Assembly (NCBI GenBank): GCA_958296055.1
Contig: CATQHS010000001.1
Coordinates: 3,010,277-3,074,276 of the forward strand
Length of the DNA: 64,000 nucleotides
DNA from: an uncultured Acidimicrobiales bacterium
GTDB lineage: Bacteria > Actinomycetota > Acidimicrobiia > Acidimicrobiales > Aldehydirespiratoraceae
Direction: 5' to 3'
The position numbers and the translations under genes are program-made. Positions 1 to 64,000 of the stretch are shown piece after piece. Position 1 is the first letter of the stretch, and each line of letters starts with the position of its first letter. The notes beneath the pieces are model-generated. The model was not told the DNA's origin and ran no database searches. It saw only the letters and a program-made list of their open reading frames with translations.

Positions 1-79
1 GATCGAGAACCGGTCGAAGATCGTCTCGGTAGAACTGGTTTACAGCGTCGTGGGCGTTGGGCCATCTTTTATCGGTCAT
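1..79 (-). CDS. 5' end of an unidentified gene cut by the left edge
   Basis: An ATG on the minus strand at 79 opens a frame that stays open to the window edge (26 codons, beginning MTDKRWPNAHD). It starts 6 bases after the TGA of the DUF499 gene, so it is very probably the next gene of the same operon and translationally coupled. Too little is visible to name it. From its position it is a candidate further component of the helicase-methylase-ATPase defence locus, which often carries additional genes. That role is inference from position only. Confidence 0.55.
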   Translation of the reverse strand, partial: MTDKRWPNAHDAVNQFYRDDLRPVLD

Positions 80-85
80 GTCCTG

Positions 86-3000
86 TCAGCTTTCGAAGTC
101 GGTGGAGTCGAATTTGAGGGTGGCGGCGTTTTCGGTGACGGTTCGCTGCACCCGGTCGTCGAAGCCCTCAGGGGACTCGGCCTCCACCTCGATGGTGATC
201 GACAGCTTGGCCCCTTCGGTTCGCTCCAACTGGCTCACGATGGCCTCGGCCACGTCGGCGGCGGTCTTGGCCCAGCGCACGGAGTCGAGCGTGATGCGCC
301 CGTAGTAGCGGGTCGGCCATACCGGACCCGCCGGACCGGCTGGCTCGCCAGAGCCCTCTGCGCCCCCCGAACTCGGAGCGAGCAAGGGACCCCGGTCCCC
401 GGGCCCGGTCCGATCCCCATCTCCGGGCGAGCCCGGAGTGGCCGCGGAATGCTCGGCTGAGCGCTGCGCAACCGCCGCAACGGGATTGACCAACAGCCCG
501 CTCGGAGCGACCGCGGCGAGCTGTTCGTACGCCCTGAGCCCCACGTACCGCTCGCCGTCGTGGCCGTCGGCGTAGGCGAAGCCGTCCGTCTCCCACGTAA
601 GCGCCAGCACCCCGTCCCGGACTGCCTCCTCCAGCACCGAGCGCTTCACCAGGCGGGGCAGGTACAGGTACTGCGTGTAGTCGTCCCACAACTGATCGAT
701 CCCCACGTGGTCGCCCCGCCACAGCGGAATGCGGTTGATGTCGAGGCGCAGCCGGGTGCCGGAGTAGGCCGGGATCAGCGCCTCCTCGCCCTTCAGTTTC
801 TCCGCCACCCGCTCGGCCAGCGTCCCCGAGCCCGAAACCCGGATGGCGTCCCAGCGGACCGGCCCGGTGGGGTCGCCTATGGACTGGTTCGGGTTGAGCA
901 CCCACAGGTAGGTCTCGGCCACCCGGTCGTCGACGGTCTTGTGCGACTCCTTCAGCTTGTCCGCGATCTGGCGGACCTGGAAGTTGTCGAGGTGGAGCGT
1001 GTCGCGGTCCTCGTCGATGGACTTCCAGGCCAGCCACTGGCGGGCGGCGGCGCGCAGGTCGTCGAGGCGGGCCTTGTCGGCGGCGAGGAACACCAGCATG
1101 TTGCGGCACCGCCGGGCTCCGGCCCCCCGCTCGGCCAGCAGCCGCCCGGCGAACTCAAGCGCCTCGCTGTCGTCGGTCTTGGAGTCGTGCGGCGAACTCG
1201 GGTCGAGCACCACCAGCCGGGCCGAGCCCTCGTCGGGCACATCCCCCGGCGAGCGGGGGCAGGCGTGCACCGCCGTGAAGAGAGAGGGCCGGGACCGCAC
1301 CCCGTCCAAACGCGAGCGGATCTCCTCGTCGACGTCGGCGTCGGAGAAGTGGGACTGAGCCCGGTCCTGGGCCAGCCGGGTGACGGTGGGCTGTAGCGAA
1401 TACCAGTAGCGGGCCCCGTCGCGGTACAGGTGCATGGCCTGGTCCGACAGCCGCCGCAGGGCGTCGCCGAACGTGGCCGGCGCCTCGCCGGGCTGCACGC
1501 ACCCGAGCTTGATGGACCGGTCGTCGAGCCCCTTGTTGGCCGCCTCCTGCGACGGCGCCGAGCCGAAGTAGACGGTGCGGGCGATGCGCCGGGCCGCCGA
1601 GTAGCGGCCCAGGTTGGGGTTGGCCTTGTCCAGCTTCAGGGGCAGCGATTCGGGGCCGTCGATGTCGGTCTCGATAACCGGCCGCCAGCCGTCGTCGAGG
1701 TACCGGATCAGCTCGGCGGCCACGTCGTTGTCGTCGATGGGGATGGTGGCCGGCATGATCAGCAGCCCCGAGTCGCTGCGCACCCACAGCGAGTGGATGA
1801 CCTTGGCCATGAGCCGCAGCACCCCCCGGGTGCGCTGGAACCGCTCCAGCTCGGACCAGTCTCCGAAGAGTCGGTCGAACAGCTCGGGGTGGATCGGATA
1901 GGCGGCCTTCATGCGCCGCTCGTAGTCGCCCTCCCCGCACTCCGAGGGGAACTCGTTGCGCTGGGCCTGAGCCCGGTAGAGGTCCCCGAACGCCTTCACC
2001 ACCGCATCGCGCTGCCGGGCCGCCTCGCTGCCCAGCCCGCCGAAGAGCCGGCGGCGGACGATCTCGAAGCTCTCCTCGGTGCTGGCCGTGCGCCAGTTGG
2101 TCTCCATGCGGGAGAACAGGTGCTCGAGTTTGGTGAGCGCCACCCGGCCGCCCTCGCCGCCCACCTCGATGTCCGACGCCGGGATGGTGGCCACCAGCAG
2201 GGCCTCGGGGGAGTTGCGGGCCGCGTCGGTGAGGGCCTGGGCGAAGCTGAAGTGGGCGTCGAAGGAGCCGGCGGGCAGGCCGCTCACCCCGTGGAGCTGG
2301 CGGGCGTAGGCCACCCACTCGTCGATCAGCACCAGGCACGGCGAGCAGGCCCGCAGCAGCTCGGTGAGGGCTTCGCCGGGGTTGGTTCCGGCCCGGTCCG
2401 ATTCGGCCACCAGCCCGTAGCCCTCGGCCCCGTCGAGCTGCCAGGCCAGCTCGCCCCACATGGTATTGACCACCGTCCCGTCCGGTTTTTTGGAGGCACT
2501 GGACGGCTGGAGCTGGTGGCCCACCAGCACCGCCCGGCGGATGGGCTGGCCGGCGGGCAGGCCCAGGCCGTGCTCGGCCAGGATCTCCTCGACGCCGGGC
2601 AGTTCGCCCGGCCCGGCCCCGCCGGCCAGGTGGTAGAGCGCGATCAGGGCGTGGGTCTTGCCGCCGCCGAAGTTGGTCTGGAGCTTGATCACCGGGTCGC
2701 CCCCGGCCCCGGAGAACCGGCCGGCCGCCCCCACGATCAGGTTGCTGATCCCCTCGGTGATGAAGGTCCGGCGGAAGAACTCGGTGGGGTTGCCGTACTC
2801 GGCGGCGGCCTCGCCTCGCCACACCTGGTGCAAATCGGCGGCGAACTCGGCCAGCTCGAACCGGCCGGAGGTCACGTCTTCGTGGGGGGTCACCACCTCC
2901 CGCCAGCCGGGCAGCCCGGTGGCGGGCCGGCCTTCGAGCTGGACGGCCGCGGCCTTGCGGCGGGCCCCCCGGGCCTGCTGGTCGAACTTCTGGCGCAGCA

Positions 3001-3412
3001 GGTCTTGGTGGAGCTTGCTCACCTCGTTGGCCTGGGGGCCCGCGGCCACCGACTCCAGCAGCCGCTGGGCGGTGTCGAGGGCCCGCAGGGCGTCGTCGGT
3101 GGAGAACGGGTCGTTGTGGGCCCAGGAGTTGCGCACGCCCTGCAGCTCGGAGACGTAGTTGCGGTCGCTGCGGGACAGCTTCTTGCCGAAGATGGTGCGC
3201 CACTCGTCCCATAGGACCTTCAGCAGGAACTGGGCGTCGGCCGGGTTGACCCTCCGGGGGGCGCCCCCTCCGCCCCGGGTGTCCATCCGCTGGACGGCTG
3301 TGGGCCAGTCGTCGCCGAACTCGGCCCGGCACTCGCGGTCGACGAAGGGAGCGAGCCCCCCGGCCAGGAGTTGGACGGCCTTGCCGACCCGTTCGTAGTT
3401 GGTGAGGGCCAT
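86..3412 (-). CDS. DUF499 ATPase with N-terminal Swt1-like HEPN domain (Hma-type defence component)
   Basis: A protein of 1108 residues. A P-loop lies near residue 250 (NFGGGKTHALIALYHL) and a Walker B-like strand ending in LIDEW near 365, which fits the large DUF499 ATPases of anti-phage loci encoding a DUF1156 methylase. Residues 1-120 resemble the Swt1-type HEPN domain; they contain RNSWAH near 95-100, which satisfies the Rx4-6H motif of HEPN ribonucleases. The gene lies 58 bases after the first DUF1156 methylase and is followed 6 bases later by another start codon, so all are probably co-transcribed. In the Hma-type arrangement the ATPase works with the methylases and helicase against incoming DNA. 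The HEPN part suggests that RNA cleavage may be an output, which is inference. Base composition is that of the host chromosome. Confidence 0.85.
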   Translation of the reverse strand: MALTNYERVGKAVQLLAGGLAPFVDRECRAEFGDDWPTAVQRMDTRGGGGAPRRVNPADAQFLLKVLWDEWRTIFGKKLSRSDRNYVSELQGVRNSWAHNDPFSTDDALRALDTAQRLLESVAAGPQANEVSKLHQDLLRQKFDQQARGARRKAAAVQLEGRPATGLPGWREVVTPHEDVTSGRFELAEFAADLHQVWRGEAAAEYGNPTEFFRRTFITEGISNLIVGAAGRFSGAGGDPVIKLQTNFGGGKTHALIALYHLAGGAGPGELPGVEEILAEHGLGLPAGQPIRRAVLVGHQLQPSSASKKPDGTVVNTMWGELAWQLDGAEGYGLVAESDRAGTNPGEALTELLRACSPCLVLIDEWVAYARQLHGVSGLPAGSFDAHFSFAQALTDAARNSPEALLVATIPASDIEVGGEGGRVALTKLEHLFSRMETNWRTASTEESFEIVRRRLFGGLGSEAARQRDAVVKAFGDLYRAQAQRNEFPSECGEGDYERRMKAAYPIHPELFDRLFGDWSELERFQRTRGVLRLMAKVIHSLWVRSDSGLLIMPATIPIDDNDVAAELIRYLDDGWRPVIETDIDGPESLPLKLDKANPNLGRYSAARRIARTVYFGSAPSQEAANKGLDDRSIKLGCVQPGEAPATFGDALRRLSDQAMHLYRDGARYWYSLQPTVTRLAQDRAQSHFSDADVDEEIRSRLDGVRSRPSLFTAVHACPRSPGDVPDEGSARLVVLDPSSPHDSKTDDSEALEFAGRLLAERGAGARRCRNMLVFLAADKARLDDLRAAARQWLAWKSIDEDRDTLHLDNFQVRQIADKLKESHKTVDDRVAETYLWVLNPNQSIGDPTGPVRWDAIRVSGSGTLAERVAEKLKGEEALIPAYSGTRLRLDINRIPLWRGDHVGIDQLWDDYTQYLYLPRLVKRSVLEEAVRDGVLALTWETDGFAYADGHDGERYVGLRAYEQLAAVAPSGLLVNPVAAVAQRSAEHSAATPGSPGDGDRTGPGDRGPLLAPSSGGAEGSGEPAGPAGPVWPTRYYGRITLDSVRWAKTAADVAEAIVSQLERTEGAKLSITIEVEAESPEGFDDRVQRTVTENAATLKFDSTDFES

Positions 3413-3470
3413 AGGCTTAACTTCCTACTTGTCCGCCCAAAATAAACCTGCCCGATCTCTGCTGAGCTTT

Positions 3471-6281
3471 CTACCCCTCGAAGTCCAGTTCAGCCACCGT
3501 CGCCGCGGGCCCCGCTGGCCGGCGGGCCAGGCGGACGATCTCGGGCCAGGCGGCTACCAGAGCGTTGAGGGACGCGCCTTCGGCGGCCCAGCCCTTGGCC
3601 GCGCAGATCCTAAAGAGCCGGTAGGACAGCTCCCGGGCTGGCTCCGCCTCGCCGCCGAGCCGGGCCAACAGCGCGGCCGCACCTGCCTCGCCGTCAGTCT
3701 CGAGCGCCCGGATGAGACGTTGCGTCGCCCCCCACACGGTCGGGCGGCGATCGGATTCGGGGTCCCAGCCGGGGTCCAGCTCGCCCCGGCCCAGCAGCCG
3801 GGCCTTGCCCGCCCCGGCCGCGATCACCCCAGCCGCCACTAGCCCGGCCATCGAGATGTTGCGCGACTTAGACAACTGCTCGGCCCGCCAGAAGAGGCCC
3901 TCGTCGTAGCCGTGGTCCTCGAACCAGGTGACGGCGTAGCGGGTGGCGGCGTCGAGGTCGGACTCGCCACCCTCCAGCGCCTCGTCCACCGCCCGGTTGA
4001 TCATCTCCAGTGCGCCGCGCACGCCCATGGCCGATCCGTCGGCCTCCACCACCCGATCGAACGAGGTGAACACCGCCATACCCGGCCCGATGGCGGCCTG
4101 GGCCAGGTCCACCGGGGTGATGTTGCCCTGCCGCAGCAGCCCCAGCGCAGAGGGGAGCCGCTCCCGCAGGGCCCGGCGGAAGTCGGCCGTTGTGGCCGCT
4201 TCGGCTTCGGCCAGAGCGGGCCGGCACACCAGCAGGATCGAGGTGGCCAGGGAGTTCGACCCCTTCTTCACCCCCTCGGGCCGCTCGGTGCGCAGCGGCC
4301 AGGTGCTGATGATGCGCAGCCCGGCGGCCATGACGCTCTCCAGCAGGGCCTCCCAGGCGGTGCCGGACCGGCCGCCCCCGGACCGCTCGGTTTGCTGGTA
4401 GCCGTAGTAGATGGTCATCGGGAAGCGCGGGTCCTGCACCTCGCGCAACAGGGAGAAAGCCTGCCGGAGCAGCCCCTCGAAGTGCCCGTGAGCTTGGCCC
4501 CGGTCGCCGTCGAAGCGCGACGGGTTCGACACGATCTGCTCGGCGGCGGGGGCGAGCAGCGGCCCCAGCGTGTCGGGCCAGACGCCGCCCAGGCACTCCC
4601 GCAGCCACACGTGGAACATGTTGGACAGGGCGGCGTAGTCGAACATGTCGTAGTAGGGGGGGTCGGTGCTCACCGTGCCCCGCTCCCCGTTGAGGGAGGT
4701 GAGCATCGAAGCGGCCTGCACTTCGGCCTTCGCCCCGCTGGCCGGCAGCGCCGCCACGGCCTTCCACACGTGCTCCAGGGCGTTGCCCCACGAGCCGGTG
4801 GAGCCCGAGAACGGGTTGGCCTCGGCGAAGTCGCCGTAGAAGGCGTAGGCGGGCTGAACGAAGGACTGCTCCACCGACCCGTTGGCCCGGTTGTGGATGG
4901 TCATGGTGGAGGTCCGGTTGGCCATCCGGGACAGAGTGAGGCCCAGGTAGGTGACGACCGCCTCGGCGTAGGCCGCGGCTCCGGTGCCGCCTTTCTCGAT
5001 CCCCAGGGGGTCGTCGCTGAGGCCCGCGGCCTGAGCGTCGGCCCGGACGCGGTCCCCTATCCCGCGTATCGCCTCGGCGAAGGCGGCCATGGTGAGCCGC
5101 TGGCGGGGGGTGAGCAGGTCGCCGAAGGTGCGGACCCCGAAGGCGGTGATGTTGCCGCTGAGACTGGGGATCTCCCGCTCCAGGGCACCGCTGGCGGTTC
5201 CGGGCACCGCCGCGGCCAGCGCGGCCTGCTCGACGGCCGGGTCGGGATCGACATAGACGCGGCCGGACCGACGCGCCGCCGGGTTGCGGAAAGCCTGGAC
5301 GGCCACCAGCCGCAGGCCGCACCCCTGTGAGGTGCCGTGGGCCCGGACGGTGTCGGCGTCGTTGACCGTTCCGCAGAACAGGCACCTGTAGGACGCCCCC
5401 CGCCCGGCCTTCAGGTCTTCGAGGCCCTCGGGCGGCTCGCCCCGGTGGACTTCGAAGGTGAACGAGCCGTTGTTGACCACAGGCTGGGCGTGCCACTGGT
5501 GCTTGGGCTTCTTGCACAGCCACCAGGTGGACAGCAGGGGGGTCTCCCGCCGACACCCGGGGTTGGCGCAGGTGATCGTCCGGGCCCACAGGTAGGAGAC
5601 GGGAACGGTGGTCCCGCCGGGCGAGGCCGGACTGGCCACGTCGGCGAACACCGGCCGCAGGCGCCGGCGGCACTCTTGCTCGACCGCTTCGCCGTAGAAC
5701 CGCACGTCGTCGGCCACTCCGGCCAGGCGGCTGGCCGCGCCCACCGCCAGGGATCGGCTGGCGTCGGGGTTGACCGGACCCCGCTCGGCGAAGCGCTGAG
5801 CGATGTCGACCGCGCTGGAGGTGACCAGGGCGGCGACCGGGTTCAGGTCGACGGCGGTCACGTCGAGCCCCAGCCGGATGCCCTCGATGGCGATGGAGCC
5901 GCCCCCGCAGAAGGGCTCGATGAGCCGGGGCCGGTCCCCTTCGGAGGCTTCGTCGATCCGGCGTTGCGCTTCTCGAAGCAGAGCGGCGTCGTCGCTGCGG
6001 TCCCAGCGCGCCAGGGCCTCGACCAACTCGAACAGCTTCTGGCGCTCCTCGCTTTGGGCTTCCTCGGTGGGGTAGAGGTCGGGCCGAGCCGAGGGGTCGT
6101 CGACCAGTGAGGCGAATAGCACGGCCCGAGCCACGCCGAGCGGCTTGCGGGACCACCACAGGTGCAGGGTGGCGGGGTGGCCCTTCTTGGGCACCGACTT
6201 CTCGGCCCGTCCGGCCGCGTTGACCGCCTCCAGCGGCAGGGAGGCCTCGATCAGCTTCCGGCGGGGCTCAGTCGCCTGCAT
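3471..6281 (-). CDS. DUF1156 family DNA methylase, copy 1
   Basis: A protein of 936 residues with the DUF1156 N-terminus (RRKLIEASLPLEAVN, then HLWWSRKPL). An AdoMet-binding motif I lies near residue 125 (PFCGGGS) and the amino-methyltransferase motif IV near 540 (TDPPYYD). Between them are cysteine pairs (CANPGC, CLFCGT) suggesting a zinc ribbon. The expected reaction is N-methylation of adenine or cytosine in DNA, either marking host DNA or acting as part of a defence complex with the neighbouring ATPase and helicase. It begins 11 bases after the stop of its paralogue and precedes the ATPase gene. The two methylases share domain order but are clearly diverged, so this is not a recent duplication. 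Sequence specificity cannot be read from the sequence. Confidence 0.87.
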   Translation of the reverse strand: MQATEPRRKLIEASLPLEAVNAAGRAEKSVPKKGHPATLHLWWSRKPLGVARAVLFASLVDDPSARPDLYPTEEAQSEERQKLFELVEALARWDRSDDAALLREAQRRIDEASEGDRPRLIEPFCGGGSIAIEGIRLGLDVTAVDLNPVAALVTSSAVDIAQRFAERGPVNPDASRSLAVGAASRLAGVADDVRFYGEAVEQECRRRLRPVFADVASPASPGGTTVPVSYLWARTITCANPGCRRETPLLSTWWLCKKPKHQWHAQPVVNNGSFTFEVHRGEPPEGLEDLKAGRGASYRCLFCGTVNDADTVRAHGTSQGCGLRLVAVQAFRNPAARRSGRVYVDPDPAVEQAALAAAVPGTASGALEREIPSLSGNITAFGVRTFGDLLTPRQRLTMAAFAEAIRGIGDRVRADAQAAGLSDDPLGIEKGGTGAAAYAEAVVTYLGLTLSRMANRTSTMTIHNRANGSVEQSFVQPAYAFYGDFAEANPFSGSTGSWGNALEHVWKAVAALPASGAKAEVQAASMLTSLNGERGTVSTDPPYYDMFDYAALSNMFHVWLRECLGGVWPDTLGPLLAPAAEQIVSNPSRFDGDRGQAHGHFEGLLRQAFSLLREVQDPRFPMTIYYGYQQTERSGGGRSGTAWEALLESVMAAGLRIISTWPLRTERPEGVKKGSNSLATSILLVCRPALAEAEAATTADFRRALRERLPSALGLLRQGNITPVDLAQAAIGPGMAVFTSFDRVVEADGSAMGVRGALEMINRAVDEALEGGESDLDAATRYAVTWFEDHGYDEGLFWRAEQLSKSRNISMAGLVAAGVIAAGAGKARLLGRGELDPGWDPESDRRPTVWGATQRLIRALETDGEAGAAALLARLGGEAEPARELSYRLFRICAAKGWAAEGASLNALVAAWPEIVRLARRPAGPAATVAELDFEG

Positions 6282-6292
6282 CTGCGGCCTGT

Positions 6293-9004
6293 CTACTCGA
6301 AGAGCCGGGTTTCGGGGGGGCCAGCCGACTTGACTAGCTCGGGCCAGGCCACCACCAGGCCGTTGTAGGCCAGCGCCTCCTCCGACCAGCCCTTCTTGTC
6401 GCAGGTGTCGTACAGCCGGTAGGCCAGCTCCCGAGCCGGTTCACCCAGTCCGCCGACCGAGGAGAGCAGGGCCCCGGCCGCCGCCTCGCCCTCGGTGTTG
6501 AGGGTGCGGATGAGGTGCTGGACCACCTTCCAGACGGTGATCCGGTCGTCGCTCCCGGGGGTCCAGCTTTCGTCGAGTTCGCCCCGGTTGAGCAGGCGGC
6601 ATTTGTTCCCCCGCTGTTCGAGTATCCCGGCTGAGACCAGCCCGCCGATGGAGGTGTTCTTGGCCTTGCTCAGCGTCTCGGCCACCCCGGCCGAGCCCTC
6701 GTTGAGGCCGAACTCCTCGAACCAGGCCACCGCCCAGCGGGTGTCGCTATCGAAGTCCGCCTCCTGGCTGGCCAGCACCTCGTCGAGGCACTGGTTGATG
6801 ACCGCCAGCGCAGCCCGCACCGGCATAGTCGTGCCGTCGGCCTCGATCACCTTGGAGTACCGGGAGAAGACCGCCATCCCCGGCCCGTTCGACGCCTGGG
6901 CCAGATCCACCGGCGCGATGTTGCCTTGCTGGAGTCGTCGCAGAGCCTCGGGTAATTCGGCCCGAAGAGTGGTGATGAAGTCTCCTCTCGTGGTCTGAGG
7001 AGCGTCAGCCAGACGACGGCGGCAGACGAGGACGATAGACGAAGCCAGCGCAGCGCGGCCCTTTTCGCGAAGGCCGCCCGGTTTTTCGGTCCGTATCGGC
7101 CAAGTCCCCGTGATTGTTGCTCCGGCGTTAAGAAGTCCCTGAAGCATCGTCTCCCAGCCAGTCGACACTCTGCCCACTCCATCTGCCCTGTCTTCTGCCT
7201 GCTTGAATGCATAGAAGACGGTGAATGGGTACTCATCATCTTGAATGGCGAGGATGCTCTCAAATGACTGGCGCAGACCGTCCTCAAAGAAATCTGCGGC
7301 TGCATCCCAATTGCCTTCATGTCTGGCCGGTTCAGCGATCAGTTCTTGTGCTTTTGGAACGAGAATGGTGCTGAAAAGATCAGGGTATACGTCTTTTAGG
7401 CAACGGCGGAACCACACGTAAAAGAAGTCTGATAGATCGGCATATGGAACGTTATCGTAGTAAGGTGGATCGGTGCATACCATAACCGATCCGTTGATCA
7501 TACGTGGTGCACGAGCGTCGAGCTGTGTTACTGAAGATGTGCCTTCGGCTGGTACTCTCTCTAATGCCTTTGTAAGATAATCAACCTGACCCAAAAAATT
7601 TCTTGAAGAATTAGAGAAAGGGTTAGATTCGGCATAAGTCCATATCATTGGCAAAGCATTGCGCGAGAATACTTGTTGAATCGTACTTCTTCCGGGGTCC
7701 CAAAAACACTGACTTGATCCACCATTGGCTAACCGACCAATAGCCAGGCTTAGATAAGTTATAATCGCATCTGCATAGTCTTCACTGCCTCCATCAGTTA
7801 ACACCTTATTTCTCGTCTCTTGAACTAGAGATAAAAATGTTATCATTGTTCGTAACTGCCGTGGAGTGAAGAGGTTGTCATAGGAGTCTATACCGTAGTT
7901 TGGGGCAGTGATCGCACGCGGATTGTGTGGCAGTTTCTCTGTCGGTATATTAGTTGGAACGCTTATCACCGATGCTTCTTTTTGTTCATTATCAGCTTCG
8001 ATATAATGTTTTGTATTTCCCTCAGCTATTGTGCATAATAGCTGAGATCCAAGATCACCAGCTTTTGCTGCCGCTCGTACTTTTTTGAGGGGCATAGCTG
8101 AACTGCACACGATACAGGTAGCACCGCTTCTTGTGACCGTTCCATCCATAGGGTAACCGAGTCCTCGTTGCACTTTGAACCTGACTAATCCGGTCAACTG
8201 ATCAAGGGTTGGCTCAAGCCACACTTCGTGATTCTTCTTACGTGAAAGCATGAATGAGTTGAGTAATGGTATAGTCGTGCCACATGCCGGATTCGTGCAT
8301 GTGATCGTCCGAGCCCAGATCCAAGCAATTACCGTGGCTCTCCCACCGCCTTCCTCATGTGGTATCTCAACCGTTGGATAGTTCTTTCCTACAAGTTCGC
8401 GGGCGCGTTGATCCATCCAGCGGCTATATCGGCGAACGTCCTCGGCGAGCCCGGATGCCCTAGGCAATTCCGTCGGATGGAGTTGTTGATCTTCTGTGGG
8501 GCCGATGGGTTGCTGTCCCGAGAACTTCGGGGGAAGTTCTGTCAGTGCCTTGTTAATCAGTACAGCGACAGGATTGAGATCGCTAGCTTCGATGTTCAGA
8601 CCAAGGAACTGGGCAGACAGCGGTATGGAACCTCCGCCTGCAAACGGATCAACGACGGTCGGTAGCTGAGAGTTAGCGCTATGCCGGATTTCGGCCCTCG
8701 TTATTTCAATCAAGTCGTAGTTCTGCGTATTCTCCCACTTGACCATGGCTTCAATAATATTGAACAGCCGTAGCCGCTCCCTTTCCTGAGACTCCTCGTC
8801 TGGGAAGTCGTTGGGATGAGACGACGGATCGTCGATGAGCGAAGCGAACAGCACTGCCCGTGCTGCCGCTAGTGGACGCCGCGCCCACCACAGGTGGAAC
8901 GTTGAAGGATGTCCCTGCCGGGTCGACTTCTCCCGCACTGCCGCCGCATTGATCGCATCCAGCGGGAGCGCCACCTCGATCAGCTTCTTGCGATGGTTCG
9001 TCAC
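6293..9004 (-). CDS. DUF1156 family DNA methylase, copy 2
   Basis: A protein of 903 residues, paralogous along its length to the next gene. It has a DUF1156 start (RKKLIEVALPLDAIN, HLWWARRPL), motif I near 121 (PFAGGGS), motif IV near 512 (TDPPYYD) and cysteine pairs between them. It should be a second DNA amino-methyltransferase of the same defence locus, either with its own specificity or as partner subunit of copy 1. Base composition is uneven inside one intact frame: the first 80 or so codons and the last 230 are GC-rich like the host, whereas roughly 7150-8700 is markedly AT-richer. This suggests recombination between alleles of different origin, or arrival followed by partial gene conversion. 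The frame is uninterrupted, so the protein is probably functional. Confidence 0.86.
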   Translation of the reverse strand: MTNHRKKLIEVALPLDAINAAAVREKSTRQGHPSTFHLWWARRPLAAARAVLFASLIDDPSSHPNDFPDEESQERERLRLFNIIEAMVKWENTQNYDLIEITRAEIRHSANSQLPTVVDPFAGGGSIPLSAQFLGLNIEASDLNPVAVLINKALTELPPKFSGQQPIGPTEDQQLHPTELPRASGLAEDVRRYSRWMDQRARELVGKNYPTVEIPHEEGGGRATVIAWIWARTITCTNPACGTTIPLLNSFMLSRKKNHEVWLEPTLDQLTGLVRFKVQRGLGYPMDGTVTRSGATCIVCSSAMPLKKVRAAAKAGDLGSQLLCTIAEGNTKHYIEADNEQKEASVISVPTNIPTEKLPHNPRAITAPNYGIDSYDNLFTPRQLRTMITFLSLVQETRNKVLTDGGSEDYADAIITYLSLAIGRLANGGSSQCFWDPGRSTIQQVFSRNALPMIWTYAESNPFSNSSRNFLGQVDYLTKALERVPAEGTSSVTQLDARAPRMINGSVMVCTDPPYYDNVPYADLSDFFYVWFRRCLKDVYPDLFSTILVPKAQELIAEPARHEGNWDAAADFFEDGLRQSFESILAIQDDEYPFTVFYAFKQAEDRADGVGRVSTGWETMLQGLLNAGATITGTWPIRTEKPGGLREKGRAALASSIVLVCRRRLADAPQTTRGDFITTLRAELPEALRRLQQGNIAPVDLAQASNGPGMAVFSRYSKVIEADGTTMPVRAALAVINQCLDEVLASQEADFDSDTRWAVAWFEEFGLNEGSAGVAETLSKAKNTSIGGLVSAGILEQRGNKCRLLNRGELDESWTPGSDDRITVWKVVQHLIRTLNTEGEAAAGALLSSVGGLGEPARELAYRLYDTCDKKGWSEEALAYNGLVVAWPELVKSAGPPETRLFE

Positions 9005-9415
9005 TCGGCTCCTCAGCCCGCCTCACTCGTTGAGGACGCCGGGAGCGTACAGCAGCCCGCCCCTCAGCGATGTCGGGGCCTTCAGAACAAACAGCGGCTT
9101 GAGCCCCGAGTGGCCGCCGTCTGTCCGGCAGGCTCCGACGGGACTCGGCCGAGCTTGGCGCAGATCCGTGCTGCGGCCCCCCACGGGTGAAGCTCCCGGC
9201 TGCTCGCAGTGCTGGCAGACCGCCCCCGCGGCTGGCTGGCTCGCAACCGCAGCGTCGCCCCCTGCCGTCGGGAGCCGTCCCCTGGTGCCCGACTCGGAAC
9301 TGGTCGCAGGAGGTTGCTGGTAGTTGTTCTGGGCATAGAGGTTGGTAGCAGCGTGATGGGGTGAGCCCCCTGTGCGAGTGTGGTGGTGTAACAACCCACG
9401 AGCACAGGAGGCTCA
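9005..9415. other. GC-rich gap between methylase and transposase
   Basis: About 410 bases with no supportable gene. Short frames exist on both strands, but none has a recognisable domain. The last 45 bases, just before the transposase start, hold an imperfect inverted repeat (TGTGCGAGTG at 9370-9379 against CCACGAGCACA at 9397-9407). It ends in TGT/ACA, as expected near an IS481-type terminus, and is followed by an AGGAGG ribosome-binding site. The remainder may be decayed coding sequence or the promoter region for the minus-strand methylase operon. Confidence 0.4.
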
Positions 9416-9967
9416 ATGTCGCACGCTAATGCACGTTTGACTCACGCGGGGCGGCTGCTGCTGGTCCAGCGGGTGGCCGCGGGGGAGCCCCAGGCCGAAG
9501 TGGCCCGCCAGATGAAGCTGTCGCGGGGCACGGTCGCGAAGTGGTGGCGGCGCTGGCTCGAGTGCGGCGATTGCGGGCTGGCGGACCGCAGCTCGCGGCC
9601 GCGCCGGTCTCCTCGGCGCACCGACGCTAAGACCGAGGAGCGGATCTGCCGGCTGCGGCGCAGCACGAAGCGGGGCCCGGTGTACTTGTCGGCGCGCACG
9701 GGGGTGGCGGCATCGACGGTGTGGCGGGTCCTTCGCCGCCACGGGCTGAACCGGCTGGACCGCATCGATCGCCCGACCGGGCGGGTCATCCGCCGCTATG
9801 AGAGATCGGCGCCGGGGGAGCTGGTGCACCTAGACATCAAGAAAGTCGCGAAAATCCCCCCGAGCGGGGGCTGGAGAGCGCAGGCCGCTAAAGCCCCCAG
9901 GCCCGTCCTCTACAACCGAGCTTCCGATCCGAAACCGGCAACATCGCCACTGGGTCACTCCGGTTGA
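9416..9967 (+). pseudogene. Truncated IS481-family transposase
   Basis: The first 150 or so residues match the start of IS481-family transposases: an N-terminal helix-turn-helix (HARLT-type start, then RLLLVQRVAAGEPQAEVARQ and SRGTVAKWWRRW), the linker with SSRPRRSP, and the beginning of the DDE domain (PGELVHLDIKKVAKIP). The first catalytic Asp of the DDE triad is visible in HLD. After GGWR the homology stops and about 40 unrelated residues run to the stop codon. Two thirds of the transposase, including the remaining catalytic acids, is missing. A strong AGGAGG lies 6 bases before the ATG. The remnant sits inside the defence locus and marks a past insertion and deletion between methylase and helicase genes. 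It cannot transpose by itself. Confidence 0.85.
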
Positions 9968-10010
9968 GTTGTCCCCTTGCTCCCATAACCGTCAGGTTAG
10001 AGTCCAAGCG

Positions 10011-11312
10011 TCAATCCCAATTGAGACTTTGTTCACCGGCGGTTGAGTTCTTCCACTCGGAACCCTCGTGGGGTAAGCCACTAGGAGGATCAGGCCCATC
10101 ATAGTACCAAAGTGAAGGAGGAGGCCCGTCTGCGCCGATGGCAAATACCCATCCAGTGATTGTACGACGCCATATGAACCATGCATCGGCTTTGTCAGAT
10201 AATACTTCGTGGAAATTGTCGTTTGGAAACGGCTCGGTTGGTGGTCCAACTGTTATTAATCCAGCGACATAGTGTTCATTGTGTCTCCACCACCCTATAT
10301 GACATGTATGCAACCAGTCTAATATTTTGCAGGTCTTGCTGAACTCACGACGATCAAGTTGTCGTCCTTGTTCGTCGACGCCGGCTACACCTGTGTATCG
10401 TTCTAATCGCTCAGCTAATTCCCGTTGATTCACTTCTTCACGGCGAGCTTTCTCAAGTTCAGATCGGATATTTCTTCGCACTTCGTTAGGTTGATCCGAC
10501 GAAAGAATGCGATGCAGCATAATTGGCCTCGGTATAAAGCGTAATGATGTAAGATGAAGGCCAGATTCCTGTATCACTGTCAGTAACAAGGACAGTCGCT
10601 TTCTAAGACGCCGAATATATGGCCCAGTAGATGTCAGATTCTTGATCCTTTTGTACAGTAGTTCCCATCTGGAATATATGGTCAAACAATATAAGATGGG
10701 ACAGAACATTATGGTCAAATAGATAGGCAAAATAGTGCCTCTAGCCAACTCTGTGCCCGGTATACTTACTCGGCCACTAGCCCAACTCCAGATATTGAAG
10801 ATTATCAGAAGGACTCCTATGATCAGAGCAATATACTTTGCGCAGCTTCCCATAGGGCGGATGTTCGATTTTTTATTGTCAGAAAGAGTTATTATTACTA
10901 CAAGGATGAAACTAATTGGTACTAGCAAGAGTTCAAAGAGTAGGGGCATTTCTGCCAACGCAATTAGTATTTCAACAACAACTGTCACAGATAAAAGATT
11001 CCGTAATCTACGAGTAAAGAATCTCATATCACTCGTAGAAGTTGCTGCATCATAAAATAGTACAGGTCCAGATGCCAGACTCCACCATACGGTTACAATC
11101 ATCAGATCAACGCCCCAAAGCCTGATTCGGGAAGCAAAATATATTATTATAATAAACCAGCCAAAGGCAATCCAAGTTGAGAGTTTCCGTAGTATTACGG
11201 TAAATGCTTTTAGTATACCACAGATAGATACTCGGGTTTTAGGAGCAAGAAGCAGTAATGATACTACTATGGATAACCAAATTAATTGAGCAAGGACTCG
11301 ATTGTCAGTCAT
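10011..11312 (-). CDS. Multi-pass membrane protein with soluble C-terminus, unknown function
   Basis: A protein of 433 residues not recognised as a known family. About six hydrophobic segments lie in the first half (roughly 6-21, 44-61, 69-86, 107-140, 157-173 and 190-208). A charged, probably cytoplasmic half follows (220-433) with a coiled-coil-like stretch near 280-310 and a Trp-rich end. The gene is much AT-richer than its surroundings and uses codons ending in A/T, so it was probably acquired horizontally. It has the same orientation as the methylases and ATPase and sits between helicase and methylases. Membrane proteins are common as abortive effectors in defence islands; an effector role is inference only. 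It could equally be independent cargo that came with the IS481 element. Confidence 0.7.
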   Translation of the reverse strand: MTDNRVLAQLIWLSIVVSLLLLAPKTRVSICGILKAFTVILRKLSTWIAFGWFIIIIYFASRIRLWGVDLMIVTVWWSLASGPVLFYDAATSTSDMRFFTRRLRNLLSVTVVVEILIALAEMPLLFELLLVPISFILVVIITLSDNKKSNIRPMGSCAKYIALIIGVLLIIFNIWSWASGRVSIPGTELARGTILPIYLTIMFCPILYCLTIYSRWELLYKRIKNLTSTGPYIRRLRKRLSLLLTVIQESGLHLTSLRFIPRPIMLHRILSSDQPNEVRRNIRSELEKARREEVNQRELAERLERYTGVAGVDEQGRQLDRREFSKTCKILDWLHTCHIGWWRHNEHYVAGLITVGPPTEPFPNDNFHEVLSDKADAWFIWRRTITGWVFAIGADGPPPSLWYYDGPDPPSGLPHEGSEWKNSTAGEQSLNWD

Positions 11313-11641
11313 TATCCAACCATAGAATCATTTTAATCTAACAGCAAGGGTTTGCACCCCTGCTCCTGTCGCTCGTCGCCAGATCCGGCGGACCAATAGT
11401 AGCCGTCGGTGCTGTGATCGATGACGTGCGGAATCTGTCTCAGCTTCTAGCCAAGTCGGAGAGACCGGGCTGCGACCCGTTGGGCATTCGATGCGCAACC
11501 CGTTTGCCCGGGGGCGTAGGGGCGACCGTTGACCGCTGGCCGCTGTCCATTGCGGCGGCTTGGAGTACCCGTAATCGGAGCCCCCCGGTGGCTGTCACAC
11601 CCCCTTCGTACTTTGGGCCGTGACTCGCAGGAGGTTGACCG
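11313..11641. other. Intergenic stretch before the SLH protein gene
   Basis: About 330 bases between divergently transcribed genes. The first 40 are AT-rich, like the membrane-protein gene; the rest is GC-rich. I see no gene, repeat array or RNA structure that I can defend. The end carries a good ribosome-binding site (CAGGAGG) about 8 bases before the ATG at 11642. Confidence 0.5.
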
Positions 11642-12316
11642 ATGAACAAAATCCGCACGCTCGCCGCTGGGCTCGTGGCGGTAGCGGCCGTCTTCGCCGT
11701 CGGGGCTGCGGCGACCGCGGCCGTCGTTGTATTTTCGGACACGAGCGGCCACGAACACGAGGCTGAGATCAGGCTCGCTCACTCGAAGGGCCTGTTCGCT
11801 GGCTATGAGGACGGCACTTTCCGGCCTGATCGGACGCTCACCAACAAGCAGTCAGAGGTCGTGCTTCGCCGACTGCTCGACAACTACACCAACGATGACG
11901 GCAACTCCACCCTCACCAGGGCGGAGGCCGCGGTGGTGCTGACCCGCGGCGTCTGCGGGCTCGACGGCGATTGCGGCAGCCCGCCGCCGCCTCCCACTTC
12001 GGCGCCTGAGACCCCGCAAGGGCGCCCGCCGGTCCCTCAGGACACGGGGGTGTGGGAAAGGTTCGAGACTAAGTACGAATGGGATGACACCCCGATAGTC
12101 GGGTACACGCTGGCCAGCACCTCCGGCCCGTATTCTTGGGATGTTGCCTATGTGATGCTCAGGTGTTTCGGAGACGACCCCGACATAAGCCTCACCACCA
12201 CTGAACTCATCTTCGCTGACGGTCAGATCCCGGTCAGGTACCGTGCCGGTTCCGCCACCGCTGTATCCGCCACTTGGGACGTCTGGGAAACCGACGCGCT
12301 CAGCGGCTGGATGTGA
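11642..12316 (+). CDS. Exported SLH-domain protein
   Basis: A protein of 224 residues. It opens with a positively charged tip and a hydrophobic stretch (about 5-30), a signal peptide or anchor. S-layer-homology-type repeats follow (AHSKGLFAGYEDGTF, then LTRAEAAVVLTRGVCG near 85-105). A Pro-rich linker (PPPPPTSAPETP) leads to a beta-rich C-terminal part without recognisable motif. SLH domains attach proteins to the cell wall, so this is predicted to be a surface protein. It begins after a clean CAGGAGG site. It points away from the membrane-protein gene and towards the AbiEii-like pair, but shares no obvious function with the defence genes and is probably passenger cargo. Confidence 0.7.
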   Translation: MNKIRTLAAGLVAVAAVFAVGAAATAAVVVFSDTSGHEHEAEIRLAHSKGLFAGYEDGTFRPDRTLTNKQSEVVLRRLLDNYTNDDGNSTLTRAEAAVVLTRGVCGLDGDCGSPPPPPTSAPETPQGRPPVPQDTGVWERFETKYEWDDTPIVGYTLASTSGPYSWDVAYVMLRCFGDDPDISLTTTELIFADGQIPVRYRAGSATAVSATWDVWETDALSGWM

Positions 12317-12373
12317 GCCTGCCAGCGGGGGGCCGACGCCGTGAAGTCGTTCGCTGGCTCTAGAGTTGGGACC

Positions 12374-12688
12374 ATGGACCGCAGGCCGCTGCTGCTCAGG
12401 CCGGTGTCGATACCCGACGACATGGAAGACCGGTCGTTGCCCAAGGCCAGCGGCAAGGTGAGACTGCCGCACCATATCGCCTGGAGCTTCCCCTTCGAGC
12501 ACGACTTGGACGATCCCAAGCAGCTACGCCACGCCTATCAGCGGATCATGACCGAGGGCCTCGACGACGATGTGCTCTACTACATCGACTTGGACATCCT
12601 CCTCGGCCTCTGGGACGAGCTGTGGCTGTCACCCCATGTGCGCGAGGCCTGGAGCGACTGGTTGCGCAGCCGGGGCCTGATCCCCTAG
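12374..12688 (+). CDS. Small protein preceding the AbiEii-like gene, possible antitoxin
   Basis: A protein of 104 residues from the ATG at 12374; an upstream GTG at 12341 would add 11 unconvincing residues. It is acidic and helix-rich with no named domain; conserved-looking features are HHIAWSFPF and the C-terminal WSDWLRSRG. The stop codon is 4 bases before the TTG start of the nucleotidyltransferase-like gene, so the two are co-translated. In AbiE-type systems a small antitoxin gene precedes the AbiEii nucleotidyltransferase toxin; this order and spacing fit, but the protein is not a recognisable AbiEi transcription factor. The antitoxin role is therefore a guess from context. Confidence 0.55.
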   Translation: MDRRPLLLRPVSIPDDMEDRSLPKASGKVRLPHHIAWSFPFEHDLDDPKQLRHAYQRIMTEGLDDDVLYYIDLDILLGLWDELWLSPHVREAWSDWLRSRGLIP

Positions 12689-12692
12689 CAGC

Positions 12693-13328
12693 TTGGCACT
12701 CACCGGTCTGCAGCGCCGAGTGCGCAGCATCGTGGCGAGGCTCCCGGAGACGGGCACCACGGTGGCCCTCGCCGGCGGCGCGGCGCTCATCGTCACCGGG
12801 ATCGTCCAACGGCCCACCGAAGACCTCGACTTCTTCGCTCCCCACCCCCAGCCGATAGTCCCAGTGCTGGATGCCTTAGAGGCTGAACTGCTGGCTGAAG
12901 GGCTCCGGGTCACCCGCCTTCACTCGACCGAGACCTTCGCCAGGCTTCAGATCGAATCCGATTCCGAGACGACTCGCATCGACCTCGCCACCGACTACCG
13001 GCTCATGCCGGCGATGCAGACCGCGGAAGGTGCCGTGTTGGCTGAGCGCGAACTCGCCGCCGATAAAACGCTGGCTCTCTTCGGTCGCGCCGAACCTCGC
13101 GACTATCTCGACTTTCAATCGCTCGCCGCCCGTTTCAGCCTCGACGACCTCTGCGATCTGGCCGCCTCCAAAGACGCCGGATTCCATCGCAAATACCTTG
13201 CTGAGGCCCTTGAGTCCATAGATAAGTTCAACCGCGTCGTCTTTGACATCGACGACGACGCCTACCGTGATCTTTGCGACTTCGCTCACGCCGCCGCCCG
13301 CGAACTCATCGACCATGGACATGAATAA
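12693..13328 (+). CDS. AbiEii/AbiGii-like nucleotidyltransferase
   Basis: A protein of 211 residues. The N-terminal part has the motif of AbiEii-type and DUF6036-like nucleotidyltransferases (ALAGGAALIVTGIVQRP, then EDLDFF near 50), giving the GG and DxD elements of the nucleotidyltransferase fold. A later strand with RIDLATDY could supply the third acidic residue. Such proteins act as toxins in type IV systems by nucleotidylating tRNA or other targets. The gene starts at TTG and follows the upstream small gene after 4 bases. The pair runs opposite to the surrounding helicase/methylase genes, so it forms an independent cassette. A simple housekeeping nucleotidyltransferase is less likely given the island context. 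Confidence 0.7.
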   Translation: MALTGLQRRVRSIVARLPETGTTVALAGGAALIVTGIVQRPTEDLDFFAPHPQPIVPVLDALEAELLAEGLRVTRLHSTETFARLQIESDSETTRIDLATDYRLMPAMQTAEGAVLAERELAADKTLALFGRAEPRDYLDFQSLAARFSLDDLCDLAASKDAGFHRKYLAEALESIDKFNRVVFDIDDDAYRDLCDFAHAAARELIDHGHE

Positions 13329-13329
13329 G

Positions 13330-13617
13330 TTATCTTCGCCGTTTGCGGGTTGAGCCGGATCTTTCTAGTTTGATAACGGATTCTTCTAATTTGACAACAC
13401 GAGCGAGCAGGCTGCTTATGTCTATATGCATTTGTAACAGTCGTTCCTGAACCTTTGTTATCTGAATATCGTTGGCATAGGTTTCTTTACGCAGATTATC
13501 GATTTTGCTATTGGTCCCTTTGTTCAATAGAATCATTGTGAGGATGATTCCTACCGTAGTCAAGCATACAGTGATTAATATAGGCAGAGAAGGCCCCACG
13601 AACTCCATTTTGTCCAA
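13330..13617 (-). CDS. Small membrane-anchored coiled-coil protein
   Basis: A protein of 95 residues with one hydrophobic segment near the N-terminus (about 10-30) and then a long heptad-rich helix (about 35-85), ending in a basic tail (RKRRR). The gene is AT-richer than its neighbours. It starts about 20 bases after the helicase stop codon in the same direction and ends 2 bases from the convergent AbiEii-like stop codon. Its position suggests co-transcription with the helicase. A single-span anchor with a coiled coil could tether or sense a complex at the membrane, but no family is recognised and it could be a chance survivor of a larger cargo gene. Confidence 0.55.
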   Translation of the reverse strand: MDKMEFVGPSLPILITVCLTTVGIILTMILLNKGTNSKIDNLRKETYANDIQITKVQERLLQMHIDISSLLARVVKLEESVIKLERSGSTRKRRR

Positions 13618-13638
13618 GATAGCATAGTCGCTCGCTGG

Positions 13639-16600
13639 TCAGCGGGGCTTGGTGGCCAGGTTCCAGTACTTGGCCCAGTCGAGGCGGCGGTCGTGCTCGC
13701 CGATGCCGGGCTCGGGGGCGCGGCCGGTGAAGGGGTCGTGCAGGTAGCGCACCGTCGCTGCGTCGTCGTCGCCGATCTCCACTAGGGCCAGCACGTGGCG
13801 GTCGGCGTTGTTGAGCCCGTAGAGGATCTCCGACGCGGTCACCGTGAAGTCGTCGGCCCCGGCCATCCGGCCCTTCACCTCGATGAACATCAGCCGGCCG
13901 TCGGCGGTGCGGGTCTCGAGGTCGTAGCCCTTGTTGTTGCGGGCCAGCTCGGTGGGCGACCGGCCCAGGGCCCGCTCGGCCGCCATCACCGCGGCCACGG
14001 CCAGCCTCTCGGTGCGGACCGTGTCGGCGGCCCGGCTCGGCGGCGCCGCCGCACCCGTGAGCTCGGCCACCAGCCCGGCCGGGACCACCAGCGCTCCGCC
14101 CACCACCCGGGGCTGGCGGGCGGACAGCTTGCGCTGCCGGGCCAGCTCGGACCGCCGCCGCTCCAGCCGCTGCTGGGCCTCTTCGGCCCGCCGGGCCGCC
14201 CGGGCCGAGTTGAGCCGGGCGTTGCCGCGGCCCGCCAGCTCCTCTCCCTTCAGCTTGAGGGTTTGAGCATCCCAGTAGCTGGTCTCCTCGGTGAGGCGCT
14301 GCTCCACCGCGGCCAGAGTGCGGTCCACCAGGTCGTGGACCCGGGCCTGCACCTCGGCCAGGTGCCCGGGCACGTTGTGCTCGCTGGCGTGGCGGACCGC
14401 CGTCTCCTCCAGGCTGGTGCGTATCCACTCGGCCGAGGCCGCCGCCCCCAGCGCGGCCAGCTCATCGGGGTCGGGGATCTTGTAGTCCACGTAGGGGTGG
14501 TGGCCGGCGTCGGACACCTCGCCGCCCTCGGCGATCTCCACGTACTCGAAGCGCTTCGACACCACCCGGCGCGCCCCGCTGGGCGCGGTGGTGCCGTCGA
14601 CGATCTCGTGCTCCATGAGCACCAGCACCCGGGGCGCGGCGCCCCAGTCCTCGGGGTCGATGAGGACGGCGCCCTGCTGGAGGAGCGAGCCGTGGCGGCG
14701 CAGGAAGGTGCCGATGACGGCCTCCAGCAGCGGATGGCCGGGACCGACCAGATCGGCGGCGGGCCGGCCGGGCACGTTGATCAGCTCCCGCTCGAAGCAG
14801 ATCCGCTCGTAGCCGACCAGCAGCCGGCCTCGGGCCGAGGAGGCGTCCCAGTCCCGCAGCGCCGCGGGCACGTGGCCGACCTGGTAGCGCTTGGCCTCCC
14901 GGCGGGCCACCCGGCCGCCGAGGCGGCCGAAGGCGTCGAGGAAGAAGCGCCGCACGAAGCTGGGCTGCACCTTGCGGGCCCGGGCCCGCTCCATCTGGTC
15001 CCTTATCTCCTGGACCGAGGCCGGGGCCAGCACGTCCGACAGCAGGGACTGGGCGTCGATCAGCTCCTTCATGCGGTCGCCGACCGTGAGGTCGATCACC
15101 GCGCTCATGCGCAACTGGTGCATCTCGGGGTTCTCGGCGGTGATGGCGTCGATCAGCAGGTCGCGCAGCGACCGGTCCGAGAAAGCCTCGCCCAGCACGT
15201 CGAAGACCTTGCCGCCCAGGGCCTGCCGCTGCTCCTCCAGCTTCTCCAGCAGCCGCTCGAACACCCGGCCCTCCCGGGTCTCCTCGGCCACCAGGTTCCA
15301 CAGCCGGCACACCTCGGTCTGGCCGATGCGGTGGATGCGCCCGAACCGCTGCTCGATCCGGTTGGGGTTCCACGGCAGGTCGTAGTTCACCATCAGATGG
15401 GCCCGCTGGAGGTTGAGGCCCTCGCCGGCCGCGTCGGTGGCCACCAGCACGGTCACCTCCGCGTCCTGCATGAACCGGTCCTGGACCCGGCGGCGGTCTT
15501 CCCGGCGGACGCCGCCGTGGATGGACACCACCGCGCCCGCCCGGCCCAGCAGCCGCCCCAGCCTGCCCACCAGGTACTCGAGCGTGTCCCGGTGCTCGGT
15601 GAACACGATCAGCTTCTGGAGGCGGCCGTGCTCGTCGAGCATCTCGGGCGTGTCCTGCAGGAGGCGGGCCAGCTCCTCCCACTTGCGGTCCACCCCCGAG
15701 TTGCGGACGCTGCGGGCCAGGGTTTCGAGCTGGCCGAGTTCGGCGATCTCGGTTTGGAGTTCGGCGACGGTGCGGGCCGCGGTGGCCTCGTCAGCCACTT
15801 CTTCCTCCAGCTCCTCGGCCTCGCTGCCGAGCAGCTCGTCGGGGTCGAAGTCCTCGAAGTCCGACAGCCGGTAGCCGCTCGGGGCCCGGGCCAGGTCGAA
15901 GGCGGCGGGCCGGAGGCGCTCGGCCTCTTCGAGCCTCTCGGCCAGCCGGGCCCGGCGCCGCTCCAGCGACCGCAGGATGGCCAGCGGCGACGACGCCAGG
16001 CGGCGCTGCAGGATGGTGAGGGCGAAGCCCACCACCGCCGAGCGCCGCCCGTCGCCCTCGGCCCTCAGCCGCTCGGCTCGGTTCATGCCCTCGCGCACAT
16101 AGGCGGTGACCCGCTCGTACAGGTCGGCCTCGGCTTCGCTGAGGGGGTACTTGGCGGTAGTGGCCGTCCGCTCGGGGAACAGGCGGGTGCCGTCGAAGCG
16201 CAGCAGGTCCTCCTTGACCATCCGGCGCATCAGGTCTTTGGGCCGCTCGCCGCGATGGGTGCCCTTGCGGTATTTGCCGGCGAAGCGGTCGCCGTCGAGC
16301 AGGGCCATGAACAACTGGAAGTCCTCGGGCTTGCCGTTGTGAGGGGTGGCGGTCATCAACAGAAAGTGGCGGGCCACTTCTTCGAGGCGGCGGCCGAGCC
16401 GGTAGCGCTTTGTCTCCTTCACTTCGGTGCCGTAGTGGGTGGCCGACATCTTGTGGGCCTCGTCCACCACCACCAGATCCCACTCGGTGCGGCTAAGCCG
16501 GGCCGAGAGGTCGTCGTCTCGGGCCAGCATGTCGAGCCGGGCGATCAGCCGGGGCCGCTCGGCCAGCGGGTTCCCGGTGCGGGACGCCTCCACCATGTCC

Positions 16601-17154
16601 CGGGTGAGCAGATCGAACTCGAGGCCGAACTTCTCGCCCAGCTCGTCCTGCCATTGCTCCACTAGGCCGCCGGGGGCCACCACCAGGCACCGGTCGAGGT
16701 CGCCCCGCACCTGCAGCTCCTTGACGAGCAGGCCCGCCATGATGGTCTTGCCCGCGCCGGGGTCGTCGGCCAGCAGGAACCGCAGCGGCCGGCGGGGCAG
16801 CATCTCGGTGTAGACGGCCTCGATCTGGTGGGGGAGGGGGTCGATGTCGCTGGTCTCGGCGGCCAGGTAGGGGTCGAACAGGTAGGCCAGCCGGATGCGC
16901 ATGGCCTCGGCGGCCAGCACGAACAGGGCCGGGTCGGCGTCGAGCGACCAGGCCCGCCCGCCCTCGGCGATCTCCAGCCCGTCCTCGCCGGACCGGTAGA
17001 GGAGTTCCCGGTCCACGTTCCCGCTCTCGTCCTCGTAGGTGAGGTTGACCGCCCCCGACCCGACCCACTCAGCGTCGATCACCGTCACCAGCCCCGACGG
17101 CGCGACCCCCCGCACCCTCGCCCCCTTCGCAAGCTCCTCCAGCCTCGCCGCCAT
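13639..17154 (-). CDS. SNF2-type helicase with DUF3883-like C-terminus (Hma-type defence component)
   Basis: A protein of 1171 residues. Helicase motif I lies near 130 (DDPGAGKTIMAG), motif II DEAH near 230, motif III MTATPHNG near 270, and motifs V/VI near 570-615 (ATDAAGEGLNLQ, QRFGRIHRIGQ). These define an SF2/SNF2-like ATPase that moves along DNA. A long charged coiled-coil region separates the two lobes (about 360-470). The C-terminus (about 1070-1165) matches DUF3883, a nuclease-fold-like domain (NKGYDLETRTADGRLMFIEV, then KGR). Helicases with this tail occur with DUF1156 methylases and DUF499 ATPases in anti-phage loci. Here all three are on the same strand but are separated by about 4.6 kb of unrelated cargo. 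Confidence 0.88.
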   Translation of the reverse strand: MAARLEELAKGARVRGVAPSGLVTVIDAEWVGSGAVNLTYEDESGNVDRELLYRSGEDGLEIAEGGRAWSLDADPALFVLAAEAMRIRLAYLFDPYLAAETSDIDPLPHQIEAVYTEMLPRRPLRFLLADDPGAGKTIMAGLLVKELQVRGDLDRCLVVAPGGLVEQWQDELGEKFGLEFDLLTRDMVEASRTGNPLAERPRLIARLDMLARDDDLSARLSRTEWDLVVVDEAHKMSATHYGTEVKETKRYRLGRRLEEVARHFLLMTATPHNGKPEDFQLFMALLDGDRFAGKYRKGTHRGERPKDLMRRMVKEDLLRFDGTRLFPERTATTAKYPLSEAEADLYERVTAYVREGMNRAERLRAEGDGRRSAVVGFALTILQRRLASSPLAILRSLERRRARLAERLEEAERLRPAAFDLARAPSGYRLSDFEDFDPDELLGSEAEELEEEVADEATAARTVAELQTEIAELGQLETLARSVRNSGVDRKWEELARLLQDTPEMLDEHGRLQKLIVFTEHRDTLEYLVGRLGRLLGRAGAVVSIHGGVRREDRRRVQDRFMQDAEVTVLVATDAAGEGLNLQRAHLMVNYDLPWNPNRIEQRFGRIHRIGQTEVCRLWNLVAEETREGRVFERLLEKLEEQRQALGGKVFDVLGEAFSDRSLRDLLIDAITAENPEMHQLRMSAVIDLTVGDRMKELIDAQSLLSDVLAPASVQEIRDQMERARARKVQPSFVRRFFLDAFGRLGGRVARREAKRYQVGHVPAALRDWDASSARGRLLVGYERICFERELINVPGRPAADLVGPGHPLLEAVIGTFLRRHGSLLQQGAVLIDPEDWGAAPRVLVLMEHEIVDGTTAPSGARRVVSKRFEYVEIAEGGEVSDAGHHPYVDYKIPDPDELAALGAAASAEWIRTSLEETAVRHASEHNVPGHLAEVQARVHDLVDRTLAAVEQRLTEETSYWDAQTLKLKGEELAGRGNARLNSARAARRAEEAQQRLERRRSELARQRKLSARQPRVVGGALVVPAGLVAELTGAAAPPSRAADTVRTERLAVAAVMAAERALGRSPTELARNNKGYDLETRTADGRLMFIEVKGRMAGADDFTVTASEILYGLNNADRHVLALVEIGDDDAATVRYLHDPFTGRAPEPGIGEHDRRLDWAKYWNLATKPR

Positions 17155-17238
17155 CAGCGCTCAGGACCTTCGCGGCAGGTTCGTCACCGCCTCAGCTTGC
17201 CAGAAATCCCTGCTCCGAAGCCGGATTCTTCTGGGCTG

Positions 17239-17268
17239 TTGCGTTGTGTCCTCTCATGTCATTATGCT
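17239..17268 (+). promoter_or_regulatory. Candidate sigma-70-type promoter for the GHKL-nuclease gene
   Basis: TTGCGT (17239-17244) and TATGCT (17263-17268) are separated by 18 bases. They would place the transcription start about 22 bases before the ATG at 17298. The region is the divergent gap between the helicase and GHKL genes. No good ribosome-binding site precedes this ATG. The match is visual only. Confidence 0.35.
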
Positions 17269-17297
17269 TCGGCCGTGCTCTTCAAGCCCGCTCAGCC

Positions 17298-19250
17298 ATG
17301 ACCTGGGTACCGGTCGAAGTCCAAGAGGACCACATACAGGGTCTTCTCAAAGGCGAGCCCATCGCGGGGATCATCCAGCTCGTCTGGAACTCTATCGACG
17401 CCGAGGCGCGTGAAATCAACGTCGTTGTGGTCGAAAACGGTTTGGGTGCCGTCGAAGAGATCAGGGTCGAAGACGACGGCCACGGGATGACTCATGAGGA
17501 AGCTACAGAGTACTTCGCCCTTCTCGGAGGTTCGTGGAAGCGTCGTGCCGAAAAATCTAAGAACGACCTTCGTATTCTTCACGGCCAAGAGGGGAAGGGC
17601 CGGTGGAAGGCTTTCACGTTGGGCTCCAAAGTTGTGTGGACCACCGTAGCTGAACACTCAGGAACACGTCAATTAACCGAGATAACTGGCCACCGTGGTC
17701 AACCTAAGGGCTTTGAGGTATCCGATCCTGTAGATTGCGAGAAACCTATTGGTACTATAGCACAGGTAATTGCTGATCAGCCTGGGCCGAGAGGGCTTCT
17801 AGGCGAGAAGTCATCTAAGAGTCTAACCGCAACCTTTGCTCTATATCTAAATATGTACCCTGAGTTAGAGATCAAATACCGAGGATCGTCACTTGATCCG
17901 ACACCCTTGCAGCAGTATAGCGCTGATTATACTATCAATATGGGTAATAATAAGTATGGTGATGCCACTCTAACGATCATTGAGTGGTCAGATCAAGTGC
18001 GCGTCCAAAGAGGATTGTATCTCTGTGATGCTAACGGGATAACTTTAGCTGACCTTAAGCCAGGTATACAGGCTAGCGGGTATGAGTTCACTGCGTATGT
18101 GCGTTGGGATGGATTCAGAGACATGGAAGATCGTCTCATGTTAGCAGAAAATGATCAAGAGTTATCGCATCTAATAACCGTTGTTCGGAATCAGATGCGT
18201 GACCACTTCAAACAGCGACGTGAGCAGCACATTCTTAATATAGTAGAGGAGTGGAAGCAGGATCAGGTCTATCCTTATGCTGATGAACCCCAGAGTGATC
18301 GGGAGCATGCAGTTAGAGATTTGTTTGATGTAGTTGCGGTCAAGGCAGCTTCGGCAGTTAATTCTTCTGAAGATCAAGTAGCAAAGCGGTTATCTCTTAG
18401 ACTACTGAAAGAGGCTCTTGAGACCAGTCCAACTTCTTTACGACGGGTTCTGACTGAAGTGTTACAACTGAGTAAAGAGAGTCTTTATGAACTCAATAAG
18501 TTGTTGGATCGTACTACGTTTACAAATATAATTGAAGCCTCGTCTCTTATATCTAAGAGACTGGATTTTCTTCTAGGTTTGCGGCAATTGGTTTTTGATC
18601 CGATGTCTGTACAATATCTCAAAGAAAGATCCCAGCTTCACCGCATTCTAACTACTGAGACCTGGGTGTTCGGTGAGGAGTTTGCGGTTACAGTTGATGA
18701 TCAGAATCTTACAAATGCACTCAAGGCACATATTAAAATGCTTGGCAGAGAAGAGCTTGCCAGCTTAGAACCAGTTTTGGACGAGCAAGGTAAGGATCGG
18801 ATACTAGATTTGTTATTGGCTCGTTCCTCACCTCAAGATAGAGATCGCCACGAACACCTTGTAGTAGAACTAAAAGCTCCTAATGTCACAATTGGAGCAG
18901 ATGAGATAACACAGATCAAAAGGTATGCATATGCAGTAGCTAAGGATAGCCGATTCAATATGACTGATGTTAAGTGGGATTTCATAGTAGTGTCCTCTGA
19001 TTTAGATGATTTTGCGCGCCAAGAAATTAGTACTGAACTAGCTAGGCATAACCCTGGTCTGCTACAAGCATCTGATGGTGGGGAATTCAGGATATGGATT
19101 AAGACTTGGGCGCAGATAATAGATACAGCCGAGCATAGGCATAAATTTGTAAAGAATGCGCTCAAGTATACACCGAGTTCGGATGATGCTCTCGCATACC
19201 TCCGTGAGGTCCACAATAAGTATCTGCCTGACAGCCTGGCTGCTCCATAG
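17298..19250 (+). CDS. GHKL ATPase fused to PD-(D/E)XK-like nuclease domain
   Basis: A protein of 650 residues from ATG 17298. Residues 1-200 form a Hsp90/MutL/MORC-type GHKL ATPase: N-box LVWNSIDAEA near 30, G1 box VEDDGHGM near 60, G2 box GQEGKGRWKAF near 100. The catalytic glutamate expected at the start of the N-box (as in MutL ELVENSLDA) is Gln here. Near 500-530 a DLLL strand followed by LVVELKAP looks like the D...ExK core of Shedu/DUF4263-like nucleases. ATP binding may therefore gate DNA cleavage. It is divergent from the helicase of the Hma-type locus. The first 130 codons are GC-rich and the rest AT-rich, suggesting a foreign or recombinant gene. It is not MutL: there is no MutL C-terminal domain and no mutS nearby. 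Confidence 0.75.
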   Translation: MTWVPVEVQEDHIQGLLKGEPIAGIIQLVWNSIDAEAREINVVVVENGLGAVEEIRVEDDGHGMTHEEATEYFALLGGSWKRRAEKSKNDLRILHGQEGKGRWKAFTLGSKVVWTTVAEHSGTRQLTEITGHRGQPKGFEVSDPVDCEKPIGTIAQVIADQPGPRGLLGEKSSKSLTATFALYLNMYPELEIKYRGSSLDPTPLQQYSADYTINMGNNKYGDATLTIIEWSDQVRVQRGLYLCDANGITLADLKPGIQASGYEFTAYVRWDGFRDMEDRLMLAENDQELSHLITVVRNQMRDHFKQRREQHILNIVEEWKQDQVYPYADEPQSDREHAVRDLFDVVAVKAASAVNSSEDQVAKRLSLRLLKEALETSPTSLRRVLTEVLQLSKESLYELNKLLDRTTFTNIIEASSLISKRLDFLLGLRQLVFDPMSVQYLKERSQLHRILTTETWVFGEEFAVTVDDQNLTNALKAHIKMLGREELASLEPVLDEQGKDRILDLLLARSSPQDRDRHEHLVVELKAPNVTIGADEITQIKRYAYAVAKDSRFNMTDVKWDFIVVSSDLDDFARQEISTELARHNPGLLQASDGGEFRIWIKTWAQIIDTAEHRHKFVKNALKYTPSSDDALAYLREVHNKYLPDSLAAP

Positions 19251-19277
19251 TGTCTAGGGGACCGGCGTCGGTGAAAT

Positions 19278-21005
19278 TCACACCCCGGCCATTAGACCAT
19301 GCATCTCGGCGATGGTTTCGGCCAGCCGGTCGGCGACGTCGTCCACCGCCACCCGCTCGGTGGTGCCGGTGGCCCGCTCGGTGAGTTCCACCACGCCGTC
19401 GGCCAGGGCCCGGCCCACCGTCACTCGCCAGGGGACGCCGATCAGCTCGGCGTCGGCGAACTTCACCCCGGCCCGGGCGTCCCGGTCGTCCAGCAGCGCC
19501 TCCACCCCCCGGTCGCCTAGCTCCTCATAGAGCCGTGACCCGGCCGCGGCCGCGGCCTCGTCGCGGGCGGCGGCCACGGTGATCACCGCCTCGTAGGGCG
19601 CCACCGGCACCGGCCACACCAGGCCCTTGTCGTCGTGGTGGATCTCGGCCACCGCGGCCATGGCCCGGCCGATCCCGATCCCGTAGGACCCCATGGTGAT
19701 GGTGCGCTCCACCCCGTCGGGGTCCAGCACGGTGGCGCCCAGCGCTTCGGCGTATCGGCGGCCCAGCTTGAAGATGTGGCCGGTCTCGATGCAGCGCACC
19801 ACCTCCAGGGGCGAGCCGCACACCGTGCAGGCCTCGCCCGCGGCCACCTCCCGCAGGTCGAGCCACTCGTCCACCGCGATGTCGCGGCCCACGTCCACCC
19901 CCGACAAGTGCCAGTCGTCTTCGTTGGCCCCGGTGGTGAGGTTGCGGCGGCCGGCCAGGGCGTGGTCGGCCAGGATGCGCAGGCCCCGAACCCCCACCGC
20001 CCCCAACGAGCCGGGACTGGCCCCCAGCCGCTCGACCGTCTCGGCCGCCTGGGCCGGTCGGACCTCGGCGGCCCCGGCGCCGTCCCTGAGCTTTTGGAGC
20101 TCGAGCTGGTGGTCGCCCCGCAGCAGCACCAGGGTCACGGCACCGTCGAGCGCCATCACCATGGTCTTGATCTGGCGGTCGGCCGGGGCGCCGCCCTCCG
20201 CCTCGGCCAGCGCCTCGATGGTGCGGACCCCCGGCGTGGGGAAGCGCACCGGGGCCTCGGGCCCGGCCTCGTTGTCGGCCACCGGCTCGACGGCGGAGGC
20301 GGCCCGCTCCCGGTTGGCGGCGTAGCCGCACGAACCGCACCGCACCACGTCGTCCTCGCCGGTGGGCGACGGCACCATGAACTCGGTCGACCCGGTGCCC
20401 CCCATCGCCCCCGACGACGCCGCCACCGGGATGGCCGGCAGCCCCAGCCGCTCGAAGATCCGGGTGTAGGCCCGGTGGTGCCGGTCGAAGCTGCGGTCGA
20501 GGCCCTCGTCGTCGAGGTCGAAGGAGTAGCTGTCCTTCATGGCGAACTCCCGCACCCGCAGCAGCCCGGACCGGGGCCGGGGCTCGTCCCGGAACTTCAT
20601 CTGGATCTGGTACCAGATCTGGGGCAGGTCCCTATAAGACGAGATCTCCCGAGCCAGGTCGGCGAAGACCTCCTCGTGGGTCATGCCCAGGGCCAGGTCG
20701 GCGCCCTTGCGGTCGGCGAGCCGGAACATCTCCTCGCCCATCGACTCCCAGCGGCCCGAGCGCTGCCACAGCGACGCCGGGTGCAGGGCCGGGGTCAGAA
20801 ACTCCTGGCCGCCGATTCGGTTCATCTCCTCTCGCACGATCTGCTCGACCTTGACGTACACCCGCATCCCCAGCGGGAGCATCGAGTAGTGGCCGGCGTG
20901 GAGCTGGCGGATGAACCCGCCCTGCACCAGCAGCCGGTGGTTGGCGGTGGAGGCGTCGGCGGGGGCGTCCCGGAGGGTGGGGGCGAACAGGTCAGACCAG
21001 CGCAT
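19278..21005 (-). CDS. proS: Prolyl-tRNA synthetase
   Basis: A protein of 575 residues, the usual size for the bacterial-type ProRS with an inserted editing domain. It attaches proline to tRNA-Pro in the cytoplasm. Class II signatures are present: the N-terminal catalytic half (RQLHAGHYSMLPLGMRV, then RDEPRPRSGLLRVREF near 150), an insertion of the YbaK type (about 230-390) that removes mischarged alanine, motif 3 GIGIGRAMAA near 450, and an anticodon-binding domain at the end. Two Cys pairs (RCGSCG near 225 and CTVCG near 400) flank the insertion. It is convergent with the GHKL gene and marks the return to core chromosome to the right of the defence island. Confidence 0.96.
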   Translation of the reverse strand: MRWSDLFAPTLRDAPADASTANHRLLVQGGFIRQLHAGHYSMLPLGMRVYVKVEQIVREEMNRIGGQEFLTPALHPASLWQRSGRWESMGEEMFRLADRKGADLALGMTHEEVFADLAREISSYRDLPQIWYQIQMKFRDEPRPRSGLLRVREFAMKDSYSFDLDDEGLDRSFDRHHRAYTRIFERLGLPAIPVAASSGAMGGTGSTEFMVPSPTGEDDVVRCGSCGYAANRERAASAVEPVADNEAGPEAPVRFPTPGVRTIEALAEAEGGAPADRQIKTMVMALDGAVTLVLLRGDHQLELQKLRDGAGAAEVRPAQAAETVERLGASPGSLGAVGVRGLRILADHALAGRRNLTTGANEDDWHLSGVDVGRDIAVDEWLDLREVAAGEACTVCGSPLEVVRCIETGHIFKLGRRYAEALGATVLDPDGVERTITMGSYGIGIGRAMAAVAEIHHDDKGLVWPVPVAPYEAVITVAAARDEAAAAAGSRLYEELGDRGVEALLDDRDARAGVKFADAELIGVPWRVTVGRALADGVVELTERATGTTERVAVDDVADRLAETIAEMHGLMAGV

Positions 21006-21171
21006 GGCCCGCCACTGTAAGGGCTCAGCGGGCTGACCGGGGCCGGCCGCGGCTCGCTCGACGGGAGCGCGAATTTCGTGATGGTGGTGGTCATGGCGTC
21101 AGTTGTGCTGACTCGGTGCTGGCCGCGGACGGCTCGACGGGAGCGGTCTTCGGCGCCGTTAGGTTGGGCCG

Positions 21172-22197
21172 ATGGTCGTGGCGGTCGCCGAGCGGGCCCC
21201 GTCGATTCGGGATGCCGAGCGGGTGGCGGCTGCGTTGGCTGCTGCGGGGGTGTGTGAGGTGTGGCTGCACGGGTCGGTGGCCCGGGGCGTGGCCGGCCCG
21301 GGCAGCGACATTGACTTGGTTGCCGTGTACCCCGATCTCGACTATCGCCGGCGTTGGAAGCGCAAGGGCGAGCTGTCGGAGTTGGCCGGGCGGTTTTGTC
21401 CTTGGGATGTGGATGTTTTTGTCACTGATTTGCCCGAGTGGACGATCCGTTCGGGGCTTGTAACTTCTTTTGAGCGAGGGGTTCGAGCCCTCGGCGAACT
21501 GCTGCTTCCCCGACCCGACGCCGTGATCGGCGTGCGATGGGGGAAGGAGATCGGCTTGCCGGGCAGCGACGACCAAGAAGCCCTCTACACGATGGACTTG
21601 GCGAACCAGGCGCTCCACAACCTGGATGTGGCTCTGACCTGGCTGGTGACGCAGCGAACCCGTGAGGACTACCAATTGCGCCGTCAGATTTATCTGATGT
21701 GCCGCGAGTCCCAGATGGCGGCGGAGGGGGCGTTGAAAGCCTTGGTGCATCTGTATGGGCACCGCCCGCCCCCTGACACCCACAGTCTCGGAGAGCTTTG
21801 CGCCGGTTTGCCCCGTGACATCGCCGCTGGTGCGGGCCGGATACTGGAGGGGATCGACAGGGCCGAGATGAGCCGCTGGCGGCTGGTCGGCACCTACCCA
21901 GCCGACTACCCGGAGGAAGCCGCGAGGGCACCCGAGCTGGCCGAGCCCTACTTGTGCGCCGCGGTCGGGTTGAACGGCTACGTCGTCGATCACGTCGAGG
22001 CCCGGACCGGCCCGGACCCAGTGCTGCACGAAAACCGGGAGCACACTGCCAAGATCGCGGCCTGGCTCGACGACCGCGAACCGGCCAGCGGCCGGGCTCG
22101 GACTGGCCCTTCGCCGTTGATCTCGATCAGCGGCCTCGCCCCGCCCCGGCCCCGCCAGCCCCCGCTGCCCGGTCTCGGCCCGTCCCGGCCCCGCTGA
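21172..22197 (+). CDS. Fused nucleotidyltransferase-HEPN protein, tandem copy 1
   Basis: A protein of 341 residues. The N-terminal half is a minimal nucleotidyltransferase (HGSVARG near 38, GSDIDLVAVYP near 48, third acid in [10 protein letters not shown]), with all catalytic residues present. The C-terminal half (about 140-280) is helical and HEPN-like, with [20 protein letters not shown] and HRPPPDTHSL; the latter satisfies Rx4-6H. In two-gene MNT/HEPN modules the nucleotidyltransferase silences the HEPN RNase by AMPylation; here both are in one chain. The last 35 residues are Pro/Arg-rich low complexity. It is the first of three tandem paralogues, differing mainly in a central segment encoded at about 21592-21700. 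A housekeeping KNTase-like role cannot be excluded. Confidence 0.75.
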   Translation: MVVAVAERAPSIRDAERVAAALAAAGVCEVWLHGSVARGVAGPGSDIDLVAVYPDLDYRRRWKRKGELSELAGRFCPWDVDVFVTDLPEWTIRSGLVTSFERGVRALGELLLPRPDAVIGVRWGKEIGLPGSDDQEALYTMDLANQALHNLDVALTWLVTQRTREDYQLRRQIYLMCRESQMAAEGALKALVHLYGHRPPPDTHSLGELCAGLPRDIAAGAGRILEGIDRAEMSRWRLVGTYPADYPEEAARAPELAEPYLCAAVGLNGYVVDHVEARTGPDPVLHENREHTAKIAAWLDDREPASGRARTGPSPLISISGLAPPRPRQPPLPGLGPSRPR

Positions 22198-22213
22198 CGC
22201 CTTTAGGGGTGGG

Positions 22214-23245
22214 ATGACGGTCGCAACGGTTGCAACTCCGTCAGTCCCCTCGGTTCGGGATGCTGAGCGGGTGGCGGCCGCGTTGGTCGCTGCGGGGGTG
22301 TGTGAGGTGTGGCTGCACGGGTCGGTGGCCCGGGGCGCGGCTGGCCCGGGCAGCGACATTGACTTGGTTGCCGTGTACCCCGATCTCGACTATCGCCGGC
22401 GTTGGAAGCGCAAGGGCGAGCTGTCGGAGTTGGCCGGGCGGTTTTGTCCTTGGGATGTGGATGTTTTTGTCACCGATTTGCCTGAGTGGACGATCCGTTC
22501 GGGGCTTATAACTTCTTTTGAGCGAGGGGTTCGAGCCCTCGGCGAACTGCTGCTTCCCCGACCCGACGCCGTGATCGGCGTGCGATGGGGGAAGGAGATC
22601 GGCTTGCCGGGCAGCGACGACCAGGAAGCCCTCTACACGATGAAACTGGCCAATGGGGCGCTCAGCAATATCGATACGGCCCTAGATTGGCTGGTGGCGA
22701 ATCGAACCCGTCAGGACTTCCGGCGGGAACTCCAGATTTATCAGGTGTGCCGCGAGTCCCAGATGGCGGCGGAGGGGGCGTTGAAAGCTCTGGTGCATCT
22801 GTATGGGCACCGCCCGCCCCCCGACACCCACAGCCTCGGAGAGCTTTGCGCCGGTTTGCCCCGTGACATCGCCGCTGGCGCGGGCCGGATACTGGAGGGG
22901 ATCGACAGGGCCGAGATGAGCCGTTGGCGGCTGGTCGGCACCTACCCGGCCGACTACCCGGAGGAGGCCGCGAGGGCGCCCGAGCTGGCCGAGCCCTACG
23001 CCTGCGCCGCGGTCGGGTTGAACAGCTACGCCGTCAGCCATGTCGAGGCCCGGACCGGCCCGGACTCGTTGCTGGACCAAAACCGGGAACTCACCGCCGA
23101 GGTGGCGGCTCGGCTTGACGAGCACGAACCGGTCAGCGGCCGGGCTCGGACCGGCCCTTCGCCGTTGATCTCGATCACCGGTCTCGGCCCGCCCCGGCCC
23201 CGCCAGCCCCCGCTGCCCGGTCTCGGCCCGTCCCGGCCCCGCTGA
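22214..23245 (+). CDS. Fused nucleotidyltransferase-HEPN protein, tandem copy 2
   Basis: A protein of 343 residues, nearly identical to copy 1 at DNA level over the nucleotidyltransferase half (GSVARG, SDIDL) and the HEPN-like half, including the RPPPDTH motif and the Pro/Arg-rich tail. The divergent part is the roughly 40 residues between EALYTM and [10 protein letters not shown] (encoded about 22636-22745). It follows copy 1 after 16 bases, so the genes form one transcription unit. Such close similarity points to recent duplication or gene conversion. The start at 22214 is an ATG; the extra N-terminal residues before DAERVAAAL differ from copy 1, so the upstream part is not part of the homogenised block. 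Confidence 0.75.
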   Translation: MTVATVATPSVPSVRDAERVAAALVAAGVCEVWLHGSVARGAAGPGSDIDLVAVYPDLDYRRRWKRKGELSELAGRFCPWDVDVFVTDLPEWTIRSGLITSFERGVRALGELLLPRPDAVIGVRWGKEIGLPGSDDQEALYTMKLANGALSNIDTALDWLVANRTRQDFRRELQIYQVCRESQMAAEGALKALVHLYGHRPPPDTHSLGELCAGLPRDIAAGAGRILEGIDRAEMSRWRLVGTYPADYPEEAARAPELAEPYACAAVGLNSYAVSHVEARTGPDSLLDQNRELTAEVAARLDEHEPVSGRARTGPSPLISITGLGPPRPRQPPLPGLGPSRPR

Positions 23246-23329
23246 CGCCGCGCTCCGCGGCCCGTTCCAGCCCGCCGCCTCGCTGACGCCGCCCCACGGC
23301 CCGTCCCAGCCCGGCTAGGTTTAAGCGCC

Positions 23330-24427
23330 ATGACAGTGGATGTCGATGCATCACCGGTTCCTTTGAGGCGGGATGCTGAGCGAGTGGCGGCCGCATTGGC
23401 CACCGCGGGGGTGTGCGAGGTGTGGCTGTACGGGTCGGTGGCCCGCGGTGAGGCCAGCCCCGACAGCGACATCGACCTGGTCGCCATATACCCCGATCTC
23501 GACTACCGCCGACGCTGGGACCGCAAACGCGAATTGGCCGACCTGGCCCAGCCGTTGGGCCCTTGGGAGGCGGACGTATTCGTCACCGACCTGCCCGAGT
23601 GGACGATCCGATCCGCCCTGTTGACCTCCTTCGAGCGAGGGATACGCACCCTCGGCGAGCAGTTGCTTCCCCGACCCGACGCCGTGACCGGCGTGCGATG
23701 GGGGAAGGAGATCGGTTTGCCGAACAGCGAAGACCAGGAAGCCCTCTACACAATGAGGCAAACGAACCTGGCGCTCTACAGCCTCGGGGAGGCGCTGGCA
23801 TCGCGAGCGGTGAAGCGAATCCGCGAGGACGAGTGGTGGTTCCGGATGTATCAGGTGTGCCGCGAGTCCCAGATGGCGGCGGAGGGGGCGCTGAAAGCCC
23901 TGGTGCACCTGTATGGGCACCGCCCGCCCTCCGATACCCACAGTCTCGGAGAGCTTTGCGCCGGTCTGCCCCGTGACATCGCCGCTGGCGCGGGCCGGAT
24001 ACTGGAAGCGGTGGACAGGGCCGAGATGAGCCGCTGGCGGCTGGTCGGCACCTACCCGTATGAGTACCCGGCGGAAGCGGTGAAAGGACCGGAGCTGGCC
24101 GAGTTGTACGCGTGCGCCGCGGTCGGCCTCAACGGCTACGCCGTCGACCACGTCGAGGTTCGGGTCGGCCCGAAGCCGGTGCTGGACCGCAACCGGGAGC
24201 TTGTCGCCGAGGTGGCGGCCTGGCTCGACGAGCACGAGGTCGCCAGCGGCCGGGCTCGGACCGGGCCTTCGCCGTTGATCTCGATCACCGGCCTCGCCTC
24301 GCCCCGACCCCGCCAGCCCCCGTTGCCCGGTCTCGGCCCGCCCCGGCCCCCACTGACGCCGCGCTCCGCGGCCCGTCCCACCCCGGCTGACGCCATCCCG
24401 CGGCCCGTCCGACCCCGGCCCCGCTGA
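23330..24427 (+). CDS. Fused nucleotidyltransferase-HEPN protein, tandem copy 3
   Basis: A protein of 365 residues and the most diverged of the three, but with the same order: GSVARG and [10 protein letters not shown] in the nucleotidyltransferase half, [20 protein letters not shown] and RPPSDTH in the HEPN-like half. The segment between EALYTM and CRES (about 23752-23862) is again replaced by unrelated sequence with several Trp and Arg. The C-terminal tail is longer (Pro/Arg-rich, ending PRPVRPRPR) because repetitive GC-rich DNA is translated before the stop codon. A gap of 84 bases with related low-complexity sequence separates it from copy 2. The cellular target is unknown. Confidence 0.73.
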
Positions 24428-24482
24428 CGCCGCCTCGCGCGTTCGTTTACGGTGCCGCGGGCCGGGGCTACAGTTTGCGGCG

Positions 24483-25364
24483 ATGAATCGCGACGTGATC
24501 GTCACCTGCGCCGTCACCGGGGCGGGCGACACCGCCGGCAAGCACCCGAACCTGCCGATCACCCCCGATCAGATCGCGGCCGCCGCCCTGGAGGCGGCCG
24601 AGGCCGGGGCGGCCATCGTCCACATCCACGTGCGCGACCCGGCCACCGGCCGCGGCGCCCGCGACGTGGAGCTGTACCGGGCCGTGGTGGAGCGGGTGCA
24701 GGCCGCCAACCCCGACGTCATCGTCAACCTCACCGCGGGCATGGGCGGCGACCTGATGATCGGCGACCCCGACCCCTTCGACTTCCAGCCCGACGGCACC
24801 GACCTGATCGGCGGACTGGAGCGCCTGGCCCACGTGGAGGCGCTCCGGCCCGACATGTGCAGCCTCGACTGCGGCACGCTGAACTTCGGCGAGGGCCACG
24901 CCGTGTACGTGAGCACCCCCGACATGCTCCGCGACATGGCCAAGAGGGTCCTCGAACTGGGGGTGAAGCCCGAGCTGGAGGTGTTCGACACCGGCCACCT
25001 GTGGTTCGCCAAGCAGATGATCGACGAGGGCCTCGTCGCTGACCCGCCCTGGATCCAGATCTGCACCGGCATCCCCTACGGGATGCCCACCGATGTGGGC
25101 CTGCTGGCCGCCGCAACCCGGCTGCTCCCGCCCGGCGCCGAGTTCACCACCTTCGCCATCTCGGCCCGTCAGATCCCGTGGGTGCCCCAGGCCGTCCTGC
25201 TGGGCGGCCACGTCCGGGTGGGCTTGGAGGACAACCTCTACCTGAAGCGGGGCGTGTTCGCGTCCAATGCCGACCTGGTGACCCGGGCCCGGGAGATCAT
25301 CGAGCGGATGGGGGCCCGGGTCCAGACCCCCGACCAGGCTCGCGAGACCCTGGGCCTGGGCTGA
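24483..25364 (+). CDS. Beta-keto acid cleavage enzyme (BKACE, DUF849)
   Basis: A protein of 293 residues, the normal size for the family of 3-keto-5-aminohexanoate cleavage enzyme. These Zn-dependent TIM-barrel enzymes condense a beta-keto acid with acetyl-CoA, giving acetoacetate and a new CoA ester. Typical landmarks are the start [11 protein letters not shown], the metal-binding HIHVRDP near 44-50 (His-x-His), [10 protein letters not shown] near 83, the conserved [11 protein letters not shown] near 160, and the end [10 protein letters not shown]. It lies 16 bases before the formate dehydrogenase catalytic gene and may share its promoter, although no direct metabolic link is obvious. The substrate within the family cannot be told from sequence reading. 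Confidence 0.9.
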
Positions 25365-25380
25365 GGAAAGAGAGAACCCC

Positions 25381-27306
25381 ATGGGCAGGCAGGGAAACGG
25401 CAGACGACTGGCGCGGCTGACAACGCCGCTGGTGCGGGACCGCAAAGGCGACCCGCTGCGGCCCGTGAGCTGGGACGAGGCCCTGGATAGGGCCGCGGCC
25501 GGCTTCGCCCGGATCCGCGACACACACGGCCCCGAGAGCTTCGGCATGTTCAGTTGCTCCAAGGCCACCAACGAGATGAACTACGCAGCCCAGAAGTTCA
25601 TCCGCACCGCCATGAGGTCGAACAACATCGACTCTTGCAACCGAACTTGACACGCTCCCTCCGTCGTCGGTCTGGCGACAGTGTTCGGAGCCGGAGGCGG
25701 CACCTCTGCCTATGAGGAGATCCACGAGACCGACGTGATCCTGCTGTGGGGGTCCAACGCCCGTGAAGCCCACCCCATCTTCTTCCACCACCTGATGAAG
25801 GGTCTCGACAACGGGGCCCGGATGTTCGCCGTCGATCCCCGCCTCACCTCCTCGGCCAAGTTCGCCGACGCTTGGCTGGGCCTGTCGGTGGGCACCGACG
25901 TGGCCCTGGCCAACGCGGTCGGCCGGGAGATCATCCGCGCCGGCCTGGCCGACGAGGCCTTCATCGCCCGGGCCACCACCGGATATGAGGCCTATGCGGC
26001 CAACGTCGAGCCCTGCACCCTCGACTGGGCCGCCGAGGTCACCGGGGTGCCGGCCGCCGCCATCGCCGATATGGCCCACGCCTACGCCACCGCCGGCAAG
26101 GCCCAGATCCTGTGGACCCTGGGCATCACCGAGCACCACAACGCGGTGGACAACGTGGTGGCGTTGTGCAACCTGGCCCTGCTCACCGGCCACGTCGGGC
26201 GCTGGGGCTCGGGCCTGGTGCCGCTGCGGGGCCAGAACAACGTGCAGGGCGGCGGCGACATGGGCGCCCTGCCCGACCGGTTCCCCGGCTTCCAGCCCGT
26301 GGACGACCCGGCGGCCAGAGCCAAGTTCGAGGCGGTCTACGGCGCCGGGCTCAATCCCGTCCCCGGCAAGCACCTCACCGAGATGTTCGAGGCCATGGAG
26401 ACCGGCGACCTGAGGGCCTGCTACGTCATCGGCGAGAACCCGGCCGACTCCGATGCCGCCGTCGAGCACGCCCGCGGGCTGCTGGCCGGCCTGGAGGTGC
26501 TGGTGGTGCAGGACATCTTCATGACCCGCACCGCGGAGATGGCCGACGTGGTGCTGCCCGCCGCGGTGGCCTGGGCCGAGACCGATGGCACCGTCACCTC
26601 CAGCGAGCGCCGGGTCCAGCGGGTGAGGGCGGCCGTGCCCCCGCCCGGGCAGGCCCGATCAGACATCGACATCTTGGGCGACCTGGCCCGCCGCCTGGGC
26701 GCCGACTGGGGCCACCCCAGCGCCGAGGACCTGTGGGACGAGTTGCGGTCGCTGTCGCCCATCCATGCGGGCATGCCCTGGGACCGGCTGGAGGACGGCG
26801 GGCTCCAGTGGCCGTGCCCGAGCGAGGACCACCCCGGTTCGCCGTTCCTGCACGGCTGGCTGTGGGCCGACGACTTGGAGGGGCGCGACCCGGCCCCGTT
26901 CAGCGCAGTGCAACAACAGTGGCCGGCCGAGGAGCTAACCGAGGAGTTTCCGCTGCGGCTCACCACCGGCCGGGCTCTCGACTCCTACAACACCGGCGTG
27001 CAGTCGGGCGGGTACGACTCGCCCATCCGCTACGGACACGCCATCGACGTGAACCCCGGCGACGCCGGTGCCCTGGGCGTGGCCGACGGCGAGCGGGTGC
27101 TGGTCAGCTCCCCCCGGGGCTCGGTGGAGATGGAGGTGAGGGTCCAGCCCGATATCCCGGCCGGGCTCGCCTTCACCACCTTCCACTTCCCGGAGTTGGT
27201 GGACATCAACGTGTTGACCAACGACGCCTGGGACCCCCGGTCGGGCACGTCGGAGTTCAAGGCGGCCAGCATCCGCATCTCCAAGCTTGAACCGGCCTAT
27301 GGCTGA
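25381..27306 (+). CDS. fdhA: Formate dehydrogenase catalytic subunit, selenocysteine-containing
   Basis: One reading frame of 641 residues if the in-frame TGA at 25648-25650 (residue 90) is read as selenocysteine. The surrounding sequence SCNRT-U-HAPSVVGLA aligns with the active site of Sec formate dehydrogenases, where Sec is followed by His, and a SECIS hairpin follows directly. The rest is a molybdopterin oxidoreductase with a C-terminal dinucleotide-binding domain (LTTGRALDSYNTG, DVNPGDAGALGV). It oxidises formate to CO2 (or the reverse) at a Mo/W bis-pterin centre. The N-terminal [4Fe-4S] domain normal for this chain is absent: the protein begins at RLARLTTPLVR, the sequence that usually follows it. 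That missing domain is in the gene at 29198. Start ATG after GAGGAAAG. Confidence 0.9.
25648..25691 (+). promoter_or_regulatory. Selenocysteine codon and bacterial SECIS element
   Basis: TGA at 25648-25650 is followed after exactly 18 bases by GGTCT (25669-25673) in the loop of a hairpin. The upper stem is 25663-25668 with 25674-25679 (six pairs, one G-U). A lower stem pairs 25654-25658 (GCTCC) with 25687-25691 (GGAGC). From memory, Escherichia coli fdhF has the same GGUCU loop at the same 18-base distance from its UGA. Such an element recruits SelB with Sec-tRNA. The selA, selB, selC and selD genes are not in this window. Confidence 0.88.
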
Positions 27307-27395
27307 CCCGGCCGACGACCCGCTGATACGGCGCCGCCGCCCGGCGGCGACCGGCCCGGCGGCTGCGACCGGCCCGGCGAGGGGGCGGCTCGGCC

Positions 27396-29198
27396 GTGGC
27401 TGACGTACACCTCGGTGCCGAGCAGGCCACCGAGGCCGAGCGGGCCGCGGTGGACGCGGCGCTGAAGCGCTATGGCGCCGACCCGGTGGTCCAGCGCCGC
27501 ACCGAGCGGCTGGCCATCGGGGGCACGGCCCGTCGCCAACAGCGTCGCCACTACCTGCTGCCGGCGTTGCACAGTCTGCAGAACGCGGCGGGCTGGATCA
27601 GCCCCGGCGGCGTCAACTACATCGGCGAGGTGCTGCTGGTTCCCCCGGCCGAGGCCTACGGGGTGGCCTCCTTCTACGACCTGTTCCGCACCGACCCGCC
27701 CGACCACGACGGCGACACCGTCCATGTCTGCGTGGACGCGGCCTGTCAGATCTCGGGATGCGAGGAGCTGGCCGCCTCGGTGGCCGCGGCCGGCGGCCAT
27801 GTGCACCGCAGCCCGTGCCTGGGCCAGTGCGAGCGGGCCCCGGCCATGTTCGTGCAGGCGGTGGGCGGCCCCGACCGGGTGCCGGCCGACGAACCGGCCG
27901 ACGAAGACGGCGACGGCGCCGGCTACCGGCTGCCCCAGGCCGGCGACCCCGGTCTGCGGCTGCTGCGCCGGATCGGGGTGGCCGACCCCGCCTCGCTGGA
28001 GGACTACCGGGCCTGCGGCGGCTACGAGGCCCTGGCCCGGGCGGTGGAGATGGGACCGGAGGCGGTGCTGGCCGCGGTGGCCGACTCGGGCCTGTCGGGC
28101 CGGGGCGGGGCCGCCTTCCCCACCGGGGTCAAGTGGCGGGCGGTGGCGGCCGAGACCGGTCGGCCCAAGCACGTGGTGGCCAACTGCGACGAGTCCGAGC
28201 CCGGCACCTTCAAGGACCGCGTCGTCATGGAGCAGGACCCGTTCGCGGTGATCGAATCGCTCACCATCGCCGGGCTGGCCACAGGTGCCGCCCAGGGGTG
28301 GATCTACATACGAGGCGAGTACCCGCTGGCCACCGCCCGGCTGCTGGGCGCGGCGGACCAGGCCCGGGCCGCAGGGCTGCTCGGCCCCGACGCGGCCGGC
28401 CGGGGCCGGGCCTTCGACGTAGCCGTCTGGCGGGGGGCCGGGGCCTACATATGCGGCGAGGAGACGGCCCTGTTCAACTCCCTGGAGGGGTTCCGGGGCG
28501 AGCCCCGCAACAAACCGCCGTTCCCCACCACCCACGGCCTGTTCGGCCAGCCCACCGCGGTCAACAACCCCGAGACGCTGATCAACGTCCTCGACATCGT
28601 CACCGAAGGCCCCGAGGCGTACCGGGCCAGGGGCACGGAGCGGTCCCCGGGCACCAAGCTGCTGTGCCTGTCGGGGCGGGTGCGCCGGCCCGGGCTCTAC
28701 GAGGTGCCCTTCGGGACCCGGCTGGGGGAGGTGCTGGACCTGGCCGGGGGGGTCACCGGGTCGGGGGAGCTGCAAGCGGTGCTCATGGGGGGCGCGGCCG
28801 GATCGTTCGTGGGGCCGGACTCGCTGGACCTGCCCCTGACCCTGGAGGACGCCCGCGAGGCCGGCACCACCCTGGGATCGGGGGTGGTGATGGCCTTCGA
28901 CACCACCGTGGACATGACCGCGGTTGTGGTGCGCATCGCCGAGTTCTTCCGGAACGAGTCGTGCGGCCAGTGCGTCCCCTGCCGGGTGGGGACGGTCCGC
29001 CAGCACGAGGCGCTGGTGCGCATGGCCGAGCGGGGGGAGCTGTCGGCCCAGCGCCGGGAGATGCTCGACGACGTGGCCCAGGTGATGGGCGACGCCTCCA
29101 TCTGCGGCCTGGGCCACACCGCCGCCTCCGCCGTCCGCTCCGCGCTGGACCTGGGTCTGGTGGGGGCCGGAAGCGGCGCCGGGTTAGGGAGGAATTGA
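27396..29198 (+). CDS. fdhB: Formate dehydrogenase NAD-reducing subunit (NuoE-NuoF fusion)
   Basis: A protein of 600 residues. Residues 1-150 are NuoE-like, a thioredoxin-fold [2Fe-2S] domain with VCVDAACQISGC and SPCLGQCERAP supplying four Cys. Residues 190-600 are NuoF-like: FMN/NAD-binding GRGGAAFPTGVKW near 230, CGEETALFNSLEG near 355, an SLBB part, and a [4Fe-4S] site SCGQCVPCRVG near 525. It passes electrons from the iron-sulfur chain to NAD+. The fused form is known in NAD-linked formate dehydrogenases and bidirectional hydrogenases. GTG start 89 bases after the catalytic gene; its TGA overlaps the ATG of the next gene (TGATG), so the two are translationally coupled. Confidence 0.92.
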   Translation: MADVHLGAEQATEAERAAVDAALKRYGADPVVQRRTERLAIGGTARRQQRRHYLLPALHSLQNAAGWISPGGVNYIGEVLLVPPAEAYGVASFYDLFRTDPPDHDGDTVHVCVDAACQISGCEELAASVAAAGGHVHRSPCLGQCERAPAMFVQAVGGPDRVPADEPADEDGDGAGYRLPQAGDPGLRLLRRIGVADPASLEDYRACGGYEALARAVEMGPEAVLAAVADSGLSGRGGAAFPTGVKWRAVAAETGRPKHVVANCDESEPGTFKDRVVMEQDPFAVIESLTIAGLATGAAQGWIYIRGEYPLATARLLGAADQARAAGLLGPDAAGRGRAFDVAVWRGAGAYICGEETALFNSLEGFRGEPRNKPPFPTTHGLFGQPTAVNNPETLINVLDIVTEGPEAYRARGTERSPGTKLLCLSGRVRRPGLYEVPFGTRLGEVLDLAGGVTGSGELQAVLMGGAAGSFVGPDSLDLPLTLEDAREAGTTLGSGVVMAFDTTVDMTAVVVRIAEFFRNESCGQCVPCRVGTVRQHEALVRMAERGELSAQRREMLDDVAQVMGDASICGLGHTAASAVRSALDLGLVGAGSGAGLGRN

Positions 29199-30046
29199 TG
29201 GACGGATCGACGCCGGTGCGGCTCACCATCGACGGCCAAGAGGTGGAGGCGCCCGCCGGGTCCACCATCCACGCCGCCTGCGAGGGGGCCGGGATCAGCA
29301 CTCCCACCCTGTGCTGGGCCGAGAACCTGACCCCGGTCAACGTCTGCCGGGTGTGCGTGGTGGAACTGGAGGGGTCGAGGGCACTGGTGCCGGCCTGCTC
29401 CCGCCCGGCCGAAGACGGCATGGAGGTGCGCACCGACACCGAGCGGGTCCGCCACAGCCGCCGGATGGTGCTGGAGTTCCTGGGGTCGGGGGTGGACCTG
29501 AGCCAGGCCGAGTCGCTGCACGCCTGGATGGAGCACTACGGCGCCGACCCCGACCGCTACGCCGACGAGGGCCACCCGGTGGAGCGGATATCGGAGCCGG
29601 TGAAGGTGCAGGACGAGCTGTACGTGCGGGACTACGAGAAGTGCGTGCTGTGCTACAAGTGCGTGGAGGCCTGCGGCGACGACGCCCAGCACACCTACGC
29701 CATCGCCGTGGCGGGCCGGGGCTTCGACGCCCGGATCTCCACCGAGTTCGACGTGGCCCTGCCCGAGTCGGCCTGCGTGTACTGCGGCAACTGCGTGGGG
29801 GTGTGCCCCACCGGGGCGCTGCAGTTCAAGACCGAGTTCGACCTGCGCCAAGCCGACCAGTGGCGGCCAGAAGAGCAGACCGTCACCCGCACCGTGTGCT
29901 CCTACTGCGGGGTGGGCTGCAACCTCGACCTGCACGTGCAGGACGAGCGCATCGTCAAGGTCACCTCGCCGTCGGACCACTCGGTCACCAGCGGCCACCT
30001 GTGCATCAAGGGCCGCTTCGGCTGGGAGTACGTCCACGGCGAATAG
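29198..30046 (+). CDS. Formate dehydrogenase iron-sulfur subunit carrying the detached [4Fe-4S] domain
   Basis: A protein of 282 residues, arranged like the N-terminal third of an NAD-linked FdhA or NuoG. It has a plant-type [2Fe-2S] domain (1-80; CWAENL, VCRVCVVE, PACSRP), a His-ligated cluster segment (LHAWMEHYG, near 107), and two ferredoxin sites (KCVLCYKCVEACG near 148; CVYCGNCVGVCP near 195). The C-terminal 50 residues are the molybdopterin-enzyme [4Fe-4S] domain (VCSYCGVGCNLDL, then HLCIKGRFGWEYVHGE). It ends where standard FdhA continues with the molybdenum domain, which here is the gene at 25381. The electron-relay lysine (CIKG) is therefore on a different chain from the Sec. Good AGGGAGG ribosome-binding site, start overlapping the previous stop. 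Confidence 0.9.
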   Translation: MDGSTPVRLTIDGQEVEAPAGSTIHAACEGAGISTPTLCWAENLTPVNVCRVCVVELEGSRALVPACSRPAEDGMEVRTDTERVRHSRRMVLEFLGSGVDLSQAESLHAWMEHYGADPDRYADEGHPVERISEPVKVQDELYVRDYEKCVLCYKCVEACGDDAQHTYAIAVAGRGFDARISTEFDVALPESACVYCGNCVGVCPTGALQFKTEFDLRQADQWRPEEQTVTRTVCSYCGVGCNLDLHVQDERIVKVTSPSDHSVTSGHLCIKGRFGWEYVHGE

Positions 30047-30076
30047 CCGAACGGCAGGCCGCCCGGCGATGATCTC

Positions 30077-30268
30077 GTGACCGGGGATTTTGTCGAGGCT
30101 TTAGTCAAGAGCCCGATGGGGGTCGTGCTGCTGGCTGATGCTCCCGAGGGGCTGGACGGCTGCACTGGCGATCCCGGGATCGATGTTGCCGCCGACGCCG
30201 CCCGGGCTGCCCGGGATCGGCTCAACCTCGATGTGCTGCTGGGCCGGCGGGAGGTACCCGCACCGCTG
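30077..30268 (+). pseudogene. Collapsed duplicate of the following hypothetical gene
   Basis: From GTG 30077 the first 18 or so codons (DFVEALVKSPMGVVLLA) match the start of the gene at 30342 (EFVEALIEGPMGVGLLA). They then jump directly to sequence matching its C-terminus (GIDVAADAARAARDRLNLD, LGRREVP) without the roughly 340 codons in between. After about 30268 the similarity ends, although the frame stays open a little longer. This is a paralogue reduced to its two ends by an internal deletion. It lies between the formate dehydrogenase operon and the intact copy. Confidence 0.75.
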
Positions 30269-30341
30269 AAAACCCAGACTCGCCGCTCCGCACCGAGCCA
30301 GGCACCGGGTGCTTTGAGGGCTCGGCCTAGGGTGACTGTCG

Positions 30342-31580
30342 GTGACCGAGGAGTTCGTCGAGGCGCTGATCGAGGGGCCGATGGGGGTCGGGCTGCTGGC
30401 CGAGATCGAAGAGCATTTCGACGATCGGGGAGCTGTCGTCAAACGCCGAGGGACTTGGATCCGGCTCCGAGAGGGTGATTCCGACCCCGGCGCCGTCGAG
30501 CGGGCCGTCGATTGGGTCCGAGGTGCCCCCGTCGGCGACATCCTCGCGCTTGCGGTGCGGGCCGACCGAGCCGGACCATGGACGGTAGGTGCTCCTGGCG
30601 AGGTCGCGTCTGCCTATCGGAACGCGCCGAACCGATTGCCGATCGCGGCCGCCGTCGCCCAGAGGCTCGACGACATCGGGCATGCGCCGATGGACCCGGC
30701 CAGCCAGGAGTGGTGGACCACGGACGAGGAATGGTGGAACGCAGAAACGTGCATGGCGGCCCACAGACAAGGCGACGGCGCTTTGCTGTGGACTGTTTCA
30801 CGTTCCCCGCCGGAAATCCACCATGACGCCGTAATTGCTTGGGAGTTGTTTCCGGACCCGATCAGTCGTTGGCGCGTCGAGATCAAGGGGCGGCCACGGG
30901 TCAAGGAGATTCACCGGCCCGCGGATTGGGTGGATCTGGTTGAGCGGTGGCCCGACCCGGAGGGGGCCATGTGCAAGCAGTTCAGCACCTGGCAGTTCAA
31001 GTCGCCCCGGCCTCGGCCGCGCCTCCGAAGCCGGCGGCGGCCGCTCACCTCGGAGACTTTGTTTATAGCCCAGGGTACGCTCCGTCTCCCGCTACGCCTG
31101 ATATACGACCTGTTCACACCCCTGTCGCGTCGTCGGTCCGAACGCTTCCTCGACGAGCAGCTCCGCGAGCTTCTGGCCGCGCCGAGCCAGCACGCGGCCC
31201 ACCCGAATCCGCCCCGGCTCGTCGGCGTGGACTGGCGCGCCGCGGCCGAGCACTATGACGCCGTCCATCTGAGCTGGGCGGGCTTTTTGACCGCTGAGGG
31301 CTATGTGAGCGAGCTGGCGGACGGGTCGGTGACCATGCTGCGCGGCTTCGCCGGCGAGCGCACCCTGTGGCTGTCGGATGTGTTCGCCCCGGTTCCCGCC
31401 GTGCCCCTCAACGCTCTCGAGGGGCTGGACTGTTGCCCCAGCATCTCTGGAATTGATGTCGCCGCCGATGCCGCCCGGGCCGACCGGGACCGGCTCAACC
31501 TGGAAGTGATGCTGGGCCGGCGGGAGATACCCTCACCACCGAGCCCGGACCCGACACCTCGCAAGAGGAGGCGGATGTGA
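30342..31580 (+). CDS. Hypothetical protein, 412 residues
   Basis: Not recognised. The protein is Trp- and Arg-rich and probably cytoplasmic: no signal peptide or membrane span is visible. A basic stretch near 215-240 (PRPRPRLRSRRRP) may be a linker between two domains, and the end is basic (RKRRRM). A truncated duplicate of its first and last parts lies just upstream. Its stop codon overlaps the GTG of the hydantoinase gene by three bases, so the two are co-translated, which suggests a link to that pathway or simply a shared operon. Start GTG at 30342 is the only one that aligns with the duplicate. Confidence 0.65.
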   Translation: MTEEFVEALIEGPMGVGLLAEIEEHFDDRGAVVKRRGTWIRLREGDSDPGAVERAVDWVRGAPVGDILALAVRADRAGPWTVGAPGEVASAYRNAPNRLPIAAAVAQRLDDIGHAPMDPASQEWWTTDEEWWNAETCMAAHRQGDGALLWTVSRSPPEIHHDAVIAWELFPDPISRWRVEIKGRPRVKEIHRPADWVDLVERWPDPEGAMCKQFSTWQFKSPRPRPRLRSRRRPLTSETLFIAQGTLRLPLRLIYDLFTPLSRRRSERFLDEQLRELLAAPSQHAAHPNPPRLVGVDWRAAAEHYDAVHLSWAGFLTAEGYVSELADGSVTMLRGFAGERTLWLSDVFAPVPAVPLNALEGLDCCPSISGIDVAADAARADRDRLNLEVMLGRREIPSPPSPDPTPRKRRRM

Positions 31581-32986
31581 CAACGCTTATCAAGGGCGGA
31601 ACCGTGGTCTCCGCCACCGGGGCCGGCCCGGCCGAGGTGCTGATCGACGGCGAGCGGGTGGAGGCCGTGCTCCGCCCCGGCAGCGACATCGCCGCCGCCG
31701 CCGAAGCGGGCGCCGAGGTCATCGACGCCACCGGCAGGCTGGTCGTGCCCGGCGGGATCGACGTCCACACCCACATGGACATTCCGATCATGAACACGCG
31801 GTCCTCCGACGATTTCGAGACCGGCACCCGGGCCGCGGCCTGGGGCGGCACCACCACCATCGTCGACTTCGCCACCCAGAACCATGGCGAGAACGTGCGG
31901 GAGTGCCTCGACCAGCGGATGGCCATGGCCGAAGGGCGCTGCGCCATCGACTACGGCCTCCACATGATCATCGGCGACGTCGGCAACGACTCCCTCAAGG
32001 AGATGGACCTGCTGGTGAACGAGGGCATCACCAGCTTCAAGCTGTTCATGGCCTACCCCGGCGTGCTCATGTCCGACGACGGCCAGATCCTGCGGGCCAT
32101 GCAGCAGGCGGCCGGCAACGGCGGGTTGATCATGATGCACGCCGAGAACGGCCTGGCCATCGACGTGCTGGCCGAGCAGGCCTTCGAGCGGGGCGAGACC
32201 GCCCCGGTCACCCACGGCTACGTGCGCCGGGCCGAACTGGAGGCCGAGGCCACCCACCGGGCCGTCCAGCTCGCCCGAGTGGGGGCCTGCCCCCTCTACA
32301 TCGTTCACCTGTCGGCCAAGCAGGCCCTCGAACAGGTGGCCGCCGCCCGGGACCAAGGCGCCAACGTGTTCGCCGAGACCTGTCCCCAGTACCTCTACTT
32401 CAGCCTGGAGGACCACCTCGGCCGGCCCGGTTTCGAGGGCGCGGCCTATGTGTGCTCCACCCCGCTGCGCTCCCGCCATGAGCACCACCAAGACGAGCTG
32501 TGGAAGGGGCTGCGCACCAACGACTTGGCCGTGGTGGCCACCGACCACTGCCCCTTCTGCATGAAGGAGCAGAAGGAGATGGGCCTCGGCGACTTCAGGG
32601 CCATCCCCAACGGGATCGGCGGGGTGGAGCACCGCATGGACATGATCCACCAGGGCGTGGCGGCCGGCCAGATCAGCCTGGCCCGCTGGGTGGAGCTGTG
32701 CTCCACCACCCCGGCCCGGATGATGGGCCTGTACCCCCGCAAAGGGGTCATCGCCCCCGGCGCCGACGCCGACATAGTGATCTACGACCCCGCCCGGCGG
32801 TGGACGATCAGCGTCGACAACCACCACATGAACATCGACCACTCCGCCTATGAGGGGATCGAGGTCACCGGCGGCGTCGACACCGTGATGTCGAGAGGCC
32901 GGACGATCATCGACGGCGGCCGCTACCTGGGCCGAGCGGGCGACGGCCGCTATCTGCGCCGGGGCCTGTGCCAGTATTTGACGTGA
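31577..32986 (+). CDS. hydA: Dihydropyrimidinase / hydantoinase
   Basis: A protein of 469 residues, normal for D-hydantoinases. It opens the ring of dihydropyrimidines or 5-substituted hydantoins to N-carbamoyl amino acids at a binuclear zinc site. Ligands are visible: DVHTHMD near 60 (His-x-His), the carboxylated lysine in FKLFMAYPG near 155, MHAENG near 185, IVHLSAKQAL near 243 and VATDHCPF near 320. GTG start with GAGGAGG upstream, overlapping the previous gene. The following aldehyde dehydrogenase can process malonate semialdehyde formed from beta-alanine, so reductive uracil-type degradation is plausible. No beta-ureidopropionase or dihydropyrimidine dehydrogenase is in the window. Confidence 0.93.
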   Translation: MTTLIKGGTVVSATGAGPAEVLIDGERVEAVLRPGSDIAAAAEAGAEVIDATGRLVVPGGIDVHTHMDIPIMNTRSSDDFETGTRAAAWGGTTTIVDFATQNHGENVRECLDQRMAMAEGRCAIDYGLHMIIGDVGNDSLKEMDLLVNEGITSFKLFMAYPGVLMSDDGQILRAMQQAAGNGGLIMMHAENGLAIDVLAEQAFERGETAPVTHGYVRRAELEAEATHRAVQLARVGACPLYIVHLSAKQALEQVAAARDQGANVFAETCPQYLYFSLEDHLGRPGFEGAAYVCSTPLRSRHEHHQDELWKGLRTNDLAVVATDHCPFCMKEQKEMGLGDFRAIPNGIGGVEHRMDMIHQGVAAGQISLARWVELCSTTPARMMGLYPRKGVIAPGADADIVIYDPARRWTISVDNHHMNIDHSAYEGIEVTGGVDTVMSRGRTIIDGGRYLGRAGDGRYLRRGLCQYLT

Positions 32987-33048
32987 GTTCTCGCGGGGCT
33001 TCAGTCGGCGGTGTGCCGGCGTCCTCGTAGAGACGGGGGGTTCAACGG

Positions 33049-34536
33049 ATGAAGACGATCCACCACTTCGTGAACGGTGAGACCCGGCTGGCCGGCTCGG
33101 GCCGGAGCTCTCCCGTGTTCGACCCGGCCACCGGCGAGCAGACCGCCGAAGTGGGCCTGGCCTCGGCCGCGGAGGTGGACGAGGCCGTGGCCGCCGCGGC
33201 CGGCGCCTTCCAGGAGTGGCGCCATACCTCGCTGGCCGCCCGCACCCGGCTGATGTTCGCCTTCCGGAGCCTGGTCGAGGCCAACTCGGACGAGATCGCC
33301 CGCCGGCTCACGGCCGAGCACGGCAAGGTGGGCCTCGACGCCCGGGGCGAGGTGGCCCGAGGCCTGGAGAACATCGAGTACGCCTGCGGGCTGGGCGAGC
33401 TGCTCAAGGGCAGCCACAGCTCCCGGGCCTCCAGCGGCGTGGACGTGCACTCGGTCCGCCAGCCCTTGGGCGTGGTGGCCGGCATCACCCCGTTCAACTT
33501 CCCGGCCATGGTGCCGCTGTGGATGTTCCCCAACGCCGTCGCCTGCGGCAACACCTTCGTGCTCAAGCCGTCCGAGCGGGACCCGTCGGCCCCCCGCCTG
33601 GTGGTGGAGCTGTTCCACGAGGCCGGGTTCCCGCCGGGCGTGCTCAACCTGGTGAACGGCGACAAGGCGGCCGTGGACCGGCTGATCGCCCACCCCGACG
33701 TGAAGGCGGTGAGCTTCGTGGGGTCCACCCCCGTCGCCCGCTACGTCTACGAGGCGGGCACAGCCGCCGGCAAGCGGGTCCAGGCCCTGGGCGGGGCCAA
33801 GAACCACATGGTGGTCCTGCCCGACGCCGACATCGACCTGGCCGCCGACGCGGCGGTCTCGGCCGCCTACGGCTCGGCCGGGGAACGGTGCATGGCCGTG
33901 TCGGTGGTGGTGGCCGTGGGCGACGCCGGCGACCGGATCGTGGACGCGGTCAGGGTGAGGATGGACAAGCTCGCCGTCGGCCCTGGCACCGACCCGTCGT
34001 CGGACATGGGCCCGCTCATCACCTCAGAGCACCGAGACCGGGTGGCCGGCTACGTGGGCGCCGGGGCCTCCGAGGGCGCGGCGGTGGTGGTGGACGGCCG
34101 GGAGCAGTCCTTCGACGGCGGCGGCTTCTTCCTGGGGGCGTCGCTGCTCGACCACGTCACCCCCGACATGTCCGTCTACCGCGACGAGATCTTCGGGCCG
34201 GTGCTGTGCGTGGTGCGGGCCGGCGCCTACCGGGAGGCGGTGGAGCTGATTGAGGCCAACCCCTGGGGCAACGGCGCTGCCATCTTCACCCGCGACGGCG
34301 GCGCGGCCCGGCAGTTCCAGGAGGACGCCGACGCGGGCATGGTAGGCGTCAACGTCCCCATCCCGGTGCCGGTCGGCTGTCACTCCTTCGGGGGCTGGAA
34401 GCAGTCCCTGTTCGGCGACGCCCACATGTACGGCCCCGAGGGCATCCGCTTCTACACCAAGGCCAAGGTGGTGACCTCCCGCTGGCCCGACCCGGCCAGC
34501 AGCCGCGTCGACCTGGGCTTCCCCCAGAACCGCTAG
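33049..34536 (+). CDS. mmsA: CoA-acylating methylmalonate-semialdehyde dehydrogenase
   Basis: A protein of 495 residues, typical for MmsA. It converts methylmalonate semialdehyde to propionyl-CoA, or malonate semialdehyde to acetyl-CoA, with NAD+. Features are GITPFNFPAMVPLWMFPNA near 145-165, FVLKPSERDPSA near 175, the nucleotide-binding FVGSTPVARYVYE near 225, the catalytic Cys in GSAGERCMA near 280, and an end (GPEGIRFYTKAKVVT) usual for this subfamily. The GERCMA motif separates it from ordinary aldehyde dehydrogenases. It starts 62 bases after hydA, same strand, and is likely co-regulated; with HydA it suits pyrimidine or beta-alanine breakdown. Confidence 0.93.
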   Translation: MKTIHHFVNGETRLAGSGRSSPVFDPATGEQTAEVGLASAAEVDEAVAAAAGAFQEWRHTSLAARTRLMFAFRSLVEANSDEIARRLTAEHGKVGLDARGEVARGLENIEYACGLGELLKGSHSSRASSGVDVHSVRQPLGVVAGITPFNFPAMVPLWMFPNAVACGNTFVLKPSERDPSAPRLVVELFHEAGFPPGVLNLVNGDKAAVDRLIAHPDVKAVSFVGSTPVARYVYEAGTAAGKRVQALGGAKNHMVVLPDADIDLAADAAVSAAYGSAGERCMAVSVVVAVGDAGDRIVDAVRVRMDKLAVGPGTDPSSDMGPLITSEHRDRVAGYVGAGASEGAAVVVDGREQSFDGGGFFLGASLLDHVTPDMSVYRDEIFGPVLCVVRAGAYREAVELIEANPWGNGAAIFTRDGGAARQFQEDADAGMVGVNVPIPVPVGCHSFGGWKQSLFGDAHMYGPEGIRFYTKAKVVTSRWPDPASSRVDLGFPQNR

Positions 34537-34564
34537 TCGGCTCTCCGCCGGAATCGGGGCGGCG

Positions 34565-35566
34565 ATGGACTTCGGGGTGGTGCTGCAGACCGACCCCCCG
34601 GCCTGGCGGGTCGTCGATCTGGCCCGGCGGGCCGAGACCCTGGGGTTCTCCTACGGGTGGACCTTCGACAGCCACGTGCTGTGGCAGGAGCCCTTCGTCG
34701 TGTACAGCCAGATCCTGGCGGCCACCAACCGCATGACGGTGGGGCCGATGGTCACCAACCCCGGCACCCGGCACCCGACGGTGACCGCCTCGCTGTTCGC
34801 CACCCTCAACGACATGTTCGGCAACCGGACCGTGTGCGGCATCGGCCGGGGCGACTCGGCCCTGCGGGTTCTGGGCCTCGAGCCGACCAGCCTGGCGGAG
34901 CTGGCCCGGTCGATGGAGGTGATCAAGGGCCTGGCCGAGGGCCGTTCGGTGGACTGCGACGGCGCTGCCCTGCGGTTCGGGTGGTGCCGGGGCGGCCGCC
35001 TCGACGTGTGGATGGCCGCCTACGGGCCCAAGGCTCTAGAGCTGTGCGGGGCCAGGGCCGACGGGTTCATCCTGCAGCTCGCCGACCCCCAGATCGCGGC
35101 TTGGACCATCGGGGCGGTGCGGCGGGCCGCGGCCGCCGCGGGCCGGGACCCCGACGATCTCTATATATGCGTGGCCGCCCCCGCCTGCGTCGGCGACGAC
35201 CTGGCCCGCCAGCGGGATCAGTGCCGCTGGTTCGGCGGCATGGTCGGCAACCACGTGGCCGACTTGGTGGAGCGCTACGGCGACACCGGCGAGGCCGTGC
35301 CCCGGGCCCTGACCGACTACATCGAAGGCCGCGGAGGCTACGACTACGCCGACCACGGCCGGGCTGGCAACGTCCACACCGACTTCGTGCCCGACGAGGT
35401 GATCGACCGGTTCTGCCTTCTCGGCGCCGAGGACGCCCACATCGAGCGACTCCGGGAGCTGAGGGACCTTGGTGTTCACCAGTTCGCCGTCTATTTGATG
35501 CACGACCAAAAGGACGAGACCCTGGCCGCCTACGGCCAGCGGATCATCCCGGCCGTGAACGCCTGA
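34565..35566 (+). CDS. Luciferase-like F420-dependent oxidoreductase (TIGR03842-like)
   Basis: A protein of 333 residues with the TIM-barrel bacterial-luciferase fold. It starts MDFGVVLQTDPPAW, has TFDSHVLWQEPF near 40, GPMVTNPGTRHPTVTAS near 60-78, GIGRGDSALRVLG near 97, and WMAAYGPKALEL near 150. The family is usually coenzyme F420-dependent in actinobacteria, although FMN use cannot be excluded. Members of this subfamily are often found beside hydantoinase genes, as here. The reaction may be reduction or oxidation of a pyrimidine-like ring, but this is inference. It starts 28 bases after mmsA. Confidence 0.85.
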   Translation: MDFGVVLQTDPPAWRVVDLARRAETLGFSYGWTFDSHVLWQEPFVVYSQILAATNRMTVGPMVTNPGTRHPTVTASLFATLNDMFGNRTVCGIGRGDSALRVLGLEPTSLAELARSMEVIKGLAEGRSVDCDGAALRFGWCRGGRLDVWMAAYGPKALELCGARADGFILQLADPQIAAWTIGAVRRAAAAAGRDPDDLYICVAAPACVGDDLARQRDQCRWFGGMVGNHVADLVERYGDTGEAVPRALTDYIEGRGGYDYADHGRAGNVHTDFVPDEVIDRFCLLGAEDAHIERLRELRDLGVHQFAVYLMHDQKDETLAAYGQRIIPAVNA

Positions 35567-35579
35567 CCGGCCGCGGTGA

Positions 35580-36911
35580 GTGCAGCGGCTGTCGCTGTCG
35601 CGGGCGCCGGTGCCGGCGGCTCCAGTGGCTGAGGGCGGTTCGGGCTCCGGTTCGGCCGGGGACTGGTCGAAGGACGCGGCCTGGGACGCCACCCGCCGGC
35701 CCCTGGCCGAGGCGTTCGGCCTGCACCCGGCCGCATACTGCGACCCCGGCTTCTTCGCCCTTGAGCGGGAGCGGCTGTTCGGGCGGGCCTGGGTGGTGGT
35801 GGGCACGGCCCCCGAGGTGGCCGAGCCGGGCCGGATGCTGGTCCGCCGGGTCGGGTCCACGTCGGTTCTCATCACCCGGGCCGGCGACGGCGCCTTGAGA
35901 GGGTTCGTCAACTCGTGCCGGCACCGGGGCACGGAGCTGGCCGAGGCCGACTGCGCCGTGGGCGGCGTCATCCGCTGCCCCTACCACCGTTGGGGTTACG
36001 CCCTGGACGGCTCGCTGGTGTCTGTGCCCCGGTTCGACGATGTGCCCCGGGCTGGCTTCGACCCCGCCGACTATCCGCTGCTGGGGGTGCGGGTCGGGAT
36101 TTGGGGTCTGCTGGTGTTCGCCTGCCTCGATCCCGAGACCCCGCCCCTGGACCGATGGCTGGGCGACCTGCCGGAGAGAACGGCTGGCTACGGCTTCGAC
36201 TGCTGGCGGGTCTGCGAAGAGCGCGGTCTGGACGTGGCGGCCAACTGGAAGCTGATCTCGGAGAACTTTCAGGAGTACTACCACCTGGCCTGGGTGCATC
36301 CCGAGCTGGCCAAGGTGTCGCGGGTGAGCGACCACTACCGGTATCAGGGTCCGGGCATGTACTGCGGGCAGACCACCACCCCCGTATCGGGCGACGAGCG
36401 CGACGACTGGCTGACCCTGCCTCCTGCGGTCGGGTTGGACTCGTCCGACGGAGCGAGCGGCCGGTTTCTGGCCGTGTTCCCCAACGGGCTGGTCTCGGTG
36501 CTGCCCAACCACGCCTTCGTGATCCGCCTCGAGCCGCTGGAGGCCGGAAGAACTCGGGAGCACTGCACCTTCTTGGTCCCGCCCGCGGCCGACGGCTTCA
36601 CCGAGGCCGCCTTCGTGTCCACCCGGGCCTTCTGGCACCAGGTGAACGGCGAAGACATCGACATCGTGGAGCGGGCCCAGCGGGGCCTGAGCCAGGGCGG
36701 GGTCCCGCCGGGGCCTCTCTCGCCCCGCTTCGAGGAGCCCCTCCACCGGTTCCACAACATGGTGGCCGACTGCATGACCGCCGACTCGCTGGCCACCGGC
36801 CTCAGGGTCCCCGCCGGTGATGCCCCCGGCGACCCCGAGCGCTACGGCAGCCGCCCCAACCCCAACCCGCCCGCCATAGAGCGAAGCCGAACCCCCGGCG
36901 ACGAAACATGA
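35580..36911 (+). CDS. Rieske oxygenase alpha subunit
   Basis: A protein of 443 residues. The Rieske [2Fe-2S] site is CRHRG near 112 and CPYHRWGY near 133 (CxH...CxxH). The C-terminal catalytic domain has NWKLISENFQEYYHLAWVH near 222-240, supplying the Asn/Glu bridge and the two His of the mononuclear iron. Ring-hydroxylating or demethylating oxygenases of this type need a reductase, which is not adjacent. It starts (GTG) 14 bases after the F420-type gene, so it is probably the last gene of this catabolic operon. The first 35 residues are low complexity and the true start could lie downstream. Its 3' end (about 36836-36890) is repeated in degraded form at 38727-38786. Confidence 0.88.
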   Translation: MQRLSLSRAPVPAAPVAEGGSGSGSAGDWSKDAAWDATRRPLAEAFGLHPAAYCDPGFFALERERLFGRAWVVVGTAPEVAEPGRMLVRRVGSTSVLITRAGDGALRGFVNSCRHRGTELAEADCAVGGVIRCPYHRWGYALDGSLVSVPRFDDVPRAGFDPADYPLLGVRVGIWGLLVFACLDPETPPLDRWLGDLPERTAGYGFDCWRVCEERGLDVAANWKLISENFQEYYHLAWVHPELAKVSRVSDHYRYQGPGMYCGQTTTPVSGDERDDWLTLPPAVGLDSSDGASGRFLAVFPNGLVSVLPNHAFVIRLEPLEAGRTREHCTFLVPPAADGFTEAAFVSTRAFWHQVNGEDIDIVERAQRGLSQGGVPPGPLSPRFEEPLHRFHNMVADCMTADSLATGLRVPAGDAPGDPERYGSRPNPNPPAIERSRTPGDET

Positions 36912-36923
36912 CTTTCATGTCAC

Positions 36924-37010
36924 GGTTTATGGTGGTCTTGAAGCCTCTGGAGCAGGCGAACGCCTTTTGAGCAGCGGCGGTGCCCCGGAACCGACTCTTT
37001 CGGATCGTCA
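36924..37010 (+). pseudogene. Scrap of an antitoxin/toxin locus
   Basis: 36933-36962 encodes LKPLEQANA followed by a stop. This is the C-terminus of the intact helix-turn-helix gene at 38862-39179, with nearly identical DNA. Immediately after it, about 36977-37000 resembles DNA internal to the toxin-like gene at about 39515-39540 (reverse strand, DDPNESVP). So the 3' end of the first gene and a middle piece of the second survive here, joined by a deletion. No functional product is expected. Confidence 0.7.
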
Positions 37011-37071
37011 GCCAGATCGCTCGCAGTCAAGCGATTGCCGGGCTGGGCTCGTGGTCGCCCGGCCTGGCTGA

Positions 37072-38502
37072 TCAAGGCCCGGCTCGGATACTGGCTGGCT
37101 GCCTCGCGGCCGGGGTGTGGCTGTTGAAGCTGGCGGATTTTCGGCGGTCGGGGGTGTGGGTTGCCCATTGGCCGTCGGGTCCTCGGGTGAGGGTGAGGTT
37201 GTGTTGGTGGATGTGGTGGTGGTGGCGGTTGCAGACCAGGGCGAGGTTGTCGATGTCGGTGGGGCCGTGGGCGGGGGCGGTCCAGGCGATGATGTGGTGG
37301 GCGTGGCAGTGGCTGGGGCTGGCCGCGCACAACACGCAGCCGCGGTCTCGGGCTATGAGCATTCGCCATTGCTGGGGCGAGACGGTTCTGGTCTTGCGGC
37401 CGTGCCACAGCGGGAGGCCGTCGCGGGAGAACAGGGCCCCGAACAGGTCGGCTTCGCAGGCCAGGCGCTCTAGTTCGGATCTTGGGATGGGGCCGGTGCC
37501 GGGGATTTCGCAGCGGGCGTCGGGGTCGGCGTCGGTGATGGCGTCGGTGTGGGCGATGACGAGGATCTGGTTGCGCAGGCTCGGGGCGTTTCGGCTGGCG
37601 GGTCCTGTCACATGTTGCGGGTTGTCCCGGCCGGCGGGTTGCGGGTTGTCCCGGCCGGCGGGTCCTGTCACGGGGGCGGTCGTCGCCGCGAGCGGCGCCG
37701 ACGCTGACCCCCGTGCCACCCCCCGGCCTGGCGCACCGGGCTCCGGCCCGGGCTCTTGCTCACCGAGCGTGTTGGCCCGGCCGTCGGGGTTGGGGCTGGG
37801 GGTGGGGGTTATGCCCAGGGCGGCGGTGAGGGCGTCGGCGTTGCGCTGGTCCCAGGTGTGGGTCTGGTCGGGTTTGGCGTCTCGGCCGCCGTCGGCTCGG
37901 TAGAGGCGGTTGGCGATGTCGTCAATGACGGCCCGGGCCTGGGCGCCGGTGACGGGGTCGAGGCGGGTGCGGAAGTTGACCATGCCTTCGCCGTCGCACC
38001 AGGCCCGGTGGCTGCGCATGGCCCGCTGGCGGCGGAACTTGGCCTCGCGGTCTGCCGCCGTCTGATGGCGGTGAGCCCAGTCGGCGACCTCTCGGGCGGC
38101 TAGGTCGGCGGGCAGCGCCTTGGCCCGGTCCAGCAGGGCCGCGTCGTCGTTGACCGTCTCCGCCGAGGTGGTCCGGGCGGCTTGGGCCAGGGCGTCGGCG
38201 TGTTCGGCGGTGATGTCGCCTCCGGCCAGCGCGTCGGCCACTGCGGGCATCTGGTCTAGGGCTTCGGCCCGGCGCAGCCTGCGGCGGGCCTCGCGCTGAG
38301 AGCAACCGCCCCCGGCCCGCAACAACTCCATGCCCGCCGCGGGGTCAAAGGTCCGGTCCGCGGTCATGGTCAGCAGCCGGGCCTCGAGGGCGTCCAGCGC
38401 GGCCCGCACCCGCTTCGCCTCGGCCGCGGTGCCATGCAGCCCGTCCAAACTCATCTGCGACAAGTCCAGAGCGTTCAGTTCGGTGACGATCCGGTCGAAC
38501 AT
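37072..38502 (-). CDS. DUF222 / HNH endonuclease-domain protein
   Basis: A protein of 476 residues of the actinobacterial 13E12-repeat (DUF222) group. The N-terminal 220 residues are helical DUF222 (RVRAALDALEARLLTM, GGDITAEHADALAQAAR). The middle (about 235-300) is low complexity with a repeated GRDNPQ unit. The C-terminus is an HNH nuclease: DRGCVLCAASPSHCHAHHI near 390-408, then NLALVCNRHHHHIH. Such genes occur in many copies in actinobacterial chromosomes and behave like mobile or selfish nuclease genes; their role is unknown. Both sides are littered with duplicated ends of neighbouring genes, as if the gene was inserted by recombination. ATG preceded by GGGAG. Confidence 0.9.
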   Translation of the reverse strand: MFDRIVTELNALDLSQMSLDGLHGTAAEAKRVRAALDALEARLLTMTADRTFDPAAGMELLRAGGGCSQREARRRLRRAEALDQMPAVADALAGGDITAEHADALAQAARTTSAETVNDDAALLDRAKALPADLAAREVADWAHRHQTAADREAKFRRQRAMRSHRAWCDGEGMVNFRTRLDPVTGAQARAVIDDIANRLYRADGGRDAKPDQTHTWDQRNADALTAALGITPTPSPNPDGRANTLGEQEPGPEPGAPGRGVARGSASAPLAATTAPVTGPAGRDNPQPAGRDNPQHVTGPASRNAPSLRNQILVIAHTDAITDADPDARCEIPGTGPIPRSELERLACEADLFGALFSRDGLPLWHGRKTRTVSPQQWRMLIARDRGCVLCAASPSHCHAHHIIAWTAPAHGPTDIDNLALVCNRHHHHIHQHNLTLTRGPDGQWATHTPDRRKSASFNSHTPAARQPASIRAGP

Positions 38503-38861
38503 GGCCAGCTCCCTACAACTAACAATAATGATAGGGTATCAAAGCCCTGTGACAGTCACAACACCAGTTCGTAAAAATCCCCCAATTCCTCGCATCTGAG
38601 TGGGGAGTGAGTGACTCGTCCTGCCCGGCGAGAAAGACGCTCCCGCCGTCTAGAGCCGGTCGGTGCCGGTGAGGGCGAACCGAACCGGGCCAGCGGCCTG
38701 CCGGACGATCCCGGCGACATCGATTGAACGCTACGGCGGCTGTCCCAACCCGAACCCGCCCGCCATAGAGAGGAGCCGAATCAGTTGAGCCCGCCACAAG
38801 GGCTCCAAAAATCGGAAACGTGGGTCTTGCGTAACTTTTGCGCCACGTTATAGTTGAGGAC
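38503..38861. repeat. Gene-poor stretch with duplicated 3' ends of two nearby genes
   Basis: No intact gene. 38644-38700 matches the 3' end of the lipoprotein gene (41642-41680 and about 41785-41805) with an internal deletion. Directly after it, 38727-38786 matches the 3' end of the Rieske gene (36836-36895), encoding ERYGGCPNPNPPAIERSR. The fragments keep the orientation of their sources. The first 70 bases hold an AT-rich segment upstream of the HNH gene that probably contains its promoter. The last 35 bases hold the promoter of the next gene. Confidence 0.7.
38827..38854 (+). promoter_or_regulatory. Promoter giving a probably leaderless transcript
   Basis: TTGCGT (38827-38832) and TATAGT (38849-38854) are 16 bases apart. 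The expected start point, about 7-8 bases after the -10 box, falls on or next to the ATG at 38862. The only purine-rich site (GAGGA) is one base from the ATG, too close for normal initiation. Leaderless messages are common in actinobacteria. Confidence 0.5.
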
Positions 38862-39179
38862 ATGTCGCGGCCACGCACCGGCGCTGAGCGTTACTTCGAG
38901 ATCCGCATGAAGGACCCAGAGGTTGAAGCCGCCTATTTGACCGCCCGCCGGCGCATTGATCAGATCGACGCCATTATCCGCGAGTTGGATCGCCGCCGGT
39001 CCAGCCTTGACCTGACCAAGGCCGAGGTAGCGCGCAGAGCCGATCTTCGCCCCGAGGTGGTCAGAAGGCTTTTGTCTGCGGAAAATCCGAACCCGACCCT
39101 GTCCACTCTTGCCGCGGTCGCTGATGCACTCGAAATGAAGGTGATCTTGAAGCCTCTGGAGCAGGCGAACGCTAGTTGA
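38862..39179 (+). CDS. Helix-turn-helix antitoxin-like protein
   Basis: A protein of 105 residues. A helical N-terminal part is followed by a Cro/XRE-type helix-turn-helix (LTKAEVARRADLRPEVVRRL near 58-77, then NPTLSTLAAVADAL), as in HigA-type antitoxins. It probably binds DNA and represses its own promoter. The RelE/Gp49-like gene is on the opposite strand, tail to tail, with an 8-base overlap of the 3' ends, instead of the usual co-directional order. I chose ATG 38862 because the -10 box precedes it directly; a TTG at 38838 is inside the promoter. A duplicated scrap of its 3' end lies at 36933-36962. Confidence 0.8.
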   Translation: MSRPRTGAERYFEIRMKDPEVEAAYLTARRRIDQIDAIIRELDRRRSSLDLTKAEVARRADLRPEVVRRLLSAENPNPTLSTLAAVADALEMKVILKPLEQANAS

Positions 39180-39603
39180 CCACGAGGCCGTGTCGTTCGA
39201 ACTCAGCTCTGTATTTCCTGATGAGGCGGTAGCTCTTCGGATCAGCGGCTTGGCGCGGAGGCTTCGATAGTCCGCCCAGACAGATGATCGAAGAACCGCC
39301 CAGGTCGGCGGCGTCACGGACGAGTATGCAGAAGAGACGATGGTTCCGGCCGGTGTCTTGGACGCGTACCTCGTAGATCCCGGCCATCTCGCCGTGCATC
39401 ACCTTCCACTTCCCTCCACCCGTGAAAGCCGGGGGAGGTGCCTCTGCGACAGCACGCAACACAGCCCAAATTTTACCTACTGCCTTTTCAGGCAGTAGCT
39501 CTAGGAAGTTGGCGGCCGGGACCGATTCGTTCGGATCGTCGGATCGGTTCCTCTGGAAAAAGTGGATGATCCAGGGAAGGCGCTCGTGTTTGCTTGAGAC
39601 CAC
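39172..39603 (-). CDS. RelE/Gp49-like toxin candidate
   Basis: A protein of 143 residues from GTG 39603. The central part (LPEKAVGKIWAVLRAVAE, KWKVMHGEMAGIYEVRVQDT, HRLFCILVRD) matches the RelE/ParE-like Gp49 (DUF891) group of mRNA interferases or gyrase inhibitors. The C-terminus SYRLIRKYRAEFERHG is also usual. Its start lies 2 bases after the TGA of the upstream gene, suggesting translational coupling with that unrecognised protein. The candidate antitoxin is convergent and overlaps by 8 bases. A frame extends 57 codons further upstream but runs antiparallel into the neighbouring gene end and has no family similarity, so it is not taken as the N-terminus. Confidence 0.75.
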   Translation of the reverse strand: MVSSKHERLPWIIHFFQRNRSDDPNESVPAANFLELLPEKAVGKIWAVLRAVAEAPPPAFTGGGKWKVMHGEMAGIYEVRVQDTGRNHRLFCILVRDAADLGGSSIICLGGLSKPPRQAADPKSYRLIRKYRAEFERHGLVVN

Positions 39604-39605
39604 AG

Positions 39606-40502
39606 TCAGCTCTCGATCTCCTCGTTCCCGTCTTTCGCCCCATCTTTCGTGTTGAGAAAAGTCGCTAACTCTTCGAGTTGGCCGACGATCGTGCCGATCT
39701 CCTTGAACGACCACGCGGGCAGAGCTCCGCCCGTGCGGATGGTGAGGACGATCGCACCACCGTCGATTGGCCACGACTGGTGGACTGCTGGAGCCGCTAG
39801 GCCTGGGTCCGCTCGGTGCGCTGTGGGACTAGGCGGAGGGGTGGGCTCTGGTAACGGCTCTCCGATTTCGTGCTCCGCTTCGTCGTCTTCATCGGTGACG
39901 CCTTCGCCCTCGAGTTCTAGGAGAACCACTTGTCCTTGATCGTTGCGTTCTGCCATCCCGGCGGCCACGACGCTCTTGATGAACGAATCGACAAACTTGT
40001 CGGCTCTCTTCGATGACACGGCGAACCGGTTAACGGCCTGACCTTTGAGGCTGTCTTTGTCAAGTGCACGACCCTTTGCGGTCTCTTCGTGGAGACGTGA
40101 AAATACATTACAATGCAAAAACGATCTTTGCATGGCTTGTAGTTCCTCATCAGGGCTGATCGGCATTGCGATCATGCGTGCGGTATCCGTCATGACGAGT
40201 GCGTCACCGCGGCCCGTGATCAGGCCCCAATCCCTGAGAGCCGCAATTCGCTGGCGGAAGGAACTGCTGTTAGTCGTTTGGTGGCCCATGAGTTCGGCTA
40301 ACCCTTGAGCCGAGTGCTCCTCCCCGTATGTCATAATTTTCTTTATCATCCGCGTAGCTTCGGAAAGTGGCAGGGTGGGAAAGCCTGCTCCCCTCTTATG
40401 ACGCTGGCGCTGTAGCTCGTTCACGAGTTTCCTTCCTGTAAGTAGTAGATTTTTCGGATGATCTCTGATCTCGGCCTGATTTAGGCTAATTGTCCGTGAC
40501 AT
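39606..40502 (-). CDS. Hypothetical winged-helix-like protein, coupled to the toxin-like gene
   Basis: A protein of 298 residues from the ATG at 40502 (MSRTISLNQAE); earlier starts add 26 residues that look non-coding. The region 45-130 (RMIKKIMTYGEEHSAQGLAE, FRQRIAALRDWGLI) resembles a winged helix-turn-helix of the kind found in DUF5343 proteins. Two later helical segments are followed by an acidic/Pro-rich linker (near 200-235) and a small C-terminal domain. The gene overlaps nothing upstream and ends 2 bases before the toxin-like start. It could be a DNA-binding partner of the toxin. Function is not known. Confidence 0.65.
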   Translation of the reverse strand: MSRTISLNQAEIRDHPKNLLLTGRKLVNELQRQRHKRGAGFPTLPLSEATRMIKKIMTYGEEHSAQGLAELMGHQTTNSSSFRQRIAALRDWGLITGRGDALVMTDTARMIAMPISPDEELQAMQRSFLHCNVFSRLHEETAKGRALDKDSLKGQAVNRFAVSSKRADKFVDSFIKSVVAAGMAERNDQGQVVLLELEGEGVTDEDDEAEHEIGEPLPEPTPPPSPTAHRADPGLAAPAVHQSWPIDGGAIVLTIRTGGALPAWSFKEIGTIVGQLEELATFLNTKDGAKDGNEEIES

Positions 40503-40609
40503 CCTACCTAAGGCGGATGAACATAGCAAGCCCTTCGTCAATCGCAACACCACCGTCCGGGTCGGGAGCCGCCATGTCACTGGCGGTTCGCCGCGAGTGA
40601 GGAGCAGGT

Positions 40610-41389
40610 TCAGGCGTGGAGGCCGGCGGGCGGGGTGGTGCGGAGGGTTTCGGTGTGGCCGTCGACGCTGACGATCTGGCCGTTCACGTGGCGGGCTGCG
40701 TCAGAGCACAGGAACGCCACCATGGCGGCCACGTCGTCGGCGGTGACGAAGGCGCCCATGGCCGACTGGTCCTCGTAGCCGCGGCGGACGGCTTCGGGGG
40801 AGGCGCCGGCCGCTTCGGCCTCGGCGGCGATGACCCGGTCCATGCGAGGGCCGTCCACCGCGCCCGGCGCCACGCAGTTGACCCTGATCCCGAACCGGCC
40901 CAGCTCGGCCGCCCAAGTCCGGGTCAGGCCCTCGACCGCCCACTTCGCCGCCGAGTACGCCGAGCGCAGCGGATAGGGGAGATGGCCCGCGGTGGAGGAG
41001 ATGTTGACGACGGACCCGCCGCCCGCGGCCTTTAGCCGCCCGACGGCGTGGCGGGTCACCCGGAACGCCGCTCCTGCGTTCACGGCCAGGCAGCGGTCGA
41101 AGGCCTCGGGGTCGGTGTCCTCTACCGGGGCGCACGGCCCGGCCGTGCCCACGTTGTTCACCACGATGTTGATCCCGCCCAGATCGGCGTCCAACTCGGC
41201 GAACATCCCGGCCACCGCCTCGTCGTCGCTCACGTCGCATACCCAGTCCGGGCCGGTGGCCGGGTCGATGTCGGCGGTGCGGACCTCGGCCCCGGCGGAG
41301 GCCAGAGCGGCCGCGATGGCGGCGCCGATCCCGGACCCGCCGCCGGTCACCAGCGCCCGCCGCCCGGCCAAAGGACCTTCGCCGGTCAC
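40610..41389 (-). CDS. Short-chain dehydrogenase/reductase
   Basis: A protein of 259 residues with the classical SDR layout: cofactor motif TGGGSGIGAA near 15, NNVGTAG near 88, catalytic Ser in NISSTAGH near 138, and YSAAK near 155. The acidic residue at the end of strand 2 (TADID) favours NAD over NADP. The C-terminal VNGQIVSVDG is typical of 3-ketoacyl-ACP-reductase-like members. The GTG start at 41389 overlaps the TGA of the SLH fragment gene by 4 bases. The substrate is unknown. Adjacent genes give no pathway clue. Confidence 0.9.
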   Translation of the reverse strand: MTGEGPLAGRRALVTGGGSGIGAAIAAALASAGAEVRTADIDPATGPDWVCDVSDDEAVAGMFAELDADLGGINIVVNNVGTAGPCAPVEDTDPEAFDRCLAVNAGAAFRVTRHAVGRLKAAGGGSVVNISSTAGHLPYPLRSAYSAAKWAVEGLTRTWAAELGRFGIRVNCVAPGAVDGPRMDRVIAAEAEAAGASPEAVRRGYEDQSAMGAFVTADDVAAMVAFLCSDAARHVNGQIVSVDGHTETLRTTPPAGLHA

Positions 41390-41613
41390 CCGTCCGATCC
41401 CGCGGGATCGGCTAGGGCGTCGACTATGGAGGAGTCGTCGTAGCCCTTCAGCCCCAGGGCCCGGGCCAGGAACGACGCGGCCTGGGCCCGGCTGACCAGA
41501 GCATGGGGGCAGAAGGCGTCGGCGGTGCAGCCCTTGGTCACCCCGGCGGCGTGGAGGGCTTCCACGGCAGGGGCGTACCGGGCGTCGGCCGGCAACCGAC
41601 CCGGCGCTGTCAC
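41386..41613 (-). CDS. Short SLH-domain fragment
   Basis: 75 residues that contain essentially one S-layer-homology repeat (YAPAVEALHAAGVTKGCTAD, then SRAQAASFLARALGL). There is no signal peptide or other domain, so it is probably the remaining tail of a longer exported protein, with the N-terminal part lost. The GTG start is poor. Its stop codon overlaps the SDR start (GTGA), so translation may still pass from it to the SDR gene. It could be annotated as a pseudogene. Confidence 0.5.
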   Translation of the reverse strand: MTAPGRLPADARYAPAVEALHAAGVTKGCTADAFCPHALVSRAQAASFLARALGLKGYDDSSIVDALADPAGSDG

Positions 41614-41646
41614 CCGGGGCCGGGGGCCTCGGGCCGGACCCGCCGT

Positions 41647-42819
41647 CTAGAGCCGGTCGGTGCCGGTGAGGGTGAACCGAACGTCTTGGGCATATTCGGC
41701 GCGCACCGTGACGGCAACGCCGGCGCCGGTCTCGTCGGGCACCGTGATCTCGGTGGTCACCGTTCCCGAGGACCGGGCGGCGGCCTGCCGGACGATCCCG
41801 GCGGCCAGGCCGTCGGCGGCCCGGTCCAAGCTGATCCAGGTGGTCGTCTCGGTGACGGCCGGCGCCGCCTTCACCGACATCTGCAGCCCGCCCAGCGCCG
41901 AGATGAGCAGACCCCCGGCCTCTTCGAAGTCCATGCCCCCGAGCCCCTCGTCGGCGTCCGCGTTCTCCAAGCCCGCCAACATCGCCCCCATCATCTCGGC
42001 GAGGTTGATCTCGAAGCCGCCGACGGTGGCCGTGGTCTCCACCACGACGACTTCGATCCCGTTCAGCTCGGTGACGTCGGTCACCTCGTGGGCGTAGTCG
42101 GTCACTATCGTCAGGTCGCCCACCCGGCTCTCGGTCCGGTCGGTCCAAGCGGAACCGACGTCGAGGGGGCGATCGGCCGGGAAGACCGGCCCGAGAGGAC
42201 CGTTGACGTCGGCGCCCAGACCGGAGAAGTCCAAGGACTCGGCCAGCCCCAAACCGGCCAGGATCTCTTCGAGGGGGTCGTCGAGCCCTTCAATGCCCAA
42301 AGACGGATACTCCAGGATCGTGCCCCGCTCGTCGACGATCACGGTCAGGTCGACGGCGGGCAAATCGCCGAGGGCGAGACCCGGAAGGGGCAGCGCCTCG
42401 TCGCCGAGGTCGCCGGTGACCGACAGCTCCGTGAAGTCGGCGGTCATGCGGATCTCGAACGTCCCGTCGTCAGGGCCCGGGCCGATCAGGTAGGCGAGAT
42501 CGGTTTCGCCGACGATCTCGAGTCGCCCCGACGTCGATTCCCCCAGGCCGGCCGGGACGTCGACCTCCACATCGGTCGTGCCGTTCACCTCCATCCGGTA
42601 GGTCAGCCGGGTGTCGGGCTCGTAGGCGTAGGCGAAGGCGGCTGGGAGCAAGCCGGACCCGTCCTCGCCGGAGACGCGGCCGTCCTCGGCGGCGGCTGGC
42701 GCCGAGGGAGCCGAAGGAGCCGAGGGATCGGATTCGGCGGCGGCAGTTACCAGCGGGTCGTCCGTTGAGCAGCCGACAAGCAGCGCGGCCACCGCCGCTG
42801 CTGCCATCGCTCGCCTCAC
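41647..42819 (-). CDS. Secreted lipoprotein, unknown function
   Basis: A protein of 390 residues with a lipoprotein signal ([17 protein letters not shown]; lipobox LVGC, Cys 17), so it is exported and attached to the membrane surface. A Ser/Ala/Pro-rich linker (30-48) precedes a beta-rich domain with many short acidic turns and no recognised motif. The general pattern resembles LppX/LprG-like or outer-surface beta-sandwich lipoproteins, but the similarity is weak and I do not assign a family. It is divergent from the GMC oxidoreductase over a 155-base repeat-rich gap. A piece of its 3' end is copied at 38644-38700. Confidence 0.8.
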
Positions 42820-42842
42820 TTCGGCAATCCTATACCGAGCAG

Positions 42843-42965
42843 GTGTCGCCGGCGGCTGTGAGGCTGCGGCTTTGCGAGGCTGCGAGGGGGAGGCTTTTTT
42901 GGCGGCGGCTGCGGAGGCTGCGGAGGGGGAGACCTGCCGAGACTGCGAGGGGCTGCAAAGCTGAC
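42843..42965. repeat. Purine-rich imperfect repeats in a divergent gap
   Basis: The gap between the lipoprotein and GMC genes is built of repeated GAGGCTGCG / GGCGGCTG units, including GAGGCTGCGAGGGGGAG and GAGGCTGCGGAGGGGGAG about 30 bases apart, with a short T run (TTTTTT) between. It probably includes both promoters, but I cannot point to convincing boxes. The repeats may be slippage products. Confidence 0.55.
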
Positions 42966-42974
42966 GAGAGAGAC

Positions 42975-44657
42975 ATGAGAGACGGATACGACTACGTGAT
43001 CGTGGGCGGGGGGTCGGCCGGGTGCGTCCTGGCCAACCGGCTGAGCGGCGACGGGTCCGCCTCGGTGCTGGTGCTTGAGGCCGGCCGGCGGGACTGGAAA
43101 TGGGACGTGTACATCCACATGCCGGCCGCGCTCTCGTTTCCGATCGGCAACCGCTTCTATGACTGGCGGTACGCCTCCGAGCCCGAGCCCCACATGGGGG
43201 GCCGGCGCATCCACCATGCCCGGGGCAAGGTGCTGGGCGGTTCGTCGAGCATCAACGGGATGATCTTCCAGCGCGGCAACCCCTTGGACTACGAGCGATG
43301 GGCCGGCGATCCGGGCATGGACCGCTGGGACTACGCCCATTGCCTGCCCTACTTCAAGCGGATGGAACGCTGCCTGGCCCCCGACGACGGCCCCCGGTAC
43401 CGGGGCGACCGCGGTCCGCTGGTGCTGGAGCGGGGCCCGGCGGCCGGCCCGCTGTTCGAGGCCTTCCTGGAGGCGGCGGTCCAGGCCGGTCACACCCTCA
43501 CCAGCGACGTCAACGGCTACCGGCAGGAGGGCTTCGCCGCCTTCGACCGCAACGTGCACCGGGGGCGACGGCTGAGCGCGGCCCGGGCTTACCTCCACCC
43601 GGTGCTGGACCGGCCCAACCTCCATTTGTCCACCCGCACTTTCGTGGACCGCATCCTCTTCGAGGGCCGGCGGGCGACCGGGGTGATGTGCCGGCGGGGC
43701 GGCCGGACCCGAACAGTGGGGGCCGGCGAGGTGATCCTGTGCGGGGGCGCGGTCAACTCCCCCCAGTTGTTGCAGTTGTCGGGAGTGGGGCCGCCGTCGC
43801 TGCTGGAGCGCCACGGGATAGAGGTGGTGTCCGGCCTAAACGGGGTGGGCCGCAACCTGCAGGACCACCTGGAGGTCTACGTCCAGCACGCCTGCACCCG
43901 GCCGGTCTCGATGCAGCCACAACTCGCCCGCTGGCGCCGGCCCTGGATCGGGCTGCAGTGGCTGCGGCGCCGGGGGCCGGGCGCCACCAACCACTTCGAG
44001 GCCGGCGGGTTCATCCGCAGCAACGACGGCGTGACCTACCCCAACCTGATGATCCACTTCCTGCCCCTCGCCGTCCGCTACGACGGCACCGCTCCGACCG
44101 GCGGACACGGGTTCCAGGTTCACGTCGGGCCCATGTACAGCGACGCCCGGGGGTCGGTGGAGATCAAGTCGGCCGATCCCCGGGCCAAGCCGGCTCTGCG
44201 GTTCAACTACCTGTCCACCGACCAAGACCGGCGGGAGTGGGTGGAGGCCGTCGGCTGCGTTAGGCGGATCCTGGCCCAGCGGGCGCTGGCCCCCTTCGAC
44301 GGCGGCGAGATCTCACCAGGCCCCGGCGTCGCCACCGCCGAGGAGATCCTCGAATGGGTCCGCGGCGACGCCGAGACCGCTCTGCACCCCTCGTGCACGG
44401 CCCGGATGGGCACCGGCGAGGGCGCGGTGCTCGACCCCGACTCGCTGAGGGTGCACGGAACCGACGGCCTGCGGGTGGTGGACGCCTCGTCCATGCCCTA
44501 CATAACCAACGCCAACATCTACGCGCCGGTGATGATGCTGGCCGAGAAGGCGGCCGACCTCATACGGGGCGACACCCCGCTGCCCCCCGATAGCGTCGAC
44601 TTCCACCGCACCCCCACCGCCAATCAGGTATCTGACTATGGTCATGACCATGGCTAG
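42975..44657 (+). CDS. GMC-family oxidoreductase (choline dehydrogenase-like)
   Basis: A protein of 560 residues, normal for the family. The FAD-binding Rossmann motif is at the start ([19 protein letters not shown]), the first GMC signature near 80-100 ([19 protein letters not shown]), the second near 255 ([16 protein letters not shown]), and the catalytic His region near 475 ([10 protein letters not shown]) with [19 protein letters not shown] at the end. It oxidises an alcohol to aldehyde with FAD; choline is one family substrate but is not proven here, because no betaine-aldehyde dehydrogenase or transporter is adjacent. ATG 42975 gives the normal N-terminus. Its 3' end overlaps no confirmed gene. 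Confidence 0.92.
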
Positions 44658-44673
44658 GCAGAAGGAGCGAGGC

Positions 44674-44943
44674 ATGGCGACCGACGACGGGCCTAGGACC
44701 ATCAAGGCGTCCGAGTTCAAAGCCAAGTGCTTGAAGCTCATGGACGAGGTAGCCGACAGTGGAAGGGAGATCGTCATCACCAAGAACGGTCGTCCCGTCT
44801 CGCGGTTGGTGCCTTACCGAAAGGCGCCGAAGGTGCCGTTCGACCGCGATCGGGACATTATTCGGATATACGGAGACATTGTTTCTCCTATGCCCGCCGA
44901 GTGGTTCGACGATCCCGAGGACTCCGAGGGGGCATTCCTCTGA
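44674..44943 (+). CDS. Phd/YefM-type antitoxin
   Basis: A protein of 89 residues: IKASEFKAKCLKLMDEVADS followed by REIVITKNGRPVSRLVPY is the standard Phd/YefM DNA-binding fold. The acidic C-terminal tail (about 55-89) would cover the toxin. It neutralises the PIN-domain toxin encoded next and likely represses the operon. I prefer the ATG at 44674, which follows AAGGAGCGAG; an earlier ATG at 44638 lies inside the GMC gene end. The stop codon overlaps the toxin start region. Confidence 0.9.
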   Translation: MATDDGPRTIKASEFKAKCLKLMDEVADSGREIVITKNGRPVSRLVPYRKAPKVPFDRDRDIIRIYGDIVSPMPAEWFDDPEDSEGAFL

Positions 44944-45338
44944 TACTGCTCGACACCCATGTCCTCTTATGGTCGCTGTTCAACAGACGCAGGCTCGGCA
45001 AGCAGGCTTACCGGGTCATTGAGAGGGCTTGGGCTGCGGGGGACGCCGCCGTATCCGCGATCACGTTCTGGGAAGTGGCAATGCTGCACGCCAAGGGAAG
45101 GCTTGCCCTGCTGAGAGACATGAGTTCTTGGCGCGGGAGCCTGTTTGATGAGAATCTCGTCGAGGTTCCCGTCGATGGCGAGATCGGCATTCGCGCCGCC
45201 GGACTTTCCGGCCTTGAAGGCGACCCGGCTGACCGCCTCATCGTCGCCACCGCACTGGGGGGCTTTCGGCTGGTTACCGCCGACCGGAAGATGCTCGACT
45301 GGCCGGGGCCGGTGAGCCGGTTGGACGCCACTCGGTGA
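44940..45338 (+). CDS. vapC: VapC-like PIN-domain toxin ribonuclease
   Basis: A protein of about 132 residues. PIN-domain acidic residues are visible: LLDTHVLLW at the start, SAITFWEVAML near 40 (Glu), and GDPADRLIVATAL with VTADRKML near 95-115. Such toxins are Mg-dependent endoribonucleases, often cutting tRNA. No ATG, GTG or TTG precedes LLDTH in frame close enough. The likely start is CTG at 44940, overlapping the antitoxin TGA in CTGA, so translation probably depends on coupling to the antitoxin. Both genes form a standard type II pair. Confidence 0.9.
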   Translation: MILLDTHVLLWSLFNRRRLGKQAYRVIERAWAAGDAAVSAITFWEVAMLHAKGRLALLRDMSSWRGSLFDENLVEVPVDGEIGIRAAGLSGLEGDPADRLIVATALGGFRLVTADRKMLDWPGPVSRLDATR

Positions 45339-45381
45339 CCGGACGCCCCCGAGCGCCCGAGCCCCCCGGGGGTGCCGACCG

Positions 45382-46674
45382 GTGACCGAGCCCGATTTCC
45401 TGCGCTTCGACACGCTGAGCCTGCACGCGGGCCAGCAGCCCGACCCGGCCACCGGGGCCCGGGCCGTGCCCATCCACTTCACCACCTCCTACGTCTTCGA
45501 CGACGCCGATCACGCCGGCGGGCTGTTCAACCTGGAGATCCCCGGCCACATCTACTCCCGGATCTCCAACCCCACCGTGGCCGTCTTCGAGGAGCGCATG
45601 GCCGCCCTCGAGGGCGGGGTCGGGGCGGTGGCCACCGCCAGCGGGCAGGCGGCCCTTTTCCTGGCCGTGGCCACTCTCACCGGCGCCGGGGGCCACATCG
45701 TGGCCGGCCGCAACCTCTACGGCGGCAGCCACAACCTGTTGAACCTGACCCTGCCCCGGTTCGGGATCACCGCCACCTTCGTGGACCAGAGCCGCCCCGA
45801 GAACTTCGCCGCGGCCGTCACCGAGAACACCCGGATCGTGTTCGCCGAGACGCTGGGCAACCCCGGCATCGAGGTGCTCGACATAGCCGCGGTGGCCGAG
45901 GTGGCCCACGCCCGGTCGCTGCCGCTGATGGTGGACTCCACCTTCGCCACCCCGTATCTGATCCGCCCCTTCGAGCACGGGGCCGACATCGTGATCCACT
46001 CGGCCACCAAGTTCCTCGGCGGCCACGGCGTGGCCATCGGCGGGGTGGTGGTGGACGGCGGCCGCTTCGACTGGGACGCCTCCGGCCTGTTCCCCACCCT
46101 CACCGAGCCCTACGCCGGCTACCACGGCATCGGCTTCACCGACGAGTTCGGCCCGGCCGCCTTCGCCGCTCGGGCCCGGGTGGAGGGGCTGCGCGACTTC
46201 GGCGCCTGCATGAGCCCGGCCAACGCCTTCCAGATCCTCCAGGGCGTCGAGACCCTGCCGGTGCGGATGCCGCGTCACGTGGCCAACACCGAAGCGGTGG
46301 TGAAGGCGCTGCTGGCCAACGAGGCGGTGACCTGGGTCCGCCACCCTTCCGCGCCGGACCACCCCGATCACGAACTGGCCCGCCGGCTCTATCCCCGGGG
46401 GACGGGCGCGGTGCTGAGCTTCGGGATCGCAGGCGGGCGGGCCGCCGGGGAGAAGTTCATCGGCGCGGTGAAGCTGGCGTCGCACCTGGCCAACGTGGGC
46501 GACGCCAAGACCCTGGTCATCCACCCGGCCAGCACCACCCACCGGCAGATGCCGGCGGCGGATTTGGCCGCGGCCGGGGTGGGCGAGGACTTGGTGCGCC
46601 TGTCGGTGGGCCTCGAAGACCCCCGAGACCTGATCGAGGACCTCGAACAGGCCCTCAAGGCTTCGCAGCGGTAG
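45382..46674 (+). CDS. metY: O-acetylhomoserine sulfhydrylase-type enzyme
   Basis: A protein of 430 residues, the usual length of MetY, a PLP enzyme of the Cys/Met metabolism family that makes homocysteine from O-acetylhomoserine and sulfide. It has TLSLHAGQQPDPATGARAVP near the start, SRISNPTVAVFEERMAALEGG near 60, ATASGQAALF near 85, NLYGGSHNLLN, VDSTFATPYL near 185, and the PLP lysine in HSATKFLGGHG near 210. The end (HPASTTHRQM and DLIEDLEQAL) is also family-typical. The GTG start is 43 bases after vapC. No metX is visible in the window. Confidence 0.95.
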   Translation: MTEPDFLRFDTLSLHAGQQPDPATGARAVPIHFTTSYVFDDADHAGGLFNLEIPGHIYSRISNPTVAVFEERMAALEGGVGAVATASGQAALFLAVATLTGAGGHIVAGRNLYGGSHNLLNLTLPRFGITATFVDQSRPENFAAAVTENTRIVFAETLGNPGIEVLDIAAVAEVAHARSLPLMVDSTFATPYLIRPFEHGADIVIHSATKFLGGHGVAIGGVVVDGGRFDWDASGLFPTLTEPYAGYHGIGFTDEFGPAAFAARARVEGLRDFGACMSPANAFQILQGVETLPVRMPRHVANTEAVVKALLANEAVTWVRHPSAPDHPDHELARRLYPRGTGAVLSFGIAGGRAAGEKFIGAVKLASHLANVGDAKTLVIHPASTTHRQMPAADLAAAGVGEDLVRLSVGLEDPRDLIEDLEQALKASQR

Positions 46675-46686
46675 GGACGGACGGGA

Positions 46687-46758
46687 CCGGGGGCGGGCGT
46701 GGAGAGGCTTGAGCAGCGGCGCCGGGCCGGTGGCCGAGGCCGGGGGCGGGCGTGGAGA
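46687..46758. repeat. 19-base direct repeat around a translation start
   Basis: CCGGGGGCGGGCGTGGAGA occurs at 46687-46705 and again at 46740-46758. Both copies contain a GTG; only the second (46752) opens the hydrolase frame. The 53-base period puts the first GTG out of frame, so it is a duplicated start region and not an N-terminal extension. Confidence 0.75.
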
Positions 46759-47555
46759 AGCTGATCGCCGGGCACCGGGTCCGTTACACCGACGGCGGCC
46801 GGGACCACGACGGCGACGAGCCGGGGGTGGTGCTGGTCCACGGCGCCGGCGGCGACCGCACCGTGTGGCAGATGCAGACCCGGTGGCTGGCCCACCACGG
46901 GTATCGGGCCGCGGCGGTGGACCTGCCCGGCCACGGCGGCAGCGACGGCCCGCCGCTGGACACCGTTGAGACCATGGGGGAGTGGCTGGCCGACGCGGCC
47001 GAGGCCCTGGGGCTGGCGCCGGCCCACCTGGTGGGCCACTCGATGGGCTCCTTCGTTGTGCTGGAGGCCGCGGCCCGCCGCCCCGGCACGGTCCGCTCGG
47101 CGGTGATGCTGGGCACGGCTGGGGCCATGCCGGTGCACCCCGCCCTGCAGGCCGCGGCCGACGCCGGCGACCTCCGGGCCGCCCGCATGATCGCCTCTTG
47201 GGGCGTCGGCAGCCGGGCTCACGTGGGCGGCCACGCCGTCCCGGGCATGTGGCTGATCGGCGGGACCGTCTCGCTGCTGGACCGCGCCCCGCCGGGCACG
47301 CTGGCCGCCGACCTGGCCGCCTGCGGCCGGTACCGGGGGGCGGTGGCAGCGGCGGCTCGGGTGAGCTGCCCGGTCACGGTGGTGCTGGGCCGAGAGGACC
47401 GGATGACCCCCAACCGGGCCGCAGCCGAGCTGATCGAGGCCTTAGACGACGCCAATGTGGTGTACCTGGACCGGGTCGGGCACTTCCTCCAGACCGAGAG
47501 CCCCATTGAGGTCCGCCGGGTTATCGCCGCGGCTCTGACCGCCGCCGGGCCCTGA
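46752..47555 (+). CDS. Alpha/beta hydrolase
   Basis: A protein of 267 residues with the alpha/beta-hydrolase fold: oxyanion region VLVHGAGGDRTVW near 27, VDLPGHGGSD near 56, nucleophile elbow GHSMGS near 96, acid in LGREDRMTP near 215, and His in DRVGHFLQTE near 240. The Ser-Asp-His triad is complete. It may be an esterase, lactonase or C-C hydrolase; the substrate cannot be told. It starts (GTG) 77 bases after metY on the same strand. The similarity to homoserine O-acetyltransferase is only that of the shared fold: it is too short and lacks the acetyltransferase motif. Confidence 0.88.
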   Translation: MEKLIAGHRVRYTDGGRDHDGDEPGVVLVHGAGGDRTVWQMQTRWLAHHGYRAAAVDLPGHGGSDGPPLDTVETMGEWLADAAEALGLAPAHLVGHSMGSFVVLEAAARRPGTVRSAVMLGTAGAMPVHPALQAAADAGDLRAARMIASWGVGSRAHVGGHAVPGMWLIGGTVSLLDRAPPGTLAADLAACGRYRGAVAAAARVSCPVTVVLGREDRMTPNRAAAELIEALDDANVVYLDRVGHFLQTESPIEVRRVIAAALTAAGP

Positions 47556-47571
47556 CCCCCGGCGGGGTCCC

Positions 47572-48201
47572 ATGGCCGCCGAGCCGCCTTCCCTCGGGCC
47601 CGACGGCGTTTCGGCTGCCCGCGACTCCGGGATCGATGTTTCTGTGACCGGGGACTTCTCCGGGCTCGACCTCGACGGGATCGACCGGTTGGTGGTGCTC
47701 GGCGACTACTGGGCCGCCCCTGGTGCCGAGCCGACCCGCACCGAGGTGGGCGAGCTGGTCCATCGGGCCAAGGACTCAAGCGACGGGGCCGCGGCCGCCG
47801 AGTTGGGCCGGCGCCTGGCCCGCCGGTTGGACCTTTTGAGCACCGGGCCAGCGCCGTTGGTGGCCGGCGTCCCGTCCCACCCGGCCCCGGCTTTGGATCT
47901 CCCGGCCGTTCTGGCCGCGGCTTTGGCCGCCGCCGGGATCGGCGACCACCGTCCCGACCTGCTAGTTCGCCGCCGCCAAACTCAGAAGCTGCGCGACATG
48001 GGTGCCGACGCCGACCGGCGCCTCGACGCGGTGGCCGCGGCCGGCTACGAGGTGACCGAGCCGGTGGCCGGCCGAGCCGTGGTGCTGGTCGACGATGTGA
48101 TCCTCACCGGTGCCACCCTCCGGTTCATTGCGGCCCAGCTCCGGGCCGCCGGAGCCGGGTCAGTGACGGCCGCGGCCGCAGCCCGAACCCGCCGCCGCTG
48201 A
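47572..48201 (+). CDS. ComF-like phosphoribosyltransferase-domain protein
   Basis: A protein of 209 residues. The C-terminal part has the PRPP-binding signature VVLVDDVILTGATLRF near 165-180, and RRRQTQKLRDMGADADRR near 135, where ComF-family proteins have the conserved QxxL region. The N-terminal Cys-rich zinc finger of ComF is lacking; residues 1-60 are unlike it. It may work in DNA uptake or nucleotide salvage, or may be a degenerate paralogue. It follows the hydrolase after 16 bases. Low-complexity Ala/Arg at the very end is a GC-bias effect. Confidence 0.7.
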   Translation: MAAEPPSLGPDGVSAARDSGIDVSVTGDFSGLDLDGIDRLVVLGDYWAAPGAEPTRTEVGELVHRAKDSSDGAAAAELGRRLARRLDLLSTGPAPLVAGVPSHPAPALDLPAVLAAALAAAGIGDHRPDLLVRRRQTQKLRDMGADADRRLDAVAAAGYEVTEPVAGRAVVLVDDVILTGATLRFIAAQLRAAGAGSVTAAAAARTRRR

Positions 48202-48296
48202 CCCGCCGCTCTCCCATTGAGTTCCACGACGATAAATCGAACCGGGTTTACTCCCCCGGCCAGGGATTCGTTCGGCGGCGGTACCATGGCGGCCCC

Positions 48297-48371
48297 GCGC
48301 CGGTGCCCGAGTGGACCAAGGGGACGGCCTGCAAAGCCGTAAAGCCGCGGGTTCAAATCCCGCCCGGCGCT
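48297..48371 (+). tRNA. tRNA-Cys (GCA)
   Basis: A complete cloverleaf: acceptor arms GCGCCGG (48297-48303) and CCGGCGC (48364-48370), D stem CCC/GGG, anticodon stem ACGGC/GCCGT enclosing CTGCAAA with anticodon GCA at 48331-48333, and T stem GCGGG/CCCGC with loop TTCAAAT. The discriminator base is T. CCA is not encoded. Confidence 0.95.
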
Positions 48372-48465
48372 CGATCCCAGGAGGCTGCCCCGGTCGCCGC
48401 CCGCGGCCTGTGCCCGCCGAATCGGTTTGATCCTCGGTGCGGGCTGGTACCATCGCGAGGTCTCG

Positions 48466-48543
48466 GGGCCGTTAGCTCAGCCTGGTTAGAGCGCCTGCTC
48501 GACACGCAGGAGGTCAGAGGTTCAAATCCCCTACGGCCCACCA
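48466..48543 (+). tRNA. tRNA-Val (GAC), with unusual loop base
   Basis: Acceptor arms GGGCCGT (48466-48472) and ACGGCCC (48533-48539), discriminator A, and an encoded CCA (48541-48543). The anticodon stem is CCTGC/GCAGG around TCGACAC, giving anticodon GAC at 48501-48503. The base before the anticodon (48500) is C where almost all tRNAs have U33. The T stem has one mismatch (A48518 opposite C48530). Its mature function is likely but not certain. hicA begins about 50 bases after it. Confidence 0.85.
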
Positions 48544-48594
48544 ACCCAACCAAGGAGGAAATGTGTATTTGTCTATAGGGAAAGGTAAGAGTTT

Positions 48595-48789
48595 ATGCCA
48601 AAAGTTAGGGAAGCCATCAAATTAATAGAAAAAGATGGCTGGCGTTTGAAAGGAACAAAGGGCAGTCATGGACATTATGTGCATCCAGAGAGACCAGGAA
48701 AGGTGACTATAGCGGGTAAACCGAGTCAGGATCTCGCACCTGGTACGTACAATAGTATTTTGAAGCAGGCTGGGATCAAAGAAGACTAA
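48595..48789 (+). CDS. hicA: HicA mRNA interferase toxin
   Basis: A protein of 64 residues, the usual length. Typical features are KVREAIKLIEKDGWRLKGTK followed by the active-site His in GSHGHYVHP near 30, then GKVTIAGKPSQDLAPGTYNS. HicA folds like a double-stranded-RNA-binding domain and cuts mRNA. The gene is markedly AT-rich compared with its neighbours and lies directly downstream of tRNA-Val, so it probably arrived by horizontal transfer. HicB follows after 23 bases. ATG 48595 gives the full family N-terminus. Confidence 0.93.
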   Translation: MPKVREAIKLIEKDGWRLKGTKGSHGHYVHPERPGKVTIAGKPSQDLAPGTYNSILKQAGIKED

Positions 48790-48812
48790 GGCAGCTAATT
48801 TAAGGCTACTTT

Positions 48813-49022
48813 ATGATGCGGTATGCAGTAGTTATTGAGAGAACTGGTAATGGCTATTCGGCGTATGTGCCGGACATACCGGGCTGTATTGCGGCGGCGG
48901 ACACACTGGCCGAGACTGAGGATTTGATCCGAGAGGCTGTCACCTTCCATCTCCAGATGCTCCGTGAGGATGGCGACCCGATTCCCCAGCCGCAGGCCAA
49001 GGCCGTCTTGGTGGAGGTGTAA
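48813..49022 (+). CDS. hicB: HicB antitoxin
   Basis: A protein of 69 residues, the short HicB form: RYAVVIERTGNGYSAYVPDIPGC near 3-25 and ADTLAETEDLIREAVTFHLQML near 29-50. It has the RNase-H-like partial fold that binds HicA but no C-terminal DNA-binding domain, so autoregulation would need another factor. Codon use shifts to GC-rich in its second half, unlike hicA. It forms an operon with hicA in the toxin-first order usual for this system. Confidence 0.92.
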   Translation: MMRYAVVIERTGNGYSAYVPDIPGCIAAADTLAETEDLIREAVTFHLQMLREDGDPIPQPQAKAVLVEV

Positions 49023-49106
49023 CTTCGACTATGCGGCCTCGTGCCGCAGCGGGGGACCGGAGTCGCTGGGATCGGTCGCCGCACCGGCCCGGCTAGCGTG
49101 GCGGCG

Positions 49107-49487
49107 ATGGGCGGGGGCGGCGACCAGAGGCTGGCGGAGTACCGGGCCAGCATCGACAACATCGACGCCGCCCTCGTGTTGCTGCTGGCCGAGCGGTTCA
49201 AGATCACCGAGCAGGTCGGCGCCCATAAGGCCGCGGCCGGTCTGCCCCCGGCCGACCCCGACCGGGAGGCGGCCCAGGTCGCCCGGCTGAGAGAGCTGGC
49301 CCGAGCGGCTGACCTGGACCCGGACTTCAGCGAGAAGTTCCTGCGGTTCGTGGTCAGCGAGGTCATCCGCCACCACGAGTCCAGCGCCGGCGGTGCCGGC
49401 CCCGAATTTGGCGCCGGTGCCGACCCCGCACTCGCCGGTGCCGCCGACCCCGAACTCGGCGGCGAGCCAGGCGGCGGGCGGGGGTAG
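49107..49487 (+). CDS. Chorismate mutase, AroQ type
   Basis: A protein of 126 residues. The AroQ helical fold is seen in LAEYRASIDNIDAALVLLLAERF (N-terminal helix with the Asp/Arg of the active site), TEQVGAHKAAAGLPPADPDRE near 40, and the closing helix SEKFLRFVVSEVIRHHE near 72-90. It converts chorismate to prephenate for Phe/Tyr synthesis. The last 35 residues are Gly/Ala/Pro-rich low complexity. I chose ATG 49107; the frame is open further upstream but without family similarity. The stop codon lies 5 bases before the next gene. Confidence 0.88.
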   Translation: MGGGGDQRLAEYRASIDNIDAALVLLLAERFKITEQVGAHKAAAGLPPADPDREAAQVARLRELARAADLDPDFSEKFLRFVVSEVIRHHESSAGGAGPEFGAGADPALAGAADPELGGEPGGGRG

Positions 49488-49492
49488 CGGCG

Positions 49493-50473
49493 ATGCGGGC
49501 CGTGGTCATCACCGAGAAGGGCGGGCCCGAGGTGCTGGCGGTGCGGGCGGTGCCCGACCCGGTGCCCGGGCCCGAAGAAGTGCTGGTCGCCGTCGTCTCC
49601 ACCGCGGTGAACCGGGCCGACCTGCTGCAGCGCAAGGGCCTCTACCCCGGCCCGCCCATGGCGCAGGAGATCCCGGGCCTGGAGTTCGCGGGCCGGGTGG
49701 CCGCGGTCGGGGAGCGGGTGCGGGAGCGGTCCCCGGGCGACCCGGTGATGGGCATCACCAACGGCGGCGGGTACGCCTCGATGATCGCCGTCCACGAGCG
49801 CCAGGTGATGGTTGTGCCCGAAGCCCTCCCGCTGGAGGCGGCCGGAGGGTTTCCCGAGGTGTTCACCACCGCCTGGGACGCCTTGGTCCGCCAGGGCGGG
49901 CTCACCTCGGGCCGGTGGGCGCTGGTTCACGCCGGAGCGTCGGGCGTGGGCACCGCCGCCATCCAGATCGCCAAAGCCATAGGGGCCCGGATCGCGGTCA
50001 CCGCCTCGGCTGCCAAGCACCGGGTGTGCCGGGACCTGGGCGCCGACGCGGTGATCGACTACGCGGCCGAGGACTTCGTCGAGGCGGTCGCCGACGCCAC
50101 CGGCGGGGCCGGGGCGGACGTGGTGCTCGACGTGATCGGGGCCGAGTACCTGGCCCGCAACGTGGCCTGCCTGCGCACCGGCGGCCGCATCCTCCAAGTG
50201 GGGGTGATGGCCGGGGGCGCCCGCCCGTTCAATCCCGCCGTCCTGATGGCCCGGCGGGCCGCCCTCATCGGCACCACGCTGCGGGCCCGGCCCCTAGAGG
50301 AGAAGATCGCCGTCACCCGGGAGATGGCCGCCCAGTTGCTGCCCCACGTGGCGGCCGGGGTCATGGCCCCGGTGATCGACAGCCGCTACCCGCTCCACGA
50401 CGCGGCCTCGGCCCACCGGCGCATGGAGGCCAACCTCAACGCCGGCAAGATAATCCTCGACGTCGCCGCCTGA
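49493..50473 (+). CDS. NAD(P)H:quinone oxidoreductase, PIG3-like
   Basis: A protein of 326 residues of the zinc-free medium-chain dehydrogenase group. Features: MRAVVITEKGGPEVLAVR at the start, NRADLLQRKGLYP near 43, GLEFAGRVAAVGE near 62, HAGASGVGTAAIQIAK near 143 (NADPH-binding), VDYAAEDF-like region near 190, and ASAHRRMEANLNAGKIIL at the end. PIG3/TP53I3-type members reduce quinones. It starts 5 bases after the chorismate mutase gene and is convergent with citrate synthase. Confidence 0.92.
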   Translation: MRAVVITEKGGPEVLAVRAVPDPVPGPEEVLVAVVSTAVNRADLLQRKGLYPGPPMAQEIPGLEFAGRVAAVGERVRERSPGDPVMGITNGGGYASMIAVHERQVMVVPEALPLEAAGGFPEVFTTAWDALVRQGGLTSGRWALVHAGASGVGTAAIQIAKAIGARIAVTASAAKHRVCRDLGADAVIDYAAEDFVEAVADATGGAGADVVLDVIGAEYLARNVACLRTGGRILQVGVMAGGARPFNPAVLMARRAALIGTTLRARPLEEKIAVTREMAAQLLPHVAAGVMAPVIDSRYPLHDAASAHRRMEANLNAGKIILDVAA

Positions 50474-50562
50474 GCCGCCGCCGCCCCGAGGCGCCTGAGC
50501 CGGGCGAATACCGCAGGCTGCCTGAGCCGCCGGTGCCCGAGGAGCCCCGCCCCGCCGGGCTG

Positions 50563-51837
50563 CTACCGCTGGTCGAGCGGGACGTAGTCGCGGCCGGCCG
50601 GCCCGGCGTAGAGCTGGCGGGGCCGGGTGATCCGCTGGTCCTGCGCGAGCATCTCGTTCCAGTGGGCCAGCCAGCCGGGGGTGCGGCCGATGGCGAACAG
50701 CACCGTGAACATGTCGGTGGGGAAGCCGATCGACTGGTAGATGAGGCCCGAGTAGAAGTCGACGTTGGGGTACAGGCGCCGGCTCACGAAGTAGTCGTCG
50801 GCCAGGGCCGTCTCCTCGAGCTTGAGGGCGATGTCGAGCAGCGGGTTCTTGCCGGTCACCTCGAACACGGCGTGGGCGGCGTCCTTGATGATCCGGGCCC
50901 GGGGGTCGTAGTTCTTGTAGACCCGGTGCCCGAACCCCATGAGCCGGCCCTCGCCCCGCTTCACCGCGGCCACGTAGTCGCCGACCCGGTCCATCGAGCC
51001 GATCTCGGCCAGCATCTTGAGCACGGCCTCGTTGGCGCCGCCGTGGCGGGGCCCGTACAGGGCGCCGCAGGCGGCCGCCACCGAGGTGTAGGGGTCGGCG
51101 TGGGCCGACCCCACCACCCGCACCGCGGTGGTGGAGCAGTTCTGCTCGTGGTCGGCGTGGAGGATGGACAGGATGCGCACCGCCTTCACCAGCACCTCGT
51201 GGGGCTCGTAGGTGTTGCTGATGTCGAACATCATCTTCAGGAAGCGGGTCGAGTAGTCGTCGGCGTTGTCGGGGAACACGAATGGCAGCCCCTTGAAGAA
51301 GCGGTAGGCGGCCGCGGCCATGGTCGGCATCTTGGCGATGAGGCGGATGATCTGGGCCAGCCGGGCTTCGGGGTCGGCGATGTTTTTGGCTTCGGGGTAG
51401 AAGGTGGACAGGCCGGCCACGCCCGAGGTGAGCAGGCCCATGGGATGGGCGTTGTAGTTGAAGGCGTCGAAGATCCGCTTGCGGAAGTTCTCGTGGATGA
51501 AGGTGTGGTGGGTGATCTCGTGTACCCAGGCGTCGTGCTGGGCCTGGGTGGGCAGCTCGCCGTGGATGAGCAGGTAGGCGACCTCGGGCAGGGTGCTCTG
51601 CTCGGCAAGCTGCTCGATCGGGTAGCCCCGGTAGCGCAGGATGCCCCGGTCGCCGTCTAGTTCGGTGATTTCGCTGGTGGTGGAGGCGGTGGTGGTCAGC
51701 CCCGGGTCGTGGAACCAGACGTCGCCCAGCAGTTCGCGCCAGGCGGTTGCGTCCACCCCGCCGTTGACGATGGGCACTTCTACGCGGTCCCCGGAGCGGT
51801 TGTCGGTGATGGTGATGCTGTCGGCCACGGCCCGCAT
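50563..51837 (-). CDS. gltA: Citrate synthase, type II
   Basis: A protein of 424 residues, normal for type II (hexameric) citrate synthase. It condenses oxaloacetate and acetyl-CoA. Visible: GDRGILRYRGYPIEQLAEQS near 65, NYNAHPMGLLTSGVAGLS near 130, catalytic His in LHADHEQNCSTTAVRV near 225, GPRHGGANEAVLKML near 265, MGFGHRVYKNYDPRARII near 305, and the catalytic Asp in DFYSGLIYQSIGFP near 365. The start is the ATG at 51837 (MRAVADSITI); the frame extends further upstream but into the next gene. It is on the same strand as the carboxylase subunit but separated by 89 bases. Confidence 0.96.
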   Translation of the reverse strand: MRAVADSITITDNRSGDRVEVPIVNGGVDATAWRELLGDVWFHDPGLTTTASTTSEITELDGDRGILRYRGYPIEQLAEQSTLPEVAYLLIHGELPTQAQHDAWVHEITHHTFIHENFRKRIFDAFNYNAHPMGLLTSGVAGLSTFYPEAKNIADPEARLAQIIRLIAKMPTMAAAAYRFFKGLPFVFPDNADDYSTRFLKMMFDISNTYEPHEVLVKAVRILSILHADHEQNCSTTAVRVVGSAHADPYTSVAAACGALYGPRHGGANEAVLKMLAEIGSMDRVGDYVAAVKRGEGRLMGFGHRVYKNYDPRARIIKDAAHAVFEVTGKNPLLDIALKLEETALADDYFVSRRLYPNVDFYSGLIYQSIGFPTDMFTVLFAIGRTPGWLAHWNEMLAQDQRITRPRQLYAGPAGRDYVPLDQR

Positions 51838-51926
51838 CGTAGACCAGCCCGGCCGCCCCGGCCCCGTCCGCCGCTGGCGGCGCCTCGCACCCCGGTGCCG
51901 CCTCGGCGGGACGCAAAGAGCGCCGC

Positions 51927-53279
51927 TCAGAGGGGCGTGTTGTCGTGGCGGCGGCGGGGGAGGCGCTCCCGCTTGGCGGCCAGCATCTCCAGGGCGGCGT
52001 GGATCTCCCGGCGGGTGTCGGCCGGGTCGATCACCGCGTCGACCGCGCCCCGCTCGGCCGCGACGTAGGGGTTGAGCAGGCGCCGCTCGTAGGCCTCTTC
52101 CAGCTCGGCCCGCTCGGCCGGCCCGGCGGAGCGGTGCAGGATCTTCACCGCCCCCTTGGCCCCCATGACCGCGATCTCCGCCGACGGCCAGGCCAGGGCC
52201 ACGTCGTTGCCCATGGGCTTGGAGTCCATGACGATGTAGGCCCCGCCGTAGGACTTGCGCAGGGTCACGTTCACCCGAGGCACGGTGGCCCGGGCGTAGG
52301 CGAAGGCGAGCTGGGCGCCGTAGCGGATCATGCCCCGCCATTCGAGGTCTTTGCCGGGGTAGAAGCCTGAGGTGTCCACGAAGGTCACCAGGGGCAGGTT
52401 GAAGGCGTCGCAGAAGGCCACGAAGCGGGCCCCCTTGCGGGAGGCGGTGATGTCGAGCGTCCCGGCCAGGGCCTGGGGCTGGTTGGCCACCATCCCCACC
52501 GCCCGACCCCCGATGGAGGCGAAGGCGGTGACCAGGTTGGCCCCCCAGCCCGCCTGGGGCTCGAGCAACCCGCCGTCGTCGACCACGACCGACAGGACGT
52601 CGCGCACGTCGTAGCTGCCGGCCGGGTTCTCCGGGAGCACGTCGAAGGCCTCGGGGGTGGGCCGGTCGGCGGGATCGGTGCCGGGCCGGGCCGGGGGGTC
52701 GGCTCCGTTGTGGTCGGGGAGGTAGCCGAGCAGATCGGCCACCGCCTCGTCGGCCTCGGCCGCGTCTGAGGCCGTGAAGCTGGCCACCCCCGACCGGAGG
52801 TGGTGGGCCCGGGCGCCGCCCAGCTCGTCGCGGTCCACCGGCACGCCGGTGAACTGCTCGACCATGCGCGGCCCCGAGACGAAGGCGTAGGCGTCGTCGG
52901 TCATGATCACGAAATCGGCCAGGCCCAGCATGAGCGCCGGCCCCGACACGTTGGGCCCGGTCGCCACCACCACCACCGGCACGACGCCCGAGCAGCGGGC
53001 CAGCTCCCGGGCGGCGGCGGCCCAGCCGTCCAGCGCGGCCACCCCCTCGGATATGTCGGCGCCGGACGAGGCCAGCCGCAGCACGATCGGGCGCCGCTGC
53101 TGGCGGGCACAGCGGGCGGCCTCGGCCAGGCTGTGCCCGTCCGAGGGCATCAGGGCCCCGGAGTGCTCGTCGCCCCCCCGGGCATCCACGTCGATCACCG
53201 CCCGGCCCCCGATCTCGGCGGTCCGGACCCGCACGAACCCGGCCGTGCCCGCCCTGATCTGAAGCGGGCTCGAGGTCAT
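51927..53279 (-). CDS. Acyl-CoA carboxylase carboxyltransferase subunit
   Basis: A protein of 450 residues with two crotonase-fold halves. The C-terminal half has GFYPGKDLEWRGMIRYGAQL near 310, SYGGAYIVMDSKPMGND near 350 and AVMGAKGAVKILHR near 380, which are typical for the AccD/PccB group (biotin-carboxyl to acyl-CoA transfer). The N-terminal half is shorter and less conserved (LRLASSGADISEGVAALDGW, VSGPALMLGLADF), which differs from normal PccB of about 510-550 residues. The substrate may be acetyl- or propionyl-CoA. No biotin carboxylase or biotin carrier is adjacent. It starts 37 bases after the LysR gene and may be its target. Confidence 0.88.
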   Translation of the reverse strand: MTSSPLQIRAGTAGFVRVRTAEIGGRAVIDVDARGGDEHSGALMPSDGHSLAEAARCARQQRRPIVLRLASSGADISEGVAALDGWAAAARELARCSGVVPVVVVATGPNVSGPALMLGLADFVIMTDDAYAFVSGPRMVEQFTGVPVDRDELGGARAHHLRSGVASFTASDAAEADEAVADLLGYLPDHNGADPPARPGTDPADRPTPEAFDVLPENPAGSYDVRDVLSVVVDDGGLLEPQAGWGANLVTAFASIGGRAVGMVANQPQALAGTLDITASRKGARFVAFCDAFNLPLVTFVDTSGFYPGKDLEWRGMIRYGAQLAFAYARATVPRVNVTLRKSYGGAYIVMDSKPMGNDVALAWPSAEIAVMGAKGAVKILHRSAGPAERAELEEAYERRLLNPYVAAERGAVDAVIDPADTRREIHAALEMLAAKRERLPRRRHDNTPL

Positions 53280-53316
53280 GACGCGGCCGGGGCCTGGGCG
53301 TCGGGCGGGCTGGCGG

Positions 53317-54267
53317 TCACGGCCCGGCGGCCCGAGGGTTCGAGGGGGTCGGCATGCGCTCGGCAACGTACATGTGGGGCTGGTTGGGCGCCTCGGCCTC
53401 CACCACCTCGCGGACGATCTCGGCCACCGTCCGGGCCGGAGCCGAGGGGGCGGTGCGCCGGTTGCGGGCCAGGCCGACCACCCGGGGGCCGAGCCCCTCG
53501 ACCGCCGCGCTCCTCCAAGGCCCGGCGGCCATGCCGTGGGCGGCGCTGGCCGGGAGCAGGGCGGGAGCGAACCCCTGGGCGGCCAAGGACATCAGCAGGC
53601 GCAGGCCGTCGATCTCGGCCCGGGGGCGCAGTTCCAGCCCGGCCTCGCCGGCGTCGGCGTCCACCTCGTCTCGGAAGGCCGTTCCCCTCGGGGGCAGCAG
53701 AACCGGATGCCGGGCCAGCTCGGCCAGCGCCACCCGGTTCTGGCGGGCCAGCTCGTGCCCTTCGGGCGCCACCACCACCCGGTCCTCGGAGAAGAGGGTT
53801 TCGGTCTCGACGTCGGGGTCGTCCACCGGGAGGTTCACCACGGCCAAGTCGAGCCGGTCCCGCACCAGCAGCGGGACCAACGACGTGGTGGTGGCGTCCA
53901 CGACGATCACCTCCAGCCTCGGGTGGCGGCGGTGCGCCTCCTCGAGCAGCAGGGGGACCAGCCACCGGGCCGTGGTGCCGATCACGCCGGTGCGGACCGT
54001 GCCGGCCAAGTCCTCGCGCAGCGACACCAGGTCGTCTTGGATGGCCCGCAGCTCGACCTGGATGCGGCGGGCCCGGTCGGCCACGATCTCGCCCTCGGGG
54101 GTGAGGCTGCCCTTGTCCCGGTCGATGAGCCGGGCCCCGACCTCCCGTTCGAGATGGGCGACGTGGGTGGACACGTTGGACTGCACGGTGTGCAGGGCCC
54201 GGGCCGCGGCTGAGAAGCTCTCGTGCTCGGCCACGGCCAGCAGGGCGTTGAGCTGGCGCAGATCCAT
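53317..54267 (-). CDS. LysR-type transcriptional regulator
   Basis: A protein of 316 residues. The N-terminal winged helix-turn-helix (MDLRQLNALLAVAEHESFSA, VQSNVSTHVAHLEREVGARL) is standard, followed by a periplasmic-binding-like effector domain (about 90-290; TGVIGTTARWLVPLLLEEAH, DLAVVNLP). It binds DNA as a tetramer and responds to a small ligand, unknown here. It is followed by the carboxyltransferase gene in the same direction and preceded by a palindrome that is probably its own site. Unlike the typical divergent arrangement, the next gene upstream is on the same strand. Confidence 0.93.
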   Translation of the reverse strand: MDLRQLNALLAVAEHESFSAAARALHTVQSNVSTHVAHLEREVGARLIDRDKGSLTPEGEIVADRARRIQVELRAIQDDLVSLREDLAGTVRTGVIGTTARWLVPLLLEEAHRRHPRLEVIVVDATTTSLVPLLVRDRLDLAVVNLPVDDPDVETETLFSEDRVVVAPEGHELARQNRVALAELARHPVLLPPRGTAFRDEVDADAGEAGLELRPRAEIDGLRLLMSLAAQGFAPALLPASAAHGMAAGPWRSAAVEGLGPRVVGLARNRRTAPSAPARTVAEIVREVVEAEAPNQPHMYVAERMPTPSNPRAAGP

Positions 54268-54292
54268 CGTTGCTAACGATACCGTTTATCAA

Positions 54293-54306
54293 TTCAAACT
54301 GTTGAA
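54293..54306. promoter_or_regulatory. Palindrome upstream of the LysR gene
   Basis: TTCAA-ACTG-TTGAA lies 26 bases before the LysR start codon, flanked by AACGATA-type elements on both sides (54275-54282 and 54305-54311) in an AT-rich pocket. The size and location fit an autoregulatory LysR-type site overlapping the promoter. It is a visual match only. Confidence 0.5.
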
Positions 54307-54370
54307 ACGATAGTGCTAATGGGCGCCGGTTGGTGTTGAATGGAGGCACCGAAGCGGCTGATCTCCCCCG

Positions 54371-56713
54371 TCAGCCGCTTCTGGCTTTCTCAGGTTCGGT
54401 TCCGGCCCGGTCCCGTACGGCTTTCTCGGGTTCGGTTCCGGCCCGCCGCCGGATGATGTTGAGGGCGCTGCCGGCCCGGAACCACTCGATCTGCTCGGCG
54501 CTCAGGGTGTGGTCGGCCTCGAAGCTCACCCGCCCGCCGCCGGGGGAGGTCACCTCCACCGTTACCGGGCGCCCGGGGGCCAGGTGGGCCAGGCCCCGCA
54601 CCGCCACCCGGTCGTCTTCGCCGATCCGCTCGTAGTCGGCCGGGTCGGCGAAGGTGAGGGCCAACACGCCCTGCTTCTTCAGGTTGGTCTCGTGGATGCG
54701 GGCGAAGCTGCGGGCCAGCACCGCCGCGCCCCCCCGGAACCGGGGCTCCATGGCCGCGTGCTCCCGGCTGGAGCCCTCGCCCAGGTTCTGGTCGCCGATG
54801 AACACCCAGCGCCGCCCGGCCCCGTGATAGGCGCGGGCGATGTCGGGCAGGGGCTCGATTTGGCCGGTGAGCTGGTTCTTGCCGAAGCCGGTCTGGCGTC
54901 CGTAGGCGCTGACCACCCCGAGGTAGAGGTTGCCCGAGATGTTCTCGAGGTGGCCCCGGTACCTCAGCCACGGCCCGGCCATGGAGATGTGGTCGGTGGT
55001 GCATTTGCCCTCGGCTTTGGCCATCACGAACAGGTCCTCGAAGTCGGCGCCGTCCCAGGGCTTGAAGGGCTCCAGCAACTGCAGGCGCTCCGAGGAGGGC
55101 GACACCCGGATCTGGACGCCCGACCCGTCGGCGGGCGGGGCCACGAAGGTGTCTCGGCCCGGGTCGAACCCCCGCTCCGGGAGCTCGACGCCCACCGGGG
55201 CCGACAGGCGGACCCGGTCGCCTCCGGGGTCGGTCAGCTCGTCGGTGGCCGGGTCGAAGTCGATGGTCCCGGCCAGGGCCAGGGCCACCACCGTCTCGGG
55301 GGAGGTGACGAAGGCCAGCGTGGCCGGGTCGCCGTCGTTGCGCTTGGGGAAGTTGCGGTTGTAGGAGGTGACGATGACGTTGGGCCGGCCCGGGACGTGG
55401 CCCGGCTCGTCGGAGCGGTCCCACTGCCCGATGCAGGGGCCGCAGGCGTTGGCCAGCACGGTGGCCCCCAGGGCCTCGAAGTCGGCCATGAGCCCGTCCC
55501 GCACGATGGTGGCCCGGATCTGCTCGGACCCGGGGGTCACCAGCAGCCGGGTCCGGGCCCCGAGGCCCTTGGCCGCCGCGTCCCTGGCGATGGAGGCGGC
55601 CCGGGTGATGTCCTCATAGGAGGAGTTGGTGCAGCTCCCGATGAGGGCGGCGCTGATCTCCAGGGGCCAGCCCTCGGCTCGGGCCTCGGCGCCGAGGTCG
55701 CCCACCGCCCGGGCCCGGTCCGGGGTGTGGGGGCCGTTGATGCGGGGGCCGAGCCGGTCTAGGTCGATCTCCACCACCCGGTCGAAGTGCCGGGGAGGGT
55801 CGGCCAGCACCTCGTCGTCGGGGCGCAGGTGCTCGGCGACGGCGGTGGCCGCGTCGGCCACTTGGCCCCGCCCGGTGCTGCGCAGGTAGCGGCCCATGGC
55901 CTCGTCGTAGGCGAACAGCGAGGTGGTGGCGCCGATCTCGGCCCCCATGTTGCAGATGGTGGCCTTGCCGGTGGCGCTGAGGCTCTCGGCGCCGGGGCCG
56001 AAGTACTCGACGATGGCGCCGGTGCCGCCGGAGACGGTGAGGATCTCCGCCACCTTCAAGATGACGTCTTTGGGCGCGGCCCAGCCGTCGAGCCCGCCGG
56101 TGAGGCGGACGCCGATCAGCTCGGGCCAGCGCACCGTCCACGGGAACCCGGTCATCACGTCCACCGCGTCGGCCCCGCCCACGCCCACCGCCACCATGCC
56201 CAGGCCGCCGGCGTTGGGGGTGTGGCTGTCGGTGCCGATCATCATGCCGCCGGGGAAGGCGTAGTTCTCCAGCACCACCTGGTGGATGATCCCGCTGCCC
56301 GGCTTCCAGAACCCGGCCCCGTAGCGGGCGCTCACGCCGGCCAGGAAGTCGTAGACCTCCTGGTTGCCGTCCAGCGCGGCCAGCAGGTCCCGCCGGCCGT
56401 CGGTGCGGGCCTGGATCAGGTGGTCGCAGTGGGTGGTGGTGGGCACCATGGTCCGGTCCAGGCCCGCGGTCATGAACTGGAGCCACGCCATCTGGGCGGT
56501 GGCGTCCTGCATGGCCACCCGGTCGGGCCGCAGGTCCACGTAGGACCGCCCCCGCTCCAGGGGCTGGTCGGGGCGGTCGAGGTGGTTGATGAGAATCTTC
56601 TCGGCCAGAGTGAGCCCCCGCCCGAACCGCTCTCGGGCTGCGCCCAGCCTCGGGCCGAGGGTGGCGTAAACGCCCTCGATGAGTTCGATCGGCGTGCTGG
56701 CGGCAACGGTCAT
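54371..56713 (-). CDS. acn: Aconitate hydratase, mitochondrial-type
   Basis: A protein of 780 residues, the length of mitochondrial-type aconitase and shorter than AcnA of about 900. It isomerises citrate to isocitrate. The three cluster cysteines are visible: one in [11 protein letters not shown] near 365 and two in [10 protein letters not shown] near 430. Other marks are [11 protein letters not shown] near 96, [14 protein letters not shown] near 170, [12 protein letters not shown] near 455, and [15 protein letters not shown] near 655. The last 25 residues are a tandem duplication (AGTEPEKA occurs twice) not found in normal aconitases. Together with citrate synthase 2.5 kb away it gives the first TCA-cycle steps. 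Confidence 0.94.
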
Positions 56714-56773
56714 CGCATCTGCCTTCGGGTCATCGAGCTTTGGTGACGGACGGCCCCTCGTAGGACGGACTTA

Positions 56774-59110
56774 CTAACAATACAAACTACCAATGTCTGC
56801 TCCTTGACCGTCCATGTCCCCGACACCCGGCTGAAGGCCGGCGAGTTCCGGTGGAATTGGCCCAGTGAGGTCGTTGCCTTCGAGATTCAGGAAATAGAGG
56901 TTTGTGAGTTTGGTGAGTTCAGGCGGTATCGGCCCGGTGAGGTTATTAGACCAAAGCAGCAGGGTTTCAAGGTTTGTGAGGTTGCCTATCCCTGGTGGGA
57001 TTGTTCCGGTAAGATGGTTGCGTTCTAGTTGTAGGACTCTAAGATTAGTGAGATTGCTTAACCAACTCGGAAACGATCCAGACAGGCCGTACCCTATACA
57101 TAGCCTATAGAGGTTAGTTAGGTTGGCAAATTCGGGTGGGATATGCCCAGAAAAGTTTCCCCCAAGATCTAATACTTCTAAGTTAGTTAAGTTACCTATT
57201 TCTGAGGGGATAGATCCAGTAAACCTATCAGATAGAACAAGACGCTCAAGGTTGATGAGGTTGCCTAGTTCGGGTGGGATCGGACCCGTCAAACCATTTT
57301 CTCCGATAACCATAGTCTGCAGGCTGGTGAGGCTTCCAAGTTCGGGAGGTATTGATCCTGATAGGCTGGTCTGGCCTAGATACAGTCTCTGAAGATGAGC
57401 AAGATTACCTAGTTCAGGAGGTATAGAACCAGATAAAGAAAAATTTTGCCTGAGGTCTAACAATTCTAGACTGGCTAGTTTGCCTAGTTCAGGAGGTATA
57501 GAACCGGAAAGATTATTAGACCAAAGTCTGATCATGCGAAGATTGGTGAGATTTCCCAGTTCGGGTGGTATGCTACCAGATAAGAAATTATAACAGCAAT
57601 CATACACACTCTCAAGGTTCAATATCTGTAGATTTGACAAGTTACCTAATTCGGGTGGAATCGACCCGTAAAGGCCATTTCCAGCTAAGTCAAGTACAAT
57701 TAGCTCGCTAAGATTGCCCAATTCAGGAGCTAGCCTACTGCCATTAAAAGTTGTTTCAAGTTCCAAGTGAGTGACTCGTCCGCCGGTGATAGTGATTCCA
57801 TACCAGTTTTCGAACTTGTTAGTATCAACCCAAGCTGCTGCCGGATCGGTTTTCCTCCATGATTTGGCCTCGTTGCCGAGAATTCCCTTACCATCTAGGA
57901 CCGTGTAGAAAGCCCACAATGCTTCACAGTCGGCCACTAGTTGGGTCAATGACTGGTCCACCACTGCTTCAGATGCACACGGTTGAGAACTTGATGGAGG
58001 GGTGGGTTCTGAGAACCTGGTTAGGTTGCTTAGTTCGGAAGGAATCGAGCCGATCAACTCGTTCCCTCTAAGGTACAACTCTTTAAGGTTGGTTAGTTTG
58101 CCAAGTCCTAGTTGTATTGGGCCGGTTAGATCATTTCCTTCAAGGGACAATATCTTTAGATTGGTGAGATTGCCCAACTCCGGTGGTATTTCACCTGACA
58201 AATAATTGTAATCTAGGTCCAGCGTATGAAGGTTGGTTAGGTTGCCGAGTTCTGGCGGAATCGGTCCTGACAGTTCATTAAGCCAAAGGTTCAGCGTATG
58301 AAGGTTGGTTAGGTTGCCGAGTTCTGGCGGAATCGGTCCTGACAAATAATTGTAATCTAGGTTCAGCGTATGAAGGTTGGTTAGGTTGCCGAGTTCTGGC
58401 GGAATCGGTCCTGAAAGAAAATTGGAGCCATAACCTCCAAGATTAAGTATCTGAAGGTTGGATAGGTTACCTAACTCAGACGGGATCGTCCCGGTTAGTC
58501 CAGTGTTGTTCAGATCCAGTACTCGCAGTTCGGCTAGGTTGCCTAACTCTGGGGCGATTTTGCCGCCTTCAAATGCTCTTCCGAGTTCTAGACGAGTGAC
58601 CCGGCCATAGGCGATTGTGATTCCGTACCAATCTCTGAGTGAGTTGGTGTCATTCCAGGCCGCCGCCGGATCGACGTCAATCATCCAGACGGCAGTGTCT
58701 GGGTCGTTGCCGAGGGCGCCCTTGCCATCTAAAGTCTCGTAGAAGGCCCACAGCGCTTTGCAGTCGGCCACCAGTTGGGTCAGCGACTGGTTGACCACCG
58801 TCTCGGCATGGCACACCGGATGAGGCTCTATCGGTGGCACAGGCTCAGGCGTTTCGCCGGAAGCCGTAGGCGCTGTGGGTTCCGGTTCGGGTTGGGTCTC
58901 TGGGGTGGTGGTCTGTTCGATTGCTGTGGTGGGGGGTTGGAGTTCTTCGGGGGTCTGGTTGGCGGGTGGCGCGGCAGTGCTGGGCTCGGGGTTTGATCCG
59001 GTGCTCAGCGTTATGGCCAGAATCACTGCCGCTGCCGCCGCGACGACGGCTGCGGCGATCCCCAATTTCACGGGTCTTGAGACGCGTTGAACGGGCGGCT
59101 CGGGCGGCAT
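56774..59110 (-). CDS. Membrane-anchored leucine-rich-repeat protein with two cap-LRR modules
   Basis: A protein of 778 residues from the ATG at 59110 (GGAGAGG upstream; a TTG at 59146 is less likely). A hydrophobic anchor (about 15-35) and a Pro/Thr/Glu-rich stalk (40-95) are followed by an extracellular part. That part has two similar modules, each opening with a Cys-rich cap (VVNQSLTQLVADCKALWAFY near 105 and VVDQSLTQLVADCEALWAFY near 375). Each cap is followed by 24-residue repeats of the plant type (LSGPIPPELGNLTNLHTL). The gene is AT-richer than its neighbours. Plant-type LRR proteins in bacteria probably bind protein or sugar ligands at the cell surface; host or prey contact is possible but is inference. 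Confidence 0.88.
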   Translation of the reverse strand: MPPEPPVQRVSRPVKLGIAAAVVAAAAAVILAITLSTGSNPEPSTAAPPANQTPEELQPPTTAIEQTTTPETQPEPEPTAPTASGETPEPVPPIEPHPVCHAETVVNQSLTQLVADCKALWAFYETLDGKGALGNDPDTAVWMIDVDPAAAWNDTNSLRDWYGITIAYGRVTRLELGRAFEGGKIAPELGNLAELRVLDLNNTGLTGTIPSELGNLSNLQILNLGGYGSNFLSGPIPPELGNLTNLHTLNLDYNYLSGPIPPELGNLTNLHTLNLWLNELSGPIPPELGNLTNLHTLDLDYNYLSGEIPPELGNLTNLKILSLEGNDLTGPIQLGLGKLTNLKELYLRGNELIGSIPSELSNLTRFSEPTPPSSSQPCASEAVVDQSLTQLVADCEALWAFYTVLDGKGILGNEAKSWRKTDPAAAWVDTNKFENWYGITITGGRVTHLELETTFNGSRLAPELGNLSELIVLDLAGNGLYGSIPPELGNLSNLQILNLESVYDCCYNFLSGSIPPELGNLTNLRMIRLWSNNLSGSIPPELGKLASLELLDLRQNFSLSGSIPPELGNLAHLQRLYLGQTSLSGSIPPELGSLTSLQTMVIGENGLTGPIPPELGNLINLERLVLSDRFTGSIPSEIGNLTNLEVLDLGGNFSGHIPPEFANLTNLYRLCIGYGLSGSFPSWLSNLTNLRVLQLERNHLTGTIPPGIGNLTNLETLLLWSNNLTGPIPPELTKLTNLYFLNLEGNDLTGPIPPELAGLQPGVGDMDGQGADIGSLYC
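58230..58445. repeat. Near-identical 72-base LRR repeats
   Basis: Three units begin at 58230, 58302 and 58374 with almost no substitutions over their first 40 bases; each codes for one 24-residue leucine-rich repeat. Such identity, compared with the diverged repeats elsewhere in the gene, indicates recent tandem duplication. Copy number is likely to vary between strains. Confidence 0.85.
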
Positions 59111-59174
59111 CGATTCCTCTCCGGTCCTGTTGTCTCTCAACGCCAAGACCCACCGGTCACCTTAACGCGCCCGC

Positions 59175-60128
59175 TTAGAAGCCGGGGGGCCAGCCTTGGC
59201 GGCGGCTGGCGGGGCGGCGGGACCGGTCGCCGAGGGCCCAGGTCCGCCGCCAGGCCCCGGTACGGGGGCCGGTGAGGGCGGGGGTGGCTGAGGCGTGGGC
59301 CCGGCGGCGGGCCGAGTACCAGTCGGTGCGGGTCTCGTCGGCCAGGGAGGCGACCACCGCCTCGATCCGGGCCGCGAACCGGGCCGCGCTCTCGCCGTCG
59401 CCGGGGCTGATCGGGCGGCCGAAGGTGATCGAGGCGACGCTGGGCTGGGGGAGGTTCCGGCCCTTGCGGAGGATGCGGCCGGTGCCCTCGATGTGAACCG
59501 GCGCCACCGGGACCCCGCAGCGGCGGGCCAGGTAGGCCGCTCCGCCCCGGAACTGATGGCCCCAGCCGTCGGGGCTGCGGCCCCCCTCGGGGTAGATCAG
59601 CAGGCTCCAGCCGTCCTCGATCAGCCCGGCGGCCAGATCGGCCGAGCGGCGCCCCACCCGGGTCCGCTCGATGGGGAAGGCCCCGATGACCAGGGCCGAC
59701 ACCGCGGCGGTGAGATGGGTTCCGAAGAAGTAGTCGGCCGCCGCGCCCACCGCCATCTTGTGCCGCCACGGATCGGGGATCGAGGTCAGCAGCAGCGGGG
59801 TGTCGATGTGGCTGTGGTGGTTGGCCGCGAAGATGGCCGGTCCGTCTAGGTCGCTGAGCCGGTCCAGGCCCTGTCGGCGGGGGGAGGCCAGCGCCTCGAC
59901 GCCCAGCCGCATCGGCCCCTCCACCAGGGCGGCCCGGGCCATGCGGGCCGGCCAGCGCCGGGCCCAGGCGGTGTCGTAGTCCGCGCCGGTCCGGCGCCGG
60001 TCCGGGCCGGGCGCCACCCCGGCCGGGACGGTCGGGGCCCGCAGCGGGAACGACAGGGCTCGCAGCCTCCGGGCCGGCGACGGCAGCTTCCGCCACCGGT
60101 CCAGACCGAGGTCGCGAACCAGGCTCAT
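59175..60128 (-). CDS. PlsC-like 1-acyl-glycerol-3-phosphate acyltransferase
   Basis: A protein of 317 residues. The acyltransferase motif is NHHSHIDTPLLL near 110 (HxxxxD form: HSHID), with the substrate-binding YPEGGRSPDG near 195 and VPVAPVHIEGTGRIL near 225. It transfers acyl groups to glycerol phosphate or lysophospholipid. It is the third gene of a minus-strand operon after an acyl-CoA reductase/HAD fusion and a LarA-like gene, with 58 bases between. HAD-IB proteins and PlsC-like enzymes are often fused or paired (CicA/AGPAT types), so a lipid function of the operon is plausible. Confidence 0.85.
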   Translation of the reverse strand: MSLVRDLGLDRWRKLPSPARRLRALSFPLRAPTVPAGVAPGPDRRRTGADYDTAWARRWPARMARAALVEGPMRLGVEALASPRRQGLDRLSDLDGPAIFAANHHSHIDTPLLLTSIPDPWRHKMAVGAAADYFFGTHLTAAVSALVIGAFPIERTRVGRRSADLAAGLIEDGWSLLIYPEGGRSPDGWGHQFRGGAAYLARRCGVPVAPVHIEGTGRILRKGRNLPQPSVASITFGRPISPGDGESAARFAARIEAVVASLADETRTDWYSARRRAHASATPALTGPRTGAWRRTWALGDRSRRPASRRQGWPPGF

Positions 60129-60186
60129 GCGGCGTCGGCTTCGGGGCTTCGATCCGGGATCGGACGGGAGCAGATGAGGCCCCGGC

Positions 60187-61803
60187 TCATGTCACGTCGG
60201 CCATGACGATGGGGGGGTTGTGCAGGTGGGTGACGGTCGGGCTCGGCCCCACCACGTCGGCGGCCATCTCCAGGGCGTCGTCCAGGGTGGAGGCGGGCTG
60301 GAACCCCAGCCGGCGCACCGCCCGGGGCTCGCCGCCCACCACGATCACCCGGCCCAGCCACTGCAGGGCGTGCGCCCCCCAGTACCACATGTAGAACGGG
60401 TGAACGCCGTGGTAGGCGTGGCTGGTGCGGTACAGGTGGATGTACCACTCGTCGGTGGCGAACTGCTCCTCGTATTTGGCCTCGATCTCGGCCGGGTCGG
60501 TGGTGGAGGCCAGGACCTGCTCGAAGAAGTCGATGTAGCTGGGGTGGTGGACGGGGTGGAACTCCCAGGCGGTGGGGTGGCTCATGATCACCACCCCGCC
60601 TTCCCGCACCAGCGGCCTGCCCCGGTACAGGTTGAAGAAGTACCCCAGTCCCAGGCACATGACCAGGATCGGGTTCATCACCGAGTTGACGTTGTAGGGG
60701 CAGATATAGGGCAGGCCCATGGTCAACACGTCGGTCTGGCCCTCCACCGGCACCAAGTGCTGGGCCAGCACGTTGTCGGTGGTGCGCTCGTGAACCGCCT
60801 CCACCTCGCCGGCCTGCACCGAGGTCAGCTCGTAGGGGGCCAGCCACGAGCCGAAGGCCCGGCGCCGGGCCGCGGCGGGCATGGCCTTCAGCCCGGCTTG
60901 CATGGCCACGAACGAGGCCCGGTCCCGGGCCGACCACTCCCACTCCCGCTTTTGGAGCGCGGCCAGCGGCCCGGTGCGGCCGAAGGTGTTGTTGTTGACC
61001 GTGGTCTCGATCTGGAAGACCCGGGGCCCGTGCCGGCGGATCACCGCGCCCTGGCGCCAGTTGGAGTGGTGCAGCTCGGAGCGGTGGCGGTCCATGAACG
61101 AGCGGGAGTTCACCATGGTGGCCACGTTGTGGTGGTGGCGCAGGGCCCGGTAGTCGGCCAGCCCGGTGGCGGTCGACTTCCAGCCTCCGTCCATGGCCAC
61201 CAGGTTGATGTTCACGTACACCAGCAGGTCGCTCTCCGCCGCCCGGCGGTTCATGGTCACCAGCTCGTCTTGGTCGGTGCGCCCCAGCTCCACCATCTGA
61301 TCGGGGTCCTCGGCGTCGTGGTTGTAGAGGGCGCCGATGGGGGAGAAGGCGTCGAATACCCGGTCGCCGAGCGCGTGGCGCAGCTCGTCGTCGGTCATCC
61401 GCCGGTGCAGGGCCAGCGCGGCGATGAGGTGGACGTCGTCCACCCCGGCCGCGGCGGCCATGTCCAGCACCTGTTCGATCACCCGCTGGCGGACGTCGGG
61501 CCGGCGCATGGGGGGCAGGGGCAGCGACAGGTCGTCGAAGGCGATGGTCAGCTTCATGCCGGGCCGCAGCAGCGAGGGCAGGGGGTCCTCGCCGATCGGG
61601 TTCAGCAGGGCCTCGGTGATGGCTCCGTCGGGATCGGCCAGCCCCGGAAGCGGCTCGGCCGGGTAGATCACCCGGCTCCGGCCGGGCGGGAGCCGGTGGA
61701 GCCGGAAGCCCTCGCCGTGGTGGAACAGCACCGGCGGGGTGGAGCGGTCGACGTCGAGGACCAGGCCGGGCCGGGGCGGGCGCGGGCGGCGGTCTGAGGC
61801 CAT
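60187..61803 (-). CDS. LarA-like (DUF2088) protein
   Basis: A protein of 538 residues. The N-terminal half matches the lactate-racemase LarA domain: LRPGMKLTIAFDDLSLPLPP near 78-96, DVHLIAALALHRRMTDDELR near 122 (LarA has NGLHR-type His), and NHDAEDPDQMVELG near 160. LarA carries a nickel-pincer cofactor and racemises 2-hydroxy acids; many relatives act on other hydroxy acids. The second half (300-538) is longer than normal LarA (about 425 residues) and rich in Trp/His/Tyr. The cofactor genes larB/C/E are not here. Its ATG overlaps the stop codon of the reductase gene (TGATG). Confidence 0.75.
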   Translation of the reverse strand: MASDRRPRPPRPGLVLDVDRSTPPVLFHHGEGFRLHRLPPGRSRVIYPAEPLPGLADPDGAITEALLNPIGEDPLPSLLRPGMKLTIAFDDLSLPLPPMRRPDVRQRVIEQVLDMAAAAGVDDVHLIAALALHRRMTDDELRHALGDRVFDAFSPIGALYNHDAEDPDQMVELGRTDQDELVTMNRRAAESDLLVYVNINLVAMDGGWKSTATGLADYRALRHHHNVATMVNSRSFMDRHRSELHHSNWRQGAVIRRHGPRVFQIETTVNNNTFGRTGPLAALQKREWEWSARDRASFVAMQAGLKAMPAAARRRAFGSWLAPYELTSVQAGEVEAVHERTTDNVLAQHLVPVEGQTDVLTMGLPYICPYNVNSVMNPILVMCLGLGYFFNLYRGRPLVREGGVVIMSHPTAWEFHPVHHPSYIDFFEQVLASTTDPAEIEAKYEEQFATDEWYIHLYRTSHAYHGVHPFYMWYWGAHALQWLGRVIVVGGEPRAVRRLGFQPASTLDDALEMAADVVGPSPTVTHLHNPPIVMADVT

Positions 61804-64000
61804 CAGGCCGTCCTCGACAGCCGGGGCGGGCGCGGGCTGCCGCGGCTCCCGGTCGCCCTCGACGGCCGGGGGGCGATCGGCAGCCGCTTGGCCGGGGCCC
61901 CGGCCGAGGGGGACCAGTGCTCGATCAGCCAGCCCCGGCGGCGGGCCAGCGAGGCCAGCTTGGTCTCGGGGTTGACCGCCACCGGGAACCCGACCGCCTC
62001 CAGCATGGGCAGGTCGGAGGTGCTGTCGGCGTAGGCCACGGACTGGCCCAAGTCCAGGCCGTGGGCGGCCGTGTAGTCGGCCAGGGTCTGGTAGCGGGCC
62101 TCCCCGGTCGGGGGCGCCGAGACCAGCCGGCCGTCGTAGGCGCCGCCGTCGGCGCCCATCTCGGCCGCGATGATGTCGTCGAACAGGGGCCGCAGCGGCT
62201 CGACCACCAAGTCGAGGGCGCCGGTGATCAGCAGCGTGCGGTGGCCCATCCGCCGGTGCTGGCGGATGCGCCGGATCCCCGCCGGGAAGGACTTGACCAT
62301 CAGCAGATCGCTCAGCATCTCGCGCCCGTCGGCGTCGAGGCGGTCAACGGGGGCGCCCTCGAACCGCCGGTAGAAGTAGCGCAGGAAGTCGCTGCGGTCC
62401 CGGCGGTCCAGGGCCAGCAGCCGGGGGGCCTCCCGCAGGGTCCGGGCCACGAACCGGGCCCGCTCCCCCGAGTCCAGGTGCCGGGTGGCCAGCCACGAGT
62501 AGCTGGCCACCACGTTGGAGGCGATCAGGGTGTTCTCGAGGTCGAACACGGCCAGGTGGCGCTCGGGGTCCAGCACTTGGCGGCGGAGCCGGACCGGGCG
62601 CGGCTCGGCGCTGGCCGCGCCCGGTGCCATCTTGAGCCGGGCCCGGCGGACCATGGAGGGCAGGTGGACTCCGCACACGTAGTGGGACCAGTCGATGACC
62701 CGGGGGTCGAAGCAGAAGTCGGCCCGGTCGGCGGGGTCGGCCCGGTCCCACGTCTCCATGAGCCGGTCCAGACCGAAGACGGCCTCGCACTCGGTGTAGG
62801 CGCCGTAGAGCTCGACGTAGCCGTTGGCTCTCTGGAGCTGGTCGCTCTGCTCCTCCACCTTGGCCCGCAACTCGGCCCGGCGGCCTCGCAGGGGCAGCGA
62901 CGCCAGCACCCGGTCGGCGGCGCCGAGGGCCCGCTGGGCCCGCTGGAGCTGGGCGGACACCCGGCCCCGGCCTGGGAACGACCATTCCGGCACCCCGATG
63001 GGCTGGTTGCGGTCGTCGTAGACGGGGTGGTCGATGAACCATTCCCTCACCAGGTCCACGAGCTGGCCGTAGCGGAGGGGATTGGCCGCGCCGCTGGCGA
63101 TCTGGGTGACGTCGGGCTCGTCGCCGGCCGGGCCCCGGGCGGCCACGGCCAGGATGGTCGACACCACCAGATCGACGGGGATGACGTCGATGATCCCCTC
63201 GGGCACGCCGGGGAACTCCTTGAGCAGGCCCCGAGCGTAGGCGGCTATGACCGGCTCGGCCATGCGGAAGCCCCGTATCCACCCCGGCTTGGGCTCGGTC
63301 AGGGCCGATTCGATGATCGAGGGCCGCACGATGCTCACCGGCACCTCGCCCCTGGTCTCGACCAGGGCCCGCTCCCCCAGAGCCTTGGTGAAGGCGTAGG
63401 CGTCGGGGAACCCGAGGCTGGCCGCCCGGGCCCGGCCCGCCTCGCTCATCTGCCGGTCCACCCAGCGGCGGCGCAGGCTCTCGACTTTGGCGGTCAGGGC
63501 CGGGGTGCCGGCCGCCCCCAGCTCCCGGCGGGCCTCCCGGGCCAGGGCGGCCAGCCGTTCGGGGGTCCGGCTGGCCTGCTCGGCGTCGGTGCGGGCCCGG
63601 CGGGCGCTGTCGACCTCGCCGCGCCAGTCCACGTCGACGAAGAACGGCGACTGGTCTACGAGCTGCTCGGGGGCCGCCCCCCGGCGGCTGCCGGCCACAT
63701 AGCAGGTGGACACGGAGATCAGGTGGGCGGCGGAGGCGGCCGCCCGCATGGCCTCGGCCACCCGGACCGGCCCGAGCATGTTGACCTCGACGGCGTCGTC
63801 GAGGGCGGAGTCGAAGGAGACCGCCGCGGCCGCGTGGATGACGACGTCGCAGTCGGCCAGCAGGGACCGCCCGGCCTCGTCGAGGCCGAGTCCGTCGCGG
63901 CCGACGTCGCCGGCCACCGCCCGAACCCGCCGACCGGTCATCTGCTCAAAGGACTCCGACCCCGCTCCACCGGCCGGCGCAGACCGGAGCCGGTCGAAGG
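61803..64000 (-). CDS. Fatty acyl-CoA reductase / HAD-IB phosphatase fusion, 5' end outside window
   Basis: At least 731 residues; the frame is open to the right edge without needing a start, and the visible N-terminal part (RRVRAVAGDVG, DVVIHAAAAVSFD) lies after the missing nucleotide-binding motif. Residues up to about 460 are an extended SDR of the male-sterility/FAR type, with catalytic YAFTK near 200 (window numbering). FAR enzymes reduce long-chain acyl-CoA to alcohol or aldehyde. From about 480 a HAD-IB domain follows: FDLENTL, LITGALDL and YADSTSDLPMLEAVG. The usual second Asp of DxDxT is Glu here. The fusion is co-translated with the LarA-like gene and lies before PlsC, so alcohol or lipid synthesis is likely. 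Confidence 0.87.
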   Translation of the reverse strand, partial: FDRLRSAPAGGAGSESFEQMTGRRVRAVAGDVGRDGLGLDEAGRSLLADCDVVIHAAAAVSFDSALDDAVEVNMLGPVRVAEAMRAAASAAHLISVSTCYVAGSRRGAAPEQLVDQSPFFVDVDWRGEVDSARRARTDAEQASRTPERLAALAREARRELGAAGTPALTAKVESLRRRWVDRQMSEAGRARAASLGFPDAYAFTKALGERALVETRGEVPVSIVRPSIIESALTEPKPGWIRGFRMAEPVIAAYARGLLKEFPGVPEGIIDVIPVDLVVSTILAVAARGPAGDEPDVTQIASGAANPLRYGQLVDLVREWFIDHPVYDDRNQPIGVPEWSFPGRGRVSAQLQRAQRALGAADRVLASLPLRGRRAELRAKVEEQSDQLQRANGYVELYGAYTECEAVFGLDRLMETWDRADPADRADFCFDPRVIDWSHYVCGVHLPSMVRRARLKMAPGAASAEPRPVRLRRQVLDPERHLAVFDLENTLIASNVVASYSWLATRHLDSGERARFVARTLREAPRLLALDRRDRSDFLRYFYRRFEGAPVDRLDADGREMLSDLLMVKSFPAGIRRIRQHRRMGHRTLLITGALDLVVEPLRPLFDDIIAAEMGADGGAYDGRLVSAPPTGEARYQTLADYTAAHGLDLGQSVAYADSTSDLPMLEAVGFPVAVNPETKLASLARRRGWLIEHWSPSAGAPAKRLPIAPRPSRATGSRGSPRPPRLSRTA

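Follow-up and report, generated by a model that had tools for sequence, protein, structure and literature searches.

Three adjacent genes in the genome of an uncultured Acidimicrobiales bacterium (Aldehydirespiratoraceae), each encoding an MNT-type nucleotidyltransferase (NT) fused to a HEPN-like domain, were found to be a mosaic in which flanks have been homogenised or a segment exchanged between copies. The trio appears to consist of tandem members of a dispersed, mostly solo two-domain nucleotidyltransferase family. We favour, with a probability of roughly 0.5, the reading that these are solo NMP-transferases and that the homogenised copies differ in the face that binds the acceptor or partner.

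A tandem array near an Hma defence system

We analyzed a window of 64,000 nt (positions 3,010,277-3,074,276, forward strand, of contig CATQHS010000001.1 in assembly GCA_958296055.1). The three open reading frames matched Pfam NTP_transf_2 (PF01909, E ~1e-9) and HEPN (PF05168, E 9e-6 to 4e-4), with the HEPN score of copy 3 (21.1) just under the cut-off of 22. This agrees with an earlier reading made from the sequence alone (the sequence-only reading), which had called three tandem nucleotidyltransferase-HEPN fusions with these ends. In the ORF map, genes 1 and 2 are separated by 16 nt, an operon-like spacing, and genes 2 and 3 by 84 nt. The C-terminal tail was considered as a genome-wide shared cassette end and rejected, since the rest of the genome held no confident copy of it outside the array.

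Between the trio and the Hma system lie proS and a GHKL ATPase gene. The latter (HATPase_c_3, window positions 17244-19250, between the Hma helicase gene and proS) has a low GC3 of 0.43 and no PADLOC match. Within the Hma region (86-17154), the GC3 of one HmaB gene (0.60) is far lower than that of the other (0.92), and an AbiEii-like nucleotidyltransferase gene is located at 12693-13328.

Table 1 Features of the array and of the neighbouring Hma system, in window positions.
Feature	Position	Strand	Basis
HmaC of Hma system	86-3412		PADLOC
HmaB of Hma system, two genes	3471-6281; 6293-9004		PADLOC
HmaA helicase of Hma system	13639..17154	-	PADLOC; context only
Copy 1, MNT-type nucleotidyltransferase + HEPN-like domain, 341 aa	21172..22197	+	ORF; Pfam PF01909 + PF05168; AF2 pLDDT 91.5
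Copy 1 variable segment, aa 141-176	21592..21699	+	codon alignment; AF2 helices
Copy 1 second variable zone, aa 261-301, last two HEPN helices	21952..22074	+	alignment; helix-face analysis
GC-rich ~39-nt repeats encoding disordered copy 1 C-terminal tail	22130..22204	+	repeat families D3-D5; pLDDT < 50
Copy 2, MNT-type nucleotidyltransferase + HEPN-like domain, 343 aa	22214..23245	+	ORF; Pfam
Copy 2 variable segment	22640..22747	+	codon alignment
Copy 2 second variable zone	23000..23122	+	alignment; helix-face analysis
Copy 3, 365 aa, longer low-complexity tail	23330..24427	+	ORF; Pfam
Copy 3 variable segment, one codon shorter	23753..23857	+	codon alignment
Copy 3 second variable zone	24110..24232	+	alignment
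Further stretches of GC-rich ~39-nt repeats (D3-D5)	23178-23313; 24288-24419	+	

Mosaic structure of the three copies

Copies 1 and 2 had been described as near-identical on both sides of a segment of about 40 residues, and this proved correct: the flanks around the segment are ~97% identical, and 35 of the 54 nucleotide differences in aligned codons 16-260 fall in codons 141-177. Far from being evenly spread, these 35 occupy a single 114-nt window from column 144 (permutation p 1e-4). The segment coordinates first proposed were roughly right, except that copy 2 had been placed about 4 nt early. Direct repeats D1 and D2, 300-nt blocks lying one on each side of the segment, are 95-96% identical between copies 1 and 2 and 78-88% identical between copy 3 and either of them. 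The segment is not the only variable zone, as had been claimed; residues 1-15 (pN 0.32) and 261-301 (pN 0.14-0.19) are also diverged.

We then compared copies 1 and 2 in windows of 20 codons. The NT flank has pS 0-0.13 and pN 0-0.02, the variable segment pS/pN of 0.54/0.25 and 0.21/0.28, and the HEPN flank pS 0.13-0.20 with pN 0. In the segment pS rises along with pN, and the ratio stays below 1 (segment dN/dS 0.66-0.82). Sites in the segment are star-like, with mixed support for grouping 1+2, 1+3, 2+3 or none, and the three copies are equally far apart there. Upstream flank sites almost all group copies 1 and 2 (longest run 32, p 2e-4; scan p 1e-4). Copy 3 is near the other two only in the HEPN core past the segment (pS 0.16-0.20, columns 181-240) and is not close in the NT half (pS about 0.45-0.5; 0.23-0.77 in columns 21-120). 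Since segment pS is raised as well and the three copies are equidistant, the pattern is that of a mosaic and not of positive selection alone; pure positive selection was rejected as the whole explanation, with segment omega below 1. Judging from these alignments, the simplest account would be gene conversion, or recent duplication of the unit plus segment exchange, leaving older sequence in the middle of the gene.

The same zones diverge in other arrays

Tandem pairs in two other, unrelated genera (genomes G284 and G317) repeat the pattern, with the NT half homogenised and the segment and last helices diverged. In G284, pS/pN is 0.05/0.012 in the NT half versus 0.34/0.17 in the segment, and in G317 0.22/0.06 versus 0.42/0.39. 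Across five tandem pairs of the three arrays, segment omega ranges from 0.42 to 0.91; every value is below 1, and the bootstrap ranges are wide. In nine further pairs, all of one clade, it is 0.09-0.38. The pairs overlap in sequences and are hence non-independent. The closest cross-genome pair (G183/G247), which is the sole close one and is not syntenic, has a segment omega of 0.09 at dS 0.31. The sequence-only reading had proposed diversified specificity with homogenised catalytic parts. Homogenisation of the flanks held up and recurs in the two other arrays; dN/dS in the segment lies below 1.

The genes of this cross-genome pair (L079 and L053) are 89% identical in DNA over about 1.16 kb, which comprises the gene and roughly 100-140 bp per side. 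The edges of the shared block are sharp and its surroundings unrelated, as if the gene had moved alone.

A direct repeat in G284, CTTACTCCGCATATCTAC, encloses the two family genes and an unrelated two-gene unit and lies right past the stop codons (positions 2076, 3143, 4467 and 5532 of locus L128, G284:C57:48500-57000, and 1727 and 3093 of L129). The repeat has six copies in this genome, and the reversed-pattern control had zero. Short inverted arms, different in each copy, lie alongside it, and unlike genes have a C-terminal tail in common (GPGLSFDL-like). The repeat resembles the boundary of a gene cassette or a 3' hairpin.

Predicted fold and placement of the variable zones

An AF2 model built from a 49-sequence alignment of the family reached pLDDT 91.5 and pTM 0.86. 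Its HEPN helices span residues 133-160, 166-195, 253-279 and 283-301, with shorter helices between. With VIA-align, the top PDB match was the HEPN protein 1ufb (Z 12.3, 123 residues, 2.7 A), and the alignment to ANT(4') spanned both domains (Z 10.5, 220 residues, 10% identity). Foldseek alone found nothing below E 0.001 in the PDB. Helical bundles often give middling Z values, so the HEPN call leans on the sequence match too. In the model, the C-terminal half has the HEPN fold, as the 1ufb match and the sequence-only reading both have it, and the N-terminal domain has the MNT fold.

In the model, the variable segment begins at residue 141 within HEPN helix 1, most of which it covers, and runs through the loop into the start of helix 2. 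Within each of two helices the changes cluster on a single face: helix 1 (copies 1/2, p 0.03; G284, p 4e-4; G317, p 0.007) and the last helix (copies 1/2, p 0.001; G284, p < 2e-4), in the latter at similar angles. High variability on one helix face is expected for any exposed surface, and the helix 1 face changed in copies 1 and 2 is also the most variable one family-wide (160 versus 164 degrees). In HEPN-MNT complexes already described, the MNT docks through its helix 4 on helices 1 and 6 (the last) of HEPN, and the HEPN dimer interface includes helix 1 (PMC11586414). In ANT(4'), residues of the C-terminal domain contact the drug (PMC6361787).

A neutral account, which we consider a serious though not the likelier possibility, holds that the segment is an exposed, fast-changing stretch at whose edges conversion halts, so that the flanks homogenise and the segment drifts with no selection on specificity. 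It fits the segment omega below 1 with raised pS, the entropies of the segment columns, which are among the highest in the family, and the position of the changes on a generally variable helix 1 face. However, the segment and the last helices are the conspicuous zones in each of three separate arrays, and the closest cross-genome copies conserve the segment strongly; conservation in this sole close pair weakens the account.

The varied helices may instead be a dimer interface, whose divergence would block mixed dimers of paralogs while acceptor specificity stays the same. Such insulation of homo-oligomers overlaps our preferred reading, of which it names one version, and taken by itself it seems doubtful. 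The HEPN dimer interface of L. pneumophila consists mostly of helices 1 and 2 (PMC11586414), ANT(4') dimerises, with an active site that its subunits share (PMC4631478), and the source genome contains 14 full copies among which mixed dimers could form; but the dispersed copies, at a mutual identity of only about 30-36%, need no insulation from each other.

Conserved residues of the two domains

The motif of MntA is GSX10DXD and that of HepT is RX4HXY (PMC7641770). GSX10DXD is intact in copies 1-3, and its GS...DxD positions are kept in 45-46 of 49 members. D86 and W90 are invariant (n=49) and E185, H204, W236 and Y242 nearly so; the third carboxylate, D81, is Asp in just 30 of 49. In the HEPN half, the His is kept in 46 of 49 members and the Arg (position 198) in 8. 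Copies 1-3 each carry R-x5-H, lack a Tyr two residues past the His and did not match RX4HXY. The earlier statement that all catalytic residues and an RPPxDTH motif are retained is accurate for GSX10DXD and R-x5-H in all three copies, but RPPxDTH as a whole is not a conserved catalytic motif; family members share just the His. Nor is the toxin-type HEPN active site that it implied a family feature. As the His is kept and the Arg is not, the HEPN half is more likely, on these residues, to be a substrate- or partner-binding domain than an RNase toxin. For HEPN domains fused after nucleotidyltransferases, it has been noted that the RNase motif is usually lost, and a substrate-binding role was proposed (PMC3710099).

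In genome G012, four family genes (L020, L029, L032 and L034), of which three stand in tandem, no longer carry GSX10DXD but keep the rest and are candidate pseudo-enzymes.

These residues also bear on whether each protein could be a fused type VII toxin-antitoxin, a HEPN RNase silenced by AMP from its own NT half, which we regard as improbable. MNT and HEPN are the two type VII partners, fusions of them have been noted (PMC2701414), and R-x5-H is present in copies 1-3. Against this stand the scarcity of the Arg and the lack of RX4HXY and of the acceptor Tyr, the scores of copies 1-3 with the NCBIfam MntA model (31.6-35.9 bits, cut-off 60), and the four G012 copies, which keep the rest of the protein without the NT motif.

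Distribution of the family

In the source genome (3.3 Mb), 15 matches were found, the full-length genes being joined by one truncated copy. We searched genomes from genera other than that of the source organism. Among 61 relatives, 13 matched, mostly with 1-4 copies each; among 395 genomes of the class, 68 matched, many over the short NT core only, and rescored genomes had up to about five full copies each. A scan of genome contigs with copy 1 gave one weak planctomycete match. In a maximum-likelihood tree, the neighbours of the trio are genes of G317 and G410 (88/91), and seven other source-genome copies form one group (100/97), which points to several sources plus local expansion.

The other source-genome copies are mostly single genes among host genes, with GC3 of 0.46-0.89, below that of most neighbours. 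Some are near GmrSD-like, N6-methylase, AbiLii-like/AAA_21 or PLD genes. Family genes at three loci (L018, L029 and L047) are near tRNA-Leu or tRNA-Thr genes, possible integration sites. A plasmid or phage origin was rejected, as tblastn against plasmid and phage collections gave no family match.

That the copies are adenylyltransferases modifying antibiotics or other small molecules, with a different pocket in each, is very unlikely: the fold does resemble ANT(4') across both domains, but curated ANT models gave about 11-15 bits against cut-offs of 193-505, the plasmid and phage collections held no match, and chromosomal copies beside defence genes do not suggest antibiotics.

A possible panel of acceptor-binding surfaces

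In the reading that we prefer, that of solo NMP-transferases, the HEPN-like domain would hold an acceptor to which the enzyme transfers the NMP of an NTP, as in ANT(4') and MntA/HepT. The binding face, whether for acceptor, partner or dimer, may be made up of helix 1 together with the last helices. The catalytic body would be kept alike by gene conversion or by exchange of segments, and each copy would retain a different face. More tentatively, this undescribed multi-copy family might serve as a chromosomal specificity panel, in which conversion evens the catalytic body while swaps or diversification affect helix 1, the loop and the last helices, so that each copy might act on its own phage or cellular target. 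A defence or stress-response role is a guess based on context, namely the neighbouring Hma system and other defence genes close to some of the copies.

Few mobile gene pairs are as common in prokaryotes as HEPN-MNT modules. With up to 14 full copies in one genome and copy-specific acceptor-domain surfaces, a solo fused branch provides a natural set of segment swaps for finding out how the target of these nucleotidyltransferases is determined. The findings point to an unexplored, possibly defence-linked family.

Comparison with known systems

The family resembles the HepT-MntA type VII toxin-antitoxin in combining an MNT nucleotidyltransferase carrying GSX10DXD with a HEPN-fold partner. However, HepT-MntA consists of two adjacent genes, a HEPN toxin and an MNT antitoxin, whereas here one fused ORF has the NT first, most genes are solo and expanded in one genome, RX4HXY and the acceptor Tyr are lacking, and most members lack the Arg. 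Because RX4HXY, a defining motif, was looked for and is absent, the name toxin-antitoxin is not earned. ANT(4')/KNTase likewise has an NT domain followed by a helical acceptor-binding domain, with similarity across both, but the C-terminal half here fits HEPN proteins better (Z 12.3 versus 10.5) and there are many paralogs. HalB of the Hailong anti-phage system also joins a nucleotidyltransferase to a helical C-terminal part, with weak sequence and fold similarity (Z 7.4), although copies 1-3 score 20.6-32.2 bits, far under the HalB cut-off of 190. The solo PF05168 HEPN protein TT1696 of T. thermophilus (1ufb) shares the HEPN fold over model residues 134-275; unlike it, the domain described here is fused to a nucleotidyltransferase, and its helix 1 has diverged between tandem copies.
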